From Peronospora farinosa (Eukaryota; Oomycota; Peronosporomycetes; Peronosporales; Peronosporaceae): 64,000 bases of DNA. Position numbers and translations under genes: made by a program. Positions 1-64,000 of this stretch are shown here, piece after piece; within the stretch, counting starts at the first letter, position 1, and the number at the start of each line of letters is the position of its first letter. Location of the stretch: the NCBI GenBank assembly GCA_947646735.1, contig CANTFK010000994.1, forward strand, positions 620,001 to 684,000, read 5' to 3'. The notes beneath the pieces are model-generated. The model saw nothing but the letters and a program-made list of their open reading frames with translations. It was not told the DNA's origin and ran no database searches.

Positions 1-654
1 AGGACGGCTAAGAGACACTTAGTTCGATGAAACTAAATAAAAGACTACGGAGTCGACCCGTTCTACGGAACTGGGGAAGGACTTCTAGCTGACAAGCAAT
101 AAGCTTAAGTGTTCAGAAAAGCAACGCACAGAGTGCAAGTTCAAGCTAGGAGCTACTAGGTTCAGAGAACCAACGCACGAAGTGCACAAGAGAAGCAAGC
201 CAGTATAGGCTTTTTCTCTACTGTAGGATTCAAAATGAAAACTGATTTTATTTACTCATTAAGATCTTTAGGAATAAACCTACCCTAAGTATCCTACACT
301 AGATTTAATCACTATAATAGTAAACTTAATAATAGCTATTATATGATGCAGACTTCTTGATTGGATGACGTGTCATCCAAACATCTGTGTATGATATACT
401 TAGTATGGCGATATCGTTTATCAAGTCCTACCCGATATGGTACGGTGTTACCGATACCGTACTTCCAAGCCCACAGTTTATACCTCCTCAAAGGAAAGTA
501 TAAGATATACAATGTGTATAATATGTTGGTTTACAAACGTGACGTAACTTTAAATATATATTTATCAAACCGTCATATATTTACTACCTTATGTCACGTT
601 GGGGGAGGATGCAACGGGGTTACACTTATACAACCGTCGTTTAGCCCCGTTACA
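1..654 (-). repeat. F1 LTR, left copy, cut by window edge
   Basis: This LTR belongs to the same family as the intact 639-bp LTRs at 41971 and 49359. It ends in CCCCGTTACA at 654, followed by the same C-rich stretch (polypurine tract on the minus strand) seen next to the intact element, so it is the 3' LTR of a minus-strand element. The first ~80 bases of the LTR lie outside the window. About 90 extra bases near 570-640, absent from the intact LTRs, include a second tract-plus-LTR-start-like sequence in the opposite orientation. Confidence 0.8.
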
Positions 655-2575
655 CCTCCCCCACCAGACTGACGTTCCTATAGAATGTCATGTGACACAT
701 TTCCTTTATGAGATAATGCTTTAGCGATCTTATAACGTCATGGTTGCTCACGGAACACATGACGCCTCCTGGCAATGGGTCAAAGACTCTTCGGGATCTC
801 CTTGAAGGAGATCTCGACAAAGCAACTGATTACAAAAGTGACGCCGTCTTCATAGGACGCGATGGGTCCCCACTTATTACACTTGAGTGTGAAGATGACA
901 CCAAATCCGTTCCCTATATGGTGCTGCGGATGCGCTAACAGCGTTACGTGATCCGCCTAAAGTTGTCAACGGTGACGGTTACCAACCTGATCGATGAGCA
1001 ACAACAACGGACCTTTGACACAATAGGAAGGTGCAAAGCGCCGGTCGAAGAATGCAACTAGACTTCAGGACCACCGGCAGCATAAGCTCAAGCCACTCAA
1101 TGTGTAAAAGCGCCTCAAGGAGGTATTTGGTCAGAACCTATCAGGATAGGTCATTGGGTTGAATTCACTTCACCTGAGGATGTCGCTAGGCGAACGGCTC
1201 TTCTACAACGGTATCTAGAACCCCAGACCACCACGCAAAGCCAATACTTGGCACGCATGACTAGACAAGCACGTGGTGAACCAGCTCCTCTTCTATAGTG
1301 GTTTCATTCTTTACTTCGCGGGCGTGACCAAGGAGGAAGAGGATATGACATTTAGCCGCTGGGCGCACTATGCGCGACGATTGAGCAGCATATGGGCTCT
1401 ACGAGCAAGTGTCGACATGGCGGACGTTCTTCTCGAACGGAAAATGCGTTACGGCTACAATAAACGGAAGGCCAAAGGCAAGTTGCGGTCACAACAAACG
1501 CAATATGCATCTGTTACGCAGCACTCAAGTGCTTCGGCTACTCCTGTAGCCGCGACTTCAGGACAAGCCGAGGTCGTGAGATCGCCCGCCCTTACTACTA
1601 CGGGTGAGTAACGCCATTGGTCACAAGATGACCCTGAGCGCGACATTCGAAAACATCATCGACGAAAGGGCAATCTTGCCGAAGAGATACCTCAACTTCT
1701 CATGAGTTCCAAAACGCGGAATATTCACGTCACTTCACCAGATATTGTTTTTGACCATGAAGACGGCGCTTCCGGAGAAGTTTTTAAACATGGAACTGAA
1801 GGTTCCCCTGCTCATCGAGAAATTCTGGTGGCGGCCGGTGAATCGGCGGAAGCTCACGCTGATTTATTGCAGGAGGTGAAGAGTCTCCGTGAGACTTTGG
1901 TACAGACGCAGCCACGTCTACATATATTAAAATAGCAACAATCTCGGTTGGAGGGACAACTGGATCTTCTAGTTTGGATTCCAAGGTCTACGGTAGCGCC
2001 GACTTCCTTGGCGCAAGCGCCTCCACATTCACGTGGCTCGGATCCTGATAATGTCTAAGTCGCTTAACGTAAAACACGGGGTGTGTACGCATTTTACGCG
2101 GCATTTTCAGTGAATACGCCAGGACCTTATTAGCCATGACCGTAAACGGCTTCATAAAACGTAGGCGCAACTTTGTCTATAAGTCAGCTGATACCCTCAT
2201 AACACTCAATACAGCTTTTTCCTTTAGAATCCGCTTGTTGTATTAACTTATCTTGGCTATCAGCCATTGAGTCACGCACATGTCGTATGACATTTATGCG
2301 CATCGTAAAAAACGCGCTAGTCTGTTTTTTAAGGTAGCAGGGACGACATCATCAAGCCCAAAATTCGCGCCTGAATCACTGCATATCCCATCGCTAAAGT
2401 CAGGATGACACAAGCTTGCAGGGGGAGGTCACCTCCAAGCTTGTCCCATCGCTAAAGTCAGGAGATGACAGGATGGCACAAGCTTGGAGGTGACCTCCCC
2501 CTTCAAGCCCTAAGCCACATAGTGGTAGCGTTTCTGAAACTCGTGGGTGTGTGCCCATGCAACGAGGCTACAAAA
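655..2575 (-). mobile_element. Decayed F1 internal remnant: antisense ORF fragments and pol 3' end
   Basis: Plus-strand pieces at 759-938, 1273-1611 and 1702-1935 are broken versions of the antisense ORF of the intact F1 element (shared start MTPPG, TLRDL, later the AHYARRLSS region and a coiled-coil end). On the minus strand, 1784-1984 matches the linker before the chromodomain ([14 protein letters not shown]). 1988-2170 matches the integrase C-terminal domain (RTHPVFYV). About 2510-2560 still resembles integrase (remnant of HPRVPLTL). Multiple stops and frameshifts make every piece non-functional. A fold-back duplication sits at ~2400-2510. Confidence 0.75.
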
Positions 2576-3176
2576 TAGCTGGATAAATATATTTAAAGTT
2601 ACGTCACGTTTGTAAACCAACATATTACACACATTGTATATCTTATACTTTCCTTTGAGGAGGTATAAACTGTGGGCTTGGAAGTACGGTATCGGTAACA
2701 CCGTACCATATCGGGTAGGACTTGATAAACGATATCGCCATACTAAGTATATCATACACAGATGTTTGGATGACACGTCATCCAATCAAGAAGTCTGCAT
2801 CATATAATAGCTATTATTAAGTTTACTATTATAGTGATTAAATCTAGTGTAGGATACTTAGGGTAGGTTTATTCCTAAAGATCTTAATGAGTAAATAAAA
2901 TCAGTTTTCATTTTGAATCCTACAGTAGAGAAAAAGCCTATACTGGCTTGCTTCTCTTGTGCACTTCGTGCGTTGGTTCTCTGAACCTAGTAGCTCCTAG
3001 CTTGAACTTGCACTCTGTGCGTTGCTTTTCTGAACACTTAAGCTTATTGCTTGTCAGCTAGAAGTCCTTCCCCAGTTCCGTAGAACGGGTCGACTCCGTA
3101 GTCTTTTATTTAGTTTCATTGAACTAAGTGTCTTTTAGCCGTCCTTTATTTAGATCTCCAATATTAAGTAACTTTA
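2576..3176 (+). repeat. F1 LTR, inverted copy, 5'-truncated and split by the F2 element
   Basis: The sequence is the near-identical reverse complement of 1-571, for example the segment around GACGTGTCATCC and the arm ending AGCCGTCCT at 3145. It lacks the first ~80 bases of the LTR and joins directly to an integrase fragment. The missing last ~45 bases of the LTR reappear at 10798-10843 (AGAGCTGTGTAGCTTTGTTA, compare AGAGCTGTGCAGCTCCGCTACA in the intact LTR). The F2 element therefore inserted into this LTR. Confidence 0.8.
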
Positions 3177-3518
3177 TGTAACGGGGGTAGAGCGTACCGT
3201 CACTAGCTCACACGTGCGCTTGAGGAAGACTCAAGCCCAAGTATTATGTATTAAGTATTGTTAACTCTGATTTTTATTTGTTTTTATTTGTAGTAGTTAC
3301 GAAGATTTTTAAGTCGCAATAAATACGACAGTGTTCCCGCCTTTCGGGAACCACTATTTTTCAGGTTGATTTATCATTGGTCCATATTGGTACTTTAGGT
3401 CCCAATGATAAACCAATAATAAATTGCCACGCTGTACCCGCTATTCGGGCACATCCTCTGCCTACAAATGTAATTTCTTATTTCTGTTACTGTTAATTAT
3501 GCAATGTGACCCATTACA
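3177..3518 (-). repeat. F2 3' LTR
   Basis: Starts TGTAACGGGGG and ends CCCATTACA. It pairs with 10460-10792, including the shared segments TCAGGTTGATTTATCATTGG and AAGTCGCAATAAATACGACA. The next bases on the plus strand are TCACCCCC, the complement of a polypurine tract. Confidence 0.85.
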
Positions 3519-3529
3519 TCACCCCCTTC

Positions 3530-4963
3530 TTAAGGCAGCACTTACCAACCGTGAGTAATCAATTGTCGAAACTTCAACGTTTACAACAGCAACAAGCAAT
3601 GTCCAAACACACGACTCTCAACACTGCAGCAATCCCATGCACCATCAGAGGGAGTTCAAGGGCACTCCCGCTGACGCACATGGCGCAACAACTCGTACCT
3701 TGGACACTGTATAACTTGTCCGAAGCTCACGCTCCGAACTCACTGGAAACGATGCAGGACTACTTCCGGCGTTTTCGTAAACTGCGTAGAAAGAGTCTTG
3801 ATGTAATTGGATACGATTCCATGTAACGTTCTTGGTGCGCCTTCATCCGACGTTGGAATCGGATGCTCGAGGATGGTAGCAGCTTCCAACTGTGGCTCGT
3901 CAACCAAGAGGAACTTCGTGCCGATCGCTCCATCGGCGCGCTACGCAAAGGGTGTGTAAGAATGATTGGAAAGTGGACCGCCTCTGCTTTGTCCATGTAA
4001 GCGAAGGATGCCAATCTTGAGACTCAAAAACGAGTCTATCTCACGATGACTGACGACGACAAATCGCTGAGGTCTACTTAGCGAACGGGATCGAAGTTGG
4101 ATTGCGAAATATGAGCGAAGTCTGAGTAAACACAGAACTGCAGTTATTCGAACCTCACTGGCAACACCGCTCGCGACAGCGAAGTCGATATTCGCTGGAT
4201 AATTAGCGCATGGCAGCGACACGCTCGCCTGCCCGTCCCGCTACGCGATTCTCGTATATGGTCGTGGTGATATGTAGTCACCACGACGTTCTCATTCACG
4301 TCATCGTTCCCGTTCTCGACAGCGTGGTTCACCTCACCGTTCGCGTTTATCACGAGAGCATTCTCATTCGCGCTTGCATTGGAGTAGCCCGACTACACAG
4401 TCTCGTATGACTGAACAACATCTGTAACGTCACGAAGGAGAGATAAACGCGACTCCCACGTATCCTGCTCGGGTGGGAATCCAGCCCAGCGTACACTATA
4501 CCTGCGCGCGGTTGAAACCGCGTGCTTCTCATGATCCAACTGTAACACTGCTTGGGAGGGTGCCCGTGACCCACAATGCGATCTACAATCCATCGTACCT
4601 GTCCTTACGCATCCAAAAGCGGTGTTGGGCCCACGTGACGGTAATGCTGGGGTCTTGGTTGCCCAGGACGATGTTTGTCAGTCCGTAAACAAGGCTGCCG
4701 ATGATCAGCTGGAGGATGAGGATGCTCTTGCGCGTACTGCCCAGGCGGAGAAGACTGCGAGTAAGAACCGGAATTCAAACCGTGAACTGCTCGAACGGGT
4801 GAGGATTATGGAGCTCCAGGTTCTTGGTTGTGTACAGACGGCATCGCAACCGCGCCCGATGTCATCGGCGCGTCGAGGACGGCGGGAAGGACGATCGACT
4901 AACGGACCCTGGAGCCGGCATCGGAGCCAAGCCGTGAAGCGTAGCCGGGCGATATTCCTTTAG
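3530..4963 (+). pseudogene. F2 antisense ORF remnant (Trp motif, RS-rich part, coiled coil)
   Basis: Plus-strand frames lie opposite to F2 pol. One frame is open from next to the LTR to a stop at 3824. In the same frame just past it comes SWCAFIRRWN (3830-3859), which recurs as SWTAFVLRWN in F4 and SWNAFI in F3. Around 4270-4390 one frame is Arg/Ser-rich (SHSRHRSRSRQR). 4622-4963 holds an acidic stretch and a heptad-like segment (NRELLERVRIMELQVL). The order matches the intact F1 antisense ORF. Broken by stops and frameshifts. No function is assigned. Confidence 0.55.
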
Positions 4964-6450
4964 CCGCCCGGCGTAGAACGTCGGATGGAGTCGCAATGAT
5001 GAGGGAACATCTAGTGTATAAGCGACGCTGATTGTCTCCAAAACCTTGAATGAACCGATGAAGCGTGGCGCGAGTTTAATCGCGCCTAGGTTAGTAACCG
5101 CTGAATCCCTTAGACCCTCTGTAGACAATAACACACGATCGCCTTTCTCAAACTTGCTCATGTTCTTTCTGCCATGTTTTTCAGCGTTCTCTTTCTGCTG
5201 GTCTACCGAAGACTGTAGTGCGTCTAGTACAAACCGGATGATGGCTTGACGTTAAAGTATAAACTCTGACACAGCCATGTCATTTATTGGTCGCGCCGAC
5301 TCAATCGGCGCGTAGTTGGCAGTGGGCGAACGCTTGCCCGAATACATGTGACTTAATGTCTACGCAGTCCATCGAGCTAATGGGGACGCCACATCACGTG
5401 GCGTCTACGCAGCAGTCTTTGCCTTGGATCGGGTTACTAAATTCGCGCTCAAAATACCGTGAGCTGCGTTTGGTCCTTGTTTATCACCTTTATCCCCTTC
5501 AGAGTGGAGCTACTAGGTGCCGTGGGTCGCCCCACGGCAAGGAGAGTAGGACTCGAGGGTGACGAGCCGAATCCTAAAAAAATGGCGTCATCTCTGCTGA
5601 TGCGTGTACGGCGTTGTTGAGAGCGAGCTCAGCAAGTGGTAAAAATGCACTCCAACTTGTAAATGACGTAGCGTAACTTCAAAGAACGTCTTTGAGGACC
5701 CAGTTCACGCGCTCGATTTGCCCATCCGCTTCCAGATGGGCCGCTGTCGACATCTGCAGTTTTGTCCCGAGAAGCTCGAATAGTGACGTCCAAAATGCGG
5801 ATATGAATCGCGGATCACGGTCCGAAACAATGATTTTTGGCAGGCCATGATGACGGAACTCTGCTTCAATAAAGTGCGTCTCGGTCACTGCCGCGGGGAC
5901 CTAAGCGTGAAAAACACAAGATGTGTCATCTTGCCAAATATGTCAGCGAAAACCTGGATACCTGTTCGAGCTTGAATATCGATCACGAGCCCGAAGATGA
6001 AGTCCATAGAAACTGATCGCCAGACCTCGGCTGCAATCGAATGCAATCGACAACGGTCGCAGGGGAGCCCGCGACGATCAATATGGTTTCACACGCTGGC
6101 AGATTTTGCACGTTCGAATTCAGTTGCGTACCCACTTATACATGTGGGGCCAGAAAAAGCCTCGAGATACAGCCGCGGAAGTCTTTTCGCGGCCTAAATG
6201 GCCACCAGCCGGGTCATCATGATACTCGTGGAGGATTCCTGCACGCAAATCCATGTCGTTGGCAATCACCGTGCAAGGAGCATCGAATTGATCGATGCTG
6301 CAAATCTTCGTCTACACTGTATCGATGAATATTATCGCCTAGTTCGTGATTAAGCTCCCGGTGCAACATCGCTGGGAACACGCAGATAATCGACAATGTC
6401 CGCATAATATGATATAGTCTTGTACGCTGCGACGATCGTGTCAAATAAAG
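4393..6450 (-). pseudogene. F2 integrase and chromodomain, degenerate
   Basis: 5679-5888 carries the integrase core signature VSDRDPRF followed by a FWTSLFELLGTKLQMST-like run and a decayed ERVN segment. 4862-5161 is the C-terminal domain (KLAPRFIGSFKV, LHPTFYAGRL). 4393-4593 is a chromodomain-like end (YSVRWAGFPPEQDTWE). The N-terminal zinc-binding part, expected at ~5900-6450, is too eroded to define. Several frameshifts separate these parts. Confidence 0.75.
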
Positions 6451-6556
6451 ACAGCTCGGGTGTGACCCGAGTTAGATTCAGCGATACACTCATCGCACAT
6501 TGATTATCATCATCGTCGTCACCAGTAGCCTGACGATTCAAAGCAGTACGAGGATC

Positions 6557-8000
6557 TTAGTCGGGGCGTCGTGAAAGAGCGTCGGCGAGAATATTGGTCT
6601 TGACTGGCTTGTAATGTACGACGAAGTTGTGCTCGGAGAAGAATGATTTCCATCGTGCCATCCGTTGCGACAGGTGTGGACTCTTCATCGCTGTTCTCAG
6701 CGATGCATGGTCGGTATACAAAGCAAATTTACGTTCACCAAGCAGATGCACGCGAAACTTGATGATTGCGTAGCGCATCGCTAGCAACTCCTTGTCGTGA
6801 ACCGGATAGTTCTTCTCAACTGGCTTCATCTGTCGCGACTGGTAGTTCACGACTAGTTAACGACCCTCATCATCAAATTGCATGAGGGCACAACCGATTG
6901 AGAATCACTGGCATCGCATACCACGTGGAACGGCTAGGAGTCGTCTGGTAGGACCAGCACTGGCGCTAACGCTAGGCTCTTCTTCACTGCTTCGAAAGCT
7001 GCTTGGTACTCGGGAAGCCACGAACACGTGGCGTCTTTCTTCAAGAGTGACGACAAAGCTGTATAGAACCAGCATAATCTTTTGTACACTTGTGCAAGTA
7101 ATAGTCAAGCCGAGCCATTGGCGCAACTCCGTAGGGATCTTGAGTGTGGACCAAGAACAGATGGACGACACCTTCTCTGGATCAGCTAGAACTCCCGATT
7201 ACTCACATAGCAACCCAACACCGGAATCTCCGGTGCACAAAAGACACACTTTTTGAGATTCGCATACAACTTGTTGTCTTGCACAACTTGAAACACCTGT
7301 TTCAAATGTTGAAGGTGAGCTTGGACATCTCTGAGGTTGCCCTCAGCGCGACTGTGGACGAAGATGTCGTCGAGATAACTCGGAGCAAAGTTACGAAGTG
7401 GTCTTACCAATTGAGACATCATGCGATTGAAGGTGTCCGGAGCGTTCTTCAATCCTTGTGGCATAACCAGCCACTTCCATAACATACCACTCGGGGTGCT
7501 CACCGCGGTGAGTAGGTATGTCGCTCGGTCGCATCAAAATCTGGTCCAAGCCATCGGTCACTGAGAATGACACTGAAGATGACATTTTCTGGCATGGAAT
7601 TCAGCACCATGTCTTTCCTGGGAATAGGCGTTTGTGCTGAAATAGTGGCATCATTTAGCTTTGTAAGCGCATGAACTATCCGCCAGCCTCCCTTAGCCTT
7701 CTTCACGCAGAAGGTCAGACTCGAATGTGATGAGATACTCTCACGCACATGACCCGCCTTGCGGCGGCCTTCGAAGAATGCGTCAATAGATTCTACTTGA
7801 TCTCGAGGCAACGGCCACTACCGTGTCACACAATAATTGGACCCTGGCACGAGATCAATCTCGTGCCGAACACCACGATCAGAAGGAAGTTTAGCCGGGA
7901 TCTTGTCCGGGAACACGTCTGCGTACTCACGAGCAATGTAGTAGACAGGGTTACCAGACTCTCGCAGAGCCTCCCATGACTGTGTGATGCAAACCTTTCT
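6557..8000 (-). pseudogene. F2 reverse transcriptase / RNase H, degenerate
   Basis: 7500-7811 contains the RT start region ([24 protein letters not shown]). 7186-7503 carries the polymerase motif [10 protein letters not shown] and [10 protein letters not shown]. 6557-6850 is the RNase H/tether region ([42 protein letters not shown]). These blocks are standard in gypsy pol. They are split over three frames with in-frame stops, so no intact polymerase is encoded. Confidence 0.8.
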
Positions 8001-8536
8001 TTACGCGCTGACTTCGGCTTAGCGCTTCGAGGACGCTACATATGCTCCGCGTTCTTCACGGTGAACCACCTCGTTAATGATCATACACACTTGTCCACAG
8101 TGACTCCCTAAAGGTCACGTAAAAAATTTGTAATCGAAACGCGTACTCACGACTTCATTGCATTGCCGTATTTGTGGACTACCTTTCACGTACACGATAG
8201 CGTGGGCACATTCCAACGCTAAATTCTCGATGCTGTTGTCCCCTTCGTGCTTCTAGGTACTACTCGAAGATGGCGAACCGCAGTCAGGTGATAAATCATC
8301 ACCCCCCCCCTCTAGGCACTGGATGTCCTCATCCATAATGCCGGAAACACTTAACGGGAGTAGCCCAAACTCGACCGTCGACACTTGATTCGGAAGCTCT
8401 TTCTCGGCGCCGTAAACCCGTGTGGGAGCCCCTGCTCACCACAATGTGTCCATGTGGGAATCTCAATTCGACCACAGTGGGTGATGATGGGAACGTCGGT
8501 TCGGCCATCATGCTCTCGCGTGGTACTTCTGCCCGT

Positions 8537-9364
8537 TTATGTTGTACTCGTGTGGGAGCCCCTGCTCACACACAATAGGTGCAGATGGGAACCCCTGATC
8601 AACCACAATAGGTGCAGATGGGAACCCCTGCTCAACCACGATAGGTTCAAATGATAACCCCGGTCAATTACTGCATTCACGTATGGGAGCCTCTGTTCAA
8701 ACGCGTAATGGACGCGCGAGAACCCTTGTTCGACCGCGTCGTCCTCGTCGTTCTCCTCGCTGTGTAGCGAGGATTCACTGGCACTTGTGTCTCGAAGAAA
8801 AGTATAAGCAGTGCAGAGAGGTCCATCGCTCGTTCTATGCACCGACAGCGTCGTGACATCACGATCCACGACTGTGACGTTCATCCAGTCACTTGGAGAC
8901 ACCAAGAGATGGGTAAACACTTCACTGACATCGAACTTGCGTCGACGTATCACTGGTCTAGCTAACCAGTCGATCTGGGGCTTATTGCGTGCCAACCGTG
9001 GCATGCCCAGTATGCAATCGAATGCATAATTCATCGTGATCACCATGAAATCATCAATACTGCGGAAACCGTCAAACTTGTACGGCAACGACACTTCGCG
9101 CCGCGATACGCGGTGTGAATTCCCATAAGGTAACTTGACGACGACTTGGGTAGGTCCCTCATGGACCTGAATGATGGAAGGCAGCATTGATAAACAAGAT
9201 TTACGAAAGAAATTATTCGTTGCTCCTGAGTCCAGGAGTGCTCGCAGAGGTCGTCGGACGCTGGCGACATGTAAACTGACAATAATCAAACTTGAATCAC
9301 CACTCGTAGTGGTGGCATTTGATCTTGCGCGCAGCGTAGGAGGACTAAAAAATTGAGCTGCCAC
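8537..9364 (-). pseudogene. F2 retropepsin-like protease with tandem-repeat tail
   Basis: A 275-codon frame carries the aspartic protease motif LLDSGATNNF and the later ILGMPRL...DW block. The C-terminal part contains at least three ~30-nt tandem repeats (8555-8650), giving repeated RGSHLHLL peptides. The frame is open but isolated from gag and RT by stops, so I treat it as a surviving piece of a dead polyprotein. Similar variable spacers sit between protease and RT in F1 and F3. Confidence 0.7.
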
Positions 9365-9605
9365 CGGGGGACCCGGGTCTCCATTCCAATCAGTAGGGTG
9401 CCCTGCACCTACTGGTGCCGACTGTTATTTGGACGTGCGGCCGGTAAAACAGCAACCCCATGATGGGCGTCCACTACTTGCACCGATATCGGCGCTGGCG
9501 TACGGTAATCAGCCGGGCTTGCGACAACGAAAGCAAACCATTTGACGCCCGGTACGAGCGTCACCCTTATGAGGAATTCACGTCGTCGGTCACCCGACGA
9601 CTCAA

Positions 9606-10230
9606 TCACGTCGATCTCCATAGGTTCTGAACCAGAAGGCCGAGGAACGGTGACGACCGAGGGTTTAGCATAGGCCTTTGTACACGGAGGGCAATAGCCA
9701 ATGCCTCCTCCAATGTATAAGGCTCCGCGCGATCGAGCGATAAGCGGGTCTGCCCCTTACGCATACCATCCACAAAGACATTCACCTGCGTGTACATGTC
9801 CATGGATGCGTGATAATACACGGCCCCATATGCCTAGCCATCTGCACGTAGTCACGCATCGCTATTTTACCCTGTAGCTTCGACAGGAATCTTGAGCGTA
9901 CCAATTTCTCCTCTTGCGGTGGCTCGAAAGCAAGACGAAGATCGTCCTGGATGGTATCCAGGGTGGGGAACGCGTGCTCGTCCACAATGAGCTTACATTG
10001 GACCCACTCCTTGGCTTTTCCAATGAGGTGGAAAAGCCAAGGAAGAGGACCTTCGCTCGGGTGCCTCAAGAAGTCTCGAGGCGATGGCGATATCAACTTC
10101 TCGAAACCACCGATTCAGCGACAAACGGTTCTTATTCTCCTGAGTAGGAGAAGGTTTCCATCTTCATGGCATCATTCCGTTAAGGTCGCGAGGGAGTTAA
10201 ACCTCGCCGATTGGATTCGGTAAGCTCGCG
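9606..10230 (-). pseudogene. F2 gag, degenerate
   Basis: Fragments at 9782-10096 and 9606-9821 resemble the retrotransposon gag capsid region ([47 protein letters not shown]). The matching F1 and F3 gag blocks contain AREWAL and FKARLKHTFEPP. Frameshifts and stops separate the pieces. No zinc knuckle can be made out. Confidence 0.65.
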
Positions 10231-10459
10231 TGCCATAAACTCATGTATGGCGAGACGTTGTCCATCACGATTCGCTGATCTCATCAGCGACGCGACGAAT
10301 GCCCTCCCAATGTCGCCGCAAGGCGATCAAGGGTATCTACTTAAACACCATTGAGATGGGGGAAGATCGCGTGCCCCAGCAATAAATCTGGAGCGTCAAA
10401 GTACGACGATTCGCTCGTCCCAAGCTCGGACATAGGAAGGACTACAGAAAGCTATCAGG

Positions 10460-10792
10460 TGTAGCGGGGGTAGAACGTACCGTCACTAGCCACACGTGCG
10501 CTTGAGGAAGACTCAAGCCCAAGTATTATGTATTAAATACTGTTAGCTCTGATTTTTATTTGTGTAATAATTCGTACTAATTACAAAGATTTTTAAGTCG
10601 CAATAAATACGACAGTGCTCCCGCTTTTCGGGAACCACACAATTTCAGGTTGATTTATCATTGGTCCATATTGGGACTTTAGGCTTTAATGATAGACCAA
10701 CAATACATTGCCACCGCTATTCGAGCACAGCACCTGCCTACATATAATTGTTTATTTATGTTAATGTTATGTGTGTAATGTGGCCCATTACA
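10460..10792 (-). repeat. F2 5' LTR
   Basis: Starts TGTAGCGGGGG and ends CCCATTACA. It pairs with 3177-3518. On the minus strand the sequence just downstream reads CCTGATAGC, a decayed form of the TGGTAGCA primer-binding start used by F1 and F3. Confidence 0.8.
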
Positions 10793-10797
10793 CTTTT

Positions 10798-10843
10798 GGC
10801 CTCTAGAGTCTTTCTCTAATTACAGAGCTGTGTAGCTTTGTTA
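10798..10843 (+). repeat. Distal end of the F1 LTR interrupted by F2
   Basis: The sequence resembles the last ~45 bases of the F1 LTR (AGAGCTGTGTAGCTTTGTTA against AGAGCTGTGCAGCTCCGCTACA). Added to 2576-3176 it restores an LTR of nearly normal total length. Confidence 0.6.
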
Positions 10844-13800
10844 AAAGGTCCCTAGTTCGCATACTTATATTGCTGCTCTAAGCCTACCGCATTCTTCGAC
10901 TACATATTGCACATTACTGATCGTATAGTCGCGCATTAATAAATGTCACGTCGCGCATTAGTAATCGTCTTTTCGTGCATATTGGTTACCGCTTTCTGGC
11001 CGAGGCGCTTCTTGACAACATCGGTTGCCAATGGAGTACCCGCCCCCCCCCCTCGAGCCCTTCGTCCATAATTCTGCACATCTGCAAGGGCGCGCTTTTA
11101 CAGCAGAATAGTAGCAATCCTTCTTGTCCTTAGGACACAATTTGGCATCCTGACCAATCAATTTATTTTAATTATTTAAGGGGGGGGGGGGTGGCAAGCA
11201 AAAAGGTGGGGGATGATTTAGCGCCTTCTAATTATAGATTATATAACTAATATAATACAGTAGTTACTCCAAATAAAATCTCAAATAAATACGCAATTGG
11301 TAAGTAAAATACATTTATATATTAGTAGTAAAAACACAAATTGTATGACTACCACAATGGTAGAATACTCCATGGCAAGTTCAGGTGACGACTTGTGTAC
11401 CGACGCCTTACTATACATTATCTCACTTATCACTGGGAATCTTACATGATGTCATAAGCCTGTCACAAGAAATTAATAGCTAAGAATAAATCCATATATT
11501 TTAGTGTTCTGATAAATAGTAGTCGCGTAATATATTTACGGCTAGAGTTTAATACCTCCTTCTAAACATGAAATACGAGTTTCTTATATAGTACTATTCA
11601 TACAGCATATATGAATATCATTTTCAGAATTTTACCCTGGTAGACTGCTTTTTATTCCGAGCGGGCATTTAGTGCGCGACCATCATCGCAACTCTGCAGC
11701 AACCTTAATACATGTTGTTGCAACTTCTCTATTCGTCCGAGATTCACCCATGAGGTCGTGCGTTTATTAAAGGCCACGCTGCGTGTGGTACGCAAGCACT
11801 GCACCCGTCACTTTGATATGGAGAGGTCGAAGAATTAAATTTTGCACGTTAGCCTGCCAAGAGGTCGGGAATACCCGGTGTCCCAAGGGTGTCAAAAAGT
11901 CGTACACGAGCGGGAATCACCGCTGGATGCTATATGGTATGAGAGGGAGGAAGAAGGAGTGATTGATTGATTTTATTTGTTTATTACAATAGTATGCGAT
12001 CGTAGAGGTTATTAATTGTGATGAAGATGTGTAATATATTACGAGGGAGATATATTACACATCTATTATGGGGGGAATAGATTACACATTTTCATCACGA
12101 TTGATCGAATAATGGCTTATTTGTATAAAGCTTTGCATCATTGATCGCACAAGCCACGATACATGTATCATACTTTGTGCAGCCATGCCGTGACGATGCG
12201 GTCGTTTACTTACCAAAAGTCTTGATGGGGTGGACGGCAATTGAATCTTGTGAAACTTCACGTGGCCTTTGTACTTAACGCCGAATGTTTCGCTCGCTAA
12301 CGACAGTGATCCGCTTGTATAAAATGCTGTATTAGACCAGATTAATACAATAATTCCTGGTAACGCTAGTGACTTACTCTCCCGCGCCCCTCTCATGCGC
12401 TTGCACACTTCGCACAATTTTTCGTAAAAGAGAGTGAACAAAACTGAAAAGCAACTGGACGCCGCGAACGAGATCGACGGACTTTCAACGTCTTGGACGC
12501 TCTCTGGACCTTTTGCTGACACTTTTTTCCTGCAAGGTCTGGACTGGAGTCTGATCTCTCCTTGGTGGCCTCACTCTAACCGGTTGTAGCACAAAGAGAC
12601 TAAGGCGTGCGAGTCTTGCAGGTTCCAAGTTGCTGCTTGGCTGCTTCGGCGTTCGCTACAAACGTTAAGCTAGCGACTATTTGAAACGGTAGGCTCGGCT
12701 CATAACGCTTACAAACGCGGAGCATAAGAAGTGGCCGCTCTATTGCCTCGATGGTAGCCATGTACGTTCATGCTTTGCACAAAACTAATGGATACGTTTG
12801 ACTCCTTCTTCCTTTGCGCAGCCGCATCAAGCAGGCACCGCGCTATACACAAATTTTTCGAGAATGTTCCGACACTCAAGACCTCGGCCGAAGCCGTTGC
12901 CCACGCAACTATGCTGCTCTTATTGACTCACGTTGGTAGTTGGAGGTATACACTAGTAACGAAAAATTTGCATATGCTGTAAGAGGAGCCCATATCACGG
13001 CTGACCAAATTACTGTTAGAATGTCTGTAAAATGGCCTATTCTTAGGCGTGAGGATGATCACTGCAAGGTGCAACTACCGGTACAGACTGATTTGCAGCC
13101 GTCGGATTCTGAACAGAGCAGAGCGGTTGTAAACTTACAGTGCCACCTTCTTTGCCTTTTGTATAAGACAATCTACAACACATTTTAATCCAAATTTCAG
13201 ACAGCTCACCAGATTTCTGGCCTGATTCATGTCAGCGGCTGCACTTACAAGGGGATCCTCCCAAGTGTCGCCACTTCAAGTACAACCAGCATTTTGCAAC
13301 TCCGCTTATTGGAGAAGCCCGTCACCGTTAACAAAAATTCGCTGCCTCTATTGACCGTCCGATGGCAGAGATGGCTCCGGGTCTGACCACTAAGATGGCT
13401 TCCTTTGTGTGCGACACGCAAAGCCCGTATGAACTGATACCTTCTGCAAAAAGCAGATATGGCTTGCGGTGATGGGCAGCGATCCTATTCCTTGAAGTGG
13501 GCACCTGTCTTCGCTGTCCCTCGTGACCTCTTTTGTTAAATTCTTGCACCGTATTTTGCAAATTTGCTGCATGTGGTAGAAACATGCGCGCACATCTTTC
13601 TGTGGACATACCAAATCCAAGTGAAACCATATTCGTGGCAGAAGAGCGACAAATTAGATAATCGGTTTTCACAGGGACTAGGTTTTCTTTCCTCGAAGAG
13701 CGACAGCAGGGGCGAGTCTAGGGGAAGGTAAACCGTCTACCCGCGTGGTTTTGCAATTCTTACCGACCATAGCTACTTTTGCGGGGAGGACAACGGAGCT

Positions 13801-13880
13801 CGGCAGTCCCACAGAGAGCTCAAGCAAGGCCAGCCAATTCCCCCTACACCCCTTCTTTTTCCTCACTCTAGTCTGTTATT
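10844..13880. other. Non-coding or undecided stretch before the gene island
   Basis: AT-rich, with a poly-C run near 11042-11052, a poly-G run near 11180-11191 and a strong inverted repeat at 12025-12064. Two minus-strand open frames, 12082-12522 (146 codons, no ATG at its start, a possible 51-nt intron inside) and 13328-13672 (114 codons), resemble no family I know and lack supporting context. They could be remnants or chance. The last few hundred bases should hold the myosin promoter. Confidence 0.5.
12025..12064. repeat. 14-bp perfect inverted repeat with a third imperfect copy
   Basis: AGATGTGTAATATA at 12025-12038 is exactly complementary to 12051-12064, with a 12-nt loop. A longer version, GTGATGAAGATGTGTAAT starting near 12018, is nearly complementary to ATTACACATTTTCATCAC near 12081-12098, so three related arms lie within 80 bases. 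It might be a hairpin at a transcript end or the end of a small inverted-repeat element. Confidence 0.6.
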
Positions 13881-16800
13881 ATGGAAGACCAACAAACGAA
13901 GGTACGCCTCTCATCATGGCTTCCACTTTTATCAGTCAACCTCCCCCTGTCGCTTTAAGTGAATATTATGCTAATGACCCTCCCCTCTCTCTCTCTTTCC
14001 CCTCTTCTGCAACCACTAGATTTATGTACCGGATACGGGCGTGAGCTGGGTAGAGGCCTCTATCACTAAGGGCCACGTTGTAAGCGAGACCACTGTCGAG
14101 GTGATGATCGAAGGCGACTTGACTGAAGAATGCGCCGAGAAGCAGCCTGAGGCTGGTTTAATCCGTAAAATCGACGTACGTTTTGTGTAATCATCTGTTA
14201 CTTTGAAATGTACCCATTTGTACTTATATATTTTGTTTACAATATGGTTTTTTTTGAGTATAGAAATCTACAATGTTACTACAAAATACACTTGTATCTG
14301 AAGACGGATGTGCTGATATGGTGAGCCTTAATTACCTCCACGAACCAGCCATTCTATTCAATTTGAAGCATCGTTTCCTGAGACAAATCCCCTATACCTA
14401 CACTGGTGCTATTTGTATTGCCGTTAATCCTGTACGTTTTCTATCCCATTTGTTGTAACTGTTTTTTGGTCGTGTGAGTCCTACCCCTACTAATATGTGA
14501 CACCTTGTCCCTTCTTTTTTCTTCCAGTATTCCTGGCTCAATATCTATACGAAAGAACTTCAAGAACAATATCTCGACCGTGATCGGAATGAATTACCAC
14601 CACATGTTTACGCCACAAGTGCCGGAGCTTTTCAACATATGCGTTTATTTGAAGAAGATCAAAGTATTCTCGTAAGTGGTGAATCTGGCGCGGGAAAAAC
14701 TGAAACAACCAAGATTTTAATGTCTCACTTGGCATCAGCTGGTAGTCAATCCACTTCGGATGCACAAGTAAAAGAAGCAAGCATTATTGATCGTGTATTG
14801 GATGCAAATCCACTGATGGAATCTTTTGGTAATGCCAAGACATCACGTAACGACAATTCGAGTCGGTTTGGCAAATATTCGGAGCTTCAGTTTGATACCC
14901 TGGGACAGCTCATTGGGGCACGTTCCCGCACGTATTTACTTGAAAAGTCACGGGTGTCACTGCAAGGATTAGGTGAACGTAATTACCATATTTTCTACCA
15001 ATTACTAGCTGCTCCTACGGATGTGACGACGGAAGTTAAGGTTACGAACATGGAAGCCAAGGATTTTCCATTTATCAAGCCACATGAGGAAGATGTAACC
15101 AATGGAATTGATGTTAGTGCTGGTATGAAAGATGCTGAGCGTTTCCAGCAGACAGTGTCGTGTTTGGAGACCATGGGTGTGTCACAAGAGGATCAAATGA
15201 GTATTTTTAAGATTGTAGCAGCTATTTTGCACTTGTCCCGATTGCAATTCGAGCCGACACCTGATAATGATGATGCATCTCAATTGACAAGCACACCGGA
15301 GAACCAGCATGCAATTGAGCTCGTGTCGCAATTACTGGAACTTGATGACAATCAGTTGCATATTGCGCTCTGTACGCGTGAGATGACGGCCGTCATGGAA
15401 ACGTACGAGGTGCCACTGAATGTTTCACAAGCAGATGGAGCACGTACTGCTCTAGGCGTTGCTCTGTACTCGCACATGTTTTCGTGGCTGATTCACCGCG
15501 TAAACATGTCAACAAGTGCTTCGCACGCAGATGTGGCGCACAATATTTGCATCCTTGATATTTTTGGCTTTGAGATTTTTGAGAAGAACTCGTTTGAACA
15601 ATTGTGTATCAACTACGCCAATGAAAAACTTCAGCAGAAGTTCACACAGGATGTGTTTAAGTCAATCCAGCAGGAATACGAGGACGAGGGCATTCCCTGG
15701 ACTCGTATTGAGTTTGCTGACAATGTCAACGTCTTATCACTGCTTGAAGGTCGTTTTGGTGTGCTGTCGTTGCTGAATGAAGAGTGTATGCGCCCAAAGG
15801 GTAGCGATGCTGCGTTTGCTAACAAGCTGAAGGCACACTATAGCGACAACGATCGTTTCGAGTGCCCGCGTTTCGCACGCGATGCTTTCGTCATCAAGCA
15901 CTATGCCGGTCCCGTTCAGTACGACACGAACGGCTTCCTGATCAAGAATACGGATGCACTGCAGAACGACCTTATTCTTCTTATTAAGAAGTCGAAGGCA
16001 CCGTTCCTCAAGAAGCTGTTCCCTGATGAGCATGTGGGCGATGCAATGACCGGTATTCCGGGAACAAATGCGGCATTACGTGGACGGGGTCCTGGTCTCA
16101 AGCGTAAAAACTCGATTGTGGCCGACACGGTTGGCACTCAGTTTAAGAGCCAGCTGAATGGTCTTATGGAGGACATCCGTCGTACTAATGTGCACTACAT
16201 TCGTTGCATTAAGCCCAACGGCAAAAAGAGCTCGCAGGTTTTCAACAAACTGCGTGTGACGGAGCAGTTGCAGTGTGCTGGTGTCGTGGAGGCCGTCCGT
16301 ATTAGTCGAATGGCGTACCCCAACCGTGTGCAACAGACGATGTTCCTCGAACGTTTTCGCGGCGTGGCTTCTACGACGACAATCGACGGTGAGACCTCTG
16401 CGCTTTCCGTGCTCACCGCTACAGCGGACGAGAACCCAACCGATGGGGCCAAGACGGCTGCCGCCGTTCGCGAGCTGCTTGTGAACCACTTGATGCCGGG
16501 CAAGGAAAACGAGTACCAGGTTGGTAAAACACGAGTGTTCTTCCGACAGGGTGCCCTCGAGGCTCTCGAGGAATTGCGCACGCGCAGGTTCAACTCCGCC
16601 GCTGTCGTATTGCAGCGATACGCCCAGAAGTGGATGGCCATGGCGATGTTCCAAAGAGTGAAAGAGGCAGCTGTTGTGGCCCAAAAGGTGTACCGTGGCC
16701 ACCGTGCTGCAGTTCAGTACAAGAAGCAGCGCAAGGCTGCTGTCAGTGTGCAGAAGTATGTTCGTCGGCATCGTGCACAGCAGCTACTGGTGCGCATGCG

Positions 16801-18574
16801 CGAGGTGTACCGTGCTACGCAGATTCAGAATGTTTGCAAGATGTTTGTTTCTCGTCGTAAGTACCTGGTGAAGGTGAAGGCGATTCGCACGATGCAAAGC
16901 GTTGTGCGTATGTATTTGGCTACCAAGGCATTCTCAGTTCTGCAAAAGCAGGCGAAGGAAGACGCAAAATTGGAGAACCAGATCCAGTTGCTGAAGAAGC
17001 GTCTACAGCAGGAGCGTGAAGCGCGTATTGAGTTGGAGCAGCAGGCGCAATATGGCAGTCGTGCTTCCGTCCACATGCGTAGCGAGGAAGCCCTTGAGGA
17101 TGCTGACCTGGTGATTGACCAGCTTCGTCGTGAAAATGCCTCACTTAAGGAGGCCAACACGAACTTAAAAGCATTTGGAGTGCAGCTTCGCAAGGAGAAG
17201 GAAGTGATGGAGCGTGGTGCTTATGTGAACGGTGCATCCTTTGCTGCCGCCAACCAGCGTGCGATGAAGCTGCAAGACGAAAATGAGGCGCTGAAGAGCG
17301 AGCTAGCGCGTTACAAGACGGGTCACCGCAATTTGAAGGCCCAGCACGCAGGTGTGATGGAGAAGATCACGCTAATGCAAGGATCTTTGAGCGAGGCGCT
17401 GAATGAGCGTCAGGCACTGCGTCATACTGTGGATCACTTGAAGCAGCACACGGAGCACTTGCAGGGCGAGAACATGGCGTTGGCTAAGGCCAATGCACGC
17501 CTTCGTCTGATCCTTCGTCAGGACCCGGAGTTGAGCCGTAAGCACCGCGAAGAGGTTCCTCGCTTGACAAAGCTGGCGTTGTCTTCGAAGCAGTCGCAGC
17601 CTAAGGTATCAATTAGCAAGACGATTGCCGTTCCGTCCAAGGCCATTGAACTCTCGGAGCCTGATGTGAGCGCGCGCGTGTCATTGTCAACACCGCAGCC
17701 GCCTGCTCCTCCCATGGAGTCTAGTTTGGCTTCTAGCCAGCCACAGACTACTCCGATTAAGCGCGCCAACTCACTGTCTACTAAAAAATTATTCCAAGAG
17801 AGCTCCAAGTCATCGCGTAAGGTGAACATTCGTGAAATCTCGACCGCTGGCCCGGAAGAGGAACCTGCTATTATTGTATCGCCTACGGCTGAGGTGATTG
17901 GCGAGCGTCTTTCGTTTGCGGAGGTAATTAAGGGCCGGGATCGTCGTTCGTCGTCGATGTCCAGCACGGGTTCATCTTCTGGTACCCCTGCCGCAAATGC
18001 CTGTGTTGGTGCGCCTTCCAAAAGCACGGGCATTCGCCAGCCTACGGGTGAGGACGGTCCTCTCGAAGCACCAGGCAAGGTTATGGGAATTGTCGTAGAG
18101 GGTGAACCTGAGGACAGTAGCGATCGCGTGAGCTTTAGTGTGACACTGGGAGTGGACTTACTGGAGGATGCAAAGCAGCAGCAACAGCGTGTGTCAATTA
18201 CGGGTATGGCGCCTGCAACGAAACAGGCAAACATGAACGGCACAGGCAAGTCGAAGGGTCGCTCCCGTCGAAGCTCATTCGACCGCTCCGAGTCTTCGAA
18301 CAACGGCGAGAACAGACGCAACTCTTGTCTGCGGCAGTCGATAACAGGTAACGTCGAAAACGGCCGCACCCGTCGTGGCTCGTATGACCGCACCGAAAAC
18401 GGTGGCAGTGATGCCATGAGGAATTCCTCGCTTCGGCAGTCGCTCACGGGTGGCAATCGCGGCCGTGCTCGCCGTGGGTCATACGATCGCAACACTAGTT
18501 ACAAGAGTCGCCAAACTAGCGATACAGTGAGCAACTCGAGTACCGGCAGCGGTGGTAAGCGCATTGAGCTTTAA
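13881..18574 (+). CDS. Unconventional myosin heavy chain
   Basis: Actin-based motor. Four exons fit GT-AG sites in phase: 13881-13901, 14020-14175, 14264-14431 and 14528-18574, giving about 1463 residues. The start MEDQQTK is a small first exon; exon 2 encodes an SH3-like N-terminal region (VSWVEASITKGHVV). The motor has the P-loop GESGAGKTE (~166), switch II DIFGFEIF (~459) and the actin-interface region ending ~795. About six IQ motifs (~805-915) should bind calmodulin-type light chains. A coiled coil (~925-1110) follows. The tail is long, Ser/Thr-rich and basic, with repeated RR.S.DR and LRQS units near 1355-1445. I see no globular cargo domain. The exact myosin class cannot be given without a tree. 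It runs tail-to-tail with cactin. Confidence 0.95.
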
Positions 18575-18919
18575 GCCACAACACGACGGACGGACAGACA
18601 CACAGCGAGCTGAGCTGACGTACATACTGATAATGACGGCGGTGAGCAAAGCAAGGTGCTAGTGCGTGGTATATATTTGTCCATAAGCGGGTCGACGACG
18701 CGACTGTATTGAATGAAAGAGGAAAGAAATACTTCCGAAGTGGTTAGCTACATGAACATCGTAATCATTATCAACAAAGTACAAAATGATTCACAGGGCA
18801 CATTTTCAGATCAAACCAACCTCCATTCAACACATACGTAGTTTAGTCTTGATAATTGAGTAGCCGCATTGCATCACCATGACAACCAAGAAGGTTGATA
18901 CGACAACTTCCAGACCCTT
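18575..18919. other. Shared 3' region of convergent myosin and cactin genes
   Basis: 345 bases between two convergent stop codons. No open frame or RNA gene is apparent. It should contain both polyadenylation regions. Confidence 0.6.
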
Positions 18920-20626
18920 CTACCGACGATACCTGTGGCGTTTGAAGTTGAAATAAAGGTGCAAGATTCCACGCTCGAATACGCTCTTGAACCCGCGTTT
19001 AGCAGAGTGTTCCCACTCGCGGTTAACGATCTTGAATGCGATGTCTTGGTACGGTGGTCCTGCGGAAAAGCGAATAATGCAGAACTCATCCGAGTTGGCC
19101 TTCTCCAAGAAGAAGCGTGGGGCCGTGTGCTTGTCGATGAGGTCGGGGTAAAAGAGGTTGAACTTGTAGCCCTGTACGACCTTCGGTGGAGGATTGTCGT
19201 GGTCATAGTGCGTCTGGTTGTACTTGTTCCAGTCGTAGCCGGTCTTGACACGATTGAAGTAGCGCGGCTTGCGTGGCTGGTACTTTTCACTCCAGCGTGG
19301 AGCTGCTTTCGAGTCAGCAAGTACTACCTCTTCAGAGGCATCAAGTCGCTCTTCTTCTTCGTCAAGACCCTTACGAGCAAATGATTTCTCCATCTCAACC
19401 GCCTCACGTCCAGCATCACATCCATTTTCATCCACAAGACCGTGCATCTCGTGTTCAGGAACACGAGCGGCTGCTTCCTCAGCCGCGCGTCTTTCGTGCT
19501 CTTCCATAAGGTCTGCCAATTTCTCAAGCATTTCTTCATGCAATTGCGTGAGTCGTGCACGAGCTTGATACACTTGAACTTGCTGTGCCACTTCTTCCCA
19601 AAAGTCTACATCCACTCCTGTTGCTCCTTTTGATACACTAGCAATTGTCTCTTTGACTTGATCGTGTAATTCCTGCAATCCATCGGTAGTTTTCCCCTCT
19701 AGCATTCCTGTAATTGTTTCATTTACAGCATCATGAATTGCTCCTCTCTCGGCTCGTCCTTCACTCTGCAACCGTTTTAACCGTCGAATTCGATCATTAC
19801 ACACAAGTGTCATTAATTGCCAAAATTCAGCATTATGTCCTCCATTTCCACTTTCTTCCAATTCTTGATACATCTGCACATCCTCCTGTAATCCCACTAA
19901 CTCTTCCAGCGATAAAACCTCTAGAATAGCATAAGGTCGACGATGTTCGACTCGAATGTGCCCAATTTCTTTTTTGAAAAACTCATCCTTTTCGTCCTTG
20001 TCGTCTGTTTTTGCCGATACCAGTAGCAAATTTTTCGCCAGTAAATCTACCGGTTTTTCACGGTTTGCCCGAATCCGTAACTGGCTTCGAACTTTGGTCT
20101 GTTTTAAGTGAAATTCTTCTTCTTTTTGTTGCCAATCGTCATATTGTTCGGCATCTTTTAACCGTAATTCTTCGCTCTGAAGACGTTCCAATTCTTCCTT
20201 TTCGGCTTCACGTTCATCACGACGTTTCCGAGCTTTACGAATCTCATCGATACGTCGAATTTGAGCCTTTTTGATTTCTTTCTCCGATGGAGGTTTATTA
20301 GTGCCTTGAGCCTCGTACTTTTTACCCCATACAAATGGTTGGCTGAGACTCGAGTCTCCAAATGGGTTCGTTTCGTCCGAATAGCCCAAACTTGCCAGCA
20401 TTTTTGCGGATTTTTTACGTGATTTACGCTCTGCACGAACTTCAGAGTCACTGTCCGAGTTGGAGTAATTACGGTTGCGCTTGGTGTGCTTTTTCTTGCT
20501 CTTGGGATGCTTGCGACGCGAGCTCAGATCGGGCTCGGAACGACCCATTTTTAAAGAGGTTTTGAGGACTTTGTCAGTGGAACGACATTGGTGCGACATG
20601 ATAGGTGCTTCGGTACATGTTCTCAT
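18920..20626 (-). CDS. CACTIN: Cactin (spliceosome-associated protein)
   Basis: Single-exon frame of 568 codons starting at an ATG (MRTCTEAPIMSHQ). The N-terminus is lysine/arginine/serine-rich (~25-80). A long charged helical middle follows (~100-400), as in the cactin mid domain. The last ~120 residues are the conserved C-terminal domain: EKYQPRKPRYFNRV, GYDWNKYNQTHYDHDNPPPK, GYKFNLFYPDLID, then FSAGPPYQDIAFKI, ending in FKRHRYRR. Known cactins act in the nucleus in pre-mRNA splicing; in animals they also touch NF-kB/IkB signalling, which does not apply here. It is shorter than the human protein, mostly at the N-terminus. It faces the ATG1-like gene across ~190 bases. Confidence 0.95.
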   Translation of the reverse strand: MRTCTEAPIMSHQCRSTDKVLKTSLKMGRSEPDLSSRRKHPKSKKKHTKRNRNYSNSDSDSEVRAERKSRKKSAKMLASLGYSDETNPFGDSSLSQPFVWGKKYEAQGTNKPPSEKEIKKAQIRRIDEIRKARKRRDEREAEKEELERLQSEELRLKDAEQYDDWQQKEEEFHLKQTKVRSQLRIRANREKPVDLLAKNLLLVSAKTDDKDEKDEFFKKEIGHIRVEHRRPYAILEVLSLEELVGLQEDVQMYQELEESGNGGHNAEFWQLMTLVCNDRIRRLKRLQSEGRAERGAIHDAVNETITGMLEGKTTDGLQELHDQVKETIASVSKGATGVDVDFWEEVAQQVQVYQARARLTQLHEEMLEKLADLMEEHERRAAEEAAARVPEHEMHGLVDENGCDAGREAVEMEKSFARKGLDEEEERLDASEEVVLADSKAAPRWSEKYQPRKPRYFNRVKTGYDWNKYNQTHYDHDNPPPKVVQGYKFNLFYPDLIDKHTAPRFFLEKANSDEFCIIRFSAGPPYQDIAFKIVNREWEHSAKRGFKSVFERGILHLYFNFKRHRYRR

Positions 20627-20818
20627 GTTGTACCAGTATTTATACGTAGTACGAGTCTTTGTATCGATAGCGTCCCCTTTCCTATTTTAAAGATAGAGCT
20701 CACTCCTATTCTACTTCAGAATACTATATATAAATATGAAAACAAATAGCAAAATCGGTATCCCCCAGCCTTTTTCTTTTGCAACTTCATAGCCCATTTA
20801 CTTTGCTGTATATATTCG

Positions 20819-23688
20819 CTACGTTCTCTTGGGGTTTGCAACTGTGACAACATGAAATCGAGTTCCATACGGTAGACGATACGGGTTAAAATCCTAGTAA
20901 AAAGACAGTAGACGTTAGTGTGAAACAGCTACAAGGAAAACCAAAGAGACGAGAATAATCGACAAATGACATACCTCAATCGCATGAAAAGTATCAATGA
21001 AAATGATCTCACCACAAATGTAAGCGGGTGGTGTTCGATCACTGCCCACACCCAAAATCGCTGCCTGGATCGACTCGTTTGCTAGATAATAGTGTGGAGC
21101 TCCCTCGTTAAAAGCCACATACGGTAGTTTTCCCCCCTTCAGGAAAAACAACGCCAATGAACTGATTTGAAAGCTACGGAATGATATCCGCTGATGCTCG
21201 ATTGGGCCATGAGTGGCTTCTACAGACGGCAATTCACCAACAGTTTCGCTTTCTTCGGCATCACTTGCCACTGTACGACCAGTCAGGACCTGGGAGAGCG
21301 GTAGCTCATCTGATACGGACGAATTATTCGCGGTCCCAATGCTGCCGTTTGCATCATGAGATGACGTTGCTAAAGGTGTTACCGATACCACGTGATACTT
21401 GGTTCCTTCACGAAGGCAAAACGGGTTCAATTTCTGTACAAAAAGTATGACAACAATAAACAATCACGTTGGTGTCAAACCAAGGAAACAGCAGGATCAG
21501 CCTTACATCCGTAGTTTCATGGTCTTCGATGTAGATGATGTGTCCAAGAACATACGGAGGGTTTCTAGGACAATCAACAAGTGAATTCATGCGTGCACGA
21601 TCAACGAGTCTCATGCGATAAAGCTGAACATACCTGTCGTCTTTCTTAGATGCTGCAATAGATTCGTCCGACAAATAGTAGTGAGGGCATCCTTCGTGGA
21701 ATGCGATGTAATCGCCAAAAGGTGTAGGTACGAAGAGTGCCACGCTACCACATGAGAAACTCTTATAGCAAATACCCAGCAATTCCTCGAGACGGTTATC
21801 GTCGGTCACCCACTGACGGCGCTCGCCAACCAACCAATTATCATTCTTAGCTGCAGGGATTACTTCGCGTACCGGCATTTTAGTATCCTCGTCGATCTCA
21901 ATCGACACCGGCGCTATCACGGATTCAGGTGTCCTGTTTCGGGGAGATGACGTATCGACCACGATATCCCTAATCTCAACGCTTCCATCCACTATGGCGG
22001 TGTCTGCATCGGCGTCTGGTGCATGCTCTTTCGTGTGGTGTTGCACCTGTGTTGTCAGTAAAACAATGCCAACAAGAATGTTAGTATTTCTGTCTTGAGA
22101 TTCTTAACGAGTTTGCTGCGTTGCAATGCTACCTTTTCATCTAGATTCACGTTCAGATCCTGACCGTCAAGAACCTTCCGACCAACGTCCTCATACTCAT
22201 TCTCCACCATCACGTATTCGTCGCTACAGGTCGCCCAGTCCTCTGCAAACATGCCCAGATAAGGCAGTCCTGTTAACAACGCTAAAGAATCGATTCGAGG
22301 TTTCTAACAACGTACCGTATTCGGGCTGGTTTCCGGCAACAAGTGGTTGCTTTGTCTCGGAGCTGTCCAAATCTGCAGTATCTGTGTCTGCATCAGCATC
22401 TGCCGGAACTGGTGGTAACAAGAATGGCGCGCGGAAGAAGTCATCAAACGACATTCGCTTGCGCGGATCGACCCGCAACAGCGCTTCCACAAACTGTTCA
22501 CACTCGGGAGATACTGTGACCTTTTTCGGAAGTCGAACGTGGCCATAATGCTCAAAGTATCGATAGATGTTCCGCCGCAGTGCCAAGTGGTTAGTCGCGT
22601 GGCATTTGTTCACCACAAGAAACGGGTGTTCGTTAGCAATCATCTCGTACAAGATGATGCCAACTGACCACAAATCTGCTTTAGCATCATAACCCTTGTA
22701 CTCCAGTAGCTCCGGCGCCATGTATAGCGGCGAGCCCACAACACTCTCAGCCATCATCTCGGACTCCAACTCTCGCGCAAAACCAAAGTCCGCTGTACGA
22801 GTACCAGGACTATCAGCAAGACATATCATCATATCCACATTGCTACCCAACTCACCAATTTTTAACTTGGCCGTTGCCATGTTTCGTGACGAAAGCAGCA
22901 AGTTGGCAGGTTTCAAATCACGATGCACCACATTCTGCGAGCGAAGAAACTGCAACCCCGACGCTACAAACAAACAATAAAACATCAATCTCTCTTATTG
23001 CAATCGCAAGCCGACGTTTTTCACCTACACGTACCTAATTGCGACATATACAGCCGAGCCTGCTCCTCCACCAGTCCGTTGTTTAACTTCATCAGTTGTG
23101 CAATATCTCCACCAGCACAATATTCCTACAACACAATAAAATGCACGTTTAATCAGCACAACACTCTGTCTTCTCTTCTCTCTTCTCTTCTCATCTCTCT
23201 CTCATCTCTCCAAACCTGCACGATAAAAATGTGATGCTGTGACTCTTTGGTGCACAGCAGCCGTACAATATGTGGGTGACCATTTTCAAATTGCTCCACA
23301 GCTACGCGCATGGTCTCAATTTCTTTTTCAATGCTTTGACGTTCATGTGGCCGTCGTAATTTGTCCTTCCCAATCATTTTGACGGCTACAGCTGCTCCAG
23401 ACGACAAATTGATGGCCTTGTGGACCTACAAACACCGAAAAAACGTATAGAAAATCAGTGTCTTTGCGACTAATGTATCCAATTGCTCTTGATCGTCGTA
23501 CGGTGCCGTAGGAGCCTCGTCCAATCGTTTCGACCAAGCTGCACCAACAAGATCGTCATTTATAGCAAGATTTAGTGTTAAGGAAGGCGTTTTTGAGCTA
23601 GATTTCAACGAGAAAGAGATGAAAGTTGTCTCATGTACCGAAAAACATTGCCACATACGGTGATCGTCTGTCCATTGGCGCTACTCAT
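20819..23688 (-). CDS. ATG1: ATG1/ULK-type autophagy kinase fused to two FIP200/ATG11 Claw-like domains
   Basis: Eleven exons in consistent phase: 23688-23639, 23538-23502, 23425-23216, 23125-23035, 22963-22856, 22792-22316, 22269-22109, 22046-21634, 21564-21507, 21433-20975, 20893-20819; about 712 residues. Kinase domain ~17-290: IGRGSYGTVHKA, AVKMI, EYCAGGDIAQL, HRDLKPANLLL, ADFGFAR, GSPLYMAPELL. These are ULK/ATG1-like. Exon 7 contains SDEYVMVENE (~341-350), equal in place and form to the ULK1 LC3-interacting motif. Instead of the usual ATG1 C-terminal MIT-type domain there are two similar ~85-residue blocks (~468-553 and ~620-708). Each has Y.AF.EG.PHYYL..ESI, a PPY..G.I..I segment and NP..L..GT..HVV, the pattern of the FIP200/ATG11 C-terminal Claw. 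The kinase assignment is firm and the Claw assignment is pattern-based. The donor after exon 7 (GTTAAG) is weak. Confidence 0.88.
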
Positions 23689-24825
23689 GCTGCTAAAGAG
23701 GGAAGACCTACTCTACCTCTTTTGTATCACGTACTGGTGTATATTATTCTGTATGATGGGTTTATGATGGGAGACTTGATTGATTATGCGATTGAAAAGT
23801 GTTGTGGAGGTTACATAAACTTGAAGCTGACATGGCTACACTGTTTTCTGCTTTGTCTTTCAGTTTTACTGTCTTATAACATGCTTAAGATGATCTTATT
23901 CACAATAAGGCGATAGTCACTATGAGTACGACGTTGTTTTGTGACAAGATGTACGGCGTCACAGACATGGATAAGTAACAAACATTCAAAGCCGTGCTCG
24001 TTGTTGGCCCTGCAGCCCATTACACGATGCGGTATAGAAGATAGAAGATGTACATGGTACGCAGACTCTTGATTGTCACGGCCCAATTAGCAGCACGTTA
24101 CTAGACATACGAGCACTAGCGGAAAAGAGTAGCAGGATTCATGCCCAGTTGTACTGTTGCTCGTCCGAGTACGATGTGCTTTAGCCGCTGTCGTATTGAG
24201 GACAGAAGACAGCAAGATACACGAAAAAATTGACGGGCTTCATCTTCCTACGCACAGCGAAATACATGAGGTATTAAGAATGTCGCTCCATGTTTTGTTC
24301 ATCTGCTGGTTAGCGGAAGCTATTCCCGTCCTGCGTGTCGTGACTTTGCAGCTTAAAAATTTAACAAGGCTGTGTCGTATCGTGACCAGCGTGTTGCCAT
24401 CCATCATAGGCAAGAACGTCGGTGATTGGGCCAAGGCACTACGACGTAGGTGTCGATTGGCATGAAGAGCGTGTGTGTGCACGTTCTCTTTCCCATTTAT
24501 TGCTGTCAGATGTACCAGGGGTACAAATAATCTACCCTAATTACCACCATTTCTCTATCAATTTATTCTCGATAAGCTTCGCTGCAAAGGACCAAATTAA
24601 ACTCCGCAGCTTGTGCAATGACCAAAACCATCCGTAGAGACGACAAAAGCACTTTTTTCAGAAATACGGTCATCTTTTCGGAAGAGAAGGGAGAGAGGTC
24701 AGTCAGTTAGGCATTTTCTTCGTCATACACAAGCTGCTATTTGGTCATATATATATTTGTTGTAGCAATACTAAAAAACGACATTGAGCTATTGGTAAGC
24801 AGGAACTAGCAGACACAAAAATAGT
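23689..24825. other. Intergenic, divergent promoters of ATG1-like and RING genes
   Basis: About 1.1 kb between two genes transcribed away from each other. Open frames such as 24157-24465 have no family signature and no coding context. An AT-rich run (near 24745) lies shortly before the RING gene start. Confidence 0.5.
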
Positions 24826-25986
24826 ATGGGACAGACTTCATCCATACAAGAAGACAAGATGAAGAAACGAATTTGTCAAACCATGGGCACGTTCATGGAC
24901 TTTGGTACACACTTGAAAAACGTTAACGAATGGTATAGTTTTTGTCCATATTGAAGTTCAGCTCGAAGTACTCTTTTTGATGTAATTACAAATCTAACAC
25001 GTGCTCTTCTTTTAGGGCCCAACTGTGTGCGACACCTAAGAATTGCTACCTATCGTTTCGTATCGTAATTAATCCGAAGATATCAGCTGAGTTGTTGCCA
25101 TATGTTTGGAGAATCCGTGACAATGTAGCCATTGAGGTACGCAAGATGCGACGGCCTGTGGAATTGCAGCTTTGTCTGCATGGAACTGAGAGATTGGAAA
25201 CCATTGGTCAAGCCAAGACTTTAACGGTCACGCAGTTCTATTACATTTATTGCTTCCTGTCCGACATTAAAGCGTGTGCCACACACACTGTATATTTCCC
25301 TGAGAAGATTCCAAGGTGAGCTAGAACACGATAAAATAAAGCAGCTGGTAGTTTGGAGCTAATGATTGATATGTCTTGGGATGTTCATACAAAGGACTGA
25401 AGACACGGACTTTGACGAGACCGAGTGCCAAATTTGCATGGACAAGAAGAAACAGGTTGCACTACCATGTGCTCATAGTTTTTGTCTTAATTGTTTCCAG
25501 CATTGGAGTACACAGAGTCAGACATGTCCAATCTGTCGAGCTAAATTTGATTGCTCGGAAGGCGACGAATTGTGGCAACTTACGTCGAATGAAGTGGAAG
25601 ATCTGGGCTCGTATGCAACTGATCTAGTGGCACGGATCTACGAGTACCTGGACAAGCGCGACGCATCGAATTATACGGACGAGGACATTAAAAGGTCGGC
25701 CGAGTTGTACTCGGCTGCGATCGTTGTAAAGCAGACTCCATTGCGTCAATTTGTGTATGCTGATTTGTTTCCGACAGCTTTACCGCTTGGGTTCCCGTCC
25801 ATTCTGCGTGGTGGAATCCGACTCGCAACAGAATTCGATTCGGACTTAATGTTGGCGCTCGAGTTGGCGTCGGGAGAGGATCAGTACGCGGCAATGTTAC
25901 ACTATGAGCAGATACAACGAGACCAGACGATGGCTTTGACGATGGCCATGCAGACAGATACTGGAGAGAATCCGAACGAGTGGTGA
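24826..25986 (+). CDS. RNF141-like RING-type E3 ubiquitin ligase
   Basis: Three exons, 24826-24932, 25016-25315 and 25395-25986, give 332 residues. The N-terminus MGQTSS is a good N-myristoylation site and matches the MGQ start of animal RNF141. The middle (~36-135) is the RNF141 N-terminal region (TVTQFYYIYCFLSDI). A C3HC4 RING (~147-185) has CQICMD, PCAHSFC, C..HW and CPICR. It should transfer ubiquitin from an E2, probably at a membrane if acylated. About 120 extra residues follow the RING, with an acidic/hydrophobic helix near the end (FDSDLMLALELASGED) that resembles a ubiquitin-interacting motif but is off by one position. Substrates are unknown. Confidence 0.88.
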
Positions 25987-26346
25987 GAGAGGAAAAGAAG
26001 TCAAGGTCGCGAGAAGAGTGAGATTTATTTATCAAGAAGTATCAATATGTGGGGCTTGTGATGCAGTCGTCAGAACAACTATTCAGATGACTGCAATAAG
26101 GTGGACAGGATGGATCGATCGTCATGAAGGTAGTAGTAATCCAGGAAGGTGCTAGGTAAAATGTATGGTAGTTGTCGTGATAGTTGTATCCATATCATAT
26201 GGCTTGAATAATTGTCGCATTTGTATTTTCGGAAAAACTGTCAAATGGCATGTTGTGTGGTGCACTCAAAAACGTCAATCTTCAGATTAGATGAACCTCA
26301 CATTTGAACTTCAAGGTCATTTTCGAAAACTTCAACTCGTAGACAA
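25987..26346. other. Intergenic between RING and MCC-beta genes
   Basis: 360 bases, AT-rich, no convincing frame. It must hold the RING gene 3' end and the carboxylase promoter. Confidence 0.5.
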
Positions 26347-28032
26347 ATGCATTCTTTACGAAGCAATTCACCCCTTCTATTCCGTCGTAGCTTCGTTTCT
26401 AAAGCAGGTCCACTCCCCTCCTTTTGTAATATTCTCGATGGTTCCCTCAAGACCAAGTCAAGGCAGTTTCAAGAGTCACAAGCGCATATGGCACAACTTA
26501 CAGCCGAGTTACATGATCGTATGGCTACAGCACGTCGAGGCGGCGGAGAGAATGCTCGTGCACGTCATGAAGCACGTGGTAAAATGGCTGTTTGGGATCG
26601 GATTGACTCATTATTGGATCCTGGTTCCCCATTCCTTGAGCTGTCGCCATTGGCTGCCTATGACATGTACGGAGGAGATGTACCAAGTGCTGGGATTGTT
26701 ACAGGCATTGGCCACGTTAGTGGCATTGAATGCATGATACTGGGAAATGATGCAACAGTCAAAGGTGGCACTTATTTCCCTTTGACTGTCAAGAAACATT
26801 TACGGGCCCAGGAGATTGCACAGGAAAACCGTCTTCCTTGTATTTATCTCGTGGACTCGGGTGGTGCCTTTTTGCCGCTGCAAGCTGAGATCTTTCCAGA
26901 TCGTGACCATTTTGGAAGAGAGTTTTATAATCAGGCTACTATGTCTGCTATGGGCATTCCTCAGATTGCTGTGGTCATGGGCAGCTGTACCGCTGGAGGT
27001 GCTTATGTACCGGCCATGTCGGACGAGAGTGTTATTGTAAAGGGAAATGGCACAGTGTTTCTAGGAGGACCTCCATTAGTAAAAGCAGCGACTGGAGAAG
27101 TAATTACGCCAGAAGAATTGGGCGGTGCAGATATTCATTGTCGTACGTCTGGTGTGACGGATCATTATGCGAACAATGATGCTCACGCATTGGATATCAC
27201 ACGACGTATTGTGAGTAACTTGAACTATATCAAACAACCTAATGTTACGCAGACGATGAGCGAGGAGCCACTTTATTCTCCTGAAGAACTAGGAGGAGTC
27301 ATTCCGGTAGACTCTCGCAAGTCTTTTGATGTGAGGAAGGTGATTGCGCGTATTGTAGACGGCAGTCGTTTTGATGAGTTCAAGAAGGAGTATGGACCGA
27401 CGATCGTCACGGGCTTTGCACGTCTGTATGGAAACCCTGTCGGGATTATTGCCAACAATGGCATTCTTTTCTCCGAGTCATCTGTCAAGGCGACGCACTT
27501 TATCGAGCTATGCAGCCAGCGCGGGATCCCTCTGCTGTTTCTCCAAAATATCACGGGCTTTATGGTTGGCAAGAAGGCTGAGCACGGTGGCATCGCAAAG
27601 GACGGCGCTAAAATGGTCATGGCCGTTTCTAATGCTAAGGTGCCCAAGATCACGTGCATCATTGGCGGCTCTTACGGTGCAGGCAACTATGGCATGTGTG
27701 GTCGTGCATTTTCGCCTCGCTTCTTGTACATGTGGCCAAACGCTCGCATTTCTGTCATGGGTGGCGAGCAGGCGGCGGGTGTGCTTGCTCAAGTGCAGCG
27801 TGATAACTACGAACGTCGCTCAGAGACTTGGTCTGCTGAGGAAGAAGCAGCGTTCAAGCAACCTATTCTCGACAAGTACGAGGTCGAGAGTTCGGCGTAT
27901 TATTCGACAGCTCGTCTCTGGGATGACGGCATCATCGATCCCAAGGACACTCGCAAGGTGCTGGGACTAAGTCTTAGCGCTGCACTGAATGAGAAGCCCC
28001 AGGAAACAAAGTTTGGCGTCTTCCGAATGTGA
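26347..28032 (+). CDS. MCCC2: Methylcrotonoyl-CoA carboxylase beta subunit, mitochondrial
   Basis: Intronless, 561 codons, close to the usual length of the family (~560). The first ~30 residues are basic and hydroxylated without acids ([19 protein letters not shown]), a good mitochondrial presequence. Carboxyltransferase domains carry the expected blocks: [15 protein letters not shown] start (here [11 protein letters not shown]), [50 protein letters not shown], then QNITGFMVG and [21 protein letters not shown]. With the biotinylated alpha subunit (not in this window) it carboxylates 3-methylcrotonyl-CoA in leucine breakdown. The [17 protein letters not shown] pattern favours MCC over propionyl-CoA carboxylase. 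Confidence 0.96.
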
Positions 28033-28249
28033 AAAGAAGGATTGAAATACAACGATGGACATGCAGGCACTTATCCTTTGTCAGTATCATTTCTCTAGTA
28101 TCAGCAAGCTTACCAAGGAAGCTCTTGTTGATGCCAAACATACCACGCTAGCAGTGCGTGAGTTACTGTCCGAGAAGCGAAGCCGACGAATGTAGGTGGC
28201 CGACAGCTCTTATGCATGTCCGGCGTTGAATAAGGAGAACCAAAATAGC

Positions 28250-28732
28250 TTACATCTGCTTCTCTTCAGCCTTCTTACTAGCCCGGAAGCGTAAGCCACG
28301 CTGTAGTTGGTACAGCTGCGCCGTTTCATTGGAGGCGTGACACGCAAGGAGGAGGTAGTTACGAGGCTTGACCATCCATGCGAACCGCATGAAGATCAGA
28401 CTGTAGATCGATAGAGCTGCATTCAGACAATAATCAATACTTTACTGAGATAAAACAGCTGAAACAGCAAGCCGCTTGCACGTACCCGACGTCATATTGA
28501 TGGAAATCACATCAGCGGGTTTCTTCATGTCCGCCATCGCCTAAACACCAGCAGTAGCAGCACCACAGATGAGTCAATGCATCATTTAGCTGCTTACTAT
28601 CAAATGAGGGATCGAAATGATGTCACGTACAGCAAGCACAAAGCCCCAATTGGCAACTGGTCCCCAAAAGTGCGTCGTCTTGGGTCCTGTAGGGCTGTTA
28701 ATAAAGTAACGGAGGCGAGCGGCCATTGACAT
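28250..28732 (-). CDS. MPC1: Mitochondrial pyruvate carrier subunit 1
   Basis: Three exons, 28732-28631, 28540-28486 and 28416-28250, give 107 residues, the usual MPC1 length. Conserved blocks are [47 protein letters not shown] and [16 protein letters not shown]1 pairs with MPC2 in the inner mitochondrial membrane to import pyruvate. The start is MSMAAR. Just upstream is an acceptor (TTATTTCAG), and a GTGAGT donor lies near 28882, so an intron probably sits in the 5' UTR. For exon 1 the donor GTACGT at 28630 was chosen because the splice then restores the family sequence. A reading with a later donor would insert foreign residues. Confidence 0.93.
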
Positions 28733-29213
28733 GATCTGAAATAAGGCACAACAATTACATCAAAACCATGACGTTACGACGAAAGAAAATCGATATATAG
28801 CACAAGGAGAGAAAGTGGTACATGTCAGTGGATAATCTATAGATTAATAAGAAAAAGGAAGAAGAGGAAGCGGTCACTCACAGAACGAAGAACTTTGTGA
28901 GATGACGGCGTTGAAAGTGGCTTTTATCCTTTCATCCATTATGGTTTTCTGTCCTATCCCCGTCGAATCCGTTATATTTTTTAGAATATCGATTTTTAAG
29001 ACACCACACATTTACTATCCAAAACAGTGAGTGACATTACTATTCGGAGGTTTGCAGTTTTTTTTGCGTCAAATATAATTCTTCGTACGTAATAAAAAAC
29101 CATGATGCAAAAAAAAGCGTATAATTATATCATTGCGTGAGTGAAAAAAACCGCCGCCCAGTGAACATAAACACGACGTAGAGATCAGGCACTATTTGTA
29201 ATTCCGTCATACA
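28733..29213. other. Divergent promoter region of MPC1 and Kv channel genes
   Basis: Holds the MPC1 leader intron and upstream exon (about 28740-28930) and AT-rich sequence before the channel gene. No other gene is seen. Confidence 0.5.
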
Positions 29214-30741
29214 ATGAATAAGACGCCGCGTGAGCAGCGAAGTCCTTCGTATAACGAAAACTCGACACTTTTATCTTCTCCATCATTATCACAATGGCGT
29301 TGCATAGCAGCCAGACGTCATACGACAGTCCGTCAGGATATTTGGACTGTTCTGCGGTTCCGTTCATCGGTGCAGCATCATACGGGTCTGCAATATGCGT
29401 CTTACGTACTGGAATTGAGCATCTTGACGCTTATTTTACTGAACGTAATAGTGGCCATCTCAGAGACTTCTGCAGTAGTCATTGCTGATACAACTGGATC
29501 TTCTTTAGGGCCAAAACCAGTTGTCAATGATTGGACGGATATTTTTTTACTAGTATCAACCATCATCTTTTCGATTGAATATATGCTACGATTGTGGTCG
29601 TGTGTTGAAGATGATCGGTTTAGTAATGGAGCAATCATTGGACGGTAAGAGTAGAGTTCTCAGTTGTATTGCAATGAAAAAATGGTGTCGTGTCACAAGT
29701 GACAATGTGGCTGTTTTTCGGAATGTTTTGTAGGCTGAAATGGATGAGTCGACCACTGTCGCTGATTGATTTGATGGCATTGATTCCCTTCTATTTGGAA
29801 CTTGGAATGGAATATGAGTACGTTGAATAGATCAGTAAAGTATTGTGTAGTCACTGTGTGTCTTGACTAATCTTTGTTTATGAATCCTGCTGCAGTGCCC
29901 ATCATGACAAAGCATTGACCTTACGAAGTCTGCGACTTTTGCGGATCGTGTCGTTCTTGCGACTTGAACGCATGTACAATGCGATGAAGAATCTACGAGT
30001 GATTTTCGCGCGCAAGAAGGAAGAATTTCTTGTCTTGACATATCTCACGGCAGTGGTGATACTCACCTCATCCTTGGTGATCTTTTTCATTGAGCATTTG
30101 GCACAGCCAAATGTTTTCTCGACCTTTAGTGTCTCGCTATGGTGGTCGGTTGAGACAATCACGTCGCTCGGTTACGGCGACATAGTCCCCATCACCGGCA
30201 TGGGCCGTTTGGTCGGGGCTTCTCTTGCATTATGGGGTATCGTGTTATTTACAATTCCTGGGGCCGTGTTAGGGAGCAGTTTCATAGAGGTGATGCTGGA
30301 GAAGCAGCACGAAGAAGAGGCCGAGATGTACAGCATGGCTGTTGGTCGTGACGACAGATCCTGCGATAGTCCGCTATTCGTGGGCAACTTCAGTGACGAG
30401 GAAAAATACCATGAGCATCATACGGAGCACGATCACCCAGTATCAGCTACACACACGCCAATGTCCGTGAAATCATGTGACAGTCAATCGACGCCACACG
30501 TTGGGGCTGCCTTGGCGATGCATCAGAGACTGGAGGCCATTACAAAAGGCCAGGTAAGCTTTGCAAACGTATGGAATGCAAAGATTCTATTAACAATTGG
30601 ATTCATGTGCATGTATGTGACAAGCATCGAATGGAGGGGCAATTATGGCAACAGCAGCAGCAATTGGAGCGATTGACACGGCTGGTTGAAGCTGTTTTGG
30701 ACGCCACGTCGGCCGCGTCATCGAATAATCTCCCGCACTAA
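29214..30741 (+). CDS. Voltage-gated potassium channel, Kv7/KCNQ-like pore
   Basis: Four exons, 29214-29644, 29734-29817, 29896-30553 and 30637-30741, give 425 residues. Six membrane segments can be placed: S1 ~63-87, S2 ~108-132, S3 ~147-168, S4 with regularly spaced Arg (TLRSLRLLRIVSFLRLERM), S5, pore helix with selectivity filter TSLGYGDIVP, and S6 with TIPGAVLGSSF, which resembles the KCNQ S6. It should pass K+ across a membrane on depolarisation. The C-terminal tail is short, His/Asp-rich, and ends in a Gln-rich helix (QLWQQQQQLERL) that could be a tetramer coil. There is no KCNQ-length calmodulin-binding tail. The last intron uses GTAAGC...GGAG. Confidence 0.9.
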
Positions 30742-31000
30742 GTTAATATCTCGATGACTGCGTACTTTTACGACATACAAAAATCAAGTATCGTGTGTCC
30801 CGTCACATATACAGTACTTGACCGCCACAAACCTCTGTATTGTCTTGTTGCGTCGCTTCCATCCGTTTTCTACCAATCAGAACGCTGCTCTGTCAGCCGT
30901 TACAAATCAAATCGCCTCATTATCCAAGATCCCTCGAAAGCCTCAGGTCCATTCGTCCCGTTTCTATCACTTCCAGCCTATAAAAAAGTCCTTCGCTAAC

Positions 31001-31999
31001 ATGCTGCTCACACGACTGCGGATGACGGTCCCACTGACTCGCTGCTCGCAGACACGTGGATTCATTAATATGCTCGGTGGTGCAACGAAAAAGACGGAAA
31101 AAGCAGCGACTCAAGCCACTGAAGCCGCTCAATCAACGGAACACGGCGAGATTGTGCTTGGTCTGTGTCTATATGTGTAATTTTTACTAGCTAATTACCA
31201 TGTACTCATAGGTAACGTACTTGATATTGATTGGCTCGTGTAGATGGCTTTGCAAAGCGTCAATTTGACGACAAAACGTACTCTGGTACACAACTTGACT
31301 TTAACAAGACGGAGTTTATCAAGAAAGTGAATGAGATTTACGAGAAGAACTCGAAGCAATTGGTTGATGGGTACTGTGAGCTGTCATGATACAAAAGTTG
31401 GAGCTAGTTCGTGGAATTGACGTTGCTGGAAATGTGTTTTTGCTCTCTCTTTTTTTTTTGACAGCTATGCGCCATTCTGCAAACACCTGTTCATCAAGAA
31501 CTTTACTCGTGCTCGCCTTAATATGGTGCCTATTACACAGGCTAATTCAAGCATGCTTATGTCGGACTATGAGGCTCGTACGGAATATGAACTACCAGTG
31601 TACGTCGTAGTTTGCCAAACTCTTTGCATTGCAAACGGTTGAGGGATAGTGAACTGAGAATTGGGATGGTGGTACAGATTAACCCGTTGGTTCCCGAGTC
31701 ACAGTGTGACCCCGAAGGTTGCTGAGTACCTGGACATTATCCTGTACAGCCGTGAACAGATCATGAAAGAGAATGAGGCTGTGGAGGTGCCGGCGGATCC
31801 GTCGCACATGGACTCGCCCTGGGGCATTGTGGCGATCAAGGCACAGGACGAGGACTATGAACTGCCGATGAAACCTATTACTATGATGCGGAATGCTATT
31901 GGTAAGTCTCAGGGCGGCTCGGGTGTGCCCATTAACCGTGATGAGTACATGAAGGCGGTCGAGTATTGGCAAAATCATGCTGTAATCAAGAAAATGTAG
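31001..31999 (+). CDS. DUF3228-like protein with mitochondrial-type leader
   Basis: Four exons, 31001-31160, 31244-31370, 31465-31599 and 31678-31999, give 247 residues. The first ~25 residues (MLLTRLRMTVPLTRCSQTRG) look like a mitochondrial presequence. A low-complexity Ala/Thr/Lys segment follows. The conserved core (~70-245) has LFIKNFTRARLNMVPI, LTRWFPSH, ADPSHMDSPWGIVAIKAQDE, MKPITMMRNA and a GGSGV segment, which I recognise as the DUF3228 family of unknown function. The first donor (GTCTGT) is non-consensus but keeps the frame and joins DG-F-KRQFDDKTY. Function unknown. Confidence 0.75.
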
Positions 32000-32273
32000 G
32001 CAACTGCATTGAGATTAAAAGTTGCCATCAGCAGCTTGACGTCTAGTGCGACGTTCACACCATGTTTTAAGAGCCAAGGTGGCATGCCATGTCGCCCACG
32101 CTGCATCTTCTCTCTGCGGACTAACGTATGAGAACAATAAAAGGCAAGTTCACGTGCCTATACATCTGACGCGCATTTTGTTATTCATTGGATTTGGTGT
32201 GTACTTGCTGTACGAAGCTTCAGCTGCCTCACCTTATTGCATTCGCTATAACTTTTCTTGCGAGGTCATTTTT

Positions 32274-33659
32274 CTAGCATGAATTAGCTTTCTGAAATTC
32301 TTCCCATGCATTGTTAAGGGCTGCAAAAACGCGCTCTGCGATCAGCAACTGCTCCGCGCTGCGTCCACCGGATTTGTCTGGATGTACGACGATCATGGCC
32401 TTGCGGTAATACTTTTTCACATCGTTGGGCTGAATGAGCTTGCCCATGTTCACCTCGGACCATTTACAGTCTTCCCACATGACCTGGTGCATTGTAGACA
32501 ACAGCGTGCGGATGTTCTTCACCCGACCATTATCTTCCGCCCAACCCTTCAATCTCGGGCCAATTACAGCGTTTGCATTATCTTTCATGGCAGTCATATT
32601 GCGCACGGCTTCTTCACGCGTGCGCAAATCTTCACGAGCCCGTTCCACATCACGTTGCACCTGCCGCTCACGCTCTTCCATTGCACGACGTACGCCTTCG
32701 CTCTTTGTCGACTTATCCACTAGATTCGGATTGTACACGTTAGATCCGTCCGACGTAGACTTGGAGTGGGCCTCCATCTCCGCCATGGTAACGGGACCTA
32801 TAGTCTGTCCGTTATCGTCGTCAAACTTAGGCGGATCTTTGTATACAGCCTCGGAAGGTGAAACTTGCGCAGCCGGCACAGTACGAGCCGCCAATGGGTC
32901 CATTGCGTTCAGAAAATTGGAGTTGGCATGAAGCGTAGCTGGTGCGTCAGTCCAACCGCTATCACTCATTAGATTCACATCTTTCTTGTGTGTCTGTTGA
33001 CTGTTGCCTGACAAAAAATCTTCAAGATTTCCTTGAGCTGGAGTCACCGTCTTGGATCCTAATCGTATTGACTTTTTCTCTCCAGATGTAGAAGAAGCAC
33101 GACTTGATGCATTACTATGCCGATTCTCTGCTCCATTACCACGTTCTGATGCTCGATCCGAGTACTTGAGCGGTCGACCCTGCTCGAACGCCGGGAAGGA
33201 CGACGATCGATGAAACTTGCTGCTTTCCAATGGCTGCATAGTCTTTACCGACTGCAAACTGCTCGAACTATTACCAAGTCCACTAGAATTGCCCTGACGT
33301 TTAGGTGGTTGGCTACCACTTGCCCACTTGAGCACAGGTCGACGTCGGAAAACCAGACCGGGTTTCGATGGCCGTTCAAGTCGTAGGAGCTTACAGATGA
33401 CACGACCACCGACCAGTGGCACCTTCTGCAATGGCTGCGTCACGTCCAGCCAATAAAACGTATTGTTTTTACTGTTATTAAGTCGAAATCGGAAGTGAAA
33501 AGCCGCTGGATTGTGCAGCGGAAAGCATCGCAACACATCCGCAAGTGTCACGTCAGTGCCTGGGGAGACGTCCGCTAGTCGAAAAGCGTTTGGATGCGCA
33601 CGATCTTCTCCATCTTCACCCTGTAGATAGTAAAAAGCCCAGATACCGTTCTCCATCAT
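32274..33659 (-). CDS. N-terminal DIX-like domain plus C-terminal auxilin-type J domain
   Basis: Intronless, 461 residues from the ATG at 33659. Residues ~3-95 look like a DIX domain: WAFYYL near the start, VTLADVLRCFPL, FHFRFRL, a WLDVT strand, then VPLVGGRVICKLL. DIX domains polymerise head to tail in Dishevelled, Axin and plant SOSEKI proteins. The middle is Ser/Asn-rich and disordered, then a charged coiled coil (~290-355). Residues ~375-461 are a J domain of the auxilin/GAK kind: MWEDCKW, DVKKYYRKAMIVVHPDK with the HPD motif, LIAERVFAALNNAWEEF. Auxilin J domains recruit Hsc70 to uncoat clathrin vesicles. The J call is firm; the DIX call is by eye. I infer a polymer-forming Hsp70 cochaperone. 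Confidence 0.85.
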   Translation of the reverse strand: MMENGIWAFYYLQGEDGEDRAHPNAFRLADVSPGTDVTLADVLRCFPLHNPAAFHFRFRLNNSKNNTFYWLDVTQPLQKVPLVGGRVICKLLRLERPSKPGLVFRRRPVLKWASGSQPPKRQGNSSGLGNSSSSLQSVKTMQPLESSKFHRSSSFPAFEQGRPLKYSDRASERGNGAENRHSNASSRASSTSGEKKSIRLGSKTVTPAQGNLEDFLSGNSQQTHKKDVNLMSDSGWTDAPATLHANSNFLNAMDPLAARTVPAAQVSPSEAVYKDPPKFDDDNGQTIGPVTMAEMEAHSKSTSDGSNVYNPNLVDKSTKSEGVRRAMEERERQVQRDVERAREDLRTREEAVRNMTAMKDNANAVIGPRLKGWAEDNGRVKNIRTLLSTMHQVMWEDCKWSEVNMGKLIQPNDVKKYYRKAMIVVHPDKSGGRSAEQLLIAERVFAALNNAWEEFQKANSC

Positions 33660-34401
33660 CACGATTGTAGAATTTCAATACCTGATGTTGTTGATGCAAG
33701 AATGAAACGAAAACTTGGAGAGAGTTCCTCTCACCTTTGGAGAGACTTGTGACGTTGCTTAGAATATTATTTGCGTGGTAGGGATGGTGTGGTCTACACC
33801 AGCTCCAAAAAATAGCTTCAACATGTAGCCATTTCTGAACTGTATACGTAACAAGTACCTGTTTGAGCAACTATAGTTTAACCTAATCTTTAGTAGCAAT
33901 TGATGGCGACAAGTGTTTCAAGCTAAAATACTTGAGAACGTTCTTATGGAGGTCCATATTGACTTCACGCGGGTAGATCTTTTGTCTCCATAATCGATAT
34001 ACCAGCTGATTAAATAACTGACATGACAGGAGCCGCGTCGTTAAGGCAGATACGACAAGTCAAAACGACCCATTGACCAATACCAAAATTACATGTACAC
34101 GGTCATTGGAGCGTTGACATCACGAATGTCGATTTACAATTCCTTGAACCCTTGAAGAAGTAAGAAACATTCATACAATCAAAACCCATTTGAGATCGTA
34201 CACATGTCCTTCCTTTATGTTTGCCACCAAAACCACAAAAGAGCGAGCGCAACATACTCAATTCAAATTAGTTGTCTCCCCTAAACCCAATACGAGTCCA
34301 CGCTTTTGCCTCTCATTTCTCGATCGACGGGCTCTGTTATACCTGAAATTAGATAGTGTAACCCTTTAGAAATTCACGTAGGGAATTTCTATAGTACAAC
34401 A
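33660..34401. other. Intergenic, divergent promoters of DIX-J and first TKL kinase
   Basis: An 84-codon minus-strand frame (33616-33870) overlaps the DIX-J start but has no family features. Otherwise no gene is seen. Confidence 0.5.
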
Positions 34402-35979
34402 ATGTTTCAACTTAAAAGTGTAGGGAACCTTTTCCTTGTTCTACCTTTGATCATTATGCGCCCTACTGCTGTTACTGCAGTAGATACAACGTCAACAAGC
34501 GGTGATTCTACTGTCATTTTCATTGTCATCTTCGTGATCGTCGGGTTGGCCTGCATTATCGCCTTTTTTGTTTGGAAACGTCAACAGAATCGCAAACGTC
34601 CGAAGGAACGATGTTATAATCTTCCGTCCACTACTGTGCGTTCTGGCATCAGTCATGGGACTTTAAACGATAACGATCGACGGATGAACTCTCCATACGG
34701 TAAACATTCAAGGGACAAGAAAACAGGACGCTCTGAGTCCCATCACTCGAGGACAGAACGTCCTCCTCAGCGGCCAGCTAATGGAGCACCGACTCACACC
34801 CGACAGCAACAACAAAAGCCTCAGTACCAGCACCAACCTCAGTACGAACACCAGCATCAACATCAACACCATCCTCAGTACCAACCTCCGTACCAGAATC
34901 ACTATGAGCCGGGGGATTCATTTCCACCACCGCCTCCACCTCCCCCTGAGATCCCAATGTTAGAGCCAGACGAGGATCAAGGACCTGGTCTTTTGATGGT
35001 GGAGCTCCAGCAGAGCCAAATGAAGTTCAGTATGGAAGAATTACAGGGTAGACGAACGGACCCGGCAGTAATCGCACGCACACAAGAGACAGTAAGAAAG
35101 GTACTAGCGGAGCTGGCAAGAGATCCTGAATTTGAAGAAAGCTGGATTCCGTACGACTCGCTCTACTTTACACGTGCAATCTCAAAAGGTGCTTTCGGAG
35201 AGGTGTGGCTAGCCCAGCTGGAAAACACTCAGGTGGCCGTCAAGAAAATTTTGGATGAAAAAAGGCACGACGTGAAGGAGATTGAGTGTTTTGGAGAGGA
35301 AATCAAGCTTCTGGCTTTGTTCAAGCACCCGAAGATTGTCGGGTTTATTGGTGTCTCATGGAGTGACAAGCAGGATCTGTGTGCAGTAACAGAGTACATG
35401 GCCAAGGGCGATTTGTACGACTACTTGAAGCGTCGCAAGGGCAAGTTGAACTGGCCCGACCATAAGATGTGGTTGGCCAGGGACATTGCCGAAGCTCTGG
35501 TGTACCTTCACTCGCTGTCACCAAAAATCATTCATCGTGATCTCAAGTCGAAGAACATTCTACTAGACAACAAGTACCGTGCAAAGCTGAGCGACTTTGG
35601 CATTAGCCGGAAGCGCTCTGCAGAGGAGACAATGACGGCAGGCGTTGGCACTATCTATTGGACTGCTCCTGAGGTACTCATGGGCAAGAAGTACACCGAG
35701 AAGGCTGATATATACTCTTTCGGCATTGTCATGGCAGAAATGGACACGTGCGAAGAGCCGTACTCGGACAAGCGTGATAGTGCTGGTAAGGAGCTCCAGA
35801 GTATGAAAATCATTCAATTGGTGATTCGCCAGGGCCTCCGACCGTCGTTCTTAGAGGATTGCCCGAAGCAAGTTAAGGCGCTTGCCGGCCGCTGTTTGGA
35901 CGCTAATCCGGACAAACGTCCATCGGCACCGGAGCTGCTCAATATTCTGCATAATATTCAGGATGATATGCAGCATTAA
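34402..35979 (+). CDS. Membrane-anchored TKL-family protein kinase
   Basis: Intronless, 525 codons. A signal-peptide-like start (~1-27) is followed by ~12 outside residues and one membrane span (~38-58, STVIFIVIFVIVGLACIIAFFVWK) with a basic stop-transfer KRQQNRKRPK. A Gln/His/Pro-rich linker (~130-185) includes a run of eight prolines. The kinase domain is ~250-520: SKGAFGEVWLA (first glycine of the loop replaced by Ser), VAVKKIL, HRDLKSKNILL, SDFGISR, GVGTIYWTAPEVLMGKKYTEKADIYSFGI. This is the oomycete tyrosine-kinase-like group, likely with Ser/Thr activity. With almost no ectodomain, it is unlikely to bind large ligands alone. Its neighbour at 36541 is a close paralogue. Confidence 0.92.
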   Translation: MFQLKSVGNLFLVLPLIIMRPTAVTAVDTTSTSGDSTVIFIVIFVIVGLACIIAFFVWKRQQNRKRPKERCYNLPSTTVRSGISHGTLNDNDRRMNSPYGKHSRDKKTGRSESHHSRTERPPQRPANGAPTHTRQQQQKPQYQHQPQYEHQHQHQHHPQYQPPYQNHYEPGDSFPPPPPPPPEIPMLEPDEDQGPGLLMVELQQSQMKFSMEELQGRRTDPAVIARTQETVRKVLAELARDPEFEESWIPYDSLYFTRAISKGAFGEVWLAQLENTQVAVKKILDEKRHDVKEIECFGEEIKLLALFKHPKIVGFIGVSWSDKQDLCAVTEYMAKGDLYDYLKRRKGKLNWPDHKMWLARDIAEALVYLHSLSPKIIHRDLKSKNILLDNKYRAKLSDFGISRKRSAEETMTAGVGTIYWTAPEVLMGKKYTEKADIYSFGIVMAEMDTCEEPYSDKRDSAGKELQSMKIIQLVIRQGLRPSFLEDCPKQVKALAGRCLDANPDKRPSAPELLNILHNIQDDMQH

Positions 35980-36540
35980 AACGCATTGGGATGCGTAATT
36001 GCGCGCCAAGAGCAAGAAGGAGGCCATTGTTAGAATGATGATGGCTCTTACTTGTCTACGGCTATTTAAGTTTTTGCAGGTAGTACAGTATATAGATTCA
36101 GATTCACACGAGAGCTGTTTATTTTGTCACTGGATTTTTTATTAATATCAATTTGTCTTTAAAGAATAGTCGTCATGAGCATAATACCAGTGGTATTGTA
36201 TGTTTGTGACAGGGGATAAATATCGACATACTGACCAGTTTTTTACAAGTAACCGGTTTTGGAGTGGTAGTACTAGCTCTTTCACTACCTACACGAGGGG
36301 TTACGGTATATCATGTGAGATCATAATACCTGGTCATATAAACTCCTCCTATTTATCAATTACTACAGGTTTGTATGCATTCGACTGGCCTACTACGATA
36401 AGCAAGCACAATTAATTGTCACAAATTATAATTGTTTGCAATCCATTTTACGCGAAAAGTAGTCAGTGCACATCTGTGTAGCAGTCAAAGTAGTCTGTCA
36501 TTCGAGCATCAGATCGGTTGAGTCTATTGCCATAGGACCG
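35980..36540. other. Spacer between the paralogous TKL kinases
   Basis: No coding signature. A plus-strand frame 36200-36415 lacks family features. If the second kinase has an N-terminal membrane exon like its neighbour it should lie here, but I could not find a signal peptide. Confidence 0.5.
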
Positions 36541-38082
36541 ATGACGGGCTTAGTAGCCTTCCTCACGTGTGGCGCCTGCGCAAGTCGTCGCAAACGCGGT
36601 CATCAGAACTTTGCCGAAACAATTACGATCCCTACGGCCTCTGGGCAGCCGCATCACGCCGCGTTGGCGCACCATCACGGGTACGACGTTGACGGGATGG
36701 TGGAATTAGGGGGAGATCGTCATACTCATGGAAATGGTCATCACAGTGGACGACGTGAGCGACGACCATCTAATCCCCGACCGCGAGTGTCAAGTGACCC
36801 TAACAGAGTGTCAAGTGGCCCTACCAGAGTGTCGAGTGGACCTGACAGAGTGTCGAGCGGTCCGAACAGAATGTCGCACGGCGCTCCGCGTAGAATGTCG
36901 AGTGGTTCAGATAGAGTGTCGAATGGCTCAGATAGAATGTTAAGTGGGCCTGATAGAGTGTCAAGTGGGCCTGATAGAATGACGAGTGGTGCACAACCCC
37001 AGCGACCGCGAAATGGGTCGCGACCACAGATGTACCAACCACAGCATCCAGAGCAAAGGCATGCACATCCTCAGCAACAATTACATGATCGCCTTGCTAT
37101 ACACGGCAGTCTTGAACTGGTATCAAAACCACAGAGTGGAGGCTCGGGCAACTCGGCCAATGACCGTGACTTGGAGATCACGGACAAGTCTCGAGAAGTG
37201 GCCAATCGAGTACTTGAACAGTTCCAGGCAGACCCGACACTTAGTAGAAGTCGTATCCCATACTCTTCGCTCTATTTTACTCGAATACTGAGTAAAGGGG
37301 CCTTTGGTGAAGTGTGGCTTGCTCAATTGGAAAACCGACAAGTGGCTGTCAAGAGAATTTTGAACGAAAAGAAGAACGATGTAAGGGAGATTGAGTGTTT
37401 TGGAGCAGAGATTAAACTCATGGCTTCCTTCTCACACCCTAAAATTGTTGAGTTTGTGGGCATATCCTGGAGTTCTATGCAAGATGTGTGTGCTGTGACG
37501 GAGTACATGGGCAAAGGTGACCTGCATGGCTTCCTTAAACGCCGACAGGGCCAATTGAACTGGCGTGACCACAAGATTTTTCTTTCAGAAGATGTAGCCG
37601 ATGCACTTGGATACTTGCACGGTTTGTCACCTAAAGTGATCCATCGTGATCTCAAGTCGAAGAATATTCTTTTGGATGACTCGTTCCGTGCAAAGCTCAG
37701 TGATTTTGGAATCAGTCGAGAACGAGCTGTAGAAGATACGATGACGGCAGGGGTGGGCACAATATACTGGACAGCACCCGAGGTGCTTATGGGCAAAAAG
37801 TACACGGAAAAGGCCGATATCTTCTCCTTTGGTATTGTCTTGTCGGAGCTGGATACGCATGCGGTGCCGTACTCAGACAAGCGTGACAGATCAGGCAAGA
37901 AACTACAGAGCATGAAGATCGTGCAGATGGTGATCCGAAGAAACATGAGGCCGACGTTCTCACCGGAATGCCCGGCTCTTGTGAAGGAGCTGGTGGACCG
38001 TTGTCTCGACTCGGATCCGGACGTACGACCTAGCGCTATGGAGCTACTGCGGATCATTCAGCGCATGCAGAACCTATTGTAA
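36541..38082 (+). CDS. TKL-family protein kinase, tandem paralogue with RxxS heptad repeats
   Basis: 513 codons from the ATG at 36541 (MTGLVAFLTCGACASRRKRG). The open frame extends upstream without an ATG. The short hydrophobic start plus Cys and basic residues looks like the remains of the neighbour's membrane span, or a lipid-anchored end. Residues ~82-152 are ten tandem ~7-residue units of the form R(V/M)SSGPD (36780-36995, period 21 nt), each an RxxS phosphosite candidate. Kinase domain ~240-510: SKGAFGEVWLA, VAVKRIL, HRDLKSKNILL, SDFGISR, TIYWTAPEVLMGKKYTEKADIFSFGI, very close to 34402-35979. The pair arose by local duplication; the linkers have diverged completely. Confidence 0.9.
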   Translation: MTGLVAFLTCGACASRRKRGHQNFAETITIPTASGQPHHAALAHHHGYDVDGMVELGGDRHTHGNGHHSGRRERRPSNPRPRVSSDPNRVSSGPTRVSSGPDRVSSGPNRMSHGAPRRMSSGSDRVSNGSDRMLSGPDRVSSGPDRMTSGAQPQRPRNGSRPQMYQPQHPEQRHAHPQQQLHDRLAIHGSLELVSKPQSGGSGNSANDRDLEITDKSREVANRVLEQFQADPTLSRSRIPYSSLYFTRILSKGAFGEVWLAQLENRQVAVKRILNEKKNDVREIECFGAEIKLMASFSHPKIVEFVGISWSSMQDVCAVTEYMGKGDLHGFLKRRQGQLNWRDHKIFLSEDVADALGYLHGLSPKVIHRDLKSKNILLDDSFRAKLSDFGISRERAVEDTMTAGVGTIYWTAPEVLMGKKYTEKADIFSFGIVLSELDTHAVPYSDKRDRSGKKLQSMKIVQMVIRRNMRPTFSPECPALVKELVDRCLDSDPDVRPSAMELLRIIQRMQNLL

Positions 38083-38593
38083 GTTGGAAGTAAAACCCTG
38101 AGAGCCGGCTACAGTATACGAATTGAAGGAGATGACGCCCGCGGAAGTAATCGAAAACATTGGACGAGTGGCCTGTAGCTGTAATCGTGGCTCCGAATCA
38201 AGACATCGACTTGTAGGAATCCCACCACCGTCAAGCTGCTGGCATAAACTATGCAAGCCTATAAAACACCTATTTCATTGTATATCATTTATCTCGATAT
38301 TTTCAGCTCGTAAAGCTTCTGAAGTAAGGCAATCGCTTCAAGTAGAAGCTTTTAGCACTATATTTTTATATGGTTCTTTTATTCCGATGTTCTGTTAAGT
38401 TTTCTGAATCTGATTATGTATTCGTTAAGTATGCAATACTTATACGGGAAGTCTAAAATATACGTAAGTACTCAAGCCTGTCGCTTGGGTAAGAAACACC
38501 ATGTGACACACCCTTGCGTATGTGTGTATATTCACATTGATGGAGATGACGTTGAGCGTGCGTGTAAGTGAAGATAAATCACAATATAGATAA
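38083..38593. other. Spacer between the gene island and the retrotransposon nest
   Basis: AT-rich, with no convincing frame. It ends at the first base of the outer F1 LTR. Confidence 0.5.
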
Positions 38594-39239
38594 TGTAACG
38601 GGGTTACACGACGATTGGAACATCATCCCGAAAGTTTACGGTTGAAGTTTCTATATTGCATATAATGTATTCTTGATACTTCTCTTAGAGAGGTATTAAG
38701 TATAAGCGTTAAAGATACGGTATTCGCAAATACCGTATCCTATCGATTAGGATTCGATAATCGAGAACGCTGTACTAAGTACATCATACCCAGATGTTTA
38801 GACGATACATCGTCCAATAACAAAGTCTGCATATTATAATTACTGTTATAGTGATTTATCTAGTGTAGGGTACTTAGAGTAGGATTATTCATAAAATCTC
38901 TATGCATAAATAAAATCAGTTCTCATTTTGAGTTTAAGATCGCAAGTCGTTCTGACTTGTTCTCTTGTGCACTTCGTGCACTTCATGCGTTGGCTTTCTG
39001 AACCTTTAATCTTCTAGCTTATTCTTGCACTCTGTGCGTTGGTTCTCTGAACCTTAAGCTTATTGCTTGCTGACCAAAGTCTCTTTCCTCGTTCCTTTGA
39101 ACAGGGCGACTTTAAGTCGTTAATAAATTCCTTATAATTAAGTGGGTATTAGCCGTCAACTTTAATTAGTTTTATAAAGCTTAGAGGCTTCCAGCCTAAT
39201 AGTCTTCCACTGGCTAAAGAGCTGTGCAGCTCCGATACA
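38594..39239 (+). repeat. F1 5' LTR of the outer, plus-strand F1 copy
   Basis: Starts TGTAACGGGG, ends GCAGCTCCGATACA, 646 bp. It is the diverged reverse complement of the young F1 LTRs at 41971 and 49359. A primer-binding sequence and a gag start follow directly, so it is a 5' LTR. The 3' end of this copy is outside the window. Confidence 0.9.
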
Positions 39240-39241
39240 CT

Positions 39242-39263
39242 TGGTAGCACTTGTAGTCAATCC
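39242..39263 (+). other. Primer-binding site of the outer F1 copy
   Basis: TGGTAGCACTTGTAGTCAAT begins two bases after the LTR. The first 11 bases equal the F3 site at 39896 and the young F1 site. The complement ends in ...GCTACCA, consistent with a tRNA 3' end. Confidence 0.75.
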
Positions 39264-39298
39264 TACACCTGAGTCTTTACGACTGACCCTCTGTGAGG

Positions 39299-39435
39299 AT
39301 GGAGAGTCAAAATCACCTCTCGGAGGCGCAACGACTCGCACTAGATAAATTGCCTGCGTTCGTTAAGCCCGATCAAATCGAAATTCTTTTGGCCCAAGGC
39401 CCGGAGGTGCTCAATGGTCGACTTGAGGCCCTTAT
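39299..39435 (+). pseudogene. Outer F1 gag, 5' fragment
   Basis: ATG-started frame ([18 protein letters not shown]) nearly equal to the start of the young F1 gag. It is cut after ~45 codons by the F3 LTR and resumes at 60463. Confidence 0.85.
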
Positions 39436-39893
39436 TGTAACGGGGTGAGCCCGTTACATAATATTGACACTTATATGAAGTGTCAACAAAAATATAATTA
39501 TAACTAATAATATTTGACAATATTATCTTTTCCTATAATGTTGTCCCTAATTCTCCTTGAAGTTGAAGATGCCCTATCATTGGTTGGTATGGGCCATCAT
39601 ATCAACCAACGCGCTGACCAATAGCAGATGGACGCGCGCAATGAGTGGAGGGCAAGTTGTCAACATACATAGTTGTAGTTTAATATAGTTAACATAGGTT
39701 ATAACAGATTAGTTTTATTAGATAGTCAACTATATTAAATACAGTTTTCTTTTCCTTCTCAACTAAGCGTGTGTTTAGCTGATTTACTTCCTCTGCTCTC
39801 GTGTACGTGAGGTAATTGAGGCACCTGCTTTCACTGTCTTCAGTGAAGGTAGACTATACTGTTATCAGTATAGTCGGAGGGTTCCCCATTACA
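39436..39893 (+). repeat. F3 5' LTR
   Basis: Starts TGTAACGGGGTGAGCCCG and ends CCCCATTACA. It pairs with 59999-60457. Confidence 0.9.
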
Positions 39894-39895
39894 CC

Positions 39896-39912
39896 TGGTA
39901 GCACTTCGTGGC
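39896..39912 (+). other. F3 primer-binding site
   Basis: TGGTAGCACTTCGTGG lies two bases after the LTR and shares 11 bases with the F1 site. Confidence 0.7.
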
Positions 39913-39940
39913 CCGTTCAGCGACCACCGCACCATCCGCT

Positions 39941-41103
39941 ATGGAATCAGCGGGTGATGAACGTCATCACGCGTTGCGTGATGATTTCCGCCATTTGAGT
40001 GACCTCGAATGGAATGCGGTTCAGCGTGTGGCTGAAACCATCGGCAACCCTGCCGTTGGTGCCATGTTGCTCTCTCTTAGCGGAGACGACCAACATGCAA
40101 CCATCGCCAAGTTCATACAACATGAACTTGACCAAGGTGTAGAGAAACTTACCTTGCTACAGGAGCAAGGTTCTCAACAGGTTGGCCTGTTGAGAGAACA
40201 AGGCGCTGAACAAGCTGACTTGTTGATGCAGCAGGGTGATCAACAGTCTGAACTATTGAGACAACAGCAGGCTAGTGCTGTTGCTGCCGGGTCGACTTAT
40301 ACACGTCGACCCGAGTCCTTGAAGATTGATGTCTCCAAGTACAAGGTAGTTGAAAGCGACTCCTTGTTAAGATGGTTCATCGAACTCGACGATGCCATTA
40401 AGGCTCGTCGCATCGATGAAGATACGATGAAGGTCAAGTTCGCCATGTCGAACTTGGCAGGACTTGCCAAAGCTTGGGCCTTAGGGCTCAAACTGCACGA
40501 CCCATACGTTTTCCCAACGTATAACGTCTTCAAGGCGCGGCTCAAACACACGTTTGAACCGCCTCACGCCGAATTCAGGGCTCGGGCTGAGCTCCTGGAT
40601 TTGAAACAGGGTAAGCGTGATATACACGCTTACGCTCAACACGTACGACATCTCGTTAGTTGTATCGTGCTGAACCCAATCGATAAACACTCGCAGCTTG
40701 CTGTGTTCATCAAGGGTCTGACAGATGGTCCTGTCAAGAATCACCTGTTCCGCTTGGAACTAGAATCGCTGGACCGAGCGATCTCTGCAGCGGAACAGGA
40801 GGACTTTAGCCTACAACAGGCTCACGTCCACTGGGGGTCATATCGTCCACCGATGCGACAGGAGGGCGGAGGTCCAGAAACAATGGACCTCTCCTATGTA
40901 GAGAGCGAGCGACCTCGCTTTCCATGGTACAAGCGATTTTAAAAGTGCAATCGCTGTCAAAAGATGGGCCACTACGCTTATGAGTGTAGTTCCCCACGCC
41001 CAGTGTCTCGTAACACTGGAAGTGACGATCGTCCGTCTTCCAAGAAGGTCCAGAGACGTGGGTCCCACGTTGCTGCGAAATCGCAACAACGTGGTGTACC
41101 ATA
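39941..41103 (+). pseudogene. F3 gag, one stop codon before the zinc knuckle
   Basis: From ATG 39941 (MESAGDERHH) the frame runs to a TAA at 40940-40942. It holds a helical Gln-rich repeat region (LLQEQGSQQVGLLREQG, ~65-105) and the capsid region (AKAWALGLKL, FKARLKHTFEPP, RDIHAYAQHVRHL). Directly after the stop, in the same frame, is a CCHC knuckle (CNRCQKMGHYAYEC) and a basic tail up to 41103. So the stop splits gag just before the nucleic-acid-binding part. It may be a simple mutation; readthrough is possible but unsupported. Confidence 0.8.
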
Positions 41104-41164
41104 AAAAACGGTCGGGGTTAGTAGGGGCGGAGCGCCCTACTGATCCGGCAACGTCAAGATAGTC

Positions 41165-41866
41165 TTGACGAGGGTTGCTCCCAACACACAGTCACTGTGT
41201 GTTGCCGCTCCCAGTGATGAGGTATCCCTCATCACCTTGAAGATCGAAGTGACAAAGAACATGTCGCTTCGCGCCCTAGTTGATTGTGGGGCTTCGAGCA
41301 ACTTTGTTCGACGCCAATCGCTAGATGATCGTAGGCTCAAATATGTTGAGCGCGAGACCCCTCCAACGAGGATGACGGTGCGCCTTGCAACTGGCGCATC
41401 CGTAAATGTAAAGAAACGTGTAGTGGGAATTCACTACACGTTAGAAGGCAAAAAGTACGATGATGATATCATCGTACTTAACCTGGACGACAAATTTGAT
41501 GTCATCCTAGGATTACCATGGCTCAGAAGGTACGAGCCATGGGTCAGCTGGCAGCATCGAACCGTGAAGATGCCTGCCGCTTGTTCATCAGACGGCCATC
41601 TGATGAACGTCTTGGAGCGTTCACAAGCGTGTGAATGTACTAAGAGTGAGTGTGATGGCCTCACTTGTGGTTCGGTCGTTAGTACGACTGCACAGTTGAA
41701 TTTCTGCGAACTGAACGGCCGGACATCAGTTGTAGTGCTACTCCCTCTTGTCGACAGCATTGGTGTCGCCATCGCATGCAGCCCGGGCCATCCTTTGATC
41801 GTCTACGCTACTCTACACCCATTAGCTGAAACGTTTTTCCTATACTTGTTACAAATTGGCTACTAG
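41165..41866 (+). pseudogene. F3 retropepsin-like protease, 3' end replaced by inserted DNA
   Basis: The frame contains ALVDCGASSNFVRR, where the usual D-S/T-G catalytic triplet is D-C-G, and later VILGLPWLRRYEPWVSW. The protease normally cleaves the gag-pol polyprotein. The last ~25 codons (after ~41790) no longer resemble retroelement spacer, so the frame probably runs into the inserted segment. The expected continuation of pol resumes near 54584. Confidence 0.75.
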
Positions 41867-41970
41867 AGCTGGTAGCGTGATATTGCGTTGTAGCTCGTAG
41901 GTACTCGATCACAATTGAAACAGTGCGAAGATAAGAGAAGCAAAGACCTTTTGAGGATCCACGGATGTAT

Positions 41971-42609
41971 TGTAGCGGAGCTGCACAGCTCTTTAGCCAG
42001 AGGAAGACTTTCGGCTGGAAGCCTCTTAGTTCGAGAGAACTAAATAGAGTTAAGGCTAAAAGCCACTTAGTTCTAAGGAACTAATTAAACGACTGAAAGT
42101 AACCCTGTTCTAAGGAACTAGGAGGGAGACTTTAGTCAGTCAAGCAATAAGCTTAAGGTTCAGAGAACCAACGCACAGGGTGCAGGAACAAGCTAGAAGC
42201 TTAGAGGTTCAGAGAACCAACGCACGAAGTGCACAAGAGAACAAGTCAGAACGACTTGTGATCTTAAACTCAAAAGGAGAACTGATTTTATTTATGCTTT
42301 AAGATTTTATGAATAGTCCTACTCTAAGTACACTACACTATATTAATTACTATAATAGTAATTATTATATGCAGACTTTGCTATTGGACGACGTATCGTC
42401 TAAACATCTGTGTATGATGTACTTAGTACAGCGTTATCGATTATCGAATCCTAATCGATAAGATACGGTATTACCGAATACCGTATCTTTAACGCTTATA
42501 CTTAATACCTCTCTAAAGAGAAGTATCATAATGCATTACATGCAATACAAGGGGAGTTTAACCGTAAACTCCCGGAAAGACGCTACAACCGTCGTGTAAC
42601 CCCGTTACA
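41971..42609 (-). repeat. Young F1 3' LTR
   Basis: On the plus strand it reads TGTAGCGGAGCTGC ... CCCCGTTACA. It appears identical to 49359-49997. Confidence 0.95.
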
Positions 42610-42621
42610 CCCTCCCCCACC
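42610..42621 (-). other. F1 polypurine tract
   Basis: Minus strand reads GGTGGGGGAGGG, directly before the 3' LTR start TGTAACGGGG. It should prime plus-strand DNA synthesis. Confidence 0.85.
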
Positions 42622-42720
42622 AGACTGACGTTCCCATAGAATGTCACTCGACATTTTTCCTCTTAGAGGTAGTGCTTTAGCGAACGTTTAAAACCTCACG
42701 GTTTGTTCACGGCACACAAC

Positions 42721-44004
42721 ATGACGCCTCCCGGCAGTGAGTCACAGACTCTTAGGGACCTTATTGAGGACGACCTTGAAGAAGCGGTTGATTACGAAAG
42801 TGACACCGTCTTTGTGGGACCCGATGGGTCCCCTTTAGCCACCCTCACGGGTGAAGATGACACTCGTCATGCACCGAATCCGTTCCCTGAACGTGGTGCA
42901 GCAGATGCGCTAACAGCGTTACGTGATCCGCCTGAGGTATCATCAACGGTAATGGTTACCAACCCACTCGACGAGCAGCAACAGCGGTCCATCGACCAAG
43001 AGGAAGGCGCCAAGCGCCGAACGAAGAACATGACGCGGCTGAAGGATCACCGACAGTACAGGTTCAAGCCACCTACGGTGGAAGAACGCCTAAAGGAAGC
43101 ATCTGGGCATTCCCTTTCTGGTTGGACCATTGGGCCTGAGGCCATTTCGCCTGAGGATGTTGCCACACGCACGGCACTTCGACAACGATATCTGGAGCCC
43201 CATATCACTACTCAAAGCCAATACTTGGCACGCCTTAATAGGCAAGTGCGCGGTGCGCCAGTTCCTCCGATGAAGGGTGTTCCCATCCTTCTGTTCCCGG
43301 GGGAAACCGAGAACGAAGAAGACACGGCTTTCAGCCGCTGGGCGCATTATGCGCGACGTTTAAGCAGCATGTGGGCCCTACGGGCAAGCGCCGATGTGGC
43401 AGATGTTCGACTTGAGCGGAAGATGCGTTATGATTACGCTAAATTGAAGGCCCGGGGAAAGTTGAAATCCCAACGAACGCATTATGCGCCTGCTGCCCAG
43501 CAGCCCAATGTTTCGGCTACCCCTGTAGCCGCGAGTTCACGACAGCCCGAGGCCGCTAACCCGCCTACCCTCACCCTTACTGGTGAGAAGCGTCAGCGCC
43601 AACAGGCAGACCCTGCGCACGACGCTCAAAAACGTCCACGGCGTATGGGCAGTCCTGCCGAAGGGGAGTCTCAAACTCCCATGAATTACATGATTCGGGA
43701 TAACCCCGCCATTTTACCAGATACTGGTTTTGACCATGGCGGCGCCGCTTCTGCAGTAGACGTTCCACATGGAACTGCAGGTTCCCCTGAGCATCGAGCA
43801 AAGGAGGAGGAGGCCGATGTATCGGCACAAGCTCATGCCGAGCTTGTTCAGGAGGTGCGGACCCTTCGTGAGGAGAGGCAGACGATGAACTCCCGGCTTG
43901 CGTCCCTGGAAGAGAGTCGGACCCGAATGCAGGGTCAACTTGACTTGTTGGTGCAGATGCTCCGTCCCGCGACAATGCCAATGGGCCCGGCGCGAGCGCC
44001 TTAG
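42721..44004 (+). CDS. F1 antisense ORF (aORF), intact, unknown function
   Basis: 427 residues from the ATG at 42721, on the strand opposite to gag-pol, starting ~110 bases inside the 3' LTR and ending inside the pol chromodomain/integrase end (overlap 43577-44004). N-terminal ~100 residues are acidic (TLRDLIEDDLEEAVDYESD). A middle region has EDTAFSRWAHYARRLSSMWALR (~205). A Pro/Ala/Gln-rich part follows, then a C-terminal coiled coil ([16 protein letters not shown], ~375-410). Decayed homologues occur at 759-1935 (F1) and in F2, F3 and F4. No known family is recognised. Overlap with pol alone could keep it partly open, but two thirds lies outside pol. Confidence 0.75.
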   Translation: MTPPGSESQTLRDLIEDDLEEAVDYESDTVFVGPDGSPLATLTGEDDTRHAPNPFPERGAADALTALRDPPEVSSTVMVTNPLDEQQQRSIDQEEGAKRRTKNMTRLKDHRQYRFKPPTVEERLKEASGHSLSGWTIGPEAISPEDVATRTALRQRYLEPHITTQSQYLARLNRQVRGAPVPPMKGVPILLFPGETENEEDTAFSRWAHYARRLSSMWALRASADVADVRLERKMRYDYAKLKARGKLKSQRTHYAPAAQQPNVSATPVAASSRQPEAANPPTLTLTGEKRQRQQADPAHDAQKRPRRMGSPAEGESQTPMNYMIRDNPAILPDTGFDHGGAASAVDVPHGTAGSPEHRAKEEEADVSAQAHAELVQEVRTLREERQTMNSRLASLEESRTRMQGQLDLLVQMLRPATMPMGPARAP

Positions 44005-45184
44005 CGTCTATTTGGGACGGATCCCGATAAGGTTTCAACATGGCGACATAGAACACAGGATGTGTACGCAATTTGCGCGGCAAGTTAAGCGTATACGCTG
44101 TGACTTTCTTGGCAATGACCTTAAAGGGTCCGATAAATCGTGGGCGCAACTTCGTCTTAAAGACAGCGGATACTACATTGGTAGGTAGGTTTTTAGCATT
44201 AAGTAATACTTGGTCTCCGACCTCATAATCATTAATACAACCTCTGCCTTTCGCATCTGCATATTCCTTTTGTTTATCTTGACTATCAGCCAGTGCATCT
44301 TGCACATGTCGTAAGACATTCAGTCGCGTTGCGAGAAACGCATTTACCTGTTTCTTAACAGTATTAGGGCTGACATCAGCAAGCCGATCGGCAACCTCTC
44401 CCCCACCAAGCCCTGAACCACTCGGTGGTAGCGTTAACGGAACGCGTGGGTGTGTGAGACCATTGACATAGAACGGAGTGTAGCCGGTGGAGGCGTGCAC
44501 GGAATTATTGAGTGCAAACTCAACTACAGGGAGCATAGAGCTCCAACGCTTAGGCGTTTCAGCACAAACGCTGCGTAGGATATCTTCAACAACGCGATTT
44601 ACGCGTTCGGTTTGACCATCGGTCTGCGGATGATCCGCCGTGGACATGTCCAAACGGGTGCCCAGCACCTGGAAGACGGACTTCCAAAATTTACTCGTAA
44701 AACGAGGATCACGATCAGAAACAATTGCCACTGGCAAGCCATGTTGGCGAAACACCCGATCGATAAACAGCTCCGCTGTACCCACACCATCGATCGAATC
44801 TGGCACAGCCGCTAAGTGAGCCATCTTACTCAAACGGTCAACAAAGACCACAATACCTGTATTGCCATGCGAATCTTTCGGTAGGCCAAATACAAAGTCC
44901 ATACTAATGGACTCCCAGCACCCAGTGGGAATAGGCAAACTAGCCAGCGGCGCTGCCGAATGGGGCGAGGGTTTCACCCGCTGACACATTTCACACGTAC
45001 GCACATATGTGCTCACCCATTTATATAGTTTGGGCCACCAATAACTTTGGCATACTGCCCCATAGGTCTTTTCACGACCCAAATGACCACCGATGGCGGT
45101 GTCATGTACCTCATACAGGATACGATACTTCAGGTCCTTATCATGAGAAACCGCAATACGCGGAGGATGGCCACATATGTACAA
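43577..45184 (-). CDS. F1 integrase with chromodomain (pol C-terminal part)
   Basis: A 535-codon open frame. The N-terminal zinc-binding HHCC region has [15 protein letters not shown] and [10 protein letters not shown]. The core has [33 protein letters not shown] and [12 protein letters not shown], giving the D,D,E residues. The C-terminal domain has [12 protein letters not shown] and RTHPVFYV. A Pro-rich linker leads to a chromodomain ([24 protein letters not shown]) that should steer insertion to modified chromatin. Its frame differs from the upstream RT frame, and the two overlap at 45130-45184. Because no ATG starts it, it is expected as part of a polyprotein. Confidence 0.9.
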
Positions 45185-48100
45185 TAGTACAACAGCCTCT
45201 GATCGATAGAATATCGATGGAGGCTTGCACGCAATCGTGCCGACAATTTAATGTCCGAGTCTTTAAACTCCTCACTGCCAAGAGCATGTAGCAACGCTAT
45301 ACAGTGATCATCTTTAGCATACGCCGAACGAATGAGATCGGTGATAGAAGACGACAACATCGTCACATGAGCAAGCTCATAATCAGGTCTGCGTGACAAC
45401 GCATCAGCCAAAGCATTTTGCTTGCCCGGCTTATATTTCACCTCGAAGTTATATTCGGCAAAGAATGACAGCCATCTGGCCATTCTCTGCGAGAGATGCG
45501 GCGATTGAGTCGCAGTGCGTAACGACGCATGATCGGTATAGATCACAAAAGGCTTGGAGCCCAGCAGATGAACTCTGAATTTGACCAGGGCATACTTCAT
45601 CGCAAGTAGCTCTTTGTCGTGAACTGGATAGTTCTTTTCTGCAGCTTTCAGCTGGCGGGATTCAAAAGCGATTACACGCTCACGGCCTTCATCATCTGAT
45701 TGTAACAGAGCACTGCCAATGGCAAAATCCGATGCGTCACAGACGACGCTAAACGGTCGGTCAGGGTCTGGCAAAGCCAAAATAGGAGCATGTAGAAGGC
45801 TTGCCTTCACTGCTTGAAAAGCATTTTCGTGTTCGGCATGCCAACACCATTCCACATCCTTTTTAAGGAGATTGGATAACGGCCGAGCCATATCAGCGTA
45901 ATTCTCGCTATACTTGTGTAAGTAATTGGCAAGGCCAAGCCATTTACGCAAGTCCTTCTGAGACTGTGGAACAGGCCAATCGACTATGGCTTTGACTTTG
46001 GCGGGATCCGCTCGTAGTCCCCGCTTCCCAATGAAGCACCCTAGAAAGGGAATTTCTTCGGCCCCGAAGATGCACTTAGATGCATTAGCATATAATTTAT
46101 TAGTGCGCATGCACTCGAGCACTGCTCGTAAATGAACAATATGGTTCTCAATATCTGACCGACTATGTTCAGCTCGGCTATGGACAAAAATGTCATCAAA
46201 ATACGTCTGTGCATAACTTCGATGGGGTCGAAACAATTGCGTCACCAAACGGTTAAACGTAGCCGGAGCATTAGATAGCCCTTGGGGCATCACTAACCAC
46301 TCCCAGAGAATACCGCTCGGAGTACTAACAGCAGTAAGCGGAATATCGCCAGCTCGCATGAGCAATTGGTAATAACCATCGACTAAGTCGAGCGCACTGT
46401 ACATGGTACAACCGACCATATTGTTCTGAAGAACATCCTTTCTGGGTATCGGTGTCTGAGCAGGTATGGTGGCCGCATTGAGCTTATTATAAGCATGAAC
46501 AATACGCCATTTACCATTTGGTTTCTTGACACAGAAAGTGGGTGTCGAGTGCGGAGATTTACTTTCACGCACCATGCCCGCCGCGTGCTTTGCACGAAAG
46601 AACTCGTCAATGACGTCACACTGTTCTTTGGGTAAAGGCCACTGCCGTGTTACACAGTATTTGGTTCCGGGAACCAAGTCAATTTCATGACGTACGCCCC
46701 TATCAGGTGGTAGAACCGACGGTGGATCGTGACACACCACGTCCTGGAATTCTTTTACCAAAGGATAGTAGGGATCTGAAGGTTCCTTTAGAATAGATGC
46801 CCCACTACGTGCACTTAGTGCCGCTTTGGTATCTTCAAGGACTGTCTCATCGACAAGCGAGGATGAGTTCAGCTCGAGGTTAGGTCGAATGACCACCATA
46901 TCGGACAGAGCACCTGCCTTCAAGGCCTGATGAAATTCATCCACAGACATTTCGTCTAGCTCTAAAAGAGCATTTAATGATGGGAGGGCCTCAAGGTCAA
47001 CCTCACCATTTACATCACCTGTCACTCCGTTGACCAGGGTGTACAACTGGTCACTGACATTACTATGCGATAAAACAGACGCTTTGCGCCTCGCAGCCGC
47101 CATCTGGCGACGCTGCCGTCTCCTTGACGAGACCGTACTCTTCAAAGTACTTGGGATGTTATCGTCCCCAAGGTCAACAGACCCCTTGTCGTTTACCTGC
47201 CCTATGTAAAGGCCGATGTCATTACCGACACCCAATGGGTCACTAGTACCAGTGACTTCACTAACAAGGTCATTGACCTTCACTCGCTCTATACGAGAGC
47301 CGGTGTCATTACCGACACCCAGTGGGTCACTAGTACCAGTGACTTCACTAACAAGGTCATTGACCTTCACTCGCTCTATACGAGAGCCGATGTCATCACC
47401 GACATCCAGTGAATCGCATTTCCAGCCAATATCACTAACAAGGTCATCGACCTTAACTTGCTCAATACGAGAGCCGATGTCATTATCGACATCCAGTGAA
47501 TCGCATTTACAGCCAATATCACTAACAAGGTCATCGACCTTAACTTGCTCTATACGAGAGCCGATGTCATTACCGACATCCAGTGAATCGCATTTACAGC
47601 CAATATCACTAACAGTATCACTTAACGGAGTACGTGCCGTTCCACTAAGTGTCATTGAGCTCTGCTCGACACTATTATTGTTGACATCAGAGTTTATCAA
47701 CTCAGACACTCCAATGTCCAGCACATTAACTGAATCAGTTAATGGCTCGCGCCAATAGCACTTTTGTTTTCTAGCGAAGGTGGGTTCATGACTCTCCAAA
47801 GCCTCGCTAGGAACATTGCGCGTTGCGCCTAAAGTTTTGGATCTCCAATCGATCCACGGCTCATGGCGTTCCAGCCAGGCCATACCGAGAATGAGATCAT
47901 ATCTCGAGTCCAAATCTAGGACAAGACAGCGTTCAACGCTATTGAAATCTAAAAATTTCACACCTAAGTTCAACGGAACTTTAGGAACGGTGACACGTAC
48001 ACCAGTCGCGAGACGTACGGTTATACTGTCACCCTCTTGCGCTTCCAGCGCCTCAGCATACAGCTGACTCCCCTCAAGGGAGCGACGTCGGACATAGTTC

Positions 48101-48296
48101 CCTGACGCCCCTGAGTCAATTAAAATTGACCAGGGTTTCTCAAAACCCTTAACGGTTGCCGACACAACCAACAAGCCTGGCTTGTAATTTTGTTCTATGG
48201 GAGCATCCACAGAACCACCTGGGGCTAAGCCCTGTTTACCTTTACCTCCTAAAGATTCAACAGAACTTAGTTCTTTCCCAGTAGGGCGCCCCGCGC
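45130..48296 (-). CDS. F1 protease, spacer, reverse transcriptase and RNase H
   Basis: Open frame lying -1 relative to gag. I could trace it open across the gag stop, so a -1 frameshift may join gag and pol. Order: retropepsin ([29 protein letters not shown]), a variable spacer with ~29-residue tandem repeats (47216-47650), RT ([37 protein letters not shown], where Phe replaces the common Leu/Ile before DD), RNase H ([36 protein letters not shown]). It copies the RNA genome into DNA. The frame ends at 45130 in a sequence that continues as integrase in another frame. Confidence 0.9.
47216..47650 (-). repeat. Tandem ~87-nt repeats in the F1 pol spacer
   Basis: About five in-frame units, each encoding ~29 residues around [18 protein letters not shown]. 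Two sub-types alternate in blocks (one with IGCKCDSLD, one with VTGTSDPLG). Unit length is a multiple of three, so copy-number change keeps the pol frame. Confidence 0.85.
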
Positions 48297-49298
48297 CTAC
48301 TGGGAGTTGACATTTTCCCCTGCGGTGCTCGCCTTTTGGCTAGGAGCAGGGCTTCGGCTTTGCCGATTTGAACGTTGCTTTCGCAACGGACAGCTAGGGC
48401 GGAGATGTCTAGTGCTTCCGCACATGTAACATCTACGGATGCTACCTTGCTGCTCAGCAGCTTGAAGCTCAGCTTCTTCAGCATGGCTGAGGTCCATGGG
48501 TTCCGCCCTGTTAGAGGTATTTGATTGATACCAGGGCAGACCATATCGAGCAGATTTAAAATTGAATTCAGCGTTAAATGCTACGCTGACTGCCTCCTCA
48601 AAAGTTGAAGGCTGGACACGGAAAACTTCCGTCCTGGCGACCCCAGTGCGAAGTCCCTCCATAAAAATGGTTACTCGGACTTCCTCTGCCAGTGGGTCCT
48701 GCTGCATAGCAGCAATGAGAGTTCTCAACTCTTGGACATAGTCCGACAGTTCTTTCTTACCCTGTCGGGTAGCTAGGAAGCGTGAGCGCACACGATAAGC
48801 CTGATTAGGCGGTGCAAACACACAAGTTAATTGCTTTTTAAGCATCTCCCATGTGGGAAATGCAGCATTTACAGAGACATCGCTCGTTAGAGCCCACTCC
48901 CTAGCTCTTCCACCGAGCTTAGAAATGGCCAAGCCAACTCGTTGCTTATCGGATGCAAGCATGGCGGCATCCATTGCCATTTCAACTTCTCGGATCCAGA
49001 GGAGAAGGTTCTCTCCCTCCTTCCCCTCGAAGGTCTTGACACTTAAAACAAGTGGACGAGCCTTTGGCTCTGCATCGGGCACAGGTACCGGGATGTACTG
49101 TGTAGGCGCTGCTGACGCTGCCTGGTCATGGACCTGCCCGAGGAGCGTTGCTTCATAACGCATAAAGGCCTCAAGACGAGCATTTAGAACCTCGGGGCCT
49201 TGGGCCAAAAGGGCCTCGATTTGATCAGGCCCGACGAACGCAGATAATTTATCTAAGGCGAGTCGTTGTGCCTCAGAGAGGTGATTTTGATTCTCCAT
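48297..49298 (-). CDS. F1 gag
   Basis: 333 residues from the ATG at 49298 ([12 protein letters not shown]). Capsid region: [68 protein letters not shown] zinc knuckle ([14 protein letters not shown], ~300) and a basic tail follow. It forms the virus-like particle and packages RNA. It is intact and followed by pol in another frame. The outer F1 copy has the same start at 39299. Confidence 0.92.
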
Positions 49299-49345
49299 TC
49301 TCACAGAGGGTCAGTCTTTAAAGACTCAGGTGTAGGATTGACTAC

Positions 49346-49356
49346 AAGTGCTACCA
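49346..49356 (-). other. F1 primer-binding site
   Basis: Minus strand reads TGGTAGCACTT beginning two bases after the 5' LTR, the same as F3 and the outer F1 copy. Confidence 0.75.
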
Positions 49357-49358
49357 AG

Positions 49359-49997
49359 TGTAGCGGAGCTGCACAGCTCTTTAGCCAGAGGAAGACTTTC
49401 GGCTGGAAGCCTCTTAGTTCGAGAGAACTAAATAGAGTTAAGGCTAAAAGCCACTTAGTTCTAAGGAACTAATTAAACGACTGAAAGTAACCCTGTTCTA
49501 AGGAACTAGGAGGGAGACTTTAGTCAGTCAAGCAATAAGCTTAAGGTTCAGAGAACCAACGCACAGGGTGCAGGAACAAGCTAGAAGCTTAGAGGTTCAG
49601 AGAACCAACGCACGAAGTGCACAAGAGAACAAGTCAGAACGACTTGTGATCTTAAACTCAAAAGGAGAACTGATTTTATTTATGCTTTAAGATTTTATGA
49701 ATAGTCCTACTCTAAGTACACTACACTATATTAATTACTATAATAGTAATTATTATATGCAGACTTTGCTATTGGACGACGTATCGTCTAAACATCTGTG
49801 TATGATGTACTTAGTACAGCGTTATCGATTATCGAATCCTAATCGATAAGATACGGTATTACCGAATACCGTATCTTTAACGCTTATACTTAATACCTCT
49901 CTAAAGAGAAGTATCATAATGCATTACATGCAATACAAGGGGAGTTTAACCGTAAACTCCCGGAAAGACGCTACAACCGTCGTGTAACCCCGTTACA
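49359..49997 (-). repeat. Young F1 5' LTR
   Basis: 639 bp, apparently identical to 41971-42609. It should contain the element promoter; the gag ATG lies 61 bases beyond it. Confidence 0.95.
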
Positions 49998-50002
49998 TGT
50001 AT

Positions 50003-50506
50003 CAAATTAAGGTTTGGATATGTTTGGGATGCCTTGGTTTGGATAGGACCCGCTCTCGTGAGAGGATGGTAGAGCTCAAGGTTGATAGGTATTTAAGGCC
50101 TTCCTACACGCGTCTTGATCGTGGTGCATTACTGTTTACAGTGCGTACAATGCAACTCGTTGATATTGTGGAGATTGTGATTGAATTTCCTGGTATCTGG
50201 GTCGGGCATTTGTCCAGCTGTCGGATACGGCACCACGCCTCTTAAGCACAGTACGTCTTAAGTTCACCAGGTCTTCTTCAGGAATCTTAATGCTCATCGG
50301 GCGGGTCGAATGTACTGGAGGCTTTCGTCCTTATTTCGTGGTGGCATGCTACAGGTGATTATCGTGCACAAAAGACACGGGTCCTCGTTCAGTGAGATTG
50401 CATCTCGCAAAGCTCACGACAGGTAGCAAGTAAGATGTTGCGAGTGAGCCATGGATGTTCGACAACGACGCGAGCGTTTTCGCTGGTCTCGCTCCGGACA
50501 GATGCG
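50003..50506. other. Segment after the young F1 element, no gene recognised
   Basis: Continues the host-type insertion interrupted by F1. The plus-strand frame 49997-50245 starts inside the LTR and has no family signature. Confidence 0.45.
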
Positions 50507-52289
50507 TCACAAAACAACCGTCGTGGCTAGAAATGTGTCCCGACGCTTGATGCGTTGTCGCAAGCCAAAGTCCTCCTCCATAGCTCGGTATTCCGCATCA
50601 TGTCCGCACGCTCGCAGTGTAGGCAGCATGTAGGCAAAGCATCGCACAAGATCCTCAGGGTCACGTTTCGCTTCCGACAGCGACGTGAACACTGCCAGCT
50701 CCTGTATACTAAGGCCTTTTCCCTCACTATCTCAAGCAAAGCATCTGCTCCACTATGTTGGCGATAAAAGAGATGGGGTAAGAGATTCAGTCTTGATGCT
50801 GGCAATGTACATACTTTCCTCCAAGAAATCGAGCACCTTCGATGCGAGAACATGTAAAAATACCCATCATACATATCCGTATGAAGCACGAAATTGCTGT
50901 GACGTTTAGCAGATTCTTGGCCACGTAAAAGTCTTCGTTCATCCAGCACAAGAGTCGGCCGAACAGCATTTCTGGAAAATTAGTAAGCAGTTGCTCCGCT
51001 TCACGTTCAAGACGTGGATATTGATACTGGGTGGTAAAGCCCTGGTGGCCATCAATACCTCTACTGGTATATGTTGCCATTTTAATATAGATCACATCCA
51101 TGCGCGTAGTCTCAATCGCCAATAAACAAGACATTGGAGCAGGTGCAGACCAATTTAACGCTCGATACGAAGATGCAGAAGACGCAGCTAACAGACTCTC
51201 AAAGTGCCGCGGTGATCAAGTCACAAGAATTCTCGGGAAAGCAGACGGTGTCGGAAGCACAGACGGAAAGTACAAGAGGCAGTAGAGAATCCGTGCCATT
51301 AATGACAGACTCAATAATCACAAGGAAAGACGAAGGCATTTGCCACGAATCCGAGGGCTACAGCGGCTGCAATAAACGCTGTGATGGCTGAACAAGTCAA
51401 TGAGGAGGAACTCCAATCCAGTCGAGCAACAAAAGATGCAGCAGAAGAACAAATATTTCAGCACTCGATGGCGTCACCGCATCGCAGTTCATCACTCGAC
51501 ACCCCCCTCTTGTCTTACTACTTGACGAAAAGACAAAGAGTCTCCAGCGACTCATTCTTCACGAAAAAGTCCCAAGAGAAACGACATTACAAGAAAAAGA
51601 AATAATACACGCACATAAATGACCAAACGCACCAGTCTCATGCCTTGATCTACCGTCTACAAGACTCTGACACACCTCAAACTCTGTTAGTAGCCATAGG
51701 CTTCAAGTTTGCCGGGAACGTTCGAGCCACTCGTAGTAGCGAAGTCTGCTACCTCTGTCAGAGGAGCTGGCACTTGCATTTGTGCTGGACTGAGCAACGT
51801 ATTAAGCTTCTGATCGTCCACACGTCGCTGCTTTGGCGATCGTCACAGAAGCCGTCGCCCCACCTCCATTCGTCTTGACCCGGCTTCCTCTACTAAAATA
51901 TCCTTAAGCAGCTGACATTTAACATGTTTCAGGTCCGTCAGCTCTTGCAGCTTAAGCTCCAGTGTCTGTAACTGTTTCTTTGCTGCATCCACAGTATCTC
52001 TCTCTTCTTCCAAGTTGTTTGTCTGCTGTGCTTGTTTGGTCTCGTTCCTGCTCTCTTTAACATCTTTTTCCGCCGTGCCTTCACCTCGACGTCTGCAGTG
52101 TCGAATGCTGATCAGTTTACGCCACTTTTCCTGTATGCAACGGCGACGAATTGACTCATTTAGTGTGCTCTCAATTGCTCCATATAATAAGTCCAGGAGA
52201 TGGTCAGACGTGCTAAGAAGACTGTCACAGCGTAAGCTGGACATAGCAGAAACTGAATAACAAATCAATTGCAGAGAAGCTTCCAGCAT
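50507..52289 (-). pseudogene. Decayed coiled-coil protein gene, unidentified
   Basis: Protein-like minus-strand pieces lie in one order: 52289-51843 (helical start with LLDLLYGAIESTLNESI, then a long charged coiled coil), ~51840-51660 in another frame (PAQMQVPAPLTEVADFATTS), 51134-50787 (EAEQLLTNFPEMLFGRLLCW) and 50692-50507 (DPEDLVRCFAYMLPTLRAC). Frame changes and stops separate them, some of which could be introns. I do not recognise the family. It is likely a dead or heavily interrupted gene carried with the effector segment. Confidence 0.35.
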
Positions 52290-52696
52290 CTAGCCACCAA
52301 AATCATCAGACGACATTGCATTACTCGTCGTTGACGCCCGCCCACGCCTGTACTTTGCGTCTGATTTCATCTTGATATCGTACAAGTCTAACTTACTTTA
52401 CACGTTGCCATGAAACCAAATTATACTTGCCTCACGGACGTGAATGCGTATGCATCTTGTGGTGGTAAGAGAGATCGTGGTATCTCGTTCAATAAAGTAT
52501 CGTACTATCATTTGATCAGCTCCGTAATCTCGTTTCTATCCCTTTCAATCTATCATACCGCTTGCCTATCCAGCAGTGATTACTGACTAATATTAAGAGA
52601 GATTAAGGATATCTCGGACTTCATTTCGTATTTCTCCCTCATCAGTCAACGACTGGTTCGCAGTGAATTGCATTGTGTTAGTACCTTCGTTTCGGT
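52290..52696. other. Intergenic before the effector gene
   Basis: AT-rich, no frame. Its last 80 bases contain the effector core promoter. Confidence 0.5.
52619..52638 (+). promoter_or_regulatory. Oomycete-type Inr plus flanking element
   Basis: CTTCATTTCGTATTTCTCCC, ~75 bases before the effector ATG, fits the oomycete initiator (TCAYTYY) followed at once by the flanking promoter region (W-T-T-T type). The match is by eye. Confidence 0.5.
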
Positions 52697-53976
52697 ATGA
52701 TATGGGCTGCAGTTGCTGCCATTCTCGTGGGTCTTGGTACAAGTGCCGAGCAATCCAGGTCAGTTCGTTCGCTCGGGTCTGAAGTCCCGGCCAAGAGAAA
52801 ATTGAGGTCTGACAATCTCATTAACGATAACAAAGAAGAGAGGACGCCGAATTTTTTTGGATTAATGGACCTTCTTGTCGATGAAAATGTTTTAACGATG
52901 GACGAGATACTGTCGTCGGTCCCGCATCAACACTCTGACGCCGCAGCGTTCACTTTCGATGATCTCTTCTCACCTCCGCATCAACACTCTGACGCAGCAA
53001 TTTCCACGGTCCCACTTCAACAATTTGACGCCGCAGCGTTCAATATCGATGAGCACTTCTTATTTCCGCATCAACACTCTGACCCCGCAGTGTCCACGGT
53101 CCCACATCAACACTCTGACGCCGCAGTGCTCACGGTCGATCAATTTCTCGCACATCATGATGACGTTAAAGGTCAGCTCGATATCGTGTATGAATACGCG
53201 GGTGCTACAGATGCAAGAGATCGACATGCACAATGGCTAGAGATGAATATACATCCCACCGATGTTCTCGAAAGGTTAAAATTTATCCCTGGACAAGATC
53301 TGCTTCTTGTACAGATTCCAACGTTTAGATTGATCTATTACGTGGATCAGTACAATGAAAAAACCCCTTGCGCCGCATAAACCTGCTTGAAGCTTTCGGC
53401 ATTGTAGGATATGACGAAGAAGCTTTGATAAAGTCGGTGTTTTTACCGAATATGGACAAAGAGGTCATAGCTCAAACACATGGGATGGTGCATCACATCG
53501 GCAGCCGAGAAAACTTCGATAAGGCTCTGCGACGGTTACAGCAATACGCCAAGACGCAGATAACAAAGGATTTGATTAAATCGTGGCTCGATCAAAAGCG
53601 TAGTGTAGAAGATGTCATGGCCCATCTCGGTCTATCGCCGAAAACCCCAAAAACCGGTTACGACTTCTCTCGTTACAAAACATTGGTGATGTACGAATAT
53701 ACTTGGCATCTTCGTTATGGCCCGAAGACATATCCAATTTTACAGGTTCATACTTTGATGGAACAGTCGGGATATACACTGGAGGATTTCAAGATATTAC
53801 ATGAGAAGAGTGGCCAAAAGTCTGCCCTGTCCAAGGTACTAGCGCATTGGATTCAGAACCAACAATTTGGAAGCGCAAACGCAAACGCAAGTGGAAAAAA
53901 AGAAAGGAACGAGAATCTTAATTATGAAGACGCACTTTGCCGGCGACACTTGATGTATATGCTATTGAGGCATTAA
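52697..53976 (+). pseudogene. RxLR-EER secreted effector gene, frameshifted
   Basis: The first frame (52697-53380) has a signal peptide (MIWAAVAAILVGLGTS, cleavage ~18), RKLR at 34-37 and EER at 47-49, the oomycete translocation signature. A repeat block (~75-150) has five PHQHSDAA-like units. WY/LWY-like helical sequence follows (HAQWLEMNIHPTDVLERLKF). At 53355-53364 a run of six A and four C loses one base relative to a continuous frame. The second frame carries on in the same style (IKSWLDQKRSVEDVMAHLGL, HTLMEQSGYTLEDFKILHE) to 53976. Beyond the stop, 53977-54050 still resembles effector tail in shifted frames. The gene is therefore broken here unless the homopolymer is a read error. It would have been delivered into plant cells; the target is unknown. 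Confidence 0.85.
52922..53145 (+). repeat. Degenerate tandem repeats in the effector
   Basis: The segment CC(G/A)CATCAACACTCTGACGC recurs four times with a fifth diverged copy (CCACTTCAACAATTTGACGC). Each encodes PHQHSDAA-like sequence, with alternating spacers of two lengths. Confidence 0.8.
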
Positions 53977-54331
53977 TGGTTCGAGTACGAAAAAGCTTTG
54001 ATGGACATGCTAGAAGCTCTGGGCAGGTGATGAAAAGTTTCGCAAATGGCTTTGATCATAACGGGAAGAAAGGAATAGATTGGGTACGTCCGAAATACAA
54101 TGAATGCGGCTAATGCTGTAAAAAGATCTACTACTGTTCATATCAATGGCTTTATCGTTTGCTATTCATTTAGCGTACATTGTCATGAAGACATGTATCT
54201 GTCTGTACAACTTGTGGTACATTTTCTTATAGCTCGTCCTTCGCAATCCTTTCTACTCTAGATGCATGGACCAAACGTGTTCCCTGCTGTCACCAAAATG
54301 GCCATCAGCCTTTGAGCTTTGGTTTACCACG
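53977..54331. other. Effector 3' remnant and spacer
   Basis: The first ~70 bases resemble more effector-like helix (KALMDMLEALG, then DEKFRKWL in another frame). The rest shows nothing clear. Confidence 0.4.
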
Positions 54332-54571
54332 ATGAAATTCATGTACTTAGTGGTTTGCATCTGCTTTCCAGCTGCACTTGCCCAGATTCATCACACCAGA
54401 TTCTCAAAGCACTATGTCGGTGAGCACATAACAGGAGTGCTAACCGCCGTTCTTGTCATCAAGCAGTATATGCACAGCATCAACAAGGTCATCCCTAAAA
54501 GATTAGACAGTACAGGCTCGACTTTTGTTAACTCGCGGTCATCACGTGACACTCCTCGTGTCTTCTGCTAA
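54332..54571 (+). CDS. Possible small secreted protein or truncated exon
   Basis: 79 codons starting MKFMYLVVCICFPAALAQ, a textbook signal peptide, then a short basic/hydrophobic peptide. The frame ends at 54571, where F3-like sequence seems to begin. It may be the 5' part of a secreted-protein gene cut by the insertion junction. Nothing else supports expression. Confidence 0.3.
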   Translation: MKFMYLVVCICFPAALAQIHHTRFSKHYVGEHITGVLTAVLVIKQYMHSINKVIPKRLDSTGSTFVNSRSSRDTPRVFC

Positions 54572-54583
54572 CAAGAACTCAGC

Positions 54584-55240
54584 GTGACAGACAGTCACAC
54601 TGTGGAGCAAGCTGCCGGCGGCTGTGCACAAGCACAGGCAGCGCCGAAGGTTCACCACTCGAATAAGTCGAGTGGACCGGGACATGAATGCTCGCCTAGA
54701 GGGCAGCATTCACCGAAGAGTAAACCGGTTGCCCAGAAGCGGCAACACGGTAATCCTAGATCAACTGGAGAGTTGATCGTAGAGGATCTCGCTGTGGTTG
54801 CGCCACCACAGCTAGAGGAAGTCGATGGAACAAGTTCCATCGAGCCTGCGGCAATAAGTCCCCAGGAAATAATCACTGAGGGAATAAGTCCCCAGGAAGT
54901 AACCGAGACGTTGAACGTCTTGGTTAATGACGGATCAAACGTAGGCGCTTATACGCTTGATCTGATCGCGCCTCCGAAGTTAACTTCGGAGATAACTCAG
55001 TTGCCTACACTAGAACCTAAAAGGTTCTTGCGTGATCTGCGTAGTGGCAAAGTCAAGCAGATCTGTGTGCTCGTCGCAGAGGACGATTACATGACTGACA
55101 TTCGGTCAGCAACAGTTTTTGCCGAGAACGAACGGGTTCTCAGCAGCTCATCAATGGACGAAAGTGTCCTTGATGAGAAGACTCGGATTGAACGATATAC
55201 ATCGCAATCCTGGGAGTCGCTGAAGTCAAATCCTTTGTAA
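54584..55240 (+). pseudogene. F3 pol spacer between protease and RT
   Basis: A 218-codon frame rich in Pro/Ser/Glu with a doubled AISPQEI/GISPQEV unit. It is the F3 counterpart of the variable spacer in F1 pol. It leads by one frameshift (near 55240) into the RT. It marks where F3 resumes after the inserted segment. Confidence 0.65.
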
Positions 55241-56789
55241 AGGATTCGGTCGAATTCAAGGATGTATTCCCTGAATCCGTTCCGTGCGAGTTGCCTAAGG
55301 ATAAAGGTACTCGACACGAGATCGACCTAGTTCGTGGCACAAAATATTGTGTCATGAAGCAGTGGTCACTGCCTCGGGAACAGGTCGAGGCGATCGAAAA
55401 GTTCTTTGCCGATCGTCTAGCAGCGGGCCATGTGAGGGAGTCAACTTCAATTCACAGCTCTCCGACCTTCTGTGTGCGCAAGGCCACAGGAGGGTGGCGG
55501 ATAGTACACGCGTTCAACATATTGAACGCTGCAACGATACCGGCGCAAACGCCGATACCGAGAAAGGACGTAATCATAGATGGTATGTCTAAGAGTACCA
55601 TCTTTTCGTCCATGGATCTGATGAATGGTTTCTATCAGATCCTAATGCGTGAACAGGACATCCCGTACACAGCAGTGAGCACTCCCAGTGTTATTCTCTG
55701 AGAATGGTTGGTGATGGCGCAAGGGCTTAGTAATGCACCAGCTACATTCAATAGATGTGTTTCACATCTATTGAGACCGGTGCGCGAATTCGCACCGAAT
55801 TACTTCGATGATGTTGTTCGTCTATAGTCGGGCTATGGACGGGAAAACAGACATGTAAGTCCATAGACTTCACGTCCGTAAGGTTCTTACACTTATGCGC
55901 GAGCATAAGTTGTACGCCAACCTCAAGAAGTGTATATTCGCAGCTAGCGAAATACCACTTCTTGGGTGCATCGTCGGAAAGAACGGCGTACGCCCTGATC
56001 CAGAAAAGATCAAGGCGATCACCGACTGGCCAGTGCCAGTCGATGTCAAGGGACTAAGGAAGCTCCTTGGGCTAGCGGCGTACTTGCACAATTACTCGCG
56101 CAATTACGTCGAAATGACAGTACATCTTTCTTGTTTACTCAAGAGAAATGTAAAGTGGAACTGTAGCGCTGACTGTCAGCGTTCCTTTGAACTTATCAAG
56201 CAAAGCTTGATGCAATCGACAGTATTGACGATTGCCGATCAAGACAGACCATTTCATGTGGTCTGTGACGCCAGAGATTTTTGCAATCGGCTGTGCACTG
56301 ATGCAATATGATACAGACGGCGCAGAGCGTGTCGTCTGTTATCAATGTCAGCTGAAACCGTCCGAGCGCAATTACCCGGTGCATGACAAGGAACTCCTTG
56401 TCATGAAGTATGCACTGGCTAAGTTTCGCGTCTATCTCTTAGGAGATAGACCGTACATTGTATATACAGACCATGCGTCACTACGCACGGCTGTAAACAG
56501 TCCACACCTCTCGCAACGAATGGCGAGATGGTTGTTGTTATTCGCGGAGTACAACTTCTCCGTGGAGTATAAACCGGGACGACTTAACGTCGTCGCCGAT
56601 GCTCTTTCACGTCGGCCTGACCTAGAGCCGACAGTGCAATCCGACAGTGATGTGAACGCCACTGTCGCCACGCTGAGTACCAGCGTCTTGTCGTCGAGCT
56701 TACTCGACGACATTAGAATGGCATGCGCACAAGATAATGGTCTTGTACGCCTGATGGAGTACCTCAAACAACCCATCCACGCAAGCTAA
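55241..56789 (+). pseudogene. F3 reverse transcriptase / RNase H, degenerate
   Basis: 55291-55701 is the RT start ([25 protein letters not shown]) ending at a TGA where TGG is expected before EWLVMAQGL. The YFDD polymerase motif is at ~55800. 55895-56311 is the RT thumb and connection (NLKKCIFAASEIPLLGC, KLLGLAAYLHNYS). 56232-56789 is the RNase H/tether ([36 protein letters not shown]). At least three frameshifts or stops. Confidence 0.85.
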
Positions 56790-58330
56790 GAAGCGCTTGC
56801 CTGCCATGTATCGATCTTCTCTCGATCGATACACCCATCGGGACGGCTTACTGTACTACAAAGCCGTCAACAACGACACGCCTCGTGTCGTTGTACCGCC
56901 ACAACATGATCTCAGGTTACGGATCATGTTTGAATGTCACGATGCACCAATAAGCGGGCATCGCGGCCTTGAGTAGACTTACCTCACGGTCAGTCGCGAC
57001 TTTTACTGGCCACGCCAGTATGAGTTTGTGCGCAAGTACGTGCGTGCTTGCGAGTTCTGTCAACGAGTGAAGCCTAGTCCTTCACTCCGTGCAACATTGC
57101 AGCCTCTACCTGTTCCGGCAAAAGGATGAGAGTCCTTATCAATGGACTTCGTCTTTGGGTTTCCCAAAGACGCTTACGGGAATAATGGTATTCTCGTGTT
57201 TGTAGACAGGTTCAGCAAGATGGTACATCTTGTTGCTGTACCTAAGTAGATCACAGCAGAGGGCTGTGCTCGAGTTTTTATCGATACAATCTTTCAATTG
57301 CACGAATTACCCCGTGAACTTGTGTCCGATAGGGACCCCCGGTTCACGGCTGAGTTTTGGCGTTCCGTGTTCCAAACACTTAGAATACGGCTCACAATGT
57401 CTACTTCTGACCATCCCGAAACTGATGGTTAGACTGAACGCGTCAATCGCGTTCTCGAAGAGATTCTTCGAGGGTACGTCCACTCGTTTACGAGTTGGAG
57501 TGAGTTTTTGTCGATGGTCGAATTCGCCATCAACAACTCAGTGCATGCGTCTACGACGCATACACCGTTGTACGCGAATGGCCTTCGCCGTCCACGTGTC
57601 CTCAGCTTAGTATATAGAGGTTGACTCTAATTTAAGGGGGGGAGACTCGCTCGAGCTAGAACCAATCTGGCTCTTGCTCATCACGCGACGACGTTATGGT
57701 CGACGCGAAAGTAACCGAAGTCGTACCATTCGCCTTCGGTGAAGAGGAAGAAAGTAAGAGCAATGACGCTCTACTGATAGCGATGCTGACGTCGTCAGCA
57801 TCGTTCGAGGTATCGTAAGTGAGAACAGTAATGTTCTCGCTTAATTAGTAACCGTTATCTCTGCAGTGCATTGTGAATGCACTGCAGCCAAAAGCAACGA
57901 TTCATCTGAGGATTTCCTGCTGACTCGTGATGCGGTAGTCCGTTTTGTGCAAGACTCCATCGCAGAAGCGGTGGACAAGCAAAAGCGAAACGCAGACAAT
58001 AATGGAAGGGCAAATGCTCAGACATTTATTGAAGGTGATTTAGTTTTACTGTCAACAGTAAATCTACCTAAACATGTAGTGACTAACGTGGGCAGCAATA
58101 AATTGTTGCCCAAGTACATCGGCCCGTTTCGTGTATTGCGCTGCCTAGGCAACGCATACACGATCGAGTTGCCACGCAGGATGCGTACGCATCCTACATT
58201 TTACGTGGGACGTCTTCGTCCGTACGTTCAGTACGTGGCTTCTTCTAACGACGAAATAGCCATTACTCTCAAGAATCCCCTTCAGATTTTTGTTGTCACG
58301 AACCAGATTCGATACCTGGTCGTGTAGAGA
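56790..58330 (+). pseudogene. F3 integrase, degenerate
   Basis: Blocks in order: zinc-binding region (GHRGLE, CEFCQRVKPS), core ([35 protein letters not shown], a decayed TERVNRVLEEIL) with several in-frame TAG/TGA codons. The C-terminal domain 57866-58327 is open (EGDLVLLSTVNL, LLPKYIGPFRVL, RTHPTFYVGRL). About 230 bases at 57610-57865 have lost their coding pattern. Confidence 0.85.
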
Positions 58331-59880
58331 TGAGATCGTCCCAGGGTATAGGACGATCTCCTGACGAGCTGTCGCCAGCTCGTTACTTAGAGAATGAAGT
58401 CGCCGTTCGTTCTCCAACAGTGCGACAGAATTGTCTGCCCAAGACTTCTCATGGTTAAACCCAAGCTGTCGCACAATGTCCTCTAAGCGGCGACGCTTAT
58501 CCCGTTCGTGATTAACATCACAACGTAGCTCACGAGTTACACGTACAAACCCGTATAACTCAGCAGACAAGTCCGACGAAATATTCGGGCAGGGGTTTCC
58601 CTCCTCCACCGCATCCGCTGGTGAACTCCCATGGTGGGAAGCGCTTCCTCGTGGAACGCTTACTAAAGCATCGCGAGGTGAAGGGACGTCGGACGAGTTA
58701 TCTCGTCCGGTGGCGTGGCTATCCGCCTTCGGCGGATAGCTGGGAACCTCGGGCCCAACTGATGGCCGACGTTCTCGGCCTTATCGAACAGTACGACAAG
58801 GGGCACCCGATGGTGAAGGACCATCGGAAAACGAGCGCCCAGCGCGCTCGTATAGGGATTGCAAAGTAGCAACCCCTTCACGCATCTCAGAAGAGATGCG
58901 AGCTCTCCACCAGGGCTCAGTAAGGAGGTACATCTCCTTAGGCGCTCTTGACGAGGTGCTCAGGCACCCCGGGCATGGGTCGCCCCAAGAGAGGCATAAC
59001 GGGCCTGCCTCTCTAGATAACCGGTGCAAACGATAGCATGCACCGAACGTACTTCGTTTCTCAAACTTATTGCGGCTAACAAAAGGTCCTTAAAACCAAG
59101 CCTCTTTCCCAACGTTTAAAACGTTGGTGATAAACGCGTTCCAAGATTGGAGGAACGCGTCAGCCTCACGCTTCTTGTGTGGGCCATACCATCGATGTTC
59201 AAGGAACACATAGATGTAATAATCGTTCTCAGTGCGAAAGTTCTTCGCACTGGCGTCAAGGCCGTGAAGCTTTAACGCATCAAACAACGGTATGGGGAAT
59301 CGTTCGTTGGTCTTTCCAGACCAACGATCAAGCAGATGCTTAGATAGCATCCATGGCTTGCGATCAGGAGCAAGACGCAATACGTTGCGTTATAAAGCCT
59401 CCTGCGTGGTGTCAACAGAAGTACCGACACCACGAGCATTAATGTCAATAGAAGTACCGACACTATGAGCATTGATGTTAGTAGAAGCACTGACATCACC
59501 CTTACGGTCCCCACCCGAGTCACTATCCTTCGACTCGTTTGGAGAGTCGTCTGATTCATCAGACGACCCGAACATTTCACGGTACATTGATTCACTCAAT
59601 GTACCACGATCCCTCTTCGTAACATTCGACGACGAGGTGTCACCCCGGGGAGAGCCCGGGAGTGGACATAGGTGCCTTTGAGTCGGATGCGTCATCCGAC
59701 TCACCAGAGTAGTCAACGACAAACTCTGGGTCAACTTCTTCACGTGGCGCTTCGCCACGTGAACCTGCAACAGGCGTTGCAGGCTAATGTTGGCTTCCAG
59801 CAGACACATTAGTGTCTGCTGGCTGAGGCTGTGAAGTCTCAGTAGCGGCTGCACACAGGCGTGCAGCCGAGCTCTTAGCT
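58145..59880 (-). pseudogene. F3 antisense ORF remnant (acidic part, SWNAFI motif, coiled coil)
   Basis: Minus-strand pieces opposite F3 pol. 59854-59390 has an acidic Ser/Asp-rich run (MFGSSDESDDSPNESKDSD). 59380-59090 is a well-formed 96-residue piece (WYGPHKKREADAFLQSWNAFI) whose SWNAFI matches the F2 and F4 motif. 59029-58781 continues with PWWRARISSEMREG. 58609-58145 has a coiled coil (HSLSNELATARQEI). It starts near the 3' LTR and ends over the integrase C-terminus, the same geometry as the intact F1 antisense ORF. Confidence 0.6.
58621..58869 (+). pseudogene. F3 chromodomain
   Basis: 82 codons with FLVERLLKHREVKGRR, SYLVRWRGYPPSADSWEP and a final helix DVLGLIEQYD. It is separated from integrase by stops but intact itself. 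The antisense F3 frame lies on the other strand. Confidence 0.85.
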
Positions 59881-59998
59881 GCCTAAGTAGCGACGCGCAT
59901 TGACTTCGTCATAGCGTAAAACTTGATGGAAAAAAAGAAAATCCAACAAGTGCTCCTTTCCCATAGTCACTAATGTGACTGTTGGTTGGGGGGGGTGA

Positions 59999-60457
59999 TA
60001 TAACGGGGTGATCCCATTACATAATATTGACACTTATATGAAGTGTCAATAAAAATATAATTATAACTAATAATATTTGACAATATTACCTTCTCCTATA
60101 ATATTGTTCCTAGATTCTCCTTGAAGTTGAAGATGCCCTATCATTGGTTGGTATGGGCCATCATATCAACCAACGCGCTGACCAATAGCAGATGGACGCG
60201 CGCAATGAGTGGAGGGCAAGTTGTCAACATACATAGTTGTAGTTTAATATAGTTAACATAGGTTATAACAGATTAGTTTTATTAGATAGTCAACTATATT
60301 AAATACAGTTTTCTTTTCCTTCTCAACTAAGCGTATGTTTAGTTGATTGACTTCCTCTGCTCACGTGTACGTGAGGTAATTGAGGCACCTGCTTTCACTG
60401 TCATCAGTGAAGGTAGACTATACTGTTATCAGTATAGTCGGAGGGTGCCCTATTACA
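59999..60457 (+). repeat. F3 3' LTR
   Basis: Starts TATAACGGGGTG (first dinucleotide TG mutated to TA), ends CCCTATTACA. A polypurine run (GGGGGGGGGTGA) lies directly before it. Confidence 0.9.
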
Positions 60458-60462
60458 TTCAT

Positions 60463-60690
60463 GCGGTATGAGGCAACGCTACTCAAGCAGGTCCACGACG
60501 GGCAGCGTCAGCTGCGCCTACACAGTACATCCCGGTACTTGTGCCCGATGCAAAGCCAAAGACTCGCCTAATCGTTTCTAAACGTTAATACCTTTAAGAG
60601 GAAGGAGGCAGAAAATCTTCTCCTCTGGATTCGAGAAGTTGAAATGGCAATGGATGCCGCCATGCTGGTGTCAGATAAGCAACGAGTTGG
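60463..60690 (+). pseudogene. Outer F1 gag, continued after F3
   Basis: Resumes where 39435 stopped: MRYEATLL, later [18 protein letters not shown] and DKQRVG, equal to the young F1 gag, but with a stop near 60571 and a frameshift. It is cut again near 60691 by the F4 LTR. Confidence 0.8.
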
Positions 60691-61028
60691 TGTGGTGAAG
60701 TGCTTGTTCGAGATATGCTAGATCTCCATTTTTTACACACACTATAGGTCTTACGAGGGAGCGTAAGGGAGCACGCAGAACTTGCGTGCTAAGGTAAATT
60801 TTTATTTTTATACTTTCAATGTTTTTTATACTAAGTACGAGTGTTTCCAAACGCATGGGAACCACTCAACTACAGATCTCTCTCCTATTGGCTGATAATG
60901 AGACTGATTCTCACTTACCTGCAAAAAGAGATACGAATGGCTACACCGCTATCTCGGGTGTAGCATATAACTACTTATGTAATATGAAATTAACTATACC
61001 TGATTGTGTACCGGTACACCCCGTTACA
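60691..61028 (-). repeat. F4 3' LTR
   Basis: On the plus strand it ends CACCCCGTTACA, followed by CCACCCCCCACAC, the complement of a polypurine tract. The left edge is 60691 or 60693, where F1 gag similarity stops. Length ~337 bp is like F2. The partner LTR is outside the window. Confidence 0.7.
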
Positions 61029-62529
61029 CCACCCCCCACACAAAAAGCACACATTATTGGGTGCGACAAAACACAGGGAAGAATCCGACTCAGTCAAACC
61101 ACAGCATCATCTGGCGTTTGCAGCGTTTATTGCCTCGAACAGGTTGGTGTGGTGGTCGCTGGCGTTGTCGTAGGCATCTCCGCCTTGGTAAGGCAATACC
61201 ACTGGAACAATTACAATACGGCAAACGAATAACGACGGCGAGCAACTCCTAACACCGTCCAACGTGGCGGTGCCCAACCATCTGCGAACATACGCGGAGA
61301 GTCTTCGCGTCTGGGAGCATACGATTGCAGTGGAATCGAACGTTCGCGTGGCGATGAAGGGATGCGTGAGATGTGGCGACGATGAAGACGTACTCGGGGA
61401 AACCCTACCTCGGCTACTTATGCCGTAAGACAAGCTTCTCTGGACGAGTCTTGGACCGCATTCGTCCTCCGGTGGAATACCGAGACGTCTTTGCCGAACT
61501 CGTACCGATACGCGAAGAGCAACATCGTCGTTATGGGCTCGCGGAGACACGCGAGCGGGTGTGTGAGTTGTCTTGGTCCGCGGACCGTCCTTCTTGATTT
61601 GTACACTGGCGAGAACGTTGTCATCATTGTGAGCGCCATGGTGTAGCGCGGCCAAACCGCGCTCAGTGAATGTCCATTCTTGGTGATTGTCCAATTTCCG
61701 AGGAGGAGCGTACGTGGATTGGGAGGTATGAACGAGTGCGTGATGAGCACATACGAGCGCATGGGTTAACTCGTATGGATGTCAAAACTCTGCACTGATC
61801 ACATGAATTCGTTCTCGAACGGTGTAGGCTTCAACATCGCGACCTGCGCGGCGCTCTCGATTAGCGAGTCCTTAAATATCGCGAGCTGCTCGGCATTCGC
61901 GATCCCGCTCACCTTTCGGTCGTAGTCGCTCACTATATCCGGAACATCCGCGTGAATTGTTGCGCGAGGTTCCCACGTATCGCTATTCGGGGATAAGACG
62001 AGCCAGTGAACGCGATAATATCGCGTTTATATAATAATACTTATTATAAACTAGGTTTGTCTGAGCGCAGGCGGCGCCATGAACAGTCTGAGGTGGGTCA
62101 CGATGTCCTAAGATCCTTTCCACAAGCCAATGTCGATCTTAGCGCTGTCAACCAGCGGTGGTGGACCGTCGCGCTGAAACGCAGCGTGAGGCACCGGAGT
62201 CTAAACGACCGGTGCCTACTCCTTCGGTCGTGGCGCAGCTCACCGAGGTTAATCGGCGGGTGACGTTCGTAGACCATGATGCAAGTCAAACACGTGATTT
62301 GGCTGAGGCTGCGGAGAGTCTCGCGGAGGAGGCTTCTTCTGCGATTGCTAGGTTCGCTCAGCAACTCGAGTGTTTGAAACAGTCAAATGCTGCTCTTCGA
62401 CGGTACAACGCGAAGTTGCGCGGGCTGCGCCAGCTTGATCCGCCAAGACCTCCGCGTTATCGGGGACCGCGTTATGCACCTGCATTGGATCAGTCGTCGA
62501 CGAGAGGATCGCCGGCCAGTAACGCTTGA
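61029..62529 (+). pseudogene. F4 antisense ORF remnant
   Basis: Plus-strand pieces opposite to F4 pol: SWTAFVLRWN at ~61449-61478, an Arg/Ser-rich stretch near 61830-61980, and a 123-codon open frame 62158-62529 with a clear coiled coil (SLAEEASSAIARFAQQLE, LKQSNAALRRYNAKL). It ends over the integrase C-terminal frame (62348-62887). It is broken upstream of 62158. Confidence 0.55.
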
Positions 62530-64000
62530 GACGACCGATGTAGAAAGTAGGGTGTAGACGCATCGACGAAGGGATGTCCAGTTCGTAGGCATCCCTGTTA
62601 ACCTTAATCACCTTGAATGGACCAATATACCGTGGTGCTAGTTTCAATGTGCCAAGATTTATCACTGATGCGTCGAGTATGCTTGTCGTCGAAAGTAGAA
62701 CCAAATCGCCAGCCTCAAACTTCTCAAGTTTCTTGCGTTCTCGCTGGTCTGCGGACGCCTTCTGCTTATCGACCGCAATGGCGTCGCGCACAAATCGCGC
62801 GATAGATTGACGATGTATCACAAATTCGTCGATAAAAGTAGAGTCCGACAGACGGACTCCAGATGGAGACTGAGCTGCGCTAGCCAAAGGAAAAATATTC
62901 TGTGACTAGGAACGTGTTTTCACTGCATGTAGCGAGTCGAAAAATGTCTTCTCGAGGACGCTAGTGGCAACGAGACATCCGCTGCTTCTCCTCCAACAAG
63001 AGTAAAAGAATCGGACGTACCAAGAAGAGCCGGAACGCGCGGATGACGGCTGTATTCACGAAAAGGGAGTCAATCCAGTCAAAGCGTGAACAGCTTTGTT
63101 TAACGCAAACTCAGTGATGGGAAGGAACTCGCTCCATGACGCAAAAGACGTGGCGTAACTCTGCAAAACAGATTTTAACACGCAATTGACACGCTCGGTC
63201 TGTCCATTCGTTTCTGGGCGCGCGGTAGTAGACATCATCAGACGAGTGCCGAGAATCTCGAACAAGCGAGACCAAAATGTGGTCGTGAAACGAGTATCGA
63301 GTTCGGAAAAATTGTGGCGGGCATGGCATGATGTTTAAAGACCATGTCTACGAAGAGACCCGCGGTCTCCTTGGCCGTGATGGAAGCAGCGACCAGTGAA
63401 AGATTCGCCATCTTACTAAACCTGTACACGATGACTAGAATGCATGTGCGTCCCTGCACATCGGCTAGTAATCCAACGACAAAATCCATGCTCACGGAAA
63501 TTTAAGACTCCTGGCTTATAAGAGAGGGAAAAGCGGGGCCTGTGCCGACGGGGCCGGATTCACACGTAGGCACACCTCACAGGACCGAACCCACTTGCGG
63601 AACCATGAGGCTAATAGAAGTTCCGAGACAGTGCGAAATACGTCTTTTCGAGACCCAGATGGCCACTGCTGGCGCTATTGTAATGCTTGAGGAGAACACG
63701 GGCACGAAGATCGTCGTCTAGTGGAACGATAATACGAGAACTGTCAAACTGATCAATTTGATACATGAGAAACTTTCCATCGAAGGTGGACCGTGCAATG
63801 TGGGCACGAGTGGAAGCTGAGAGCGAACGCAATGCTTCATCATAGGGGTCGCTACAGTAGCGGACGATCGGTCAGTAAAATATATCACGTGAATACGCCT
63901 CTGCGATGTCATCACGCAACGGGCGACCGCGGACACAGCCGTGGTATTAATTCCAAGCGTCGTACACGCGATGCAGTCGTCTTCATCGGCGTCCTCCGTG
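62348..64000 (-). pseudogene. F4 integrase region of pol, degenerate, runs off the window
   Basis: 62348-62887 is the integrase C-terminal domain (EAGDLVLLSTTS, LAPRYIGPFKVI, RLHPTFYIGRLKRYW), closest to F2. 63056-63495 holds core pieces (SMDFVVGLLADVQG, FKHHAMP, ETNGQTERVN) in three frames. 63611-63832 is the region before the zinc-binding domain (SGHLGLEKTYFALSRNFY). The rest of the element lies beyond 64000. Confidence 0.8.

Follow-up and report, generated by a model that had tools for sequence, protein, structure and literature searches.

The gene on the minus strand of the 64,000-nucleotide stretch of DNA that we analyzed (here called the window) encodes an ATG1/ULK-type kinase joined to two tandem Claw-type domains, with a predicted Atg8-binding-type motif, SDEYVMV, placed after the kinase. 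Judged from sequence, this kinase-Claw-Claw fusion is real, conserved, and functional-looking. With a probability of roughly 0.55, we read its product, ATG1a, as a second, old ATG1/ULK-type kinase whose own Claws would bind FIR-like motifs and whose AIM would hold Atg8. The features discussed below are the following.

20819..23688 (-): ATG1a-type kinase-Claw-Claw fusion gene, 11 exons, 695 aa
22419..23640 (-): protein kinase domain, residues 17-290 (exons 1-6, introns included); Pfam Pkinase E 3.6e-67
22243..22315 (-): intron 6, corrected to 73 bp (46 bp in the first model); extra nine residues in 0/28 relatives in alignment A1
22205..22225 (-): AIM/LIR SDEYVMV, residues 331-337, exon 7; pattern in 41/41 relatives
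21365..21770 (-): Claw 1, residues 454-541 (exons 8-10); PF10377 E 2.3e-16; P0034 model matches the FIP200 Claw
20837..21199 (-): Claw 2, residues 597-690 (exons 10-11); PF10377 E 6.1e-16; FIP200 in PDB E 1.6e-5

Gene model and order of parts

The gene runs from 23688 to 20819, and its 11 exons and 10 GT-AG introns give a single open frame. The 11-exon model proposed in the earlier note was kept, apart from intron 6: in its 46-bp form it adds nine residues that none of the 28 aligned relatives contains, and because of this its end was moved from 22270 to 22243. The corrected protein of 695 residues differed from the Peronospora effusa protein P0001 at 7 of 695 positions, from which the genome of this downy mildew probably belongs to P. 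effusa or to a closely related Peronospora. The Pfam scan was run on the uncorrected model of 704 amino acids.

We compared the protein with 41 relatives (P0001-P0039, P0041, and P0051); P0040 and P0042, neither of which has a kinase, had been dropped beforehand. The kinase and both Claws were found in 34 of the 41, several of these being partial gene models. Exceptions were P0034, without the kinase, P0035, without a Claw 1 match, and P0037, P0038, P0039, and P0041, without Claw 2. For the metagenomic protein P0051, the oomycete profiles matched Claw 2 only, while Pfam gave two ATG11 stretches. A wrong merger of adjacent genes into one model has a negligible chance of explaining the fusion: although the deposited models P0007, P0022, and P0024 from other species appear merged with their neighbors, 34 of the 41 relatives, which come from many independent genome annotations, show the order kinase, AIM, Claw, Claw, as expected of the single gene that had been claimed, and P0051 shows it too. 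Deposited names hint at each half of the protein, as in "ULK/ULK protein kinase" (P0003) and "Autophagy-related protein 11" (P0007).

Other genes were seen in the window. A Cactin gene (Cactin_mid and CactinC_cactus; 18920-20626, minus strand) lies immediately downstream of the kinase gene, and a long open reading frame at 14639-18574 (plus strand) encodes a myosin motor domain and an IQ motif. Two adjacent protein kinase genes (34402-35979 and 36466-38082, plus strand) have the kinase domain in the C-terminal half. The open reading frame at 32274-33662 (minus strand) is DIX-like at one end (E 3.4e-4) and DnaJ-like at the other (E 2.7e-4), both below the cutoff, which would be an unusual combination, if real. 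A Ty3-type retrotransposon at 43577-49304 (minus strand) has three open reading frames, for gag, for protease, reverse transcriptase, and RNase H, and for integrase with a chromodomain.

Kinase, motif, and Claws beside the canonical autophagy set

The kinase domain had ULK3, ULK1, and ULK2 as its best PDB matches. A tree built from 35 kinase domains placed the fusion kinases and P0051 in one clade (support, 100/97) within the ATG1/ULK family, away from five further kinases encoded by the genome. The domain is thus of the ULK type, as the earlier note had it. The HRD and DFG aspartates were present in all 24 rows of alignment A2 and K45 in at least 90% of the rows; A2 holds 24 of the 41 relatives, since fragmentary models were dropped, including P0003 and P0029, which are without the HRD stretch. 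By this comparison, the catalytic residues of the fusion kinase are intact. Clade tests were chosen after the first tree had been inspected: a sister grouping with the canonical oomycete ATG1 (ATG1b) was not the best tree but was not rejected, with an AU P value of 0.053 when P0051 was included and 0.127 when P0051 and a long insect row were left out, and a recent oomycete duplication of ATG1b is not favored. Kinship with ULK3, which the best PDB score had prompted, was rejected in a set that includes the long insect row (AU P, 0.010).

The Pfam scan of the fusion protein gave no match at E<=0.1 to the ATG1-like C-terminal MIT tandem (PF12063/PF21127), in line with the absence of the usual ATG1 C-terminal domain noted earlier. 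Canonical ATG1, ULK1, and ULK2 have the kinase family and an activation-segment motif in common with the fusion kinase, but where they carry the MIT tandem, the fusion kinase has two Claws.

The identity of these repeats was taken from profile and structure comparisons, which had been suggested together with the claim that they are Claws. The ATG11 profile PF10377 matched twice in Pfam, and the repeats scored singly 60.5 and 59.1 bits against a cutoff of 22. The C-terminal 277 residues matched eight distinct FIP200 (RB1CC1) sequences in the PDB, with a best E value of 1.6e-5 and all through the second repeat. In the predicted structure of the relative P0034, which is confident around Claw 1 only (mean pLDDT, 48; pTM, 0.29), Claw 1 matched FIP200 Claw structures far ahead of everything else; the full-length fusion model (pLDDT of <50 for residues 294-695) was left out of the fold searches. 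Both repeats thus belong to the ATG11 family; Claw 1 has the Claw fold according to the P0034 model, and Claw 2 is, by its sequence matches, a Claw-type domain. In the Claw tree, where 5 of 27 inner branches were starred and long-branch warnings were raised, the Claw 1 sequences, including P0051, formed one group in 35% of bootstraps and the Claw 2 sequences in 93%. The Claw fold and the hydrophobic pocket positions are common to the fusion protein and the FIP200/ATG11 Claw (PDB 6DCE, 6GMA, and 7CZM). In contrast to FIP200/ATG11, the fusion Claws are joined to a kinase, stand in tandem, and are without the ATG17-like N-terminal region, for which the Pfam scan of the fusion protein gave no PF04108 match at E<=0.1.

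The ULK1-like LIR placed between the kinase and the Claws in the earlier note was likewise found as a sequence pattern in every relative, P0034 and P0051 among them. Over 28 sequences, the three 8-residue blocks around the AIM were conserved at 87 to 93%, compared with 20 to 77% for the other 16 blocks of the linker (residues 294-445). The motif resembles the ULK1 LIR TDDFVMVPA given in PMC5538626 and the plant ATG1a AIM REYVLV given in PMC8666691.

The same genome also holds the canonical genes. The canonical ATG1 gene (ATG1b) on contig C40 was the sole six-frame match to MIT2 and has its own AIM-like stretch, EEYVLV; a direct scan of its open frame placed MIT1 below the cutoff and MIT2 above it, and a six-frame search with PF12063 gave no match in this genome or in the control genomes, so that this search by itself carries no weight. 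Of the three six-frame matches to PF10377, two fall in the fusion gene and the third in a distinct ATG11 gene on contig C5 (L021, G000:C5:264500-270000), which encodes an ATG17-like region (PF04108) and one Claw. The search for a separate FIP200/ATG11 that had been called for therefore found one, alongside canonical ATG1. The Claw of this ATG11 is also without the FIP200 basic residues. ATG13, ATG101, and two FW-domain loci were found as well. Because canonical ATG1, ATG11, ATG13, and ATG101 are all present, the fusion is an additional kinase. An NBR1-type FW domain gene (L028 2911-3765; FW match at G000:C5:421692-421985) is a candidate source of a Claw ligand; by eye, it has PB1-like and UBA-like parts and a stretch, FFETI, that resembles an AIM.

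Distribution, age, and previous descriptions

The named organisms with the fusion belong to the Peronosporales, Pythiales, Albuginales, and Saprolegniales, so that a search of other oomycetes, as proposed earlier, recovered it in four orders and, additionally, in the metagenomic P0051. Its presence in both Saprolegniomycetes and Peronosporomycetes dates the fusion to the separation of these two groups or earlier. Apart from one plant ATG11 (P0042), all proteins from named organisms in the first Claw-directed search were from oomycetes, and the second search gave nothing beyond the proteins of the first; P0040 is an ATG11 without a kinase. P0051 was missed by both and was recovered by the kinase search (best 120 of 4,625 matches). 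No named non-oomycete organism had the fusion in the Claw-directed searches or among these best 120 of 4,625 kinase matches, and, because both Claw-directed searches missed P0051, rarity outside the oomycetes is not established. Claw 1 of P0051 is scarcely recognizable, and the divergence of this protein suggests that the fusion predates the oomycetes or occurs outside them. Viral contigs that were scanned for a relative of P0051 contained none.

The earlier note knew of no description of the arrangement, which was, however, already in print in one sentence: the oomycete Atg1a is reported to have an Atg11 domain replacing DUF3543, and expression of PsAtg1a is reported to be higher in infection stages (PMC5431975; Sci Rep 2017). 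The Phytophthora sojae Atg1a of that paper, like the fusion protein a kinase with an Atg11 domain in the DUF3543 place, is, judged by this description, evidently its counterpart in a related genus. The available text of PMC5431975 mentions the Atg11 domain and not two Claws, the AIM, the pocket residues, or a mechanism. Among the literature matches listed, whose coverage largely excludes subscription papers and bioRxiv, PMC5431975 alone described the fusion, no title or abstract mentioned tandem Claws, and no study of how the fusion works was found. The Phytophthora infestans kinome lists two ULK kinases, and the word Atg11 is absent from its available text (PMC3019232). Similarly, the main text of a paper on oomycete domain fusions (PMC2705460) has no mention of the terms of this fusion, and the available text of an algal autophagy review (PMC11449223) mentions no fusion.

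Ligand pocket and candidate function of ATG1a

FIP200 binds receptor motifs through a hydrophobic pocket (C1565, A1567, F1574, V1576, and F1582) and the basic residues K1569, R1573, and R1584 (PMC7946963 and PMC6477179). These positions were counted in 12 sequences per Claw, comprising the window and 11 of the 41 relatives, with P0051 left out. In Claw 2, positions 1565, 1567, 1574, 1576, and 1582 were F, A, Y, L, and F in 12/12 sequences, while the Claw 1 pocket was less regular (H, Y, F, or A at 1565 and T, S, or A at 1567). The hydrophobic pocket is, by these counts, kept, and kept best in Claw 2. The basic residues of FIP200, in contrast, are replaced in the fusion Claws: in the window, K1569 is D or E, R1573 is P, and R1584 is V. 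Position 1573 was P in all 12 sequences of either Claw, and position 1584 was V in 12/12 Claw 2 sequences and V or I in 12/12 Claw 1 sequences. Position 1569 was E in 12/12 Claw 2 sequences and D, E, T, or N in 11/12 Claw 1 sequences, with K in the remaining one (Albugo). These replacements speak against the earlier proposal that the Claws read phosphorylated receptor motifs as FIP200 does, and from the sequences compared, such reading by the fusion-protein Claws is not established. It may nonetheless occur: yeast Atg11 is also reported to be without K1569 and R1573, and yet its partner Atg19 binds it more after phosphorylation (PMC7946963/PMC6477179). The genome's own ATG11, P0040, and one plant ATG11 likewise have P at 1573 and V at 1584, which is thus the usual non-animal state within this small set.

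The MIT domains are the part of ATG1 that binds ATG13. Because this part is absent, ATG1a probably does not join the canonical complex by way of ATG13. We propose instead that its Claws, mainly Claw 2 with the conserved hydrophobic pocket, would dock directly on short hydrophobic (FIR-like) motifs, either in cargo receptors or in proteins of the core autophagy machinery, and that the AIM would then keep the kinase on the Atg8-coated membrane. Two Claws per chain could provide avidity or a built-in dimer, and bivalent binding, which had been suggested before, may result. The outcome would be that cargo recognition and kinase activity are coupled within one protein. Because the phosphate-binding residues are replaced, the best-known receptor-binding mode of FIP200 would not be available, which counts against docking, as do the less regular pocket of Claw 1 and the barely recognizable Claw 1 of P0051. 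Only tentatively do we extend the proposal to an old, self-contained initiation kinase that would combine docking, Atg8 holding, activity, and a switch between AIM and Claw and would serve a selective-autophagy branch without need for ATG11 or ATG13.

Other roles for the tandem Claws are conceivable. They might chiefly pair the kinase domains for activation, with cargo binding secondary, which we regard as rather unlikely: the main role of Schizosaccharomyces pombe Atg11 is to dimerize Atg1 (PMC7511232), and FIP200 Claws are dimers (PMC6477179), but a 62-residue region of S. pombe Atg11 (522-583, with the homodimerization part at 546-583) suffices, so that dimerization in this yeast depends on a region other than the C-terminal Claw (PMC7511232). 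The proposed core of a Claw ligand is an acidic residue, a bulky or aromatic residue, any two residues, and then L, I, or V (PMC7946963). Because the kinase's own AIM fits this consensus (E333-Y-V-M-V337, and likewise the motifs of the relatives, P0051 having G for the acidic residue), the AIM could bind a Claw of the same protein, which would keep it from Atg8, and perhaps hold back kinase output, for as long as no receptor or Atg8 took its place. Binding of p62 to the Claw and to LC3B is indeed mutually exclusive (PMC6477179); however, the rim that is basic in FIP200 and attracts acidic flanks has become acidic in the fusion protein (E in place of K1569 in 12/12 Claw 2 sequences), and canonical ATG1b, without a Claw, has a similar AIM pattern, and we consider this internal switch improbable. 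It is likewise improbable that ATG1a takes the same receptor motifs as ATG11 and so tunes or diverts the canonical complex; the window Claws are as similar to the genome's ATG11 Claw (45% and 44%) as to each other (43%), but the conserved catalytic residues favor an active role over mere blocking.

The replaced arginines in one plant ATG11, P0040, and the genome's own ATG11 suggest that FIP200-style phospho-reading may not be general to Claws. The fusion, by searches that were not exhaustive, may mark the oomycetes as a group. Overall, a natural Claw-bearing kinase lets one ask directly if the scaffold that binds receptors has functions other than delivering ATG1 to cargo and dimerizing it.
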